Positions 1 through 64,000 of a DNA stretch of 64,000 nucleotides are shown in pieces. The position numbers and the translations under genes were made by a program. The notes below the pieces were generated by a model. It saw nothing but the letters and a program-made list of their open reading frames with translations, was not told the origin of the DNA and did not search any database. Positions within the stretch are counted from its first letter, which is position 1; each line of letters begins with the position of its first letter. Origin of the DNA: Mytilus galloprovincialis (Eukaryota > Mollusca > Bivalvia > Mytilida > Mytilidae); the NCBI RefSeq assembly GCF_965363235.1, contig NC_134843.1, positions 87,453,795-87,517,794 on the forward strand. The letters run 5' to 3'.

Positions 1-2284
1 AATAGAAAAAAAACAAAAGATTTTAGATAAAAGAATTGAATCTTATTTTTAGTTGAATTGATCTATTCCACAGAGAGGGATATAAACAAATACTATGTTT
101 TTCTTGTCAGATCATACACTGGTTTATTGTTTGAATTTTACATATGTTTTATAAAAAGTATTCAAAATCTTCTGAATTAGTTATAACTGTAAACAAATAT
201 CATGAACTCCGCGTAATAGAAATTTCCACTACAAGACGGAAAATACTAAAGGCATAATCAAACCGCATATTTTCTTTAGAAAACATAATATGAAAAAACA
301 TTTAGAAACAAACTTTAAAGTAAAATGTAACTTATTACACATAATGTGTTTTTTTTAAGACATATTTTTCTTCGATTGAGATTGAATACAAAATTTTAAG
401 GAGTGATCACAATTTACGATCAACATAATTCTTAATTCAGTTATGGATACCATGTTATAATTATAAACCGATTGATAGACAATTTGATAATCGATACAAA
501 TCACAATTATATGTATACATATGTACATCTCAAACTGAGTACTTAGTTTAGCTTTTGGTTTAAAAAAGCTTTTTGGACACATACAATTTTATCATGTTAT
601 TTTTATGTAAAAAGTAGTCTCGCTATAATAAGCAAACGTTTTAACTGTTATAAGATGTTGTTTAAGTAATAACATATAAAAGAAGAGCGGAAGATTCCAG
701 AGGAACAGTTAAAAACATAAACCGAAAATAAAGTGACAACGCTTTGGCTTAATATGAACAAAAACAAATACACAAACAATAGTTAACAAGAAACAACACA
801 AAAAAAACAACCTAAAGACTGAGCAACTCAAACCCCACCAAAAATGGGGGTGATCTCGGGTGCTCCAGAAAGGTAAGCAGATCCTGCTACTCATGTGGCA
901 CCTGTCGTGTTGCTCATGTTATTACTAACTTGGTAAATAGCTTAATTCGGTATGTCACATTCATGAAAAGGGAAGGGGATTGTAGTTACCACGTAAGAAA
1001 CATATCCGATATCATTTGTGAAACGGTTTTTCCATAACGGTCAACCAACTCGTTATATCACATTCTTTGAAAGTTAAAGTTGTGTATTCAAGTAAATGTA
1101 TAATTTCATTGTCTCGTTAAAATTTGCTCCAAACGATACCATTAAAAGGCGAGATGTAGTTATGGTGTTGCAAATGTTTCATCTGCGGTTCTTGTAGTAA
1201 TAAAATACTAATTAAATCAACGGAATATGGATAAATGCTGCAGAAAAGAAACGTGACGATTTGTTAGTTTTCTAATTCTATTCTGATATGATACAGGAGC
1301 TGGATCAACCGTATTAAGTTTTATAGGTCATGTAATTAAGCTGCACAAGTAATCAGAATTTCAAACCAGTTACACATTCTGCGGCTGAAAATGAAGCACT
1401 AAATACAAAGCCTTATTCAACAAATTATTCACTGTCTACAAATAATGTTCATCCTCCAAATACATTAATGTGTATTATTTGCAAGAAACTTTCTCATAAA
1501 AATGACATAAAAATACATACCACTGCATGTGTTGAAAGGTTAGAAAATCTAAAAGATTCAGTTCTTAAAGCATGCAACGCTAAAATGACTTATCAACTAG
1601 AGCAATAGAAATTGCTCAATAATGCAGTTTTATAGTTCTTTCATTTGTCTTTGTTCTATTATTAATATTACTTTTACTATTGAATAGTTTTAAGTGATAT
1701 CCGTTTGACGTGGCTCGGTACTTATACATCTCGTCAATGTGTTTGTATTGTCTTTCATTTTTTGGTGGCGTGCTTTATATATGCGACATTTTATGTTCTT
1801 ATTACGTGACTCTGTACTTTAAAAGATCCCGTCAGTATGATATTGTTCTAGTTTATGTCAATATGATATTATTATGAATTACAATATACGTTGAACCATA
1901 AACGTCATAATCATTCAAACGTGTAGTGAAATTAACTACTTGTGGATTCTTATAAATTCTATATATAACTTTTGGACTATTTTCATTCTCGGTCTATTTC
2001 TGAAATTTATTCTTACATACTTTTGATTTTTTAACCCTATATGCTACCATTGCCTATGTAAATTTTAAAATTGTTTGTATGCACATTGAACGACAAATTT
2101 ATGTGACGTATAAAATTTTCTGACGTCAGACACACAAATCAATGAATGTGTTTGTAGATAGATGTTTTTGTGTTCTGTTAAATTGTTCCTTTAAAAACTG
2201 TTATACGATGATGACTGATGTACCCATATTTTAACTATTTTATTTATTGTGTCTGTTTAGCTAACGCGCCAATGTAAAATAACG
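1..2284. other. AT-rich intergenic DNA, no gene seen
   Basis: No reading frame with recognisable domain content or exon-like structure is seen. Short open frames here lack family features and fit chance in AT-rich DNA. The only recognisable component is the dispersed repeat at 690-1075. Confidence 0.6.
690..1075 (+). repeat. Dispersed repeat family R1
   Basis: This block contains GGTGCTCCAGAAAGGTAAGC, then GCAGATCCTGCT and a TGTGGCACC..GTCGTGTTGCTCAT stretch. Similar blocks lie at 13,545-13,735, 26,035-26,386 (inverted), 26,390-26,770, 35,930-36,190 and 61,045-61,240, with shorter related pieces near 3,985-4,050, 19,650-19,720 and 27,880-27,960. It codes for nothing visible. The parent element is unknown; it is a repeat because it recurs within the window. 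Confidence 0.75.
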
Positions 2285-2500
2285 AAATTTGATGAGACTG
2301 TCATCAAAGTGAGAGGATTAGCGCTATAAAACCAGGTTTAATCCACCATTTTCTACATTTTTCTAAATGCCTGTACCAAGTCAGGAATATGACAGTTCTT
2401 GTCCATTCGTTTTTTGTTTTGTTATTTGATTTTGCCATGTGAGTATGGAATTTCCGAATTGATTTTCCTCTAAGTTCAGTATTTTTGTGATTTTACTTTT
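2285..2500 (+). repeat. Dispersed repeat family R2
   Basis: Diagnostic pieces are AAATGCCTGTACCAAGTCAG, a 'gattttgccatgtga' stretch and CAGTATTTTTGTGATTT. The same unit recurs at 14,845-15,075 and 62,875-63,105 (inside intron 1 of 3S genes C and H) and inverted at 33,455-33,690. It has no coding content and is probably a non-autonomous or 3'-end fragment of a mollusc retroelement (inference). Confidence 0.75.
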
Positions 2501-3515
2501 TATTATGCGGCTTGTTTGAATATATTTAGCATGAAAACCAAAATTCATTGATAAATCTGCGTATGATATGACGTTTGAAAGTGATGTTGAAACTATAGAC
2601 AGATCCCTTATTTGTAACAAAAAGTCTTTTGTTTTATTCAAAAACAATCGCACAACACTTCAAATTTGGTGAGACATCAGTTGACATAAGATATAGATAA
2701 AACTATCCCACAGCTTCCGTCTTGGAAATCAGTATTTTTAACAACACGTACTACGTGCTATGCGGCACTGCAATATTTAGTGACGGGAAATTTGGCCAAC
2801 CTTAATATTTGCTCACCGTGTGCCTCTGGTTGGAAAATTGTTCAAAATGACAGGCTGGAGCCAGATTTATTTGAATGACACCAGATACAATATCTTATTT
2901 GTTCGTATAAGGAGAATAATATTTTCATAATCCATATGATTGCAAGGATCAAGGTTTCTCTTGCACTGATTTGGGTTTTTGTGAAAATGTACTAGGTAGT
3001 TTTTACAATATCTAGTCCGTACCAACCGACATAGATGATGACTCAGATCAATTATCATAAAAAGTAATTTTTTTGAAATAAGAAGTAATTTTAGTTTGAT
3101 TTTTTCAACGTTTAATTATGTATGGTAACAGTCATGTCTCACTTTTTATATTTGTTATAGAGCACATTTGCAATAATTGTAGTAATGTCGAATGAACATT
3201 AAACTGGCAACATCTGAAAAGTTATCATTTACTGAGACTGCTGAAATTCGCTTTATGAAAACTCAGTGACATGTGGATTCGCCGAAAACGTAAACGAAAT
3301 TTTACATGACATTTTGTTTGATTTGTCAACAGTGAATTACGGATACTCTTTTAACAAATCATATTCTGAAGTATTTCAGACGTCGTTTACAAATATCAAA
3401 AATATCTACACTAACTGAAATATTGATACAATATACTATTAATTTTTGTTATTTAAAGGGTTATTTATTTGAAAATTTTCAATGGTTTGTTTCTCCAGAT
3501 GAAAATATATATTAT
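2501..3515. other. AT-rich intergenic DNA, no gene seen
   Basis: Nothing codes here that I can recognise. From about 3,350 the sequence becomes collinear with 26,960 onward, so this end already belongs to the unit later duplicated at 26.96-32.66 kb. Confidence 0.5.
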
Positions 3516-4378
3516 TTAGTGACAAACTTTGACCTTGATTTACGGCAATATTGTACCAGCTTTTATATTTACGTTACATATTTTCGAAAAGTATACGCCA
3601 TCAGATTTTAAATGAGCCTTTTAAACCCCATAAAGTATTTAGGTAATTTAAATTTCTAAATCTGTCCTCCCCTCTGCTCCACTATTATAGCTTCACCGGA
3701 CCTTTGTCGCTATCCATATTTTATCGAATCATAATTATATTTTGCTAGCTTATCGTACAATCCGTACAAACAGATGTAATTGTGTATAGTTAATTATATT
3801 ACGTTCAATATTATTCATTTATCTATCATAACACTGTGTCTTGTCTTTCTTTCACTTTGTCCCTTAGATTTAAGATTCCATAGCTGTTGCATCTAAACTA
3901 TCTCTCTGGTTTCTAACTGTGTTATCTATGGCGTTTTCGGTTTGATTTCGACTTCTGTGTTTGGATTACCTTTGGTCAAATTTGATATATCAGGTGCTTC
4001 GAAAGGGTAAGCAAATCTTGCTCCACATGTGGCACCATTTAACTAAGTTAAATTATCTAATTCGATGTCGGTGTGGACCGAAATAAACTTCAGTGGTATT
4101 TTATCTGATGGTACTTGTAATTAAATTTTCATGACGCAGATCTTTCTTTAAATAAAAAATTACTACAGTGATTAAGGAAATCAAACCGTAAGACTTATTT
4201 TCACAAATATTTACATACGATTTATAACATCTTTATGTTTGTGACTGTTGGTTTTTGTTGAAAAGAGTATGGATGTACTTTTTTGTTTTTAATCAATGTT
4301 GTCTTCCACTCAATCAACCATAACGACAAAGATTGATGAGAGCATAAAGAAGGTATAAAGAGAAAAGACTAATTAAAC

Positions 4379-4384
4379 TTTATT
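4379..4384 (-). terminator. Poly(A) signal of 3F gene A
   Basis: AATAAA on the minus strand lies about 70 bases downstream of the gene A stop codon. The same position relative to the stop is kept in gene D (19,108-19,113). Confidence 0.65.
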
Positions 4385-4453
4385 ATCGATCATTCGATTC
4401 CATACAGATAGGTAATATGTTGCTGTACTAACACTTATAAAGATATTATTGTT

Positions 4454-7400
4454 TCAATAATTATATTTTCTTCGTCCCCATGAACCTCGTCTCCAGCCAT
4501 TGTTCCAGCCTTTATTACCGCCATAATAGCCATAACGTCTGCCATATCTATTATATCTGTTATAGTTACCACCTCCGTAGCGTCTTGGAGGACCATAGTT
4601 TGGACCATAATACTGAAATATCGAAACGATACAACTCAGAGTCAATTCTGATGACAAAATATATAAAAATTCATAAAATTTATAATATTGACAATCAAAT
4701 AAATATACTAGTATATGAACAAACTTGTCGATGATTAAAACAGCTTTGACTATTCTGTTTATGCCCTTTTCCCGGTATTTACAATTTGAATTTTTTTGGC
4801 TTTTGGCATCCACAGTATTAAATAATTCCGAAAACACATGTAAAACCGATGTAAGATAAGTTTCCTGTTTTTGATTGATGTTAAGCATGCTTTAGCTGTC
4901 AACAAAAGCAGGAAGTACGAAACATTTAACAATATGACGGTATGAAATTATTCCTTCAAAGAGGGGATAAAGGTTTATTTTCGTGCAACGTGTTTTGCCA
5001 TTTTTATTTTACGTGCAGCCGTTAAAAAGGTTCGTTATTATCGTGTTTCATGAAATCGATAAAAAGATAAAAGTGCAAAAAAAAAATGATTAATGTTCGC
5101 ACATCGTGAAATGGCAATTTTTATTCGTTTTCCTCCTTGCAGAAACCCCCGTTTTGCGCCCCTATTCAAAAAAAGAAACAACTAGGTGATCCCTTGGTAC
5201 AGTTGCATCAAGAATGCATGAGGTCATGGATTCCAACCAACCAGGGTTCAACAAAACCTTTTAAATTGTTATTTGCTCCATCTATCACGATCGTTAGAAG
5301 TAAACCAGAACTCGGAGTAATGTGTTTGTATGTGAACATGACGATTTAATAGAAAGTTGTATTTTCAAATTAACGAAACGTATAAACCTCGAAAAAATGT
5401 AAAGACAAAAATCCTGAATGAATGTCATCAATTAACAGAATAGAAAACTTATATGCAATTGTTAGATATAAACATTGTTATAACGTCCAGTTGTAATACA
5501 AAAATATTGTTATGACATGTAGTTGGAACGAAATGAAATACGCCGTTTAATACTGAAACTGATTCAAAAATTTTGAAAATGTGTGTCACATGAAAACAGG
5601 CGTTGTCCTGCTGAAAATTTTGGTTAAAATGATGACTTCGGAGAAAAGGGAGAACAACTTGAGCTAAAAGTTCGTCCCTATACCGTTAGGTTAACATCAC
5701 TAATTGTTAGAATGATGCGTTCCTGGTATGGTATCATAAATCTATCACCACCAAACCGATCTGTTTCAAGTACGCACGCATAAGATAGTTCATTATGCCT
5801 CTGATAGACTCTTGCTCTGTCGTAGCTAAAATTTAAGTTGAATTTAGATTCATCGGTTTAAATAACCTGTCTATCTCCAAGTTAGCCTATTTCATCGAAT
5901 CCGTACCCGAGTCCATTGAAGTCACACCATCGTGTAGCGCTGTGTTAGGATAAGTCCCCTTAACGGACGAAGAACTCTTAGACTAACTTGATGTAATCGG
6001 TTACGAATTGTTATGACAGATATTCTATTTCCCCTGTGGGTTTGTGGTGCTGTTTATATGATGCATTATCAAATCGATTCCGGAGATGAATATTGCGGAT
6101 GTGTTGTCTTGGCGTAACGTCGTTTAACGTGGCCTGCCACCTTAAGGACGATCATTTGTCATGCCGGTATCTCCTAACGTTTCTTTTACATTAGTAGAAC
6201 AGTTACCAATGTGATATCTTAAACCATAGACAAATAACTAAATACAACATGACAAACAAATTTTTACTAACTAACAAGATTTTTGGAGTTGATTTAGTCA
6301 CCGTAAAATGATCAAAATTATTTTTATAAATAAAATATGCCAGATCGTTTTATAAGTTGACTTAATTATCTTTGTTTGGATTAAACTTGAAGGAGACATT
6401 TACTTTTTTGAAGTCACAAAAAGTGTTTTTGTAACTTGCCTAGAACTTCGGTTTATTTTCCTTAACCCTTTCCCTTTCACAACGGTACAGCTTACCGGTG
6501 AAGCCAATTTCAAGATTTTTTTTTTGGGGGGGGATTTAGACATTTGCTGACGTACAGATGTGGTTAAACTATTTAATCCTCAGATAACCAGCAATGTGAT
6601 TCAATGTGCATCACACTTCTACTATAAATAGTTTATAGTCAAAGCGCCCCTTACTGATGTGTAATTTTTCTGTAAAAACCATTTACTTTTCTTCGAATTT
6701 TGAGGAATATTCTCAAAAAGAAGACAATAGAAAACTGCTCTTTTAAGAGCATTTATGACTTTTTTCAATAACTGTGCAGTGATTTTTTGAAGAATAGTAT
6801 TAAACTAATAGTTATAACTTAAACACTACTTTAAAATGTAATTTTTAGTGTAGCAGTGCAATCACAAACTTGAAATGCGCTAAAAATCCAAAATCATTTC
6901 TTAAAGACATTAGGGGAAAAGAGACAAAAACCACTAGAATATTCTGATTTTTTTATTTTTTTTTTTGCAAAGTTGAAATAGATGTAAAAAAACATGGTTT
7001 CGTAAGTGTTGCGGTATGATAAAGTTGAAAACACTTTTGTTTGAATAAAGGAACACGTATATTTCAATGAAAAAATTACATTTTAAAGAGTGGATTCCTC
7101 CTAGATTTGCGTAAAAATCATGCATTTGGCAACAAAAATTTATCATTTGAACACATAATTGCTAAAAGAAAAGAAACTCGAGGCATTGTGTTTCCACCAA
7201 AACCCGACTCTATCAGTGCAACAATATGTCTCTGCATGACTCTTTGACCAAGGATTTCGTATTTTTTCACTTTTTCTCCAACAGTCTCGTGATTTTTTGA
7301 AATATACCACGTGACAAAAAACATGAGGAATTATCTTGAAACATAATTTTTTGAAATATTTTACCTATTATCTTTCATTTGAGCCCAACATGGCATGTTT

Positions 7401-9423
7401 ATGACCATTAATGCGAATGCAGTAATCATTTTAACTTTGATAATGTCTTTTCGATAAGTAAAGGCCTAAAATGCCTGAAAAGGAAAGGGTTAATGTCTTT
7501 CTTCAACAAAATGATATTTTTGTTTTAAAGGGAAACGCATGATGTGAAAAGTTTCTTTATTTACTCAATAAAGAAAACATAATCCGTATTTCGAATCTTT
7601 CAGAACTTTTATGTCATTGATAAGAACAAGAACTTGTACCGTATCTAGGTACATATCAATTCAATTACTGAATACCTGTGTTAAACAAAAATTAAATTGA
7701 ACCGGTTTTGAGATATGCAGAACATATCAAATTTTGCACTCATATAAGGAACTTCCTAGAAGTTGTATAAGCAATGTTGTTTAACTTAGTCTAATTGTGC
7801 AAAATTCGACAACAGGGAGCAGTATATATGAAAATAAGTGTTAGAAAGGGACTGAATACCACGACACAATCATCACCAACTTTTTTTGTGTAAAATTCAA
7901 AAACTTATATGTCTGTCTATATTGGCATAGTTTTGAAACTTTTTTGTAGTTTTAAAGCAAAGGGAGTTTAAGTTTTAAATGTCATCGACAATGTGTTTCT
8001 ATACTCAAAATTAGTCGTCTGAAAGAATTAACCGATTTATGCATAATACACGACCATTTCTTAAAATACTACAAAAAATGCAATTTGTATATTTGTTGTT
8101 CTTGGTATCAAGTGCGTTTAAAAACCATGGTTAAAAAACTACAAGTTACCGCACACAATATCATCATCAAGAAAGAACAGGAAGTGAATAAATCTTACAG
8201 GAACGAAACAAAATAATTTTGTAACACCCACAACAATAATCTGCATGTTAAGATCTAGCTATCTACCGCTCATAAATTCCGACATGCAGGTGATTATATA
8301 GCAAGGTTATTTAGCATATTTTTTTTCGAATGCTGTAGACATAATTTATTAAATTTCTTATACAATATTTTCCCTGTTGTTCGCTTGCAAATAATTGAGA
8401 CATGGATCAAACCGGGCTTACTGACTGTTGATTTGATGATCGTTTTATCACAGTCCATCGAAAATATTTATTTTTTAAAATATTTTAAAACATTTAGACA
8501 TTTTGTATCGGATCAATGGAAGAAAGATACACCTGATACATTGCCTAGTATTAATACTTGTATTTTCTATTGATTAATAACAAGGGTTCTCATATATCTC
8601 GTCTATTTTTATATTGTTCATTTAACCCAATATTGTATATTATTTAAATCATATCTCTTCCATTCATTACATAGTTTTGTCTTGTTATGTCACTTTAAAA
8701 ACTACAGGTATTAACCAACTTACATCACTTGCATCTGAAAAACAAATCAACTAAGAATGAAATATAAATAGTCTTGAAATATATTGATTGTCTTTCAAAT
8801 TGTTTGTTACCCAATAAGTGTTGTGTTCGCAAATCTAATATATAAGTTCATTATTTACCAGGCTTTATAATATATCAAATATAAACATAACATAAATACT
8901 TAAATGAAAAACAAAGCTTTGATATACAGAGGTATTTTGACATCATGTAATAAACGATCAATAATGCAAATGTTTGACGTTGAGCATTCCTGATTAAGGT
9001 AAATCCAGAAAAGCGCTTCGGACGAATAGAATTATTAAACGTGTTGTTTTCAATTTTTTTTTATGGATATCATTCAAAGATAAATAAAGTTTACAAGTTA
9101 TTGATTTATAAAATAGGAAGTAAAGAGAGGTTGCAAGTTTAATTTGCGCAAGCAAACTATATATTTTCATGGTATAACCTAAATTAAATGTTTTGAAATG
9201 TTATACTCTTTGGCAGATATTTTGAATAGATATATCTTATAGAGACTGCTACCAAATTCGTATGCAATAATTGAAAGATTAAACAAAAAATCCGACAAAG
9301 AAAGAAATATCAACAAATTGTTATGAACAATATTTCCAAGACAAAGTTTTACTAACCACTTTGCACAGCAAATGATCCAATTAGGACTAAAGCCACCAAC
9401 ACTGCAACACTGATTTTATTCAT
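4454..9423 (-). CDS. mfp-3: Mussel foot protein 3, fast/Arg-rich type (copy A), three exons
   Basis: Secreted adhesive protein of the byssal plaque. In the family many Tyr become DOPA and some Arg become hydroxyarginine, and the protein primes adhesion at the plaque-surface interface. Exon 1 (9,357-9,423) encodes a signal peptide starting MNKISVAVLVALVLIGS. Exon 2 (8,724-8,734) is an 11-base microexon giving D-A-S-D across the junctions. Exon 3 (4,454-4,612) gives 52 residues: YYGPNYGPPRRYGGGNYN at the start, GWNNGWRRGSWGRRKYNY at the end, with 12 Tyr, 10 Arg and 3 Trp. Splice phases agree (donors GTTAGT and GTAAGT, acceptors CAG), giving a 78-residue precursor with no internal stop, so the gene looks functional. 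Intron 2 is about 4.1 kb against 0.4 kb in copy D, owing to inserted transposon-derived DNA. Very close to published Mytilus fp-3 variants by memory; no database search was done. Confidence 0.93.
4745..8385. other. Insertion within intron 2 of 3F gene A
   Basis: Copy D's intron 2 (18,470-18,891) matches the two edges of this intron but lacks this central stretch. It contains the Tc1-like remnant at 5,575-6,235 and otherwise unassigned AT-rich DNA, with a T/G homopolymer run near 6,518-6,534. Most of it recurs in the same order at 28.9-32.0 kb, so it predates the block duplication. Small open frames near 6,934-7,324 show nothing recognisable. Confidence 0.7.
5575..6235 (-). mobile_element. Decayed Tc1/mariner-family transposase remnant
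   Basis: Conceptual translation of the minus strand, with frame changes and stops, gives short pieces typical of Tc1-like transposases. They are a GRPR..TTLRQD helix-turn-helix segment (about 6,100-6,150), IHLRNRFDNA just after it, an R-V..R-P..G-x-I-L-T segment, and further on a Y-D-R-A-R-V-Y-Q-R stretch. The element is far from functional. A shorter piece of the same copy is at 28,990-29,365 in the duplicated unit, so the insertion happened before that duplication. Terminal repeats could not be assigned. Confidence 0.7.
8970..9160. repeat. Dispersed repeat R5 in intron 1 of gene A
   Basis: Contains GGTAAATCCAGAAAAGCGCT followed by TCGGACG and a TTTACAAGTTATTGATTTAT stretch. A near-identical copy is at 57,440-57,640 in the second block. 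Shorter diverged relatives lie in intron 1 of 3S genes C (14,645-14,720) and H (62,685-62,760). Gene D's intron 1 has none. Confidence 0.7.
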
Positions 9424-9500
9424 TGTTTGCTATTGAAACTGTTTGCAGAATGGAGCTGATTACTGAAAATTATCCTATATTCTAGTTGACAATTGTTTGC

Positions 9501-9580
9501 ACTTTATATATACTTTGTTTAGTCAATTCACTGCAGATCTGTTAATCAAGAGGAAGAAATAATCACACACATGTTCCTTA
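9501..9580 (-). promoter_or_regulatory. Proximal promoter of 3F gene A
   Basis: On the minus strand: GGAACATGTGTGTGATT, then CTTCCTCTTGAT, a GCAGTGAATTGACT block, and a TATATATAAA box at 9,503-9,512, about 80 bases before the ATG. The same ordered elements precede copies B, C, D, F, G and H, and the block is far more conserved than surrounding intergenic DNA. Confidence 0.75.
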
Positions 9581-9589
9581 AACAATGAG

Positions 9590-10254
9590 ATCAAAGTTAA
9601 ATTACAAATGTCAGTGCATAGCGTAATATGTATACATCGTTAAATTATTTGCAAGAATGGAAATTGAAAAAGAGGAAATTGAAAATATGTAGGGTATTTC
9701 ATGATAATGATTTACTTTAAGAATAATATAGATGTTGTAATCAGAGTTCTGCTAGAGTCAGCTTTTAATTAAAAAAAAATGCAAAACAAATATTCGAAAA
9801 ACCCTAGCAATTTATCAAAATTGGGTATTGTCTCAGCTCAAAGGTTTTGTGTCCTTTCAAATTTAATTTCGCATGATAGGTGTTAATGTATTGCAGGATA
9901 CACTGTCATTGTTGACGCTTTATTTTTTGTTCATGTGATTCCCTCAGTTTAAAGTCTTTACATTGATAAGTATCTTCTTTCGAATGATCTGCTGAAATTC
10001 GATAAATTACTGGATATTTTAGCATCTCTGCAAGATAAACTATTTTCCTACACCATGTTTTAGCGAAGGGCATTTTTGTTGGTAAATATGTGTATGAAAT
10101 ATGAAAATTTTAGGATGTGTTATGAATGCCATTGAGACAACTAATCACCAGAGCTCAAATTATAATCTTTCGTAGCATAGTAATCTGAAAAAAAAACTGA
10201 AATTTACTAGTAATACATCGAGTAGGTAAAATTCAGCCTCGATTGAATCAAAAA
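9590..10254. other. Spacer between 3F gene A promoter and 3S copy B
   Basis: No gene seen. The sequence is the reverse complement of the C-D spacer (about 17.0-17.7 kb) and a direct copy of 58.05-58.7 kb. The stretch at 10,110-10,165 is an inverted fragment of the dispersed R3 repeat ('atgccattgagacaac'). Confidence 0.6.
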
Positions 10255-11318
10255 TGCGGACCTGTTTTTGTATTGTTATGAGTTACAATTTATGACTAAA
10301 ATTATCAAAGACCCATCAAAACAACATTTGATACAAAAATTTAACAATACTTTTAGATATTTGGATGATATATTGGCTCTAAATAATGACGACTTCAGTA
10401 TGTATACTAAAGAAATTTATCCTGTAGAACTTACTTCAAATAAAGCTAATGATAACAATGACCACTGCCCTTTCCTCGATCTTGATATCTATATCATAAA
10501 CGGGAAGCTTAATACAAAAATTTATGATAAAAGAGATGATTTTTCATTTCCTATTGTTAATTATCCATTTTTAGATGGTGACGTTCCCTTATCACCATCT
10601 TATGGTGTTTATATATCTCAACTTGTACGATTCGCTCGTGTATGTAACAATGTATTAGATTTTAACGAGAGAAATTTATGTATTACTGAAAAATTATTAC
10701 ACCAGGGTTTTCGATATCACAAACTGGTCAAAACATTTACTAAAATTTTATCACCGGTATAAGGAAATAATTCGTAAATATAACTCAACATGCAGACATC
10801 TTATACGTTCAGGTATTTCACATCCAAAATTTTATGGAAATATTCTTTATAAAGCACAAAAATGTCAATATTCTCCTCAGAAACTAACAAAACCTTTAAA
10901 TAGACTTATTAAAAGGGGATATAGTTACGATACTGTTGTCAGGTCATTAAAGATTGCATATTTTGGCTTTAACATTGATTCACTGATAGGGTCTTTGCAT
11001 CGGAACTAAACACATTTATTTCTAAAAAAAACAGTTGTTGGCATGACACGGGTTATGTTCTTCTCATATATTTTATGATAGTATGATACTAAACCCCTAA
11101 CGGGAGGGATTGTACCTGATATTCATATGATGAAGACATAATCTTTCAATCAGTTTAATTGAGGTCTGGAGCTGGCTTGTCAGTTAACTGCTAGTAGTCT
11201 GTTGTTATTTATGTATTATTGTCATTTTATTTATTTTCTTTTGTTACATATTTTGACATCAGACTCGGACTTCTCTTGAACTGAATTTTAATGTGCGTAT
11301 TGTTATTCTTTTACTTTT
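10255..11318 (+). mobile_element. Fragment of a Penelope-like (or related non-LTR) retroelement
   Basis: An open stretch of about 160 codons (10,268-10,762) carries a reverse-transcriptase core with FRYLDDIL. It is followed by C-P-F-L-D-L-D-I, SPSYGVYISQLVRFAR and a KLVKTFTK segment, the layout I associate with Penelope-like elements. Its tail after the frame ends with an untranslated segment (11,160-11,310) that recurs at 12,775-12,960 and 60,296-60,480. Only the 3' half is present and it looks broken. The second block has only about 100 other bases at this point (58,690-58,800), so it is specific to block 1. Exact family is uncertain. Confidence 0.65.
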
Positions 11319-12774
11319 CTAATAATACCTCGTTTTGAATTATTGAGTTAAACAAAATGATGCTCTTTCAAGATTAAAAATCTAAATTTCCAGATAACAT
11401 TGGGATGTTTTATACAATTTATAAAACATTTGTGCATTTGCCGTCAGCAAATTAATCAACTATAACGATAATGATGGATGACTATATACAAATAAAAATC
11501 AAGAAAAACAAGTCGAAAATCAGTAAGCTTTAATTATCTATCTTATATATCAACATTGATAGGGTTTTTTAACTGATAGTTATAGAGGTAGCCTTTGTTT
11601 CAGTATGGTCCACTCCAGGGACCGTTGTTCCAGTCTTTATTTCAGTCATAATTTCCGTGATATCCAGTGTACCCGTCATAACCATGGTAACCATTGTTGT
11701 ATGGTAAATTATATCCTGGAAAATAATCCTGAGATATGAAAAAAAAGATTTAAGATTGAATCAATGATGATTTTGATATATAAAGCAATTTAAAAGTGCG
11801 TAATATAAATTAAAACAATGACACTATATATCATTGAAGCAGCTGATGATTCAAGCCTTCTTTTCTATGTTGTTTCATCCATTCCTGTAAACTATATCTA
11901 TATTTGTATCTTTTAGTTTGGTAATAATTTAGTAAATAGTAAAATTAGATAAAAGCATAACAATTTATTTTTCCATCCATTTTCCCAGATTGATTTACCT
12001 TTGCTTAACACGTGTGACACTCTAGTCTATAAATAAATGACTGTTTAGAAACAGTGAGTTAAACTTGCAGTTATATTTCAATTTTTGAAAATTGAGTACA
12101 CACCAACAAAAAAATGATTAACACATTTTGAAAAACTTGTATTTTACTAAGTAAGTATGTCTTGTTGATACAAGAATAATGATATGAAATCATGTTGTAT
12201 TTGAAAACGTGGCCATGTGCTGTACTGTGTACAATTCTCTGAAACCAGGGGAGTAATAAAGATGTAACCCCTTGTAAAAGACTTGTGAATGTTACCAAAT
12301 GGACATTCAAGCTTAACAGTCAAAAAGATAATGCTCTCGTAAATAAAAAAACAAAAAAGAAAAAAAAAAGAACCATACGACAATATACAAACCAAAACGA
12401 GAAAACTGAAGACTGAACAACAGAAACCCAACAAAAACCGACTTGATGATTGTTTCGATATCACACCATGACGGCTTGTATTGGCTGAGACAAAACCTTA
12501 TCATTTACATGTTATCAAATATATTTTCTGAAACTAAATCGTCACAAATGTTTCACCCAGAAAGATTACCATTGAATATATTACAAATAAAATTGTCTTG
12601 CTTCTGTATTGTTTATTATAGTTTATTTAAGTTTATTATAAAATCAAAAACTACGTAACTAAATTGTTGAACTGAAATTCATTGCGTGTGACTGTTTTTA
12701 TTCATTTGTTCTATTTTTCTGGTGTCGACCTGGGCGTCTTACATAATGCTTTTCATGTCATATAACAAACTTTA

Positions 12775-13265
12775 AGGTCTGGACCGGGCATATAAGTTAA
12801 CTGCTAGTAGTCTGTTGGTATTTATGCATTAATCTCATTGCATTTATTTTCTTTTGTTATTTCTTCTGACATCGGACTCGGACTTCTCTTGAACTGAATT
12901 TTAATGTGCGTATTGTTATGCGTTTACTTTTATACATTGGTTAGAGGTATATGGGGAGGGTTGAGATCTCATAAACATATTTAACCCCGCCGCAATTTTG
13001 CGCCTGTGCCAATTCAGGAGCTTCTGGCCTTTGTTAGTCTAGTATGATTTTTAATTTTAGTTTCTTGTGTATAATTCGGAGTTAAGTATGACGTCCATTA
13101 TCATTGTACTAGTATACATATTTTTAAAGGGCCAGCTAATGAACGCCTCCGGGTGCGGGAGTTTCTCGCTACATTGAAGACCAATTAGTGACCTTCGGCT
13201 GTTGTCTGCTCTATGGTCGGGTTGTTGTCGCTTTGACACATTCCCCATTTCCTTTCTCAATTTTA
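12775..13265 (+). repeat. Retroelement 3' tail (R4) inside copy B intron
   Basis: Contains ATCGGACTCGGACTTCTCTT and GAACGCCTCCGGGTGCGGGA, and ends near TCGCTTTGACACATTCC. The first part matches the tail of the retroelement fragment at 11,160-11,310. The whole unit recurs at 60,296-60,785 in copy G, so it was present before the block duplication. Confidence 0.7.
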
Positions 13266-13544
13266 TTTTGGTATTTCTCAACTTACATATCCTGCATCTA
13301 AAAAAAAAGGATTATCAAATATAAGTCATTTTTGTTAAGTATGGAACAATTGTTTTTGTAATCACTGTCTTTAACTTGCTTCTTTGTTAAAATCTATATT
13401 TGATTAAAAAAAAAGATTAATATATATCAATTGAAGTGTAAACAAATCTAACATTCGATTTTTCATGTGTCAGTAAATAACAATAAGATAAGTATATAAA
13501 AAAAGAATTTTGAAAAAGAAAGCGGAAAACAATAGCAGAGCTAT

Positions 13545-13735
13545 AAAAGAGGGGCGAAAGATACCAAAGGGACAGTCAAACTCATAAATCTAAAATAAAC
13601 TGACAACGCCAAGGCTAAAAATGAAAAAGACAAACAGACAAACAATAGTACACATGACACAACATAGAAAACTAAAGAATAAACAACACGAACCCCATCA
13701 AAAACTAGGGGTGATCTCAGGTGCTCCATAACATA
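13545..13735 (+). repeat. Dispersed repeat R1
   Basis: Starts near GATACCAAAGGGACAGTCAA and ends at GGTGATCTCAGGTGCTCCAT. It has a direct counterpart at 61,045-61,240 in block 2. Confidence 0.7.
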
Positions 13736-13965
13736 TACAACTTTTTCAACAATTTCGAATTAATGACACATAGAAGAACAAATATTTATGAAAGCAATAA
13801 TAACATTCTTCCTGTTTTGATATTTCGTTGGTATGATTGCCCAATTTTATAGAACTAAAAGACTGAGTTCAACCGATTCTATTGGGTGACCGTTATTTTG
13901 AATATGATAAAGCCAGGATACGCTGGTTGTTCAGAAATACTTCTATTCTGGCTGAATACTGTCTG

Positions 13966-14035
13966 CGCTTTATATACATTTCGCAATGAACCCACTGCAA
14001 ATCAAGAGGAAGAAACAACCACACATATGTTCCTG
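13966..14035 (-). promoter_or_regulatory. Promoter module of copy B
   Basis: Minus strand: GGAACATATGTGTGGTTG, then TTTCTTCCTCTTGATTTGCA, a GTGGGTTCATTG block, and TGTATATAAAGCGC at 13,965-13,978. It is slightly more diverged than the module of gene C, as expected for a promoter no longer serving an intact gene. Confidence 0.6.
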
Positions 14036-14130
14036 TTACAATAAGATTTGAAATGTAAATGTATTACATAATCCGGATCGCCCTTGTCATGTTAGATGCA
14101 AGAATGAAAATAAAAATACAAAATATGCCA

Positions 14131-14250
14131 AAATGATTAAAAACAAATTGCTCAGAGAAAAATTTAAGGTCTTCCCACCAGGAAGGATAAAAATATCAAA
14201 ATTTGAATTGAATGTGAATTTCAGCGACAAATGACAGCTTATTGTACGAT
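14131..14250. other. Centre (spacer) of the palindrome and of the divergent B/C promoters
   Basis: A 120-bp sequence flanked by inverted arms that read 'atgttagatgcaagaatg' on the left and 'cattcttgcatctaacat' on the right. It separates divergent 3S promoters. The same spacer, slightly altered, lies at about 62,153-62,287 in block 2. It has no coding content. Confidence 0.8.
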
Positions 14251-14344
14251 TGGTATTTTTTGTATTTTTATTTTCATTCTTGCATCTAACATGACAAGGG
14301 ATACGGATTATGTAATATATTTACATTTTAAATCTTATTGTAAT

Positions 14345-14412
14345 AGGAACATGTGTGTGATTGTTTCTTCCTCTTGATTTGCAGTGAGTTGATTGAAAAA
14401 TATATATAAAGC
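14345..14412 (+). promoter_or_regulatory. Proximal promoter of 3S gene C
   Basis: GGAACATGTGTGTGATT, then CTTCCTCTTGAT, TGCAGTGAGTTGATTG and a TATATATAAA box at 14,401-14,410, followed by GCGCAGAC. The TATA box lies about 80 bases before the ATG. This is the best preserved of the 3S modules. Confidence 0.75.
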
Positions 14413-14488
14413 GCAGACGAATATTCACCCGAATAACAGTATTTCTCAACAATCAGCGTATCCTTGCAAACGGTTAGATCAAGAAGCA

Positions 14489-16719
14489 ATGAAGACATTC
14501 AGTTTCACAGTTGTGGTGGCTTTAGTCCTAATTGGATTATTTGCCGTGCAGAGTGGTAAGTAAAGATTATTTTTGTCCTTTTTGGTTATATAGATATTCT
14601 ACTGTTTCGTTTCTTAAACCTCATTGGCTTTCAAATAATTGCCTTTGAGCATTCCGGATAAAGGTAAATGCAAAAAAGTGTGTTAGACGTAAGAAATTTA
14701 TAACATAATGTTTTTAATTTGTTTTATCAAACTTTTGAAATCTATAAAATGGCGGATAACTTTTCATAAGCACAAAATATGTAAACAAAAATCCAGCGTC
14801 TTTGCAAAAGCTTCGTCATATTCAATATCACGGTCTAACAATATAACGAAATTTAAAACGAAACTGTCGTACAAGTGAGAGGTTTAGCGCTATAAAACCA
14901 GGTTAAATCCACCATTTCTACATTTGAAAATGCCTGTACCAAGTCAGGAATATGACAGTTATTGTCCTATTATTTTTTATGTGTTTTGTCATTTGATTTT
15001 GCCATGTGATTATGGACCTTCTGATTTGATTTTCCTCTGAGTTCAGTATTTTTGTGATTTTACTTTTTGAAACAGTTAAACTCATTCTTTATGTCTATCA
15101 AATTGCGCAATCATAACAACAATCGAAACAGGAAAAGTTTAATGATTTGCTTTCAGAATTATTTGTTCTTCTATTTGTCATTAATTCAAAATTGTTGAAA
15201 ACTATTTATTGATTATTTGCTATAGATTGTTTTCTACGTATATTTTGAAAATTCTTTTTATATATTTATATTATTATCATTTACTGACACATGACAAATT
15301 ATAATGTAAGATTTATTTTCACTCTAATTAATTTATCCATATATTTTTCTGGTATTTTTTTTTTTTTTTTACAAAGAAACAAGTTTCAAACAGCGATTAT
15401 AAAAACATTTGTTCCATACTTTACCAAAACGATTTATATTTTTATAATCCTTTTTTCAGATGCAGGCTATGTAAGTTTTAAATTTTTTAAAAACTGTTAT
15501 ATGACATGAAAATCATAACGTACGACGCTTACCTCGACACCAGAAAAAAGAACAAATGAATAAAAACAGTCACACACAATGAATTTCAATTTAACAATTT
15601 AGTTAAGTCATATAATTTGCGTAGATTTTGATAACGGGTTTTATATAAACTTAACAATAAAAATCCAAGACAATTTTATTTGTAATATTATCAATGGTAA
15701 TCGTTCTGGGTCAAACATTTTTGACGATTTAGTTTCAGAACATAAATTTGATCAAATGCAACTGATAAGGTTTTGTCTCAACGAATACAAGCCGTCCTGG
15801 TGCAATATTGAAAGAGTAATAAAGCCTGTTTTTGTTTTGGTTTTCGAGTATATTGCCGTATCGTTTGGTCGGGGTGTTTTCCCTTTTTTTACCAGAGCAT
15901 TATCATTTTGACTGTTGAATTTAAATGTTCATTTGGTAACATTGGCCACTCTTTTACAGAGTATTATATCTTTATTAATCTGCCGGTTTAAGAATTGAAC
16001 AAACACAGTAATTGACCACGTTTTCAAATGTAACACGATTTTATATCATTATTCTTGTATAACAAAAGGGAATACTTACTTAGTAAAACACAAGTATTGC
16101 AAAATGTGTAGATCATTTCTTTTTTTTTGGGGGTGTTTCCTCAATTTTGAATTTTAGATATAACTGCAAAATATATTCAAATATTTATTGATTTATTTGA
16201 AAAAATCCCCATTCCTTAATTCACTGTTTCTAAACAGTCATTTATTTATAGAGTGGCACACGTGTTAACCAAAGGTAAATCAACCTGTTGAAATGGATTA
16301 GAGAATTAAATGTTTTGTGATTATTATAATGTTAACTACCTGCAGTTGTTGAATTGTCACCAATCTATAAGATACAAATATTGATCCATGTATATATAAT
16401 AGGAATGGATGAAACAAAATAAACAAGAAGGCAAGAGTCATCAGCTACTTAATAATATTGATATAGTGTCATTGTTTAAATTGATATTACGCAGTTTTTA
16501 ATTGCTTTATATTTCAACATCATCATTTATTCAATCTTAAATCTGTTTGTCTTCATATTTTAGGGTTATTATCCAGGATATGGTTTACCATACAACAATG
16601 GTTACCATGGTTATAACGGATACACAGGCTATCACGGAAATTATGGATGGAATAAAGGCTGGAATAACGGTCCCTGGGGAGGACCATACGGAAACAAAGG
16701 CTACGTCTATAACTATTAA
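14489..16719 (+). CDS. mfp-3S: Mussel foot protein 3, slow/Gly-Tyr-rich type (gene C), three exons
   Basis: Secreted byssal plaque protein of the less charged, more hydrophobic fp-3 class, which in the family carries fewer DOPA residues and resists oxidation better. Exon 1 (14,489-14,555) encodes signal peptide MKTFSFTVVVALVLIGLFAV. Exon 2 (15,460-15,470) is an 11-base microexon completing D-A-G-Y. Exon 3 (16,564-16,719) gives 51 residues starting GYYPGYGLPYNNGYHGYNGY, with GWNKGWNNGPWGGPYGNKGY near the end, then VYNY. It has 13 Tyr, 15 Gly, no Arg, 2 Lys and 2 His. All junctions are GT-AG in phase, giving a 77-residue precursor; likely cleavage is after D-A, making the mature start GYGYYPGYG. 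The start is set by homology of the signal peptide. No defects are seen. It pairs head-to-head with broken copy B and lies 1.16 kb upstream of 3F gene D. Confidence 0.92.
14845..15075 (+). repeat. Dispersed repeat R2 in intron 1 of gene C
   Basis: Same unit as at 2,285-2,500, with AAATGCCTGTACCAAGTCAG and CAGTATTTTTGTGATTT. The copy is also in gene H's intron 1. Confidence 0.75.
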
Positions 16720-16841
16720 CTAAAACTGTCAATGTTGATATGAATGACAGATAATTAAAGTTTTACTGATTTTCGATTTGATTTTTATTTGTATATAGTC
16801 TTCCATCATTATAGTTATAGTTTATTGATTTGCTGACGGAA

Positions 16842-16847
16842 AATAAA
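16842..16847 (+). terminator. Possible poly(A) signal of gene C
   Basis: AATAAA about 120 bases after the stop. A variant ATTAAA lies nearer, at about 16,754-16,759, so the true cleavage site is uncertain. Confidence 0.4.
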
Positions 16848-17720
16848 GAAATGTTTTTAAATTGTATTGAAACAAAACTATATTATCTGGCAGTTTAGAT
16901 ATATAATCTAGAAAGAGCTTCATTTTGTTTAATAACTTTGATATCTAAAAACGAGGTATTATAAGGGCCATTATTTTGGCCATTGGAATTGCAGAAAAAT
17001 GTGTGGGTGTTGGTATTGACTGAAGAAATGTCATTTATGGTTCAATCTAGCTTGAATTTTTCCTTACTCTATGTCTTGCTAGTAAATTTCAGTTTTCAAT
17101 TTCTATGCTATGCTACGAACGATTTTGATTTGAGTTCTGGTGGTTAGTTTTCTCAATGGCATTCATACCACATCTTTATATATTTTCATATTTCATACAG
17201 ATATTTAAGAACGAAACAAATACTAATCGTTTAACATGGTGTTGTTAGAAAATGACTTCTTGCATAGATTCTAAAATACCAATTTATTTATCGAATTTCA
17301 TCAGATCATTAGAAAGAAGATAAAAGTTAATGTAAACCCTTCAAAATAGGGAATCACATACACTCTAAAGAAAGCTTTGACAATGAAAGTGTTTCCTTTT
17401 CCTTATGAATACCTGCCATGCGAAACCAAACTCGAAAAGACACAAACATGACAACTGAAAAAAAAACAATTTTGATAATTTGCAAAGGTTTTTCGAACAT
17501 TTTTATAAGATAAATATGTTAAAAGCAGATTCTAGCAAAACTATGGTTAATGTTATTTATTTCAACATCTATATAATTCTTTCAAAGAGTAATAATGATG
17601 AAATAACCTACATTTCTTGGATTTCCTCTTTTCAATTTCCATTCTTGCAAATAATTTGACAATGTATACATAATATGTTATGCACTGACATTTGTGTTTT
17701 AACTTTGATCTCATTATAAC

Positions 17721-17800
17721 AGGAACATGTGTGTGATTATTTCTTCCTCTTGATTAACAGATCTGCAGTGAGTTGATTAAACAAAGTATATATAAAGCGC
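17721..17800 (+). promoter_or_regulatory. Proximal promoter of 3F gene D
   Basis: GGAACATGTGTGTGATTATT, then CTTCCTCTTGAT, TGCAGTGAGTTGATTAAAC and TATATATAAA at 17,787-17,796. It is nearly identical to the inverted module of gene A. Confidence 0.75.
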
Positions 17801-17878
17801 AAACAACTGTCAATAAGAATAAAGGATAATTCTCAGTAATCAGCTCCTTTCTCCAAATAGTTTGAATAGAAAACAATT

Positions 17879-19047
17879 ATGAATAATATGAGTGTCGCAG
17901 TGTTGGTGGCTTTAGTCCTGATTGGATCATTTGCTGTGCAAAGTGGTAGGTAAAATTTTGTCTTGAAAATGTTGTATATTACAATTTGTTGATAGATATT
18001 CTTTTGCCGTATTTTTTTTGTTTAAATTTCAATTATTGCAAAAGTTTCCGAGATCAGTTTCTATAAAAGTATCTATTCAAAATATAAGTGAAAGAGTAAA
18101 CCATTTCAAAACATCAAATTTAATTTTATTATTGTATTAATTAAACTAAGCCATTTAAATGATACACCATACCATAGAAAAAAATCAAACATGCAACCTT
18201 TCTTTACTTTTTATTATATCAATCACAAAATAGTAATCTTTATCGTTAAATCATATCCATTTAAATGCAAACTAGGTAAATGCTGCATTATTGACCGTTT
18301 GTTAAATAATGTCAAAATACCTCAGTTTTGTTTTTTCATTAAAGTGTTTATATTTGATATGTTATTAAACCTGGTAAATAATGAACTTGTATATTAGATT
18401 TACGAACATTCCTCATTGAGTAACAAAAAAACTCATTCATAGTTGATTTGTTTTTCAGATGCGAGTGATGTAAGTTTGTTTATTTAGTTTTTAAAGTGAC
18501 ATAACAAGACTAAACTATGTAATGTATTGAAGAGATATAATTTAAATAATATACAATATTGGGTTAAATGAACATTATAAGAGATATATGAGAACCCTTG
18601 TTTATATAAATTGTTAGCAAATACAAGTATAAATAATATGCATTGTATCAGGTGTATCTTTGTTCCATCGTTCCGATACAACATGTCTAAATGTTTTAAA
18701 CTGTTTTAAAATATAAATATATTTCGAGGGACTGTAATATAACGAGCTTCAAATCAACAGTCCTTTAAATCATATGCAAGTTTGTTCATACACAAGTATT
18801 ATCATTTGATTGTTAATATTACGAACTTTTTGAATTTTTATATTTTTTGTCATCAGAATTGATTCTGAGTTGTATCGTTTCAATATTTCAGTATTATGGT
18901 CCAAACTATGGTCCTTCAAGACGTTGGGGAGGTTATGGCAACTATAACAGATACAATGGCAGACGTTATGGCGGTTATGGCGGATATAAAGGCTGGAACA
19001 GAGGTTGGAGACGAGGTTCCTGGGGGCGACGAAAATATAATTATTAA
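17879..19047 (+). CDS. mfp-3: Mussel foot protein 3, fast/Arg-rich type (gene D), three exons
   Basis: Same role and architecture as copy A. Exon 1 (17,879-17,945) encodes the signal peptide MNNMSVAVLVALVLIGS..AVQS. Exon 2 (18,459-18,469) is the 11-base microexon giving D-A-S-D. Exon 3 (18,892-19,047) gives 51 residues beginning YYGPNYGPSRRWGGYGNYN and ending GWNRGWRRGSWGRRKYNY, with 11 Tyr, 10 Arg and 4 Trp. The donor after exon 1 is GTAGGT, the others are standard, and the frame is clean for a 77-residue precursor. Against copy A it has PSRRW for PPRRY and GGYGG repeats in the middle, so it is a distinct sequence variant. Introns are short (513 and 422 bases). It lies downstream of 3S gene C on the same strand with its own TATA box. 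Confidence 0.94.
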
Positions 19048-19107
19048 AACAATGAAAGTGTTAGTACAGCAACATATTACCTATCTGTATGGAAACGAAT
19101 GATAGAT

Positions 19108-19113
19108 AATAAA
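19108..19113 (+). terminator. Poly(A) signal of gene D
   Basis: AATAAA about 60 bases after the stop codon; it aligns with the gene A signal at 4,379-4,384. Confidence 0.65.
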
Positions 19114-19375
19114 GAATTTTCTCTTTATTCCTTGTTTATGCTGTCATCAATCTTTGTCGTTATGGTTGATTGAGTAGAAGACAGCATTGATAACAAAAAA
19201 AAAAACAATAATAACATCCATACTTTTTTTCAAAAAAAACAACAGTCACAAACATAAAGATTATATAAATCGTATGTGAAAAGTTAAAAAATTTAGGGTT
19301 CGATTTCCTTAATCACTGTAGTAATGTTTTATCAAAAGAAAAATATGCGTTATGAAAAATTAATTACTGTAACTT

Positions 19376-19570
19376 ATTTTCGCGGATACTTGATTTCGCG
19401 TTTTACCCTTTCTAGACCACTTCGCGGCTATTTCATTTCGTGATTGACTGAATTACTTGATGAAGTTAAAAAAAAGTAGTGATCAAGTTTAACATATTCG
19501 CGACGATTATTTGCATTATTTTTCCTACTCGCAAAAGCATCTAAAATAAATAGAACACAAAAATAAGTTG
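19376..19570. repeat. Probable small insertion with CGCG-rich ends
   Basis: The stretch has TTCGCGGATACTTGATTTCG and TTCGCGGCTATTTCATTTCG motifs and a later TTCGCGACGATTATTTGC. It is absent from the matching left-arm position near 4,140, so it looks like an insertion into the right arm. No coding content; family unknown. Confidence 0.45.
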
Positions 19571-20285
19571 GTTTAAAGAACCATCAGATAAAATACCAAG
19601 GAAGTTTATTTAGGTCACAACCGACATCAAATTAGATTATTTAACTTTGTTAACGGGTGCCACATTTGGAGCAGAATCTGCTTACCCTTCCGGAGCACCT
19701 GGGATATCAAATTTTACCAAAGGGACATTCAAACACAGAAGTCGAAAAAAAACCAAAAACGCTATGGTTACCACAGTTAGAAAACAGAAAGAGAGACATT
19801 TTAGATGCAACAAATATGAAATCTTCAATCTAAAGGACAAAACGAAAGAAATAGAAGAGACAGTTTGATGATCAATAAATGAATAAAATTGAACGTAGAA
19901 TAATTTACTACCAAAATATGATTATGATCCGATAATATATGGATTACGACAAAGGTCAGGTGAAGATATATTATAAGAGCAGAGGAGAGGACAGATTTAG
20001 AAATTTAAATAACCTTAATACCTAATGGGATTTAAAAAGCTGATTTGAAAGCTGATGTCGTGTACTTATACGTGATATTTTGCAATATGAAATTTATAAA
20101 TTAAAAAGAAAAAATTATAAAAACATATAATTGATAACATCGAAGAGCTTCAAATGAACAGTCTTTTAAATCATATAAAATCATATTAACCCTCGGAGCC
20201 GAAACGTCAAACAGCAATGAAAATATTTGTCGTAAATATAAAAGAGGGTATAATCTTGCCGTAAATCAAGGTCACAGGTCATCAA

Positions 20286-23200
20286 TGCAAAACAATTTTT
20301 TTTTTCCTGGAAAACCGATCCAGTTAATTCAATTAAAAAACTAACAAATCAAGACATTTCATTGCTGCAACAATTATTGCAGAGTTTTCGTTCATATTCT
20401 GTTGATTTAAATAATATTTCAGTACTACCAGAATCGCAGATAGAATTTGGCAACATTAAAATCTTAATAACTTTCTGAAACAATCCTGGATTTCTACCAA
20501 ACATGGTCAGAATCTAATTGTTTATGATAAAAAATAGTATCTAGTAAAAGGAAATTTTGTAAAAATATATTTCCTGTTTTTCTGTATGTTACTTATAAAT
20601 GGACCTAGTTTTTCTTTCAGTCAACATAACATACAGTCTGTCGTTAAGGTTCTTAACAAATTAATAAAATTTATAAAGTTGGCAGGACACTGGATCAGCG
20701 GAACCCTTACACGTACATTTTGATTTAAGGAAATTGATTTTAAAAAACCAACATATTTGCTGCATGTTTATCTGGTTTATAAAAAAACGTCGGTGGTTTT
20801 CTTCATTAAAAGTTGGGACAAATAAGCTTCAAGCAAATTGTCATATTAAAAAAGTAGGGTAAATGAGCTCGTTTTTAAGTAAATTGTAAATTAATTCGAA
20901 ACATTCATTTTTCATAAAGATAGACGGTTGGTTTTCCCGTTTTGATGGTTTAACACTGTCTAGTCAATTTTTGGAAACGCCAATGCTTCGTGTTTAGGTC
21001 TGTACTTTGATCCATAATGGTTGACTTATACTAATTATGACTATGATGGAGAGTTATCTCATTGGCAATCATCGCACATATTCTTATATATTTTTTACAT
21101 CCCAACTTTGTCTGTTTTACAGTGTCAATTTCTTAATAACTGGAGATAACTCGTTTTATAATACAACACAAAAATGATAGAATAATCATAAAATTATGAA
21201 TAAATGAATTATTATGCGCCAATTTATTCATTCACGGCATATTGCTCAGTTGCGTATGTAATGATTTTGATACGATGTTCCATTTTTGGGGGTATTTTCA
21301 AGTACCTGCAAGCTACTTCATTTCGACGTCTTACACATAAATGTCACAAATAACACTTTTTTCAATGACGTCATATACTTTAACAGTTTGAAAATAGAAT
21401 AACAATGTGTTTATAATGTCAACTATGTAAACTTAATGTTTACAAAGTCAAAGACATCACTAAAGGCATATAAGGTCTTGAATGTGTATTCCATGTATGC
21501 GGAAATTATGCACTTTACTTCGAAAAAATAGGGTTTTAATAATTATTTGGGACTGTAAGAGTTTTAAAAGTGTGTATAAACCGAAGGAATTCTACAATAT
21601 ATAATTTAAAAATATAATTAAGAAGTAAGCATCATTAAGGTCATCTGCAAAAGTGATAAGAAAACTATTAAAATATACCCCACATGCATTTAGATATAAA
21701 TGCTAAAAGTTACATAAGAGTTAGTTAATATCTGACTACTAACATTAATTTCACGATTTTTTTTGTCTGCACAAAAATCAAGGAGAAAGCAAGAGAGAGA
21801 ATGACAACTTTTTGTGAACATGCATATTCAATCTCGGTTACTGTTTCTGATTTATTGATGGGCGTGTCTGCTACATAAACCGCGCGAAGAAGATGGAAGG
21901 AAACGGTTTCGCTGATTGGTTGACGGAATATTACGGAAATAGCGGAAACCTGTCGAAGTGAAAATCACAATAACGACTCCCTGTTGTTTCCAGGAGACGG
22001 AAAATGGACGGCATAACAATGTTAAACCTCCGTAAGGATCGGAATGTGGGCGGTACATGATGATCAATGGAGCGGTTAGTTAATAGATAATGTTAAATGG
22101 AATTGATGGACAGTTATCGAATGTAATTTCTTGGTCAAATGATTAAAATCATAGCAGTAAAAGAAATATAACGTTTTTAAGGCAGACAGGACCCCCTGAG
22201 CCAGACTATAGTTAGTTCATGGTTCTATGTTTCTATTGGTCGTCTGACTTTTGACGTGACTGTATTAATGCATTTCGTCTTTGTTTTTTTTTTTTTTTTT
22301 TTTTTTAACATCTGCATTCCTGGAACAGGTGTTATTCGGAGGTTTATTTACCATTGTCTTTCTATTTATTTTGATTTTTATGTAATCGATAGTTTGTTGG
22401 AGTATTTTTTGTTATACTTTGTTTTTCGAAGGCTTAATGGTTGCATCTCCTTGATACTTACTTTCAACCGCAATTTTAATGTATTTCATTTTATACATTT
22501 GTGTCAAATTGATGTACACCAATAAGTATAAAAAACACTTAAATTTAGAATTACAACGGTTTAATCAACATTTGCATTTCTCTCTATGTGAGTCCAATAA
22601 ATTTGAAGGAAATTCCTTTTTGTTTGTTGTTATGTATTGTTCAGCTTGAAGATCCCTTAACAGAAAATTAAACAAAGATATTTCAAATTTTTCTATATGA
22701 GACAAGGAGTAACATAAAAACTTATCTGATTTAAAATTTTGTACGCAATATTTTCGTTGAGTTTTCCTAAGAATCATCAGTGATGCTCAAATAAGTACTT
22801 TCGGAAGGACAAATCAAATACGAAGTTGATCACGAGCAAGTGAAAAACGAACACCCACAAAAAACACTTTAGGGTAGGAAACAACATTTATAATACAATA
22901 TGCACAGATGGTACTTAAAAACTGGGAGATGATACTTAAACATATGTAATAGTATAATTATAATAACATAATATTAACATCATTATTATAATGTTATTTA
23001 TTTTTAAATCATGTAGTTCCATACTTGATTATTCTCTGACGAAATTGTTCAAAACACATAATGAAATGGTTTCATTTCACTGCAAATAATGCATTGCTGA
23101 ATATGTGATCAACTTGAATAAACATTTTATGAAATACATTTAACCTTGCAAACCCATTCTCCTGGTTTTACATTTGTAAAATATATATCAAATATATATC

Positions 23201-23430
23201 AACGTTTACAGTTAAACACATTAACTGTCCATACAGGTTTAATTCATTTTTTTTATAAATCAGAATTAAATATAGTTATGGTCGACGGACGATGTAGATA
23301 TTCAACATTGTCACCCTCAATCGGGTTAAACTACTTCTTATTTGAGTTGCTGTCCTTAAATAAAGATTTGTACCATTTTTGTGTTTTTCTTTTTCTATTA
23401 ATATCGAAACAATTACTCATGAACCTATAC
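20286..23430. other. Gene-free region between duplicated blocks
   Basis: No gene recognised. A fragment of dispersed repeat R3 is at about 21,040-21,075 ('gagttatctcattggcaatc'). A patch with more CpG (21,850-22,080) stands out from the AT-rich surroundings but has no feature I can name. A run of about 22 T lies near 22,283-22,306. Confidence 0.5.
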
Positions 23431-23585
23431 TATTAAACAAGAAGACCTCATTTTGTGTGTCGCTTCTCTTCCTTCCACAATAAATCAATCATCATGCCTC
23501 TGTGTCCATAGGTAACATGCATAGTCGCATTTGTCATCCATTCTTATGATTATTCAGATTGAGTTATTTTGGGAGAAAAACGACA
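23430..23585 (+). repeat. Dispersed repeat R6
   Basis: ACAAGAAGACCTCATTTTGT, then GTGTCGCTTCTCTT and TCGCATTTGTCATCCATTC. The inverted copy is at 40,608-40,790. No coding content. Confidence 0.65.
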
Positions 23586-23639
23586 AAAAAAGAAGTCCGG
23601 ATATGATTCCGTCATCAGACTAAATTTTAGTCATAGATA

Positions 23640-24310
23640 AGACTTCCGGTTTGAAAACTGCACAAATACAACCAATCGTATGAGAGATAACAAAAAAGAA
23701 AAATAAATAAGCCAATCAGAGCGTTTTCAATATCATGGTGTTTAGTTATTATAGAGGACAATTATCTTTCGCGTTTATCTACATGTAAACTACGATTATA
23801 CTACTTCAATATATAGAGACTCTCTGTATTCTGTCTACTGTTTTCTTTGAAATGTTAACGTTTACTATCTAAGGGTTCATACCAGTTGCATATATATTAA
23901 ACTAAGCAAAACATGTGACACAAGTACAACCAATCGTATGATAGATAATAAAAATAAAAAATAAATAAGCCATTCAGAGCGTTCTCCATATCATGGTGTT
24001 TAGATCGCAAGAATCACAACTATTATACCTCCTTAGCGAGGACACTTATTTTTCGCGTTTCATATCATGGTGTTTAGATCGCAAGAACCACAATTATTAT
24101 ACCTCCTTAGAGAGGAGAATTATTTTCGGCGTTTATCTACATGTAAACTACGATTATACTACTTTAATATATAGACTCTCTGTATTCTGTGAGGGACTTT
24201 CTATGTTAGTATCGAAAGTCCTTGATTCTGTCTACTGTTTTCTTTGAACTGTTTACTATTTAAGGGTTCATACCACTTGCATATATATTAATAAGTAAAA
24301 CATGCTCAAC
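23640..24310 (+). repeat. Local tandem duplication (about 300 bp unit, nested 72-bp unit)
   Basis: 23,640-23,910 and 23,920-24,310 share 'acaaccaatcgtatga', 'atcatggtgtttag', 'acatgtaaactacgattata' and 'aagggttcatacca' in the same order. Inside the second unit, the stretch starting TATCATGGTGTTTAGATCGC is repeated again (23,989 and 24,061). Confidence 0.75.
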
Positions 24311-24354
24311 TTCATCTAAAACTACCTCGACCAAACACCTGAAGCGGGACAGAC

Positions 24355-24395
24355 GGGAAGACGGACGGACGACCGAACGAACGAACGAACAAACG
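24355..24395 (+). repeat. Short tetranucleotide microsatellite
   Basis: A run of GACG/GAACG/AACGAACG-type repeats, with the CGAA unit repeated about four times. Confidence 0.7.
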
Positions 24396-24479
24396 CACAG
24401 ACTAGAAAACATAATGCCCATAAATGGGGCATAAAAATTTATGGTTGAAAGGGAAAAGAGTGATTTGGCAAAAATGAAT

Positions 24480-24711
24480 TTAAGGTAGGGATTAGAGGTA
24501 GGCAGGACCTTTTTTGGGGGGCGTCGGGATGGGGTGTTTTTAAGCTCGGAATTAGGGGATTGATCGTTACGGAATCCGGGAATATATTTTCGATTTCGGG
24601 ATTTCGGGATATGAATTTCTTTAAATTCTGCATCTCGGGATTTTATGATTTTAAGCCCGGGATCTCGGGATCAGGACCCCTCCGACCACCCCTCAAAGTC
24701 GGTCTTAGTCA
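24480..24711. repeat. GC-richer repeat with TCGGGAT motif
   Basis: The motif 'cgggat' recurs many times (24,595-24,670), in forms such as 'gatttcgggatttcgggat' and 'ctcgggatcaggacccct'. This looks like part of a degenerate repeat unit rather than a gene; the open frames across it are low complexity. Confidence 0.5.
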
Positions 24712-26034
24712 TTTGTACATGATTCATATCCTACCATTGGTAAGTTAATAAGGCTCTCAAAAGAAAAGGCACTGATGGATTGTCCTAGAAGCATATTTTA
24801 TTAGACTAATAATGGTTTATATATAAGCAGTTACATATATTTCATGTTTGAAACGGTGCAAATTTTTAATTTGATTTGACTTTTACCAAAAGAAGCATTG
24901 TAGCAAAGGAGAAGAATAATTGTGGTCTGAGGTCAGAAACACGAAAATAATTGAATTTAACAGAAAGGAAACAAATATCAGACTTTGGAAAAAGGGAGAG
25001 GGCTTTAATACCTTTTATGAAATTCTCCATACATAATATCTTTTACAAAAAATCATCCTACAACAGTTCACAAGCTGTATATGCCCGCGATTTTGCGGTT
25101 GTGTTCTAGTAGATTTTTAAGTAAAAGAAACAAAATCAGCAAGATAATTTCTACAATTAAGTCAAATGACCAAAATCGTCACTTAACTCCATTTAATTTA
25201 TTTATTTCGCCAATGTTCTGCGTATTTGCATTTTAATAAAAACAATTATACCAGATAAATGGAAAGAGATGATAGGTAAGAAAAAATGTTATGTCTACAA
25301 TATTGAGCAGAGGTCATTGTAGATTATGAAGACAAACGAATGTGATTGATGTATATATGCTTATTACAGCCTTTACTTTATTTTTCAACAATTTTGTGGC
25401 ATTAAAAAAACAAATTTGAAACTGAAGATGCTTTTAGAAAAGATCAGTATAAACAGTATCAGATAACACGATTGATTACAAATATTAATCTATTCAAAAC
25501 AGAACTCCCGGAAAGTGTCTCATCAAATGTCGAAATCAACTGCTCAAACGTCAAGTGATAAGTAAACAGCTGTCACATTCCTTACTTGGTAAAAGCATTT
25601 CCTTATATTAAAAATGGTAACAGCATTTGATAATCTTGATGCTTTGCTAAAAAAACATGCAGGAAGCCACCAATTACAAAATTCCAAAAAAAAGTAAACA
25701 TACACATTTTGTGATTAAAAATATGTTCTATGCCAGCACTTCAATATTTAGGCAGATAAAGGTAAAAATAATAAGAATATTCCCGTATCGTATGATTAAG
25801 AAATTGAAGGCAAGGTGTGATAGGAACTTGTCCAAATATGTTGAAAAGAGTAAATTGTGTGAAATTAATAAACTTTGGGAAAGAAATAACAAAAACGTGC
25901 GTCCAGATTTTTGTTTTATTTTGACGTCACTATCAGATCATCATATGGGCCAAAATTGATATTCTTTAATCAGATCATAAAGATCAAATAGATATTATAT
26001 TATAAAAGGTCAAGGGTTCAACAAATAAGGATTA
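24712..26034. other. No gene recognised
   Basis: A 100-codon open frame at 25,657-25,959 is Lys/Ile-rich with no domain I recognise and no exon signals I trust. A fragment of repeat R2 (inverted) lies at about 25,555-25,615. The segment 25,070-25,120 (GCCCGCGATTTTGCGG) resembles 39,935-39,955. Confidence 0.5.
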
Positions 26035-26770
26035 CCCACTTACCAAATTCTGTTTAATTTATCGGATATGTTCCTTACGTCGTAACTACAATCCCCTTCC
26101 CTTTCATGAATGTGACCTACCGAATTAGACCATTTACCGGATTTGTTATCACATAAGCAACACGACGGGTGCCGCATGTGGAGCAGGATCTGCTTACCCT
26201 TCCGTAGCACCTGAGATCACCCCCAGTTTTTTGGTGGGTTTCGTGTTGTTTATTCTTTAGTTTTCTATGTTGTGTCATGTGTGCTGTTGTTTGTTTGTCT
26301 TTTTCATTTTTAGCCATGGCGTTGTCAGTTTGTTTTAGATTTATGAGTTTGACTGTCCCTTTGGTATCTTTCGTCCCTCTTTTATCTCAAAGAGATGCGG
26401 AAGATATTAGAGCGACATTCAAACTAATCATAAATGAAGTAACAACATCATACATAACCAAAGACTGAGCAACACAAGCCCACGAAAAACTGAGAATGCT
26501 CTAGAAAGATAAGCTGATCCTGCTCCACATGTGACATCAGTCGTGTTGCTCGTCCTTGTAAGTACACACTAAAAAATGAGTCTAATACGGTATGTCCCAT
26601 TCGGGAAAAGAGGGAAACGATTGTAGGATATTTGGAACATATCCGCTGTTATCTGTGCAACATATATTCCATAACAATCAACAAACTCGTCATTGCGTCC
26701 GAACTTACAAAGAGGTGATTTATACCTCAACACTTGGTTTACTATATAGCTTCCATGTCAGCAGCATGAC
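26035..26770. repeat. Head-to-head pair of R1 repeats
   Basis: 26,035-26,386 is an inverted R1 copy and 26,390-26,770 a direct copy. They abut with almost no spacer, so the 'ccctttggtatctttcgtcc' end of one meets the same end of the other. Confidence 0.7.
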
Positions 26771-27404
26771 TAAGGAAGTAACATGACTTTTAAGAAAAGA
26801 ATGATAAAAAATCAAAGCCGTGGAGTACTGGAAGACATAATACTCCGTGTACGTTGGCATACTTACTTAGTTTTAAACAAAAGCTGCAATATGTTACGAT
26901 GATTTTTCCCCCTGAATTTTAAATTTGAAATATGACTGCAATACATATACAAATGTTTACTCTTTTAACAAATCATATTCTAAAATATTTCAGACGTCTT
27001 TGCAAATATAAAAAAATACCTAATACTTACTGAATATTGATGCATTATACTACTAATATAAGTTATTTAAAGAGTTATTTACTTGGAAAAAATCAATGGT
27101 TTGTTTCTCCAGATGAAGATATATTTTATTTAGTGATGACCTTTGACCTTGATTAACGGCAAGATAGTACCAGCTTTTATATTTACGACACATATTTCCG
27201 AAAAGAACACGACATCAGCTTTCAAATGAGCTATTTAAACCCAATAAGGTATTTATGTAATTTTATTTGTTCAAATATGTTTTCTCCTCCGCTCCACTAA
27301 TATAGCATTAGCGGCCCTTTGTCGTTATCCATATATTATCGAATCATAATTATATTTTGATAGCTTATCGTACAATCCGTAGATATACTTATGTATAGTA
27401 AATT

Positions 27405-27690
27405 ATTTAAGGCATGACTGTAATATTTTTTCTGTCTATGAAAAAATAACATAAACAATGTGCTGCACACTCAATAATCCGCGTAACGTGTTATTTAAAG
27501 TGTGCACCACATTTTTTCTGCTATTTCGAATAGGCAGAAAAAATATAAATGTCATTTCTTGTCATTTAATTCTTAATTCCATTTTTCACTGGAGTAAATT
27601 ATGAAAAAAAGTCTGATGACGTCACTGTCACATGACAAAATAAACAAAACGACGCCAGCCAATCAGAAGACGCGTTACATCCAAAATTAA
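27405..27690. mobile_element. MITE-like insertion
   Basis: An extra segment compared with the uninterrupted site near 3,795 in the first copy. It contains internal inverted stretches (ATTTTTTCTG near the start, CAGAAAAAATAT further on; GTGCTGCACACT opposite AGTGTGCACCAC). No coding capacity. Exact ends and target duplication are unclear (TTAA-like). Confidence 0.5.
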
Positions 27691-28989
27691 ATTACATTAC
27701 GTTCAATATTATTCATTTATTTATCATGAAACCATCTATTCTCTTTCTTTTGTTTTGTCACAAAGATTTAAGATTCCATAGCTGTTGCATCTAAAATCTC
27801 TTTCTGTTTTCTAACTGTGTGAGCCCTGGCGTTTTCGGTTTGATTTTGACTTCTCAGTTTCGATGTCCCTTGGGAAATATTTGACATCTCAGGTGTTCTG
27901 GAAGGGTAAGCAGGTCCTGTTCCACATGCGGCACCCGTTAACAAAGTTAAGTTTATCATTTGGGTGTCGGTATAGACCTAAATAAACTTCAGTGGTATTT
28001 TATTTGATGATATTAAGTAATAGATTTTTCATGACGCAGATTTTTCTTTTAATTAACATTCACTACAGTGGAAATCGAACCATAAGACTTATTTTTAGAA
28101 ATATTCACATACGATTCATAACATCTTTATGTTTGTGACTTTTGTTTTTCGTTGAAAAGAGTATGGATGTTTTTATTTGGTTTTTTTATCAATGCTGTCT
28201 TCTACTCAATCAACCATAACGACAAAGACTAACGAGAGCATAAACAAGAAATGAAGAGAAAAGACTTATTAAACTTTATTATCTATCATTCGTGTCCATA
28301 CATACAAGTTATATGTTGCTGTACTAACATTTATAAAGATATCATTGTTTCAATAATTGTATTTTTGTCGTTCCCATGAACCTCGTCTCCAGCCTCTGTT
28401 TCAGCCTTTATTACCGCCATATCCGCCATAACGTCCGGAATATATATTGTATCTGTTCTAGTTGCCACCTCCACAACGTCTTGAAGGACCATAGTTTTGA
28501 CCATAATACTGAAATATTGAAAAACGATACAAATCAATTATGATGACAAAATATATAAACATTCATAAAATTTATAATATTGCCAATCAAATAAATATAC
28601 TAGTGTATGAACAAACTTCCCGATGATTTAAAACAACTTTGGCTATTCTCTGCCCTTTTCCCGGTATTCATAATTTAAAATGTTTTGGCTTTTGGCTTCA
28701 ACACTTTTAAAAAATTCCGGAAACACATGTACAACGGATGTAAGATAAGTTTCCTGTTTTAGACTGATGTTAAGCATGATACAACTGTCAACAAAACGAG
28801 GAAGTACGAATTATGAAACAATATGACGGTATGACATTATTCCTTCAAAGATAGTGGTAAAGGTTTATTTTCGTGCAACGTGTTTTGCCATTTTTATGTT
28901 ACGCGCAGACATGAAAAAGGATCGTCATCATTTTGTTTCGTGAAATTGGTTAAAAAATATAAGAAACACCTAGGTAGTTCCTTGGTACA

Positions 28990-29365
28990 TCGGTATGAAT
29001 AACTTGTCCAGCTCCAAGTTAGTCTATTTCATCGAATCCGTACCCGAGTCCATTGAAGTCACATAATCCTATAGCGCTGTGTTAGGATAAGGCCCTTCAA
29101 CAGACGACGAATTCCTAGACCAACTTGACGTAATCGGTTACGAATGGTTATGGCGATATTCTATTGTTTTTTCCCCAGATGGTTTGTGGTGCTTTTTAAG
29201 ATGCATTATCAAATCGATTCCGGAAATGAATAATGCGGATGTGTTTGCCTTGACGTACCATCGTTTAACGTGACCTGCCACCTTCGGGGCGATCATTTGT
29301 CATGCCGGTATCTCTTAACGTTTCTTTTACATAAGTAGAACAGCTATCAATGTGATATCTTAAAC
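28990..29365 (-). mobile_element. Tc1/mariner remnant, second copy
   Basis: Same decayed transposase piece as 5,880-6,240 (GGTACGTCAAGGC.. and ATCGATTTGATAATGCATC on the minus strand). The C-terminal coding part present in the first copy is deleted. Confidence 0.65.
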
Positions 29366-29519
29366 CATAGACAAATAACCAAATACAACATGTCGAATGT
29401 CAAACAAATCTTTAACAACTAACAAGATTTTCGGAGTTGATTTAGCCGGCGTAAAATGATCAAAATTACTTTTTATAAGTAAAATATGCCAGATCCTTTT
29501 ATATGTTGACTTTATCGGT

Positions 29520-30930
29520 AATTTGTACATTTTTCCTTTGATGTGTATTCGCTGATAATGTCAGTATAAGTGGACTGGCCGTGATATAAAAATTATTGGG
29601 TTAGTACGCAAGTGACATGTTCGAATGCAACGCGTAAGGATCTACTTTCCCCTTTCATTCACAAAATTGCGCCTGATTTTTTTCGCAGAAACACACGAGA
29701 TTTTTGGCGAATGAAACACTTGCCATTGTTTGAAACTTTCACAAAGTTAGTTTAGCCTTTTTGAACGATATTTGTGAAAATGTGAACAGAAAATGTTTAA
29801 AAAAGCAAGATAGACTTTAAAACAAAATGCGTTATCTATAATTGACCTATATGAAGCTTTCCTTGTTATTCACAAGGACGTACAACTAGCATATCGTCCA
29901 TGCTATCTGAGTTTTTATTCACACAATACCAATACATAGCCTGGTGCTGTTCCAAGTAGTTTTCTTTTTCTGTTACTTGAGAAGTATTGGTTTTACCTGT
30001 TCAGTCACTATAAAGTGTTACAATTCATATTTAAACGCAACACATAAATAGTGACCAAAAAGGTACCGCTATCGCATGAGAGAAGCTAGAAAAAATGAAA
30101 AATGAAATTGACGCATTGTCGACATTTTTGTGGGACCACCATATATAATATTTAAAAGATGTGATTTCATTGTCAATATAAGGACAGATATTCATAGAAC
30201 AAAGAACAAAAAAGTGAACATATTCAAATGCGGATCTAGGATAAATTTAAAAAAGGGGGGTAACCGGGGCACCATACTGTAAAAGTCTGCATTGTCATTG
30301 ATCAATTTGTAGCCTTTATAAGGGGTGACTGTGACCAGGGTCGCCTTCCCCTAAATCCGCTTCTGAAATTAAAGGTAACTGCAGGGCCTATAAACTCCAA
30401 GTTGTATATTTCTGGTCCGTGTTGTAAATAAAGGAACATGACTTTGAAAAAAGCAAGAATTATACGCTACGGTCCCCATTCTTTTTTCTGACTGCTGATG
30501 CTTTGTGAAAAATAAAGACATTTAACTTACCGGTATGCTACCATTATATCTGGTATTGTAAGAGTTATGTCCGAAACAGAATATTAATGAAACGCATGCA
30601 ATATTTCCTTTTCAATACTTTGTGCTAGAGAACGCCTTGTTTACTGCACTGCGACAAAATTTCAAATGACGTAATGCAGCCTGTGACGTCAAGTGTGATT
30701 CGCCGTGATTCGACGCGAAAAAGGAGTTCGTTTGTTGTTTTCTCTACTATTGTAGTGATTTTGATTTTTTTTTTTAAATTACCGATAAACAGAATAAAGG
30801 ACGTTTTGTTTTTGATACTGATTTTATCACAGGAAATATCAGGCTCGCCCTTCGGGCTCACCTAATATTTTACTGTGATAAAGTCAGTATCAAAAACAAA
30901 AAGTCCTTTATTCTATATATATTATCTAAA
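29520..30930. other. Block-specific insertion of unknown type
   Basis: About 1.4 kb not found at the matching position (about 6,365) of the first unit. It includes a foldback at 30,788-30,917 and a GCGGAT...AATCCGC-flanked repeat at about 30,230-30,360. No gene recognised. Confidence 0.5.
30788..30917. mobile_element. Foldback/MITE-like element
   Basis: Arms of about 45-50 bases: AATAAAGGACGTTTTGTTTT and GATACTGATTTTATCACAG on the left; the reverse, CTGTGATAAAGTCAGTATC and CAAAAACAAAAAGTCCTTTA, on the right. The loop contains GGCTCGCCCTTCGGGCTCAC. No coding content. Confidence 0.7.
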
Positions 30931-33454
30931 GGCTTTCGTTTGGATAAAGCTGGAAAGATAAATTTACACTTTTTAAGGCCACAAACAGTTTTTTGTAACT
31001 TGCCTTGAACTGCGGTAAATGTATCTTTCTTTAACCAAAAGATTTTCAAAGTATTCATTTTAACTTTGATAATGTCTCTCCGATAAGTAAAGGCCTAAAT
31101 GCCTGAAAGTGAAAGGGTTAATGTCTTTCTTCAACAAAATGATATTTTTTTCTAAAGGGAAACGCATGATGTGGAAAGTTTCTTTATTTACTCAATAAAG
31201 AAAACATTATCCGTATTACAAACATATATTTGAATGGTATTTCGAATCTTTTAGAACTTTTATGTCATTGATAAGAACAAGGACTTGTCCCGTGTCTAGG
31301 TACATATCAATTGAATTACTGAATACCTGTGTTAAACAAAAATTAAATTGAACCAATTTTCAGATATGCAGAATATATCAATTGTTGCATTCATATAAGG
31401 AACTTTCAAGAAGTTGTATAAGCAATGTTATTTAACTTAGTCTAATTGTGCAAAATTCGACAACAGTGACCAGTATATATCAAAATAAGTGTTAGAAAGG
31501 GACTGAATACCACGAAACAATCATCACCAACATTTTTTGTGTAAAATTCAAAAACCTATATGTCTGTCTATATGGGCATAGTTTTGAATCTTTTTTGTAT
31601 GTCTTCTTTGCAGTTTTAAAGCAAAGGGAGTTTAAGTTTTAAATGTCATCGACAATGTGTTTCTATACTCAAAATTAGTCGTCTGAAAGAATTAACTGAT
31701 TTATGCATAATACATGGCCATTTCTTAAAATACTACAAAAAATGCATTTTGTATATTTGGTGTTCTTGGTATCAAGTGCGTTTAAAAACCATGGTTAAAA
31801 AACTACAAATTACCGCACACAATCTCATCTCCCACAAAAAACAGGAAGTGAATAAATCTTACAGGAACGAAACAAAATAATTTCGTAACACTTACAACAA
31901 TAATCTGCATGTTAAGATCTAGTTATCTACCGCTCATAAATTCTGACATGCAGGTGAGCATATAGCAAGGTTATTTAGCACCTATCACGCATATTTTTTT
32001 TCGAATGCTGTAGACATAATTTATTAAACTTCATATACAATATTTTCCCTGTTGGTCGCTTGTAGTTGAGACATGGATCAAACCAGGCTTACTGACAGTT
32101 GATTTGATGACCGTTATATCACAGTCCAGCGAAAAATATTTATTTTTTAAAATATTTTTAAACATTTAGACATTTTGTATCGGATCAATGGAAGGAAGAT
32201 ACACTTGACACATTGCCTAGTATTAATACTTGTATTTTCTATCAATTAATATAAACAAGGGTTCTCATATATCTCGTCCATTTTTATATTGTTCATTTAA
32301 CCCAATATTGTATATTATTTAAATTATACCTCTTCAATTCATCACATAGTTTTGTCTTGTCACGTCACTTTAAAAACTACAGGTATTAACCAACTTACAT
32401 CACTTGCATCTCAAAAACAAATCAACTATGAATGAAATTTAAATAGTCTTGAAATATATTGATTGTCTTTCAAATTGTTTGTTACCCAATGAGTGTCGTG
32501 TTCGCAAATCTAATATATAAGTTCATTATTTATCAGGCTTAATAATATATTAAATATAAACATAACATAAATACTTTAATGAAGAAACACAGCTGTGATA
32601 TGCAGAGGTATTTTGACATTATGTAATAAACGGTCAATAATGCACATTTACCTAGTTTGCATTTTTTAAAAGAGACAGTGTCAGTAACTATCAAGTATTG
32701 TCCATATTATGACCGGAAAGTGAAAAAAAATATTTCCTTTTGATGTTTTGATATATGGTAGCATACATGATTGGTAATTCATATACATGTTACTGAAGTT
32801 GTATATCCACTGTTTCCATGGTAACGGATAAACAATTTTGTTGAAAAATGTGAAATGTTACAGTATTGTGTTTTATTTTGATATAGATTACAAATAAAAA
32901 AAAATATTGCTCAGACTGATTGAATGTGACATTTTCAAGTGTTCATAGTGATTAATAGTCCAAAAATATGTGTTAATTTGTTGTTTGTTAGATAAAATGG
33001 TCCTTTTTGATTCGAAATCAGATTTTTTCTTGACTTCTGTGAAATGATAAAACTCAAAAACGCAACACAGTTGTGGAAATATTCAATATGTACTCCAAAA
33101 TGAATGATTTGGACTAATAAGTTCAAAAATAAAAATTGGTAGCCAGCAACTAGAAAAGACATAATTTGATTCAGAACATAGTAGTAAAAGTGCATGTATT
33201 GAAGAGGATTATCTCCCCTGATTGAACTCTTCGCCTAGAGATAAACTAAATGCACATGAAGTTGACAAGATTGTCATTGTCAACAAGCAGACGGATTTGT
33301 TTTTCACACTCTGAAGCAATGATAATGTGGAACAGGGGGAGGAATCATTATTAAACATGACAGAAAACAATGCCTGTAAGTTTTAAAATTCATATTTACA
33401 TTTAAATTCTGTATAACATGTATATACTACTGAGTACTGTAACATGGTAATAAA

Positions 33455-33690
33455 AAAGTTTCTCAAAAAGTAAAATCACAAAAATACTGAACTCAGAGAA
33501 AAATCAATTCGGAAAGTATATAATCACATGGCAAAATCAAATAACAAAACGCATCAAAAACGAATGGACAAGAACTGTCATATTCCTGACTTGGTACAGG
33601 CATTTTCAAATGTTGAAAATGGTGGATTGAACCTGGTTTTATAGCTAGCTAAACCTCTCACTTGTATGACAGTCGCATCAAATTCCATTA
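33455..33690 (-). repeat. Dispersed repeat R2, inverted
   Basis: Reverse complement of the unit at 2,285-2,500 ('ctgacttggtacaggcattt', 'aaatcacaaaaatactgaac'). Confidence 0.7.
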
Positions 33691-33939
33691 TATAGTCACC
33701 GATGCGGGAACAAAACAAACAGACATAATAGGTAAAAATGTTAAAAATAGGGGTACAGCAGTCAACATTGTGTTATCATCTTAATCACTATAAAAACAAC
33801 AAATGTAACGAAGAAGCACAAAAAGGCATACATCAAATTAACATCCTCATTTTGATTATATTATACGATTATATTTGTCTATGTAAAATGCACCCATCAA
33901 GGAAGGAGGGTATGGGTACTGGTGTAAAATTGCGCGTTT

Positions 33940-34330
33940 GAAATTCGCACAGGTAGACATGAAATAATTTTGTCGTTCAAAGTATGACGGGATGCACAAA
34001 TACAGTCACGCAAAATAGATATAACAAACACTGACTTAGCAGTTAAAGTAATAATAATAAATAAAATAATAGTGTGGTTCAAAGTATGACGTGATACATA
34101 AGTACAGAGTCACGTAAAATGTATATCACAAAAAAAGTTGGTTAACAGTAAAAGTAATATTAATGAATAAAATAATTTTGTCATTCAAAGTATGACAAGA
34201 TACATAGGTACAGAGTCACATCATAAAATAATTTTGTCATTCAAAGTATGACAAGATACATAGGTACAGAGTCACATCATAAAATAATTTTGTCGTTCAA
34301 AGTATGATGGGATATATAAGCACAAAAGAT
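33940..34330 (+). repeat. Minisatellite array
   Basis: A unit containing 'aataattttgtcattcaaag' and 'tatgacaagatacatagg' is repeated. The first copies are spaced about 120 bases apart; the last three (about 34,170-34,320) are spaced about 58-60 bases apart and two are nearly identical. Confidence 0.85.
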
Positions 34331-34404
34331 AGTTCTAAACTAATGACTGACTTTGTCTTTGAATATAATCATGATGTCATAATGAAGGGGATAACTGTTC
34401 CTTC

Positions 34405-34560
34405 AGTGTAAACAGCGGATCCAGCCATTTAAAACAGGGGGGCCAACCCAGAGTAGAAAGGGGGTCCAACTATATGTTCCCATTCAAATGCATTCACCAT
34501 TGGTTGTCATAAAAAAAGAGGGTTCCAACCCCCTGACCCCCCTATTGATCTGCCAATGGT
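34405..34560. repeat. Dispersed repeat with GGGGG/CCCCC-containing arms
   Basis: 'agcggatccagccatttaaa' and 'gggggtccaac' on one side, 'gttccaaccccctgaccccc' on the other. This partially palindromic unit resembles 30,230-30,360. No coding content. Confidence 0.5.
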
Positions 34561-35086
34561 AAGTTTTAGATAATAAGTCAGATTGTGGATATTAGCAAAC
34601 TATTTTTTTTTTGATTTTGTATAAATCTCAAACGCCAAACAAATATATTTTGTAAATCTATCATTCATAATGAGATTTTTCATAAGAATCCTGACCCAGA
34701 CTTTTTCTTTTAATATATGTTATTTAAAGATGCCCACCCTTTTTATCATGTCTATGACCTATAATAGTTTACTTTACATTGACCTATAACATGTATAATG
34801 GATTACTTTTTTAAATTGTTATTTGGATGGAGAGTTGTCTCATAGGCACTCACACCATATCTTCCTGTACCTATGAACATGATGAAATAAAAGGGCTTAA
34901 AAATAACAACCAGGTTTACCATTTTTGCATGCACATATGTTTATAATATAATATGAGACACATGCTGAGACTAAAGACTTCATGCTTGTTATAACTTCTT
35001 GGTCTATAATGTAAATAATAGAAAATGCCAGGTCAAGGAGGACATCAACCCAATAACTCAATTAGGCAAAAAACATTTAGAGGTTG

Positions 35087-35200
35087 ACTAGTCCAAATAA
35101 TGATGACGTCTGTCAAGGCTATTTTTTTTTCTGGGACGCCTTCCTACTCCCAGAAAAAATTAAAATAGCCTTGCCAGGCGTCATATCTATTTGGACTAGA
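35087..35200. mobile_element. Foldback/MITE, 114 bp
   Basis: Arms CTAGTCCAAATA..ATGACG and CAAGGCTATTTTTTT pair with TAAAATAGCCTTG and CGTCATATCTATTTGGACTAG, leaving a short loop around CGCCTTCCTAC. AGGTT flanks both sides, a possible 5-bp target duplication. Confidence 0.8.
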
Positions 35201-35431
35201 GGTTTACATACATGTTTAAACAATGGTTAATTTTTTACACTGTGCCTTTGATGGAGATTATATTTTCTGGTCTGTATGTATGTCTGTTTGTAAGTCTGTA
35301 CATATGTTAGATGCTCTGTTCCATATCAGGTTGAAGATTATTAGTTAAAGGTAAATTAACCCCCAAGTTGTGCATGTTGACTTGTAGTTCAGTACACATG
35401 ATCATTATAGTGGGAATATTTAAATTTATTT

Positions 35432-35587
35432 AAGAATTGAATGCTTCTTTTTGTAACTTCATTAGGGTGTAAAAGTGTTGACCGAAGTACATTTTGTATG
35501 AAGCGTGTAAGCTCTTCATTCCAAAAATTTGGGCACAGTCAACACATTTTTTTTGAAGTTACAAAAAGAAGCATTCAATTCTTATAA
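35432..35587. mobile_element. Foldback/MITE, about 156 bp
   Basis: Arms AAGAATTGAATGCTTCTTTT and TGTAACTTCA..GTGTTGAC pair with GTCAACAC..TGAAGTTACA and AAAAGAAGCATTCAATTCTT. No coding content. Confidence 0.8.
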
Positions 35588-35929
35588 TTACTTTTTTTAG
35601 CTAGGATAAAGAAACTACAAGTCATATCATTTTTTTTATTTAATTCACCTGTGGACTTTATTGTGGGACCTTGTGTTATTATGACTGATATGTTTTATTG
35701 TGTAATGCAATTGCTTAAGGAATAACATGTGATGTGCAGTTAGCCAATCAGAATAATGTATTATAATCATGATAATGAAACATGCATCTACTGTTAGTAT
35801 TACCAAATAAAGGTTTATGCCCTAATTTCATTGTTATTGAAAGTAGAATATAGTTCATGTCATTCTATTTTTATGCAAAATATCTAATTTGTCCGTAGCT
35901 TACTGTTTAAAATACATCAATAGATCAAG

Positions 35930-36190
35930 AGGAAAAGAGAGGAAATAGATACAAAAGGGAAATTCAAACTCATAAGCTGAAAATAAACTGACAAAGCCAT
36001 GGCTAAAAAAGAAAAAGACAAACATAAGTACATAAAAAGCAACATAGAAAACTAAAGACTGAGCAACACAAACCCCACTAAATTTGGATGTGAAACTAGG
36101 TGCTCCAGAAGGGTAAGCAGATCCTGGTCCACATTTTCAGCAGTCATGTTGCTCATATGAGTACAAACTAGTTGATAAGTTACTTATTCT
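35930..36190 (+). repeat. Dispersed repeat R1
   Basis: Contains AGGTGCTCCAGAAGGGTAAG and GCAGATCCTGGTCCACATTT. Confidence 0.7.
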
Positions 36191-37245
36191 ATTCATGAAG
36201 GGAAAAAAATCTTAAATTGTTTCATCTAGGTAGCAGTTATAAATGTGATTATAATTGCCAATAAAACCAGCTTGTACAAACATTTGACAAATAACATAAA
36301 GTATAATTAATCAAATGAAAGTCACTTGATATTGTCTTCAACAATGAGAAAAACACAATCATTTGACAATACTGTATTATAATATACATGATATAGTAAA
36401 GTCTGCTATAAAATTTGCTAAAAGGTGTAAAACAAATTAGTATTAACCATTGTTAACTAAACTTCTCTTAAATACATGTACATTCACATTATGATATTAA
36501 TACATGTATTTGTATTTACAGACGAGTCTCAATTTGTTTGCAGTTTTGTTAATTCAACAGTACAGCAGTGTGGCTTAATTGAATATAAAAAGACCTGGCC
36601 AAGTCGAATTCTTCCCCTAACATGTTGTAAAGATTCAGTGGACTCGCATCTTTACAAATATTCAATAAGTCGTAGGAGTATTGACAGTGAAAGTTCATTA
36701 TTGAAGATAAAGAGCTGGTCTTTTTGAGGAAGATGATGATACGCTAACTATATGCCCGAAACACAGGTACCTAGGCTACTTTTATTTTAAGAATAATAAT
36801 AACTTTCCAGAACTTGAACCCTTGTCTATCCAAATTATGATTATTTTTCTAAAGTTGTAACTGCTGAAAATGTCAATTACCACATTCCTGATAGGATTTG
36901 TGCAATGACCCCATGTATATGAGAAAAAAAATTGAGGTGTGCTATAAAGATTAGGGTAACTAGATCATTGTATTTATTTGAGTCTAAAAAATGAGTTGTT
37001 CTTAGAAGAAAAAAAGTCAATCCACCCTCAAATTAACAACCTGTACCTAAGTAATAACAAGATTTTTTCTGACTCATGGCTGTTTTTTTGTGTTTTTTAC
37101 ATAGAATTTATTGTTCTAGTAAGTTATTACCTTTTATTTTTTTCAATTTCTAAAGGTTTGCTCTTGGTGTTGGTTGGAGACCAAGTACACTATGTTCCAT
37201 CGGATGGAAATGTACAAACAGTAAGAGTAACTTGAAAGGCACTAT

Positions 37246-39577
37246 CACACACTAAAAAAAAATTACTTAGTAATTTTTCTTTACTCATTTTGAGTAATTA
37301 TATTACTTACATATTTACTTACTATTACTTACAATTACTTACTTTTACTTAGTTTTACTAAATATTCTAAAGGAATTACTTGAAATTACTTAATTTATTT
37401 TTTTACTTGATTTAAGTAATCCAAATAGTTTTTAGTGAAAAATGATTACTTCAATTTAGTAAAACTATTTCAAAAATTACTTAGTTATTCATTTTTACTT
37501 AAATGCAGTAAATGATTTACTAAAATTACTTCTGATTACTTGAAAAAAAATTCTTCTAATTACTAGGTAGTATTAGATAAATTACTTAAAATGATTACTA
37601 TATAATTTTACTCTATATATTTACAACTTCTGAAATAAATATTGCGTCTAGATAAGATTTCAATTTGATTGATATCAATTTGGTGTTTGGTATCTAGCCA
37701 TTTGCTGTAATAATGTTTTGATTGTGAGTTTAGGTCTTGTAAATTGATTTCTTAATACAAATTGCTGATTATTATTTGTTTTGTACAAATTCAAGAATTA
37801 CAATTGTATTTGACGTGTATACATCTGTATATATATGAATTACTTCTGATAACATGGATATAAAACTTGTTATTACTAAGTAGGTTAAGGCACTATATCA
37901 TGTTGTTTTCTTGCATAAGGCTTATTATATATAATAACAAATGCTTCCTATGAAATTTGACTCCACAATTTAACAATTTCAACAATATGTAGGTTGAAGT
38001 CTGAAAATTGCATAATTTTGGATAACAATTTTCTTTAAACAGGCAATTATTCCAACTTGGAAATATTTTTAATTATATGGAATTTGCATAATTTCCTGTG
38101 ATTGAAAATTTTTATAAATTTCATGTATATTCTGTATTTTAAGGTTCAGTGTGGCGCCCAACACTTTCTATTCCAAAGTAGATAACACATTTTCAATAGA
38201 ATGTACTGTGCTGCTCACAACACTATCTCTACAAAATACATTGCTTAAAAAATTTGATCGGAATTACTTAGTAAAAGAATTACTAGTCATTACTTAACCT
38301 ATTTTCATATCAAAATATCTTCAAATTATTATTATCTATCTTTAATATAATTTTTATAATGTAAAATAACATGACTTAATTTTACTTAAATTAAAAATTA
38401 ACTATTTATTATAAATGTACAAAATTGTATAATATTTCCTGTGTTTTTAATAAGTAGTCTTTGATTTGAGACTGAAAAAAATATTCGGCCAATCAGAATT
38501 AAGGTTTCATTTGACTTTGGTAAGCTATTTTTGAAAATTGGCTGGAGCTCATTCAGTTTTGAATTTGAACAAAAGTTTACAGAGTTTGTTGAAATACTTA
38601 CACGAGTTACACACATGAAAGGAAGGGAGAACCTTACAAAAAGGACACTTTGTGGGTTTTCATGTTTCTGGCTACTCTTTGTAAACTAATTCAATTAAAT
38701 GGAAATGTAACACAAAGAGTTGCTGGGGAGGTAGCCCATGTTAACTTACAACAAACAAGAGAAATGGATTATAACAAAGGATATAGTATAGATCATTCTT
38801 TAAAAAGGTATGTTACTATTTCAAATTATATGCATTTATAATGAAACAGTGTAGAATTTTTATTTTAATTTATAAATATATTATAAATATATACATAATT
38901 TATGTGTAAAAGAATTACTCAATAAATATTAAAAGAAGTACTTACTTTTATTAATACAAATAATCAATATGTATTAAAAGAATTACTTACTATCATTAAT
39001 AGAAATACTTAATGTGTATTAAAAGAATTACTTACTTTAATTTTTACTTTGAATAACTAAGATTTTTAATAAGAATTACTTAAAATTATTACTAAGGATT
39101 ACTTACAATTACTACTTAGGATTACTAAAAGTTATTACTTAGGATTACTAGAAATTATTACTTAGGATTACTTGAAATTATTACTTAGGATTACTTGTAA
39201 TTACTTATTATTTTACTGAGAATTACTTAAGATTATTACTAAGGATTACTTGAAATTGCTTGGATTATAACTGTGAATTACTTAACGTTTTACTTTGAAT
39301 TACTTACAATTACTTGTTATATTACTAGTATTTACTTGTAATAAATACTTGGAATTACTTAAAATATTACTTAGAATTACTTATGTTGATTATTTTGTTT
39401 ACTGAATTGGATTACTTAGAATTACTGAAAAAGTAAATTACTTGTATTTACTTGAAATTACTTAACATCACCAATAATTACTATCAATGATCAATAATTT
39501 TGACAAATTCAATTACTTGAATCAAGTAATTGAATTACTTTTTTTTGGTAATTCCAAGTAATTTTTTTTTAGAGTGC
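37246..39577. mobile_element. 2.3-kb AATTACTT-rich element with inverted ends
   Basis: The left end reads CACACTAAAAAAAAATTACT; the right end, reversed, reads CACTCTAAAAAAAAATTACT. Between them are dozens of degenerate ATTACTTA/AATTACTTG units on the plus strand (37,250-37,620 and 38,890-39,540), separated by unique DNA (37,620-38,880) without a convincing gene. It lies in an intron of the transposase-like gene. The next exon's acceptor (TTTTTTTTTAG, then AGTG) falls in the element's right end. Confidence 0.65.
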
Positions 39578-39924
39578 ACAAAGGAGCAGTCTATTTTTCT
39601 GAAGAAATATCATCATGTTCTACTTGGAATTGGATCAGGTTTGTGCATGCTTACATGTATTTTGTTGCTGTTCCAATTGCCAACTCATATATATGAATCA
39701 AATGTTCATGTGAGCTAGTACCAATAACTTGGTAGTCTGCATGTGACTCTTTGAAGTACATGTCATTTTGATCCTGATACAGACATACATTTGGTTATCA
39801 GAAATTGTGTCACTGAATACAATAAGCTACCCCAGCTAAATAAGACAGACCCCCAATAACAAATGTAAACACATACATCTAGACTAGAGGTAAACATACA
39901 ATCTTCATCAAATTACACATTTCA

Positions 39925-40790
39925 ACAATACTAGAACACACCCGCGAAATCGTGGGCATTCAGAGTGTGGTTGAAAGTATGTAAAGTGTTGTAGGAAGAA
40001 TTTTTTAAAAGATTTAATGACTGGAAAATTTCAGGAAAAGTATCAAAAGTCATAGGTACTGGGGGACAGAACACTGTTTCTTTTATTCCTCCCCCTTTAT
40101 TTTTAAAATTCCCAACGTTTTGTTTTCTATCAATTTCAATATGAACATACATGTAGTATGTTATGAATATTGAAGTCGAGAGTTTAGTTCAGTGGTTGTT
40201 GTTTGTTTATGTGTTACATATTTGTTTTTCGTTAATTTTTTGTACATAAATAAGGCCGCTAGTTTTCTCCTTTTAATTGTTTTACATTTTTATTTAGTTT
40301 TATAGCTGGTTATGCGGTATGGGCTTTACTCGTTGTTGAAGGCCGTATGGTGACCTATAGTTGTTAATTTGTGAGTTTGGTCTCTTGTGGAGAGTTGTCT
40401 CAATGGCAATCATACCACATCTTCGTTTTTTGTAATCAATGAACTTTTGTAAATAAAAGATTGAAAGATTGGAGAATTTCAGAAAAGGTATCAAAAGTCA
40501 TAGGTACTTTGGGACAGGACAATTGTTTTTCTAGCCCGGCTCCTCCTTTTTTTCAAAATTCCCATTTTTTTCTATTAATCTTAGTAACAAATGAATCATT
40601 TTTGACTTTTTTCTCGTTTTTCTCCCAAAATAACTTAATCTTAATAATCATATGAATGGATGACAAATGCGACTATGCACTATACCTATAGGACACAGAG
40701 ACATGATTATTAATTTATTGTTGAAAGAAGAGAAGCGACACACACAATGAGGTCTTCTCGTTTAATAGTATAGATGTCAGACATCATCCC
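39925..40790. repeat. Composite of dispersed repeats (R3 and R6) in an intron
   Basis: Opens with ACACCCGCGAAATCGTGGGC, contains R3 (40,298-40,432: TATGCGGTATGGGCTTTACT to GGCAATCATACCACATCTTC) and closes with inverted R6 (40,608-40,790). A stretch 'atcaaaagtcataggtact' occurs twice (40,047 and 40,490). Confidence 0.55.
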
Positions 40791-41357
40791 AAGTCTATAA
40801 AAGTTGTACACAAAACAAAATCTCTAAAGGAAAAAATTTTAAGAACATAGAAGAAAAAGCATGCAAAAACTACTAACGATGTACCTAACTTGGGACATGC
40901 ATATAAAAAAAAAATGAACCACCCCTTTTGTACTATCATTTATTATCAAATTAGGCCAAGAAGCCAGGAGAAGTGAATCAGCCCTATGATCATTCTTATT
41001 TTTTAAATGAAAATTAATGTTTTGAAATATGCTTTCTTGCTACAATTACATTTTCAATTTCAATTTTACAGGGGTGTGTTCCAGATGCAGAAAAGAACTT
41101 GTTCAAAGAATGGCAGACAAGGAAAACAGAGTTGAACCAAATGTAAGTCAAAACAAGGATATGAAATTTTTTTTACCAGTATGTTCTATTCCTATAATTT
41201 CCTACTAGATATGTGTGATATAAATGGAACATGTTTCAATTGTTTGACACAATGGGATACTGACTGAAGCATATTAAACTTTCTATATATATATTTAAAC
41301 TTTCTATACTGACAGGTTCATGTAACTCATTATTGCAATAGGGCTTAAGATAAAACC

Positions 41358-41592
41358 TTTACAGCTGATTTCCTAATGCTTGCAAAGTAAAACTTTGGTT
41401 GGCTTGCTTGCTTTGTTTGTACAATTGTTTATACAACTTTGTAGATAAGATTGACATCTTATAACAATATATTTATAGGCAAAGTTTAACCAGTAAATAT
41501 CATATCCTAATATGATTGTACAATATACAAACAAAGCAAGCGAGCTAACCAAAGTTTTGCTCTACATGTATTAGGAAAATAGCTGTAATTTA
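41358..41592. mobile_element. Foldback/MITE, about 235 bp
   Basis: Left arm ACAGCTGATTTCCTAATGC and AACTTTGGTTGGCTTGCTTG, then CTTTGTTTGTACAAT. Right arm is the reverse complement: ATTGTACA..CAAACAAAGCAAGC, GCTAACCAAAGTTTTGC, ATTAGGAAAATAGCTGTA. The loop is about 90 bases and non-coding. Confidence 0.8.
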
Positions 41593-43065
41593 TAATTCAG
41601 CTGACAGCTAATATTTATTAAAGTATGGAAATTCATATTTACTTAAGATTTGAATTTCATTTGTTGATTTAGTTCAGAGCAGGATTCATAATAATATCCA
41701 CTAACATCTTCTCGTCTAGATATGCATGTAATATTTTCCCATGGACTTTGAACATTAATGGACAATGATTCATCTACCCACCCCTTATTATATACATGTA
41801 CTAGTATTTACAATTATGCTAATAATTAAACCATTTTGTAAGACATTTCAGTCAATGACCTTCTTTGGTTTCTCTATTATCCTTCTATGTGACCTACATA
41901 GACATATGAAAATAAAAATATGCAGTATCATGGTATGTTTGCCAATGAGACAACTATCCACCAAAGTTCAATAACCGTTTCACAGATGATATTAGATATG
42001 CAACTTATATTGTAACTTCCATACCCTTCCCTTTTCATGAATATGACCTACCAAATTAGACCATTTACCAAGTTTGTAATAAAAAGGAGAAAACCTACAC
42101 GTTTAGTCAGCTATAAGTAAGAATGGTCAGTTTATAGTTGTAAAGATGAGATAAATGTGTGTTTCATCTTTTTCACTCTGTTATCTTTTTTCAGCCTTCA
42201 AGTAGCATGAATAGTAATTGCAATGTTGAAGTTTCTGAGTCTACAAATGCTGAATTTATAATGGAAGAAACAAAAGAAGAGGCAAGTCTTTTAAACAACT
42301 GTTTTAAGAACAATAGTATAATATATACATTCTGTAGTCCTGTAATCATAAAACCAAAGAGGTTACTCTATGTCTATATTCCACAGTTTATGTTTGGTAC
42401 ACACATTATGTTCTGTAAAACTGAGGATAACCATATATATATAGACCATATATATGGTAACATGCATTATGTGACTATTGCTGTGACTATAGCATGGCAA
42501 TAGAAAGTCCCATACCGGGTAAAAAAAAAGAGCAGATCACTCATTATTTTAGTAAATTTTCTAAGTTAAAGGAACTTAACTCTGTACGAAATCATCAGAC
42601 TGGAACAAAATTTCAAACTTGATCTCATGATAAACAAATATATACCAAATATCAAATCATTATCTTCAAGCATGAAGAAAAAAAGTGTTAAAAACTTGTC
42701 AGACAAATAAATAGACAGACAAACCTAAAGTCGCCTACTCTTCATCAGTAGGGGACTAATAAAAATGATAAAATAGATGTAAAGGTATTTTTCTTTTACA
42801 GATTTCACAAATTGATGGTTATGGTAAAGTCACACAATGCAAACAGACAGTCCAGGGTGCAAAGAAAGCTGCATTTTTACAGATTGATGAGGTAATAGTC
42901 ATCATATTCAATCACATTTTGGTAGTCTATATAATTATATATATAATAAACCATTTTGATGGTAGACTGCTTGCAACTGTATACACCTGGTTGTCTCCTA
43001 AATGATTGTTTTTGAATTTGATACGTCTGAAATTGGAAATTAAATAATTTACATCTATGTTTCAG

Positions 43066-44040
43066 GAAAATTTGCAAACAGACTGCCTTAGCATGGACAG
43101 CATGGATGACTGCATATCAGAATCTGTGTATTCACAGTCATCTCAATATTCAGAGTGGCAAGATTCACAGGAAAGTCCATCTAGAAAAAGGAAAATGTCA
43201 CTGAACTCTTTTCTGGAAACAGTAGATATAAGTCCTGTGAAGAAAATGTTAACTGTTGACTTTGATCTTGCATCTGAGAGAACAAAAAATGATTATGTCA
43301 GGAAAGCAAAAAGAATAATGCACAGTGTACTTGGTATATTGGTTCCACAACAGGAATCACTATTTGAGGAGGTTCTATATGAATCTAATGCATGCAAAGA
43401 TCAGACTCTTGAGTCATTTTCAAAAGCATATAGCAGTATGTCAAGTTGGGAAACACAGAGACAAATTCTCTCTCTTCTAGTACAAGATTACAGTTACAAT
43501 CAACTCAAAGACTATATTCCAGATTTATCAAGATACAAATTTTCTGCTGCTCGTAAACATGCTGAGGTTGTTGGTGTTGGCAAGCCAGTTTTACAGAAAA
43601 AACAATTTAGAGAAAAGGCTACTATTCAACAGATAGAAAACTTTTTAGAGTTCATACTTTCACCAGCTGTAATGACTGATTCACCATTTGGAGAATGCAC
43701 TTATAAAATCTCATCTGGTATTACACTCAAAGTTCCTAAGATTATTCTAAATAGTGTACGTACGAGAACAGTAACACTGTATTTAAAGTATTGTGAAGAA
43801 ACCCAGAACGCTGATATTCTATCTGAAAGGACTTACATGAGACTGCTTGAAGCCATTGAGCCTAATGTGAGAAAGTCCATGAAAGGTTTAGACAATTTTG
43901 CTGCTGATTGTAGCCAGGCTTTCGATAACCTGAAAAGTGTGGTTATGACATTAGGAAAAGGAGGTAAAGGACAAGAATGGGCAGAAAAGATCAGCCATCA
44001 GCTCATGGAAGGGAAGCAGTATTTAAAACTGCACTACAAG
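43066..44040 (+). CDS. Large internal exon of the transposase-like gene
   Basis: 325 codons without a stop, bounded by TTTCAG and AAG-GTATTT splice sites, in phase 0 with the 42,802-42,891 exon. It begins ENLQTDCLSMDSMDDCISES, a Ser-rich acidic start, then SPSRKRKMS, a basic patch that could act as a nuclear signal. A helical middle follows (RAKRIMHSVLG-like, SFSKAYSSMSSWETQRQILS). The Lys-rich end includes MTLGKGGKGQEWAEKI. No DNA-binding domain is recognised. Exon size and phase argue for real coding history. Confidence 0.65.
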
Positions 44041-44484
44041 GTATTTCCATATTATGAACCCTTTCTATTTGTAATGTTACACTATTGTTTCAGAAAAGGG
44101 TAAAGGTTGGTGAATTACACATACCGATTATCATCAACATAATTTTGACCTGTCTGTCAGACCACTTGTCTTCAACCATTTTGTTTTGACCAGATAGGTT
44201 TTTGTATTAATAACCTTCATTTCTTGATGGATCTCATTCAAATGTTGTATATTTTGTCATAATTGTAACTTATTTTTAAACGCAGTCAAACTTTTACTAT
44301 AAATAAAGGTATGTTTCAATCAATGTCATATCATATAAAAACAAATAATATGTTATTATGATTTGTCAGTAATTATTTAGTAAATATTTTGAGAATCTGG
44401 TTGATATTTTTATCATATTTCTTCATTGTTCTTTGTTCATACCAAAATATAAGAAATTGCTGTATTTGTGTATACAAAATATAA

Positions 44485-44600
44485 AAAATGAAGATGTGGT
44501 AGGATTACCAATGAGACAACTCTCCTCAAGAGACAGACTGCCAACAAAATTTACAACTGTATCATGTTTATGTCACTGTACGTCCTTCAACAGTGAGGCT
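44485..44600 (-). repeat. Dispersed repeat R3, inverted
   Basis: GAAGATGTGGTAGGATTACC then AATGAGACAACTCTCC, the reverse complement of the R3 end. Another inverted fragment is at 41,915-41,975. Confidence 0.65.
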
Positions 44601-45354
44601 TTTTTTTAAACTTTCAGTCTCGTACTGCTTTACTATCTTTATAGGTATAGCTTACAGTATATTTTTTGTTTTTCAGTAACATGTTAGTTTGGACTTAGAA
44701 GTTCCTGATCATTGTGGCAGATTTGGCCTGTCATCTGAAGAAAACAGTTTCTGTAGTAAATGTACTCATACCCATCATCTTTCTTGTAATGACTGTGATG
44801 CTCTGACCACTACTTTGAAATTGATAGAGGATGCTGCAGATAGCATAACATATACAAACCAAGAACAACAAGATGACACAAAATACATTATTGTACAGGT
44901 ATTTATTCAACATTATATAGGGCACTATTTGGTGTTTTTTTTTTTTTATTGGACAGTGTCTACACACTACATGCACTAGGAGACACTTAAAAATGTAGCA
45001 AAAAAACATGATAAATGTTCAAAATTATTTAGCCCTAACTACTAAAGTCTTTTGCACATGCCTCTATCATGTACACAATTTTAATCATAATCCCAATCCC
45101 ATACAATATCGAATAGCAGCATTAAATGATTTTTCATTCTTTAAGAGTTTGGAACTTTTTTCAGTAAAATTTGTGAAAGAGAGTACAAATTTTGTATAGC
45201 CAACTACTAGAGTTTTCTACCTAGATCCCTTAAACTTAAAAGGAAGATTGCACTTATGATGAAATTGTTTGCCTGATATTAAGGAATTGTTTGAGGATTT
45301 TTTTCTTATTTGTCCAGATTTGAGAGGTAACTTTTCAGTAAAATGTAAAACTTA

Positions 45355-45484
45355 TAGCTGACTATGCGGTATGGGCTTTGCTCATTGTTGAAGGCCATAC
45401 GGTGACCTATAGTTGTTAATGTTTGTGTCATTTTTATCTTTTGTGGTTAGTTGTTGTCTCATTGGCAATCATACCACATCTTCT
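45355..45484 (+). repeat. Dispersed repeat R3
   Basis: TATGCGGTATGGGCTTTGCT, GGTGACCTATAGTTGTTAAT and GGCAATCATACCACATCTTC. Near-identical to 40,298-40,432, and a very common type of bivalve repeat tail. Confidence 0.75.
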
Positions 45485-46614
45485 TTTTTATATTTGATGT
45501 AATTGCAGTTTAAAATACATAGTAAACATTCTACATTGATAAGTCACATATTTTGCAACCTGGCTATTTTGAGACTTTGACACATTTTTATTTATTTAAT
45601 TACAGGGTATTAAAACTATTATAGAGTGGAAGAAACACATTGTGAGATCTGTCAACCAAGACAGGGCAAGAGGGAAAGTTTTAGACACATTGCAACCAAA
45701 TGAAGCTTTAATTGAAAGAGACTGGGCAATGAAATTTCTTCCATTACAGTATAGGTATATACATGTTTTATATATATATATGTGTGTTTTATTAAATTAA
45801 ATGTATTTTAAATGACTTCATATTTGGTCTGCAACTTGACAATGAAGAGTTGTAAATGTGGAATTGTCATATAACTACTTCCTGTTTGCAAATACTTTTT
45901 TAGCCACATGAAATAGACTATATTTTCACATTTCTTCTACAACTATAATTGCCATATATATATAAAATTACATCAATATTTAGATAATCAGTCCAACAAG
46001 TTATAGATGCATATAAAGTTTCATTATACAATCTACAATCTGATCAAAAAATGTGAGTTGGTCATAAAGATTTTATAGTGTTCTGTCTAGATAGAAATGA
46101 CTAGCCTTTGTGTATGTCTATATTTTTAGTTTCTGCATTTGAACATCAATACTTTTCACACATTCTGTTTAAAAATAAGGAGATGTGATTAAATACTATC
46201 CAAATTAGATCAAAAGGACAAAGATGCAAACAAATACAGGTTACAGCCTTCAACAGTTACAGCCTTCAACAATGGACATAATCTATAATGTATTGTAAGC
46301 TAGAAAAGGGCTGGTATGACAATATGCAAAACAATGCAACAGAGAAAATTAACATGTACAAATAATAAAAGAGAAAAAATAGCAGACAGCAACCCAATGT
46401 TAGTTCACTGGATTACAGGTTCTCATTCTTGGACAGGCACAAAAACATATGACAGGACATGCGGTTTACAGTTTTGTGTGTGCTCAACCCCACCTATAAA
46501 TATGGAAGCACAATCCTTTTTAAAAATTGTTAAAGGCACATTAACATACATATTTTACTTGAACACCTGTGTTTGTGCTATTTTTTTGTTTTTCAAAGTA
46601 AATTTATTTTTCAG

Positions 46615-46977
46615 AGAATCTCAGTCGAATTGGTTTGCCAAACGTGGTCTTTCATGGCATGTCAGTGTTATAACATTCCAAGAAAAAGAAGGAAAAAATA
46701 GTTTGACAGTTCTTCACATCTTTGATACTGCTACGCAAGATGCTGTCACTTCCAAAGCTATATTGAAAGACCTACTACACCATGTCAATTCCACTAACAA
46801 CAATGTTGACACTCTGTATTTAAGATCAGACAATGCTGGATGTTACCATTCATCATATGGCATATTGTCAGTCACTGCTCTGAATGACATTCCATACAAT
46901 ATAACAGTAAATAGGATGGACTTTTCTGATCCACAAGGCTGCCCATGTCAAAGCATGCATAAGAAGATATGTAAATG
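46615..46977 (+). CDS. Exon with RNase H-like core of the transposase-like gene
   Basis: The TTTTTCAG acceptor joins in phase with the 45,606-45,754 exon (QY-R-ESQSNW). Residues in order: WFAKRGLSWHVSVITF (beta strand), LHIFDTATQDA, then TLYLRSDNAGCYHSS and RMDFSDPQG. The spaced D residues with strands around them suggest a DDE/RNase H fold. The second acidic set (DFSDPQG) then runs into a frame that closes at 46,977; a different frame stays open beyond it. Function is inferred from motif layout only. Confidence 0.55.
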
Positions 46978-47098
46978 AAGGCAATAATGTAATAACAGCT
47001 ATAGAATTCAAGTCAGCTGTAGAAAAAAACAATGAAAAAAGTAGTTGTTGCATTGCCACCTAGTCCCATCAAAAGTTCAAAAACATCCAAGATTGAAA

Positions 47099-47111
47099 AT
47101 ATAAGTTTTAT
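47099..47111. repeat. LINE target-site duplication, 3' side of the element
   Basis: ATATAAGTTTTAT, identical to 54,438-54,450 on the other side of the element. The run of T that follows is the LINE poly(A) tail read on the plus strand. Confidence 0.85.
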
Positions 47112-47175
47112 TTTTTTTTTTTTTTTTTTTCAAAGTAAATATCTTTTATTATATATCTGCTGCTTTAACAATTTA

Positions 47176-47201
47176 CTCGGATTACAGCGTTAGCCCGAGT
47201 A
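47176..47201 (-). other. Hairpin in LINE 3' end
   Basis: ACTCGG and CCGAGT arms around a loop (ATTACAGCGTTAGC on the plus strand), about 50 bases before the poly(A) tail in the RNA. Some LINEs use a 3' stem-loop for recognition by their reverse transcriptase; that role here is inference. Confidence 0.5.
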
Positions 47202-47877
47202 TCCCTGTAATTAGTTACTGAAAAGTTCAGTAAAGTATACTAAAGTATTAAAGTGTTAATTATATATATCACATACACATTCTTTTAAATACAGTGTATA
47301 CATATTAACAATAAAATTTCATAGTATAAATCACGTGTTTACGGAACATCATTTTGCCTTCCGAATTTGTGTTCATCGTCCCGTGTTTACATCTTTGACC
47401 CAGTTAATTGTACTTGACCTTTTGTGCTGGATTAGTTACAAATCATTGTCCGAAAGCTAGTGCAAAAGGAAGCACATGTTTGTTGTGAAAATAAATTTTT
47501 GGATTAGATAAAACTTGTTTGGTAAGTGTTATTTACTATTCGTTAACGATTTTGTCATAGAAACAAAATAAATGTATCTAAAGTGAAAAAAATTAGATGT
47601 TTCTGGAAATATAATAGAAAGAATAAGGATTTTAACATGTGATTTGATACCAACAAAGTGAACATACACACAATATATTACTTGATGATATTCGGTGTAA
47701 ATTTAACAAATCAGTGTTGAATTATAATCATTTTAGTTTTATATATTACATTAAATAAAGTGTCTTGTTTGGTTTGTTTTTACATACAAAAAATGAAAAA
47801 CCAACAACTACAACATATATGTACAATATAAAATCTAGCATAGCTATTATCACACCACACAATTGTATACATTTCAA

Positions 47878-50800
47878 TTACATATAATTTTGAATATTTT
47901 TAAGCATCTTACTTATTGTTTTATTTCTATACTCCATCAGATGATATCTGTATTTAAATTCTTGTTTAAATATTTCATAAACATTAACTTGATTTATTTT
48001 ATTATTTGAAATACAATTGCATTTGTGTAGAGTGAATAGGATGACTGTCAAGAGATAATTAATATCATTTAATGAGTCCTCTTCTATTTTATATCCTACT
48101 ACTAAGTGTTTTAAAGTAACTATATGCTCACCAATATGAAGCTTATTTAATAAAATACAAATTTTATTCCAAAAAACTTTAAAATAAGTACATTCCATGA
48201 AATTGTGTTGATAAGTATCTGGTATCCCACACACTGAACACAGATTGGTGTTTTTAATTTTCCATGTGAAAAGATGTGTACCTACAGGTAGTATATAATG
48301 TAATAATTACCATCGAACCATTTTTAATTTATTGTCTTCTAAATAATTAAAAATAAAATTTAATGTGTATTTAATTTTTGATTGAATTTTATCTATATTT
48401 AGTTCTTTCCGCCATTTTGTAAACCCTATAGGAATATCTTTATTTACATTAGATAAGATGACATAAATATCTTTATTATTAATTTTTTGTAAATCATATA
48501 TAATTGCGCCTTGTTTTAAACATAGTTGTTTTTTTCAATTAACAATAGTTTTTAATGAGTTTTGTTTTTGTAATATATCTTTCCAATGATTTGGTATGCT
48601 CTTTCTTATTTGTATTATTTCTGCAATCCAATTTCTTTTACATTTTAACTTATTGAGTATTTTTTCTTTTGATATTCTTCCTCTGTCATCAATTATGTCA
48701 TTTACATAGATTATGTTGTCTTTTATCCAATGATTAAAAACTAAACTGTGCCCATTTAACTTTATGTATTTGTTACCCCATATAATTTGTTGTCTAATGG
48801 TTCTAAAGTTTTCTGGTTTATTAGTTTGACCACCGCCATATTTTACCCAGGTTTTAAGTATTTCAAAGTAAAAATTAGGGATTTTGTTGTTTTTGATATT
48901 TATTGATTTTAAATTATCCAGATTCATGTGAAATATTAAAAAATTTGATCCATATTGATTAAAGTATAATGTGGGAATAATTTTCCAATTTGACTGTTCA
49001 CCTTCTATTAATCTTTTTACCCATTTAATTTTTATTGCATCAATAAACTTGTCAATATCTATCATTCCAAGTCCTCCCTCAGTTTTTTTCATGTTAATTG
49101 TTTTTCTTTTAATTTTTTCTTTTTTATGGTCCCAAATGAATTCATAAATCATTTTTTTAAACTTAAATAGTGAATCTTTGTCGATATCAGTTACAGAAGC
49201 TAAATATGTTATATTTGGTATAACTAGAGATTTCACGACAGTTACTTTTCCGATCATTGTTAGCTTTCTTTTTTTCAATGAGTTAAGAATTTTTTCAGAT
49301 TTTTGAAGTTGTTTTTCTATGTTTAAATTCATACATTGAGATTTATTATATCCAAAGTGAATGCCAAGGCTTTTAACAGTCTCTTTGCTCCAGTTAATAT
49401 TCTCAAAATTGTCTTGAATATGTTTTAATTTTCCGAAACCTAATCCTTCAGTTTTACTTCGATTTAAAATAAGTCCTGATAGAGAACCAAATACTTCAAT
49501 TATATTAAATGACTGAGAGATTTCATCTTTAGAGCAGAGAAACAATGTAGTATCATCAGCTAACTGGCTTATTATAAGGCTGTGCGTTTTTCCATCTAAC
49601 TTTATATTTATTCCCTTAAGATTATTGTCGTTTCTTATTCTACAGGCTAATATTTCGACTGCAAAGACGAATAAAATGGCGCTTAAAGGACATCTTGTCG
49701 AATTCCTCTAAAAATATTCAGTGGGCTTGAAATCCATCCATTATTAGAAATACATGCCTTGATATCTGCATACAAGGTTTTGACCCATCTTAACATAGAA
49801 TTTTCTATACCAGATTTTGTTAGTGATTGATACATGAATTCCCACTCTAGGGAATCAAAGGCTTTGGAAAAATCTAGAAAAAGTATAGCTCCATCTATTT
49901 TTAACTTTTCTGCATGATCTATAATGTCTTGTATCTGACGTATATTAAAACCTATATAACGGTTTTTAATGTATCCATTTTGGTCACTGTGGATAATTTT
50001 TGACATCACAGGTTTTAATCTTTGGGCTAATGTATATGCAATAATTTTAACATCAACATTTAATAGTGTAATTGGTCTGTAATTACCTAATTCAGTGGGG
50101 TCTCCTTTTTTAAATATTAGAGAAATTAGGCCTATTTTTTGTGATTCAGATAACATTCCTTTTTTATAGCAATAATTAAAGCTTTGAATTGCATAATTCT
50201 TTAATTTGTCCCAAAATTCTCTATAAAACTCTACTGAGAGTCCATCTAGGCCTGGGGATTTATTTAATTTCATTTGAAAAATTGATTTTGTACATTCTTC
50301 TGTTGATAGAAGTCCATTTAGAGAATTGCTTTCTTCTTTACTTAATGATTGTTTAATATTTGTATCCTTAATATATGTGTTTATAAAATTTTTATCTGGT
50401 TTAGTGCTTGTGTAAAGCTTTTCATAATATTTCTTTTCTAAATTTAGTATTTCTGATTGTTTTGTAATTATCTCCCCTTTATCGTTTTTTAAATTTATTA
50501 TATTTTTTCTTGTTTGTCTACTTTTCTCTAATCCTAGAAAAAATTTAGAATTCTTTTCCCCTTCTTCTGTCCATTTTATTCTTGAACGTATTTGTGCACC
50601 TTTTGCTTTATAACTATAAAGAGATTCTATCTCACTTTCTAATAAATTGATTTCGTTCTTTTCTACTTCACTTGGTTTATTATTATCCTTTCTTTTCTGT
50701 AATGTTTGAAGTTTTTTTTCCAAATTTTGAATTTCATTTTTCCTTTGCCTAGATTTATTTTTGCAAAACTGTATCGTTGATTCTCTTACTTCAATTTTAA

Positions 50801-51676
50801 ACAGGTCCCATAGTTGTGATAAATTTTCAGTGTAATTGCTTTTAAGTATAAAATAGTCTATAAGTTTTTCTATTTTATCTTTATAAGATTTGTCAGTTAG
50901 TATGCTGTTGTTTATTTTAAAGAACCCTTTACCCTTATTATCATTGGACATGTTAATTTTCAATGAAATTGCCTGATGGTCAGTACTAGAAATTAGGGCT
51001 GGTCTTATATCTGTAGACTTTATCATAGTTCTCAATTCCTTACCCGTTAGAAAATAATCTATTCTACTTGCCTCATCGTCTTTATTTTTACATTTCCATG
51101 TATATTGATATAGTTTCGGATGTAATTGTCTCCAAATATCTTCTAGTTTGTTTGTTTTTATTAAAGTTTTCAAACTATTTGTAATTTTTTGTTCTCTTTT
51201 TTATTATTATTCTTTCTATCTGTACTACTCAATGTTTCATTCATATCTCCCCCTACTACTAAAATTCCGAGACTATGTTCTTCAATTATTTTATTTACAT
51301 TTTTAAAGAAGATGTTTCGCTTTTTTTTCTCATTAGGTGCATATAAATTTATTAAAGAAAATATGTTGTTGTTTATTTCAACATTTACAAGAATTGTGCG
51401 ACCTTCTTGATCAGTAAAAGTATCAATTATCTTTGGGTTTATTGTTTTTTTAATAAATATAGCTACTCCTTTTGATTGTGTTGTGCCAAAACTGTGAAAA
51501 ATATCTGCGTCATATTCATTACTTACTTTATTTTCTATTTCTTTAACAAAATGAGTTTCTTGGATAAAAAGTATATCTGTTTTTTGATATTTTAACCAAG
51601 TATAAAGCCTATTTCTTTTTTCTTTTTGGCCTAGTCCTTGACAATTTAAGGAACAGATATGTAAAGTTTTATTCAT
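47878..51676 (-). pseudogene. LINE ORF2: endonuclease, reverse transcriptase, C-terminal zinc region (frameshifted)
   Basis: Starts at ATG 51,676 (MNKTLHICSLNCQGLGQKEK). The endonuclease part has LNCQG, FIQETH, VVGGDMN, and further on SRIDYF and SSTDHQAI. The reverse transcriptase has SPGLDGL, NYRPITLLN, FLDFSKAFDSLEWE, GIRQ and QLADDTTLF (the last encoded by 49,590-49,540). The C-terminus (48,234-47,878) has a Cys/His knot (CGIPDTYQHNFMEC). Frame changes near 51,180 and at 49,690 (a base short after GIRQ) and damage between 48,530 and 48,240 split the frame into at least four pieces. In the family this protein nicks DNA and copies the element RNA. As it stands no full protein can be made. 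Confidence 0.87.
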
Positions 51677-51912
51677 TATTCTTATATTTTTTGTAGCTTA
51701 AAGCGAGTATTTTAAAACTAAATACATTTGACAAACATACATGTATACAACAACAATAACATGCATAGTATAAGAAAATATATATATACATTAAGAACAA
51801 CAGTATATTTAACATGATAATAATAACTATACATATAATAAATACATGATCTTTTATATATATTTTATCTATCCTAAAAATTGGACACCAGTTCAGGAAA
51901 GGTGTACATGTT

Positions 51913-52653
51913 TTAAATAATTTGTGTAGGGATTTTCCCACATAGTTTGCTCATGTAATTTCTATTAATTGTTTTTGTTCCGTTGAATTCTATTGGTTCT
52001 AATAATGCACTTATATTGCTATGTTTTGTTTTAGTTGAAGTTGATTGTATCAATTTTGTTTTTATTTTTGTAGGTACTTCGGATATATTCGACACCATTT
52101 GGTAACAGGATAAATTTTCTTGTTTCACAAGAAGACTAAAACTCTTGGATTTAGTGATGCTGAAGACTTTTACAAGAATACATACGTGTGTGAGCAATAC
52201 TATTGCTGGATTTTGACTAGGAATTCCTTCCCAGTATCTATATCTGTGCGTGTATTTGTATAGTGATGCAATATATTGAAGCCAAAAGTTAATACGAACG
52301 AATTTACATGTACAGTGTGTTTTTTTCCAGATGTAATTATGATCTGCAGTAAAATGTTTCTGGATTACTGGTTGATTCATGGATTTATTTTCCCAGCTGC
52401 ATAAGATTGGAATTTTGAGATTCTTACTCCAGTAAAACTGTTGGAAGTTATATTTTGTTTGAAAACTGTTCTTTCTAGTATGATAATACATACATAAAGG
52501 AATCGATATTGCAAATTTATGGAATATTATTAGATATTTATTGTGTATAGGTCTGTTTATTAAAAAACATTCTTTAATTATGTTTGTATTCTTTGCATGA
52601 TCCAGTTGATAACACAAACCAATACATTTTTTTTTTCTATTACTCTTTGACAT
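51913..52653 (-). CDS. Unexpected third open frame in the LINE, unknown function
   Basis: 246 codons from ATG 52,653 (MSKSNRKKKCIGLCYQLDHA). The same frame stays open upstream to a stop at 52,807-52,809, about 297 codons in all. The upstream part reads QCFLCKFKKPSKN then CSDDC, a zinc-ligand-like pattern, but contains no ATG. The sequence is Lys/Ile/Tyr-rich with many Cys and His and no motif I know. It ends KLCGKIPTQII. In DNA this AT-rich a stop-free run this long is unlikely by chance, so it was probably under coding selection. It lies between ORF1 and ORF2 of a LINE that normally has only two frames. It may be a lineage-specific accessory protein, an acquired segment, or part of an untypical ORF1/2 arrangement. 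Confidence 0.55.
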   Translation of the reverse strand: MSKSNRKKKCIGLCYQLDHAKNTNIIKECFLINRPIHNKYLIIFHKFAISIPLCMYYHTRKNSFQTKYNFQQFYWSKNLKIPILCSWENKSMNQPVIQKHFTADHNYIWKKTHCTCKFVRINFWLQYIASLYKYTHRYRYWEGIPSQNPAIVLLTHVCILVKVFSITKSKSFSLLVKQENLSCYQMVSNISEVPTKIKTKLIQSTSTKTKHSNISALLEPIEFNGTKTINRNYMSKLCGKIPTQII

Positions 52654-52978
52654 TATGTTATAACATACAACATTACAGTTCTTTTCTATTTTACTCTTCT
52701 TTCTATTACTTCTTGAAAGTATGAAATCTAATATTCCATCACAATCATCGCTACATATTTTGGTATTTTTACTGGGTTTTTTAAATTTACATAAAAAGCA
52801 TTGTCTTCAAGGTGGTTGTTTACCTTTAGGAATATGCTTGTCATACATATATGTATGAATAATAATAAAAATATATACAAACAAATCATTGTAAGCAAAA
52901 AAGTATATAGAGATGATAAACCAACAGAAAAAAAAGGAGTTAGCTACATAATTGTTTATACATGTTTATTTCTCCTTT

Positions 52979-54253
52979 TTAACTTTGTGTTTTTGGTTTG
53001 GTTGTTTGATTCTCTCTATCGAAAAGGTCCGTTGTAGGAGTTGTTGCAGACCTTTTTGAGACTTTATTTCCAGGAGTGGTTGCACTGGTTTGTTTCTCAA
53101 CTAGAAATTGTTGCATTGAACTTTGTTTTTCGTCTTTCGAATCGTTTTGACAAGTTGTCTTCTTTTTACCAGATTTTTTTTTAGCTTTTTTAGAACTTGG
53201 TGTTGCTGCATCTCCTGTATATTCGTCATTCTCTTCATTGGTGATTGATTGAAATGAAGGTTGAGATTGATGAGTAGGTACCTTTTGTGAATTTTTGTTT
53301 TGAGTTTTCTTCAGATCACGAGTAAGCGTTTCCTGTGATTGTTCGTTAGGCATGTCCTGCATTTGTTCAACTTCAGGTTCATGTTGTTGAGCATGTGCAG
53401 CCTCATCATTGTTTTTGTCATCAGTTGCTGAATCTGTGTTGTCATCATCAGTGTTTGTTGATTCGTTTTCATTATGTTCATTGTTGTTGTCTGAAAAGGG
53501 CTCTTCACATTCTGACTGTTTGTGTCCAGATTTTTTACATATATTACATGTCCAATCATTTGGACAATTGCTGATGAAGTGGCCCTTTTCGAGGCATTTT
53601 TTACAAACTATGTCGTCTCTGTTTTTAGTTGGCTGACCTTTATGTAAGATTGTTGCTCTGTAGTTTCCTATTGTTACTTGTCTTGGAAAAGGATGTTCCA
53701 TCGGTTCACAGTAAAATATTCGGTCTCCTGATAGGCAGTTTGTTATTAAGCCATCAACTCGTATGCGCTCCCTAAAGTATCTGTGTATTTTACACCCTGC
53801 ATTCTCTAAGAAATAGGTAATCTGACCATCGTCAGCCGAGCATGGAATGTCTTTTACTCGAATTTTAACGTGATCTGGGTTTACACTACCTTGGAATCTA
53901 GGGTTTTGTGAATAAAAATTCACCAAACGGTCTCTTACCACAATTCCTGATATTAGAAGCTTGCTGCGATCGTCTTCACTCTGTGTGTAGACTCGCCACA
54001 TACCTCGAACTCTTTGAAGCGCTCTCAGATGGGAAGAGGGTATGAGTTGACCAATTATTTTGTAAAGTTCGTGATGCAAAAGGAAATCTTTGTCAGAGGG
54101 TTTTGGACCAAACATATCTGATTCCAATAAGAAAATTGGTTTCACACTCATGTCGTTGTTATTACCATTTTGGACTACCTTTGAATATGTTTCCGCCATT
54201 TTTTCTTTGTTTACAGTTGAGTTGGCACTGTCGAAATTCAATGATTTTGTCAT
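52979..54253 (-). CDS. LINE ORF1 protein, nucleic-acid chaperone type
   Basis: 424 codons from ATG 54,253 (MTKSLNFDSANSTVNKEKMA); no stop. The N-terminal 200 residues look like an RNA-binding (RRM-like) fold with KIRVKDIPCSADDGQITYFL. Two CCHC knuckles follow at about residues 217-249: CKKCLEKGHFISNC and CNICKKSGHKQSEC. The tail is acidic and Asn/Gln-rich, then Lys-rich (SSKKAKKKSGKKKTTC). In the family this protein coats the element RNA and helps target-primed reverse transcription. Unlike ORF2, it looks intact. Confidence 0.85.
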   Translation of the reverse strand: MTKSLNFDSANSTVNKEKMAETYSKVVQNGNNNDMSVKPIFLLESDMFGPKPSDKDFLLHHELYKIIGQLIPSSHLRALQRVRGMWRVYTQSEDDRSKLLISGIVVRDRLVNFYSQNPRFQGSVNPDHVKIRVKDIPCSADDGQITYFLENAGCKIHRYFRERIRVDGLITNCLSGDRIFYCEPMEHPFPRQVTIGNYRATILHKGQPTKNRDDIVCKKCLEKGHFISNCPNDWTCNICKKSGHKQSECEEPFSDNNNEHNENESTNTDDDNTDSATDDKNNDEAAHAQQHEPEVEQMQDMPNEQSQETLTRDLKKTQNKNSQKVPTHQSQPSFQSITNEENDEYTGDAATPSSKKAKKKSGKKKTTCQNDSKDEKQSSMQQFLVEKQTSATTPGNKVSKRSATTPTTDLFDRENQTTKPKTQS

Positions 54254-54437
54254 TCCAAGACTCAAAAGAGCAAAGTTATTGTACCATATAATGGTTACTA
54301 ATAGTTTTAAATACTGTTCTTTCAGAAATTTGACAAATTATCGTTACTAATGATTCAAAAATCTAAATTTTGCAAGAGCTCAGAAAAACTCCGTAGTGTC
54401 CACTGGGCCGCTTAGCCTACTGCTACTGTAAGTATAT

Positions 54438-54450
54438 ATATAAGTTTTAT
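54438..54450. repeat. LINE target-site duplication, 5' side of the element
   Basis: ATATAAGTTTTAT, matching 47,099-47,111. Confidence 0.85.
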
Positions 54451-54474
54451 GTACATTTTTTTCTTCTCAAACAA

Positions 54475-55240
54475 TGAAATTACAGCTTGGAAGCAATTCG
54501 AAATTGGCATTGGCAAAGTTTTCTCTTCCAAATCCTTAAATGAAATTCCATCTCTTGTTAAAAAATGTGAAAGTACTGTAATATGGAGAACCATTGCTCA
54601 ATCATCATTGAATACAAGCATTCCAGTACCCGTAACTAGAAATGAAGAGCTCGAAGAAGAAGACAACATTTGTAGCAATGTATTTACATGTCCTGAAGAC
54701 GGTTGCATTTCAACATTTTTAAAATATGGACAATTATGTAACCACCTCGACAGAGGTAAACATACCTACCCTAAGATTAATTTGAATATAAAGGAGCGTA
54801 CACAAATCACGCATGCTTCTTTAATGGAAAGCAAAAGTTCTGCTGAAAAAGTACTTCATTCTGGTACAACACATGCATTACAAGCAGAATCTACATTAAA
54901 GAAAGGATGGGCATTAAAGAATAAGCGAGAGGTAAAGAGATTTTCAAAAGAGCAAATAGAATACATGACAGAGAAATTTCAGTTTGGTGAATCTACTGGA
55001 TATAAGTGTGACCCAGATGATGTGGCAAAAGAGATGAGACATGTAAAGAACAGTAAGGGCATCCGGAAATTTCAACTTGAACACTTTCTTTCTCCTTCTC
55101 AAATTGCTAGTTTTTTTTAGCAGGCTTTCACTAAAAAAAAGACAAGCATCAAATACTGTTTATGACGATTGTGATATGATAGCAGAAGAATCAAGAACGG
55201 AGATGTCTCAGCTAACTGTATTAGCAAATAATGTACAGTA
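54475..55240 (+). CDS. C-terminal part of the transposase-like gene with C2H2 finger
   Basis: An open frame runs to 55,120, with a further related stretch to about 55,240. It contains WKQFEIGIGKVFSSKSLNEI, then a C2H2 finger (C-x4-C-x12-H-x5-H, in FTCPEDGC..CNHLDRGKH) at about 54,687-54,770. A Lys-rich segment follows (KKGWALKNKREVKRFSKEQI) with an E-x-M-T-E-K-F-x-F-G motif. A stop at 55,118-55,120 comes right after a run of T, where another frame continues (SLKKRQASNTV). It is the downstream continuation of the gene interrupted by the LINE. Function is inferred: DNA binding through the finger. Confidence 0.6.
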
Positions 55241-57438
55241 AACATTTAACATTTTTGGTCTTTTTTCAATACCTCTGATCTGATTGATGTAGTTTAAATT
55301 AAAAAGATTCTTCTCTATAAATGCTTAAAAAATGGTACTGTAGTTTGTTTGATGTTTGTTTAACATCAAGTAGCAAATATCTGATTTGAAACTTTCATCT
55401 TTTTTGTGAAAAGCTCTAGATCTGACATCAAAATATCCAGTACCACAGTCTTTTCCTATACATGTATTTTGAATATTAAAAAATCATACCCTTATATATA
55501 TATATTTAACCAACAATAGACCTATATAGCATTATTTCACTACTTCATGGAGAGATATTTAACAAATATCTGATGTAATTATCACTGAGGTTAAAATTGC
55601 AATTTTAGAAAATATTCAGTTGAATAATTAGTAGATGATGATTTGACCAAAAACTTGATCAACTACCTGTAAAACAAATTCCTGCCCTTAAATATATTTA
55701 ATACAAAGCTAATTCACTCCCACTAATACAAAAACGGAAACATACAGCCTTCAACAATAGACATGAGTTTGAAGATCTAAACCATTTACATAAATTGTGA
55801 ATGAACTAAGCAGAAACAACATTAAGTCCCAATTGATGTAAAACTGATGCTATTATATAGTATCATCTGATGATGCAATTTTAAGGTTTTTATGCAATTT
55901 GATGTGTGATCAAGCTGGTTTTGGTAAAACAAATACATTTTTGTGCAGTGAACACATGCCATGGCTTATTTTGTCTTGATTTTAAAGAAAGTGGTACAAT
56001 CTCGTGTATGTAAATTTTAGCATGGTTTTGTGAAATCAAAAAAGTTATTTGAGATAATTTTTACCTTCTGTGCTGATAATGATTGATAAAGTATGGACTT
56101 TCACAGCTAACCGTGTTGAAGAAAGATGTGAAGGTTGTTATTGATTGTGTTTACTGTAAATGGAATACAGGATTAAATGTAAACACCTTGTTTAATAATA
56201 TAAAAAAAATGGTACAATTCCAAAGTGTCATTAAAAGATTGAAAAGTTTAGCAAAAACTTCACCCTGTTGTTAAGGTAATTTAATTGTTGCTTAGTATTT
56301 CATTTTGCTGCTTTCAATGCAGATGTTAAATTCTGACATTGCCTGTATATATTTTTTTTAAAACAATTATCATACCTTGCTATGTAAAAAAAAATGTGAT
56401 TTTTTTACTAAAAAACTTCTTTTACTGAACACCAATTATGTTGCTATGGAATATTTGTTATGGCTAATAGGGATGTTGGGTCATTTTTTTAATAGTATTG
56501 TTGTAATTCAGTGTTGCTTGTAAATATTTTCTAGATACATGATAAAACATTTAAACATGACCAGAAATTAAAATTTAAGCAACATAGGCCTGGTTCAAAG
56601 GTAGTTTTTAATGTTGCTATGGTGTAAATTCGGTTGCTATGGGCTTTTTTACTTGTGAAAATGACCGTAATCATATTGTTCTTTGACCCTGTTATGTTTT
56701 CCATTTAAAATGTTTACTAAAATGACAAAAAAAATATTGTTGGTCATCACATTGTATCCAAACATTTCCTGATCAATTTGTGAAATTACCGAAAAAAATG
56801 GGAATTTTTTGTCAATTTTTTTTTTTTCTTCAGATCATGGGCTACCAAATTTTATTCGATAAGTTGATAGTACAGTTAATTCGCTTCAAGAAAATGTGAT
56901 TTAGAAAAGTCAGCTCTGTTGCGTTTTTAAGCAGGGGACTTGAACAATTGTAACGCATTTTTCTCGATTTTTAACCGAAAACACATGTTTTCTTCAAGTT
57001 ACCATAGCAACTACAAAATAATATATAAAGTTACAACTGACATATTTTTATTTGTTATAATTGATCATATCCTTATGGGAATTATTGAAAATAAATATAT
57101 TCTACAGTTTCTTTGTTGTTTTGACATGCTTAAATGCCATATTTTTGATGATTTTCACAAAATTATAGACTATATAGCATGCTATATGAGCTTCGTTACT
57201 ATGGAAACAGTTTAAGTCCAATATTTGCACAAATATGGTAAAAAATGTTTTTTATGCTATATTTCCTATGATGTAGCATAGTTTTTATGTGAATTAAAAA
57301 AAATCACATTCCTTATGAAGCTAAGTGCTTACTGACTTGGCCTCTTTAAAACATTTACATTTGACTATTTATTTTAGGTATTTTTTGTCATATAGCTCTT
57401 CAACAGTTTCGATTATTTATTCATCTTCGGATTTCAAA
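55241..57438. other. AT-rich DNA without a recognised gene
   Basis: No exon chain or repeat family is recognised. GTTGCTATGG-type motifs and near-palindromes (GTTACCATAGCAAC at about 56,998-57,011, GTTACTATGGAAAC at about 57,197-57,210) occur. Open frames at 56,083-56,274 and 56,940-57,215 show no family features. Confidence 0.45.
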
Positions 57439-57823
57439 TGTTTGACTTTGAGCGTTCCTGATGAAGGTAAATCCAGAAAAGCGCTTCGGACGAATAGAAT
57501 TATTAAACGTGTTGTTTTCAATTTTTTTAATGGATATCATTCAAAGATAAATAAAGTTTACAAGTTATTGATTTATAAAATAGGAAGTAAAGAGAGGTTG
57601 CAAGTTTAATTTGCGCAAGCAAACTATATATTTTTATGGTATAACCTAAATTAAATGTTTTGAAATGTTATACTCTTTGTCAGATATTTTAAATAGATAT
57701 ATCTTATAGAGACTGCTACCAAATTTTTATGCAATAATTGAAAGATAAAACAAAAAATCCGACAAAGAAAGAAATATCAACAAATTATTATGAACAATAT
57801 TTCCAAGACAAAGTTTTACTTTC

Positions 57824-57890
57824 CACTTTACACAGCAAATGATCCAATTAGGAGTAAAGCCACCAACACTGCGACACTGATAGTATTCAT
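57824..57890 (-). pseudogene. mfp-3: Mussel foot protein 3F signal-peptide exon, orphaned (copy F)
   Basis: Begins MNTISVAVLVALLLIGSFAV, then a stop (Gln codon changed to TAA). The splice donor GT is changed to GA, so splicing would also fail. The promoter module is kept (57,967-58,046). No exons 2-3 lie next to it. Those of copy E at 28.35-32.41 kb have the right orientation and broken homology, so F is probably its lost 5' end. Confidence 0.85.
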
Positions 57891-57966
57891 TGTTTGCTAT
57901 TGAAACTGTTTGCAGAAAGGAGCTGATTACTGAAAATTATCCTACATTCTAGTTGACAATTGTTTA

Positions 57967-58046
57967 CACTTTATATATACTTTGTTTAGTCAGTTCACTG
58001 CAGATCTGTTAATCAAGAGGAAGAAATAATCACACACATGTTCCTT
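57967..58046 (-). promoter_or_regulatory. Promoter module of copy F
   Basis: Matches the gene A module: GGAACATGTGTGTGATT, CTTCCTCTTGAT, TGCAGTGAACTGACT and a TATATATAAAG box (minus strand). It is still well preserved although its gene is dead. Confidence 0.6.
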
Positions 58047-60295
58047 AAACAATGAGATCAAAGTTAAATTACAAATGTCAGTGCATAGCGTAATTTGTAT
58101 ACATCGTTAAATTATTTGCAAGAATGGAAATTGAAAAAGAGGAAATTGAAAATATGTAGGGTATTTCATGATAATGATTTACTTTAAGAATAATATTGAT
58201 GTTGTAATCAGAGTTCTGCTAGAGTCAGCTTTTATTTAAAAAAAAATGCAAAACAAATATTCGAAAAACCCTAGCAATTTATCAAAATTGGGTATTGTCT
58301 CAGTTCAAAGGTTTTGTGTCCTTTCAAATTTAATTTCACATGGCAGGTGTTAATGTGTTGCAGGATACACTGTCATTGTGGACGCTTTATTTTGTGTTGA
58401 TGTGATTCCCTCAGTTTAAAGTCTTTACATTGATCTGTATCTTCTTTCGAATGATCAGCTGAAATTCGATAAATTACTGGATATTTTAGTATCTGTGCAA
58501 GATAAACTATTTTCTAACACCATGTTTTTAGCGAGGGGCATTTTTTTAAAGTAAATATGTGTATGAAATATGAAAATATGAGGATGTGTTATGAATGCCA
58601 TTGAAACAACAAATCACCAGAGCTAAAAGTATAATCTTTCGTAGCATAGTAATCTGAAATAAAAAAAAAAAACGGAAAGTTACTAGTAAGACATCGAGTA
58701 TGTAAATTTGAATCAAAAATGAATTTCTAAAATGACATCACTTCAGTCAATACTAAACAATTTTACATTTTTCTTCAATTCCAATGGCATAAAAAAATAA
58801 TGGTGCTAATAATGCCTCGTTTTGAATTATTGGGTTAAACAAAATGATGCTCTTTCAAGATTAAAAATCTTAATTTCCAGATAATATTGTAATGTTTCAA
58901 TATCATTTATAAAACATTTGTGTATTTGCCGTCAGCAAATCAATCAGCTATAACGATAATGATGGATGACTATATACAAATAAAAATCAAGTCGAAAATC
59001 AGTAAGCTTTTATTATATATCTTTTATATCAATATTGAAAGGTGTGCTTAACTAATAGTTATAGAGGTAGCCTTTGTTTCAGTATGGTCCACCCCAGGGA
59101 CCGTTGTTCCAGCCTTTATTCCAGCCATAATTTCCGTGATATCCAGAGTATCCGTCATAACCATGGTAACCATTGGTGTATGGTAAATCATATCCTGGAT
59201 AATTATCCTGAAATATGAAAAAAAAATATTTAAGATTGAATCAATGATGAGTTTGATATATCAAGCAATTTAAACGTGCGTAATATCAATTAAAACAATG
59301 ACACTATATATCATTGAAGCAGCGGATGATTCAAGCCTTCTTTTCTATTTTGTTTCGTCCATTCCTGTAAAATATATCTATATTTGTATCTTTTAGTTTG
59401 GTGATAATTGAGTAATTGCAAATAGTAAACATTATAGAAAAAGCATAAGAATTTATTTTTCTATCCATTTTCCCAGATTGATTTACCTTTGCTTAACTCG
59501 TGTGACATTCTAGTCTATAAATAAATGACTGTTTAGAAATAATTAATTGAAGAATGGGGAACTTATCAAATAAATCAATCAAAAATTTGATATATATTGC
59601 AGTTATATTTCAGTTTGGAAAATTGAGGAAACACCCCAAAAAAAAAATGATTAACACATTTTGAAAAACTTGTATTTTACTAAGTAAGGATGCCCTTTTT
59701 GATACAAGAATAATGATATGAAATCATGTTGTATTTGAAAACGTGGCCAAGTGCTGTTCAATTATGAAACCGGTGGAGTAATAAAGATGTAACCCCTTGT
59801 AAAAGACTGGCGAATGTTACCAAATGGACATTCAAGCTCAACAGTCAAAATGATAATGCTCTAGAAAGTAAACCAAAAAAGAAAGAAAAAAAAACAACCA
59901 AGCGATACGACAATATACAAACCAAAACGAGAAAACTGAAGACTGAACAACAGAAACCCAACAAAAACCGGCTTGATGATTGTTTCGATATCACACCATG
60001 ACGGCTTGTATTGGCTGAAACAAAACCTTATCATTTGCAATTTATTAAATATATTTTCTGAAACTAAATCGTCACAAATGTTTCACCCAGAAAGATGACC
60101 ATTGAATATATTACAAACAAATTTGTCTTGTTTCTGTATTGTTAAGTTTATTATAAAATCTGTTATCAAAAACTAAGTAACTAAATTGATGAATTGAAAT
60201 TCATTGTATGTGACTGTTTTTTTTCATTTGTTCTATTTTTCTGGTGTCGACCTGAGCGTCTTACATAATGATTCTCATGTCATATAACAAACTTT

Positions 60296-60785
60296 TAGGT
60301 CTGGAGTTGACATGTCAGTTAACTACTAGTAGTCTGTTGTTATCTATGTATTAATGTCATTCATTTATTTTCTTTTGTTATTTCTTCTGACATCGGACTC
60401 GGACTTCTCTTGAACTGAATTTTAATGTGCATATTGTTATGCGTTTACTTTTATACATTGGTTAGAGGTATACGGGGAGGGTTGAGATCTCATAAACATA
60501 TCTAATCCCGCCGCAGTTTTGCGCCTGTCCCAATTCAGGAGCCTCTGGCATTTGTTAGTCTTGTATGATTTTTAATTTTAGTTTCTTGTGTATAATTCGG
60601 AATTTAGTATGACGTCCATTATCACTGTACTAGTATACATATTTTTTAAAGGACCAGCTAATGCACGCCTCCGGGTGCGGGAGTTTCTCGCTACATTGAA
60701 GACAAATTGGCGGCTTTCGGCTATTGTCTGCTCTATGGTCGGGTTGTTGTCGCTTTGACACATTACCCATTTCCTTTCTGAATTT
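60296..60785 (+). repeat. Retroelement 3' tail (R4), second copy
   Basis: Same unit as 12,775-13,265, in the same intron of the duplicated 3S copy. Confidence 0.7.
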
Positions 60786-61044
60786 TATTTTAGTATTTCT
60801 CAACTTACATATCCTGCATATAAGTCATTTTTGTTTAGTATGGAACAATGGTTTTTGTTATCACAGTCTTTAATTTGCTTCTTTGTTAAAATCTATATTT
60901 GATAAAAAAAAAAAAAAAAAAAAAAAGATAAATATATATCAATTGAAGTGTAAACAAATCTAACATTCGAATTTTTCATGTGTCAGTAAATAATAATAAG
61001 ATAAGTATATAAAAAAAATTTGAAAAGGAAAGCGGAAAACAATA

Positions 61045-61240
61045 GCAGAGCTATAAAAGAGGGACAAAAGATACCAAAGGGACAGTCAAACTCATAAATC
61101 TAAACTAAACTGACAACGCTAAGGCTAAAAATGAAAAAGACAAACAGACAAACAATAGTACACATGACACAACATAGAAAACAAAAGAATAAACAGCACG
61201 AACCCCATCAAAAACTAGGGCTGATCTCAGGTGCTCCATA
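61045..61240 (+). repeat. Dispersed repeat R1
   Basis: Counterpart of 13,545-13,735 in block 1. Confidence 0.7.
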
Positions 61241-61723
61241 ACATATACAACTTTTTCAACAATTTCTAATTAATGACACATAGAAGAACAAATATTTATG
61301 AAAGCAATCATAACATTCTTCCTGTTTTGATATTTTATTGGTATGATTGCCCAATTTTATAGAACTGAAAGACTGAGTTCAACCGATTCTATTGTGTGAC
61401 CGTTATTTTGAATATGATAAAGCCTTTTTACAATGGAAATGGAGTTTTGCATATAGCTTTTGTGCTTATCAAAAGAAATCCGACATATTATAGATTTCAA
61501 AAGTTACATTCTTTGTTTGAGAAAACAAATTAAAAACATCAAGTTCTAAATTTCTTGCATTTAAAACACTTTTCTGCATTTACCTTCATCCGAAATGCTC
61601 AAAGCCGAATATTTGAAAGCCAATGATGTATAAGAAAAGAAACAGTAGAATATCTATGTTACCTAAAAAGGACATAGATAATCTTTACTAACCACTCTGC
61701 GCGGCAAATATTCCAATAAGGAC

Positions 61724-61882
61724 AACATAGTATAAATGTTCCTTATGAGTTGATGACCAAGTGTTGTTACTTTGTAGCCGATCCATCATCCAATATGGCA
61801 ACCAGCGGGGGACTTAGTTTAACATAGGACCCTATGGGAAATGCATACACATGACTTCTTTTAGAGAACACCTGAATGGGAC
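61724..61882. mobile_element. Short insertion in exon 1 of copy G
   Basis: About 159 bp flanked by GGAC (61,720-61,723 and 61,879-61,882), which occurs once in intact exon 1, suggesting a 4-bp target duplication. It includes AACATAGGACCCTATGGGAA and 'ccaatatggcaaccagcg'. Non-coding; family unknown. Confidence 0.65.
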
Positions 61883-61985
61883 TAATGCCATCATAACTGT
61901 GAAACTGAATGTGTGCATTGCTTCTAAATCTAAAGCAAGGATACGCTGATTGTTCAGAAATATTTCTATTCTGGCTGAATACTGT

Positions 61986-62058
61986 CTGCGCTTTATATAC
62001 ATTTCGCAATGAACCCACTGCAAATCAAGAGGAAGAAACAACCACACATATGTTCCTG
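61986..62058 (-). promoter_or_regulatory. Promoter module of copy G
   Basis: Same ordered elements as copy B: GGAACATATGTGTGGTTG, TTTCTTCCTCTTGATTTGCA and TGTATATAAAGCGC on the minus strand. Confidence 0.6.
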
Positions 62059-62380
62059 TTACAATAAGATTTGAAATGTAAATGTATTACATAATCCGTA
62101 TCGCCCTTGTCATGTTAGATGCAAGATTGAAAATAAAAATACAAAAAATGCCAAAATGATTAAAAATAAATTGCTCAGAGAAAAATTTAAGGTCTTTCCA
62201 CCAGGAAGGATATATTTTGATATAAAAATATCAAAATTTGAATTGAATGTGAATTTTAGCGACAAATGACAGCTTATTGTACGATTGGTATTTTTTGTAT
62301 TTTTATTTTCATTCTTGCATCTAACATGACAAGGGATACGGATTATGTAATATATTTACATTTTAAATCTTATTGTAATA

Positions 62381-62450
62381 GGAACATGTGTGTGATTGTT
62401 TCTTCCTCTTGATTTGCAGTGAGTTGATTGAAAATATATATATAAAGCGC
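62381..62450 (+). promoter_or_regulatory. Proximal promoter of 3S gene H
   Basis: GGAACATGTGTGTGATTG, CTTCCTCTTGAT, TGCAGTGAGTTGATTG and a TATATATATAAAGCGC box near 62,435-62,450. Almost identical to gene C. Confidence 0.75.
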
Positions 62451-62523
62451 AGACAATATTCAGCCGAATAAAAGTATTTCTCAACAATCAGCGTATCCTT
62501 GCAAACGGTTAGATCAAGAAGCA

Positions 62524-64000
62524 ATGAAGACATTCAGTTTCACAGTTATGATGGCTTTAGTCCTAATTGGATTATTTGCCGTGCAGAGTGGTAAGTAAAG
62601 ATTATTTATGTCCTTTTTGGTAATATAGATATTCTACTGTTTCGTTTCTTAAACCTCATTGGCTTTCAAATAATTGCCTTTGAGCATTCCGGATAAAGGT
62701 AAATGCAAAAAAGTGCTTTAGGCGTAAGACATTTATAACATGATGTTTTCAATTTGTTTTATCAAACTTTTAAAATCTATAAAATGGCGGATAACTTTTC
62801 ATAAGCACAAAATATATAAACAAAAATCCAGTGTCTTTGTAAAAGCTTCGTCATATTCAATATAACGGTTTAACAATATAACCAAATTTAAAACGAAACT
62901 GTCGTACAAGTGAGAGGTTTAGCGCTTTAAAACCAGGTAAAATCCACCATTTCTACATTTGAAAATGCCTGCACCAAGTCAAGAATATGACAGGTATTGT
63001 CCATTCATTTTTTATGTGTTTTGTCATTTGATTTTGCCATGTGATTATGGACTTGCCGATTTGATTTTCCTCTAAGTTCAGTATTTTTGTGATTTGACTT
63101 TTTGAAACAGTTAAACTCATTCTTTATGTCTATCAAATTGCGAAATCATAACAACAATCGAAACAGGAAGATTTAATGATTTGCTTTCAGAATTATTTGC
63201 TCTTCTATTTGTCATTAATTCGAAATTGTTGAAAACAAGTTATTGATTATTTGCTATAGATTGTTTTCCACGTATATTTTGAAAATTCTGTTTATATATT
63301 TATCTTATTATCATTTACTGACACATGACAAATTATAATGTAAGATTTATTTTCACTCTAATTAATTTATCCATATATTTTTCTGGTATTTTTTTTTTTT
63401 TTTTACAAAGAAACAAGTTTCAAACAGCGATTATAAAAACATTTGTTCCATACTTAACAAAGATGATTTATATTTTTATAATCCTTTTTTCAGATGCAGG
63501 CTATGTAAGTTTTGAAATTTTTAAAAACTTTTATATGACATGAAAATCATAACGTACGACGCTTACCTCGACACCAGAAAAAAAACAAATGAATAAAAAC
63601 AGTCACACACAATGAATTTCTATTTAACAATTTAGTGAAGTCATATAATTTGCGTAGATTTTGATAACGGGTTTTATATAAATTTAACAATAAAAATCCA
63701 AGACAATTTTCTTATAATATTATCAATGGTAATCGTTCTGGGTCAAACATTTTTGACGATTTAGTTTCAGAACATAAATTTGATCAAATGCAACTGATAA
63801 GGTTTTGTCTCAACGAATACAAGCCGTCCTGGTGCAATATTGGAAGAGTCATAAAGCCTGTTTTTGTTTTGGTTTTCGAGTATATTGCCGTATCGTTTGG
63901 TCGGGGTGTTTTCCCTTTTTTTACCAGAGCATTATCATTTTGACTGTTGAATTTAAATGTCTATTTGGTAACATTGGCCACTCTTTTACAGAGTGTTATA
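62524..64000 (+). CDS. mfp-3S: Mussel foot protein 3S (gene H), exons 1-2; exon 3 beyond the window
   Basis: Exon 1 (62,524-62,590) encodes MKTFSFTVMMALVLIGLFAV; it differs from gene C by two Met for Val. Exon 2 (63,494-63,504) is the 11-base microexon completing D-A-G-Y. Donors GTAAGT and acceptor TTTTTTCAG are standard. In gene C exon 3 begins 1,094 bases after the start of exon 2; here that lies near 64.6 kb, outside the window, so the coding region is cut by the edge. No defects so far. Intron 1 carries the same R2 and R5 repeats as gene C. By position it should be followed by a 3F gene like D. Confidence 0.85.
62875..63105 (+). repeat. Dispersed repeat R2 in intron 1 of gene H
   Basis: Counterpart of 14,845-15,075. 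Confidence 0.7.

Follow-up and report, generated by a model that had tools for sequence, protein, structure and literature searches.

Fp-3 counts among the main proteins by which mussel glue primes surfaces. The available part of a review (PMC9783952) gives 30-35 mfp-3 variants and has an entry for Mfp-3S of M. californianus. Many fp3 variants are also described in PMC7018726, whose available text uses none of the terms "intron", "paralog" and "gene duplication". Among the literature matches listed, which were mostly outside subscription journals, no account of the fp-3 gene layout was found. An earlier note on this DNA had described genes of the 3F and 3S classes as a palindrome and had proposed that arm-to-arm conversion may make and homogenise the variants. 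We analysed a stretch of 64,000 nucleotides from Mytilus galloprovincialis (C6:87453795-87517794; the window) and its flanks, 144 kb in total with zero N. Coordinates beyond 1-64000 continue the numbering of the window into the flanks.

Self-comparison on both orientations revealed nine colinear blocks in inverse order (Table 1), which pair 3460-14131 with 20341-14250. Of the 6,092 bases of the right arm, 4,968 aligned with the inverse of the left arm at 77.9% identity, and 0 bases aligned in all of 30 shuffles (three-base blocks). The arms are unequal in length (left 10.7 kb, right 6.1 kb), and gene A spans about 5.0 kb versus 1.2 kb for gene D. This confirms the order 3F-3S facing 3S-3F that the earlier note had described, with the four mature exons where it had placed them, and the centre, which it had put at 14.1-14.3 kb, was found at about 14.13-14.25 kb. 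Its four fp-3 genes were recovered in part: A, C and D are complete, whereas B lacks exon 1 and carries in-frame stops. The exon layout (three coding exons) and the promoter (about 230 bases, TATA-type) are common to 3F and 3S, in agreement with the earlier description. Both belong to one gene family, interleaved within the inverted duplication, and the data support the view that neighbouring 3S and 3F genes were duplicated together. Judged by their divergence the arms are not two alleles of a collapsed locus, a reading that the earlier note had allowed for, because they are about 22% apart versus a mean heterozygosity of 1.73% for M. galloprovincialis in the available part of PMC7653742.

Table 1. 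Coordinates of the inverted matches, units, genes and exons in window numbering, continued into the flanks where noted.
Feature	Position	Strand	Description
Inverted match 1	3460-3585 / 20341-20219		self-comparison
Inverted match 2	3589-4116 / 20067-19576		self-comparison
Inverted match 3	4117-4740 / 19367-18764		self-comparison
Inverted match 4	8423-8968 / 18762-18284		self-comparison
Inverted match 5	9180-10256 / 18122-17032		self-comparison
Inverted match 6	11319-12775 / 16965-15487		self-comparison
Inverted match 7	13280-13533 / 15477-15226		self-comparison
Inverted match 8	13743-13879 / 15201-15069		self-comparison
Inverted match 9	13912-14131 / 14467-14250		self-comparison
Unit 1	3460-20341		A, B, centre, C, D
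Unit 1 centre	13912-14467		two head-to-head 3S promoters around spacer
Unit 2	27.7-32.7 and 57.4-68.5 kb (continued)		E, H, centre, C2, D2
Unit 2 spacer	62152-62284		133 bases as bounded by the analyst; orientation as in unit 1, inverted in unit 3
Unit 3	71.8-86.3 kb (continued)		N, M, centre, C3 and D3 remnant
Gene A, fp-3F	4457-9423	minus	complete three-exon model (exon places and spliced protein)
Gene A exons	9357-9423; 8724-8734; from 4612; stop 4454-4456	minus	exon 1; predicted microexon; mature exon; stop codon
Mature exon A	4457-4612	minus	3F
Copy B, fp-3S	11576-14131	minus	dead; promoter and predicted microexon (13287-13297) kept, exon 1 deleted
Mature exon B	11576-11725	minus	3S
Gene C, fp-3S	14489-16719	plus	intact; exon 1 14489-14555, predicted microexon 15460-15470, mature exon 16564-16719
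Mature exon C	16564-16716	plus	3S
Gene D, fp-3F	17879-19047	plus	complete three-exon model; exon 1 17879-17945, predicted microexon 18459-18469, mature exon 18892-19047
Mature exon D	18892-19044	plus	3F
Copy E (unit 2), fp-3F	28353-57890	minus	dead; exon 1 (57819-57890) contains a stop, and the GT of the first donor is gone
Copy H (unit 2), fp-3S	59055-61918	minus	dead; exon 1 interrupted by a 159-base insertion, predicted microexon without its AG acceptor
Gene C2 (unit 2), fp-3S	62524-64000	plus	intact; exon 1 and predicted microexon (63494-63504) inside window
Mature exon C2	64583-64732 (continued)	plus	past window
Gene D2 (unit 2), 3F	65910-67091 (continued)		intact; after C2

Spliced models of A, C, D, C2, D2, C3, C4 and C5 give proteins of 73-78 residues (78 for gene A) without internal stops. 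The signal peptide is encoded by exon 1, whose end is in phase 1, whereas the mature exon opens in phase 0; this rules out a layout with two exons. The frame is restored by a predicted microexon of 11 bases, flanked by AG and GT, that occurs in all 14 of the gene spans examined; a length of 8 bases was also tried and gave no match. The microexon would code for DAAD, DAAA or DASD in 3F and for DAGY in 3S, and would span the junction to the mature protein. With cleavage after DA, the 3S protein would begin with GYGYYPGYG. For the upstream 3F gene Y the Pfam Mfp-3 score was 133.6 bits with the 11-base microexon, 119.2 bits with a 5-base form and 111.0 bits without it. The first donor of gene A is GTTAGT, weaker than the usual GTAAGT, and that of gene D, GTAGGT, is not ideal.

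Against the Pfam profile Mfp-3 (PF04202; cut-off 22 bits) the whole proteins of D and C scored 112.0 and 51.9 bits, and the mature exon of gene A alone scored 71.3 bits. With the fp-3F class taken as a short, Arg-rich and Gly/Tyr-rich mature protein, A, D, D2 and Y fit it (8-10 Arg in 46-54 residues; four of 11 open 3F exons). The criterion for 3S was an Arg-poor, Gly/Tyr/Asn-rich mature protein; no Arg occurs in any of the five open 3S copies, and copies of this composition we take to be the fp-3S class. Further marks of the two classes are expression in the foot and Dopa (and hydroxyarginine) modification. In a tree of promoter and exon 1 from 24 copies, from which B is excluded as it has no exon 1, the branch that separates eight 3S from 16 3F copies has support 100/99. 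The neighbours D and C are 72.8% identical across this promoter and exon-1 region, and the 3F genes D and Y, about 33 kb apart, 86.9%. Since the eight 3S copies, including one at a distance of about 347 kb, separate so clearly from the 16 3F copies, the split predates this pair. The earlier view of 3F and 3S as sister genes from one tandem pair is not sustained; on the evidence of the tree they are old, separate lineages that did not arise from this pair.

Three inverted units, of which the block is one, lie within a larger fp-3 cluster whose exon matches span 87.114-87.572 Mb of C6 (about 0.46 Mb). At least 24 mature exons were counted (at least 16 3F and at least 8 3S), with one broken exon that appears as two matches taken once, and at least 16 of them are without stops (at least 11 3F and at least 5 3S). 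A search with the 3S mature-exon protein gave nine matches: five open 3S exons on the plus strand, three 3S exons on the minus strand with 1 to 3 stops each, and one weak 3F match. In the Pfam genome search, 35 among the at least 37 matches listed lie inside the cluster; those outside are at C4:101.3 Mb (26.7 bits, above the cut-off) and at C6:5.2 Mb (20.2 bits, below it). The 3S copy about 347 kb away (87118295-87118366) consists of a 3S-type promoter, exon 1 and a predicted microexon (DAGF), and no mature exon was found beside it in the stretch examined. Next to the units, the live copy C4 forms a pair with U, which is dead (it has no ATG and one TAG); the live copy C5 and two 3F genes, Y and Z, are located there as well.

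Live and dead copies are unevenly spread over the arms of the three units: one of six left-arm genes is alive (A only), versus five of six right-arm genes (all but D3). The mature exon of copy B has two TGA codons and has lost the stop at the usual place; its microexon retains the acceptor. Compared with the direct copy H, about 506 bases including exon 1 are absent from B, with an overlap of 7 bases at the junction (11319-13914 and 13908-15968 pair with 58806-61424 and 61931-64000). Copy E has two stops in its mature exon (28353-28508), a predicted microexon at 32399-32409 and an intron interrupted by an insertion of about 24.7 kb, and it has the exon-1 stop and the lost first donor in common with N. 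Late in its mature exon H has a TGA that B and M carry too. This late TGA alone might be a normal stop; each of the three copies is damaged beyond it, M by two further stops. D3 is a 3F remnant at 84.4-84.8 kb, in which neither exon 1 nor a mature exon was found. Because the defects are partly shared, the left-arm deaths represent few independent events.

If the arms had exchanged sequence by conversion, partners within one unit should resemble each other. Informative sites in two units were sorted by whether they group same-arm copies, same-unit partners or cross pairs. For 3S the counts were 240, 0 and 0 in units 1 and 2, 187, 1 and 20 in units 2 and 3, and 171, 3 and 18 in units 1 and 3, including some sites added because the 3S alignment starts about 20 bases inside the spacer; for 3F in units 1 and 2 they were 142, 2 and 3. 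Left and right copies, other copies not counted, were split by one branch in five of five trees. Support for this split was 99/98 (promoter without spacer), 100/100 (gene body, excluding C5 with its long intron) and 97/96 (mature exon) for 3S, and 100/100 (gene) and 93/95 (mature exon) for 3F. As drawn, the promoter tree places C3 apart from C and C2, and the 3F mature-exon tree places A apart from E and N. The arms are not far more alike than same-arm copies elsewhere, as homogenisation in a palindrome would have them, and the dead left-arm copies stayed dead next to live partners, without repair. The central promoters are indeed the most similar portion of the arms (89.1%), but C4, which lies in no palindrome, has a promoter 90.6% identical to that of B, compared with 89.1% for the promoter of C, so constraint on the promoter suffices. 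A few small patches might be conversions: B and M have a TGA that is missing from H, and C3 has bases on the side of the start codon in common with H; short conversion tracts could account for both. Recombination between the arms of one unit also took place at least once, as described below. Considering all site counts and trees, the mechanism of the earlier note, in which arm-to-arm conversion makes and homogenises the 3F and 3S variants, appears largely refuted for this haplotype, and we regard it as extremely improbable.

An inverted spacer at the centre of unit 3 is the only clear sign that the arms exchanged sequence. In unit 1 the two 3S promoters (13912-14131 and 14250-14467) are 89.1% alike in inverse, and in units 2 and 3 there are 605 bases between the start codons. 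When the spacers of units 2 and 3 were compared over columns 280-440, 85 of 152 positions matched in direct and 144 of 156 in reversed orientation; outside the flipped spacer the direct orientation matches better. Both breakpoints, read by eye, lie in a segment of about 45 bases common to both arms. A single crossover between the arms would explain the inversion in unit 3. Most cross sites are due to the flip (14231-14254), namely 14 of 20 in units 2 and 3 and 14 of 18 in units 1 and 3; six of 20 and four of 18 lie outside the flipped spacer. No similarity above that of shuffles was found between the spacer and 3S upstream sequence, or between its two halves.

Unit 2 is a hybrid of the other two. 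Over 8,926 common columns its left half sides with unit 3 (332 sites vs 83) and its right half with unit 1 (196 vs 63). A changepoint was located at 11,496-12,875 (delta lnL 105.8 vs a maximum of 7.8 across 300 permutations). The columns exclude the flipped spacer (14117-14295) as well as 11868-12414, a stretch in which unit 3 is poorly aligned and which lies within the changepoint interval. Mismatch is 3.48% (188/5,395) between units 2 and 3 on the left and 3.68% (130/3,531) between units 1 and 2 on the right (Fisher P 0.64), and 7.5-8.1% in the remaining unit-to-unit comparisons. One changepoint and halves of equal age are what unequal crossing-over predicts, and the unit would fit a change from [a][b] to [a][b-left/a-right][b]. 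The linker between units contains four blocks that are present twice with their order kept, 3.9-7.0% apart (gap-free; BLAST identities, which count gaps, are lower).

The linkers fit this model less well, since their divergence is beyond the approximately 3.5% of one clean crossover. Together with the uneven identity of units 1 and 2 along the unit (at its far left end, 3792-5073, unit 1 has only 81-90% identity with units 2 and 3, below the rest) and with halves of 3.21% and 3.97% under stricter bounds (P 0.105), this would favour conversion between direct units, or several older duplications with different ends. We consider such an origin unlikely, as the single changepoint is a strong fit, the halves are of similar age and the linker is found twice in order. 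The two divergences of about 3.5% could also be allelic, with two haplotypes of a two-unit locus merged into three units by the assembly, and mussel genomes are very heterozygous and hemizygous according to the available part of PMC7653742. This artefact is improbable: the 144 kb are free of N, 3.5% is about twice the mean heterozygosity given there, the false join would need an overlap of sequences about 7.5-8% apart, and inverted arms 22% apart cannot be accounted for in this way.

We return to unequal crossing-over as part of a birth-and-death history of the fp-3 cluster, which is probably correct in its main steps. A plus-strand 3S-3F pair would have been copied once inversely, giving 3F(-) 3S(-) / 3S(+) 3F(+) with the 3S promoters head to head. 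Divergence of the arms, with no homogenisation between them, would have followed, as would the death of most genes in the minus arm. A direct duplication presumably then turned the whole inverted unit into two (a, b), and an unequal crossover in or near the dead minus-strand 3S copies may have produced the array of three. In one unit, a single exchange between the arms would have inverted the central spacer. The live genes are predicted to code for secreted glue proteins, Arg-rich (3F) or Arg-free (3S), from a signal exon, an 11-base microexon and a mature exon, presumably expressed in the foot. It would go much further to regard the unit centres as two-way promoters that invert repeatedly by exchange between promoter arms, with live and dead 3S genes swapping their upstream regions within populations, and with new hybrid glue-gene units arising continually by exchange between direct units. 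Such a device for reshuffling sets of adhesive proteins between mussels we hold to be quite improbable.

In a single animal, most of the protein variety would stem from the presence of many loci, each with two alleles. At least 16 open mature exons with two alleles would give the order of 30-35 variants, and conversion between arms would not be needed. For expression work the locus provides defined live and dead copies, a common promoter and a predicted microexon; it also gives a testable history of the 3F/3S split.

In the palindromes of the human Y chromosome the arms are kept alike by arm-to-arm gene conversion. The fp-3 units resemble them in inverted arms, a short spacer and inversion of the spacer between copies, but their arms are only 77.9% alike and there is no signal of conversion. 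With birth-and-death tandem arrays they have in common the hybrid between parental-type units, its halves of similar age and the linker that is present twice; they differ in that the repeat unit is itself an inverted duplication and in that the linkers are somewhat more diverged than in the simple model. In their kind of sequence the genes do not differ from the Mfp-3 family PF04202: D and C score above the profile cut-off, the 3F copies are rich in Arg and the 3S copies have none. What is new is the way the genes are laid out, together with the broken copies and the microexon predicted here.

The drawn tree placed the mature exon of gene A, a foot protein 3 (fp-3) gene of the 3F class (window 4457-4612), separately from E and N, the dead 3F copies of the same arm in units 2 and 3. 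The stretch from 3792 to 5073 was also more divergent than the remainder of unit 1. A different 3F gene may have exchanged sequence with A here.

The intron of broken copy E carries an insertion of about 24.7 kb (window about 32660-57350), and comparison of the three units revealed no such insertion in units 1 and 3. Three of its six searched frames had no Pfam match; the matches to the others are listed in the table. The two short elements inside the gene region have copies across many chromosomes of the same genome (81-93% identity). A short perfect hairpin with a ten-base stem lies in the unit 2 spacer, between the head-to-head 3S promoters (window 62216-62245), and in the alignment with unit 1 (counterpart at window 14187-14205) a 12-base gap in unit 1 takes in one side of this hairpin.

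Features in the fp-3 region and at a distant site (window positions unless marked C6, NC_134843.1)
Feature	Position	Strand	Detail
Isolated 3S-type promoter, exon 1, microexon (DAGF)	C6:87118295-87118366 (L017)	minus	
Reverse-transcriptase stretch, copy E insertion	48538-49707	minus	Pfam search of frames
Reverse-transcriptase stretch, copy E insertion	49686-51200	minus	Pfam search of frames
Zinc-knuckle frame, copy E insertion	52982-54337	minus	Pfam search of frames
Short element inside gene region	14838-15070		about 200-230 bases
Short element inside gene region	about 4955-5170		about 200-230 bases
Predicted microexon, gene A	8724-8734		11 bases
Predicted microexon, gene C	15460-15470		11 bases
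Predicted microexon, gene D	18459-18469		11 bases
Predicted microexon, gene C2	63494-63504		11 bases

The isolated 3S-type copy is about 347 kb distant from the other 3S genes, and no mature exon for it was found within the stretch examined (L017). The fp-3 genes have a predicted microexon of 11 bases. Most old 3F genes, and also 3S genes, contain within it a second AG, six bases further along, so that a 5-base form would preserve the frame.
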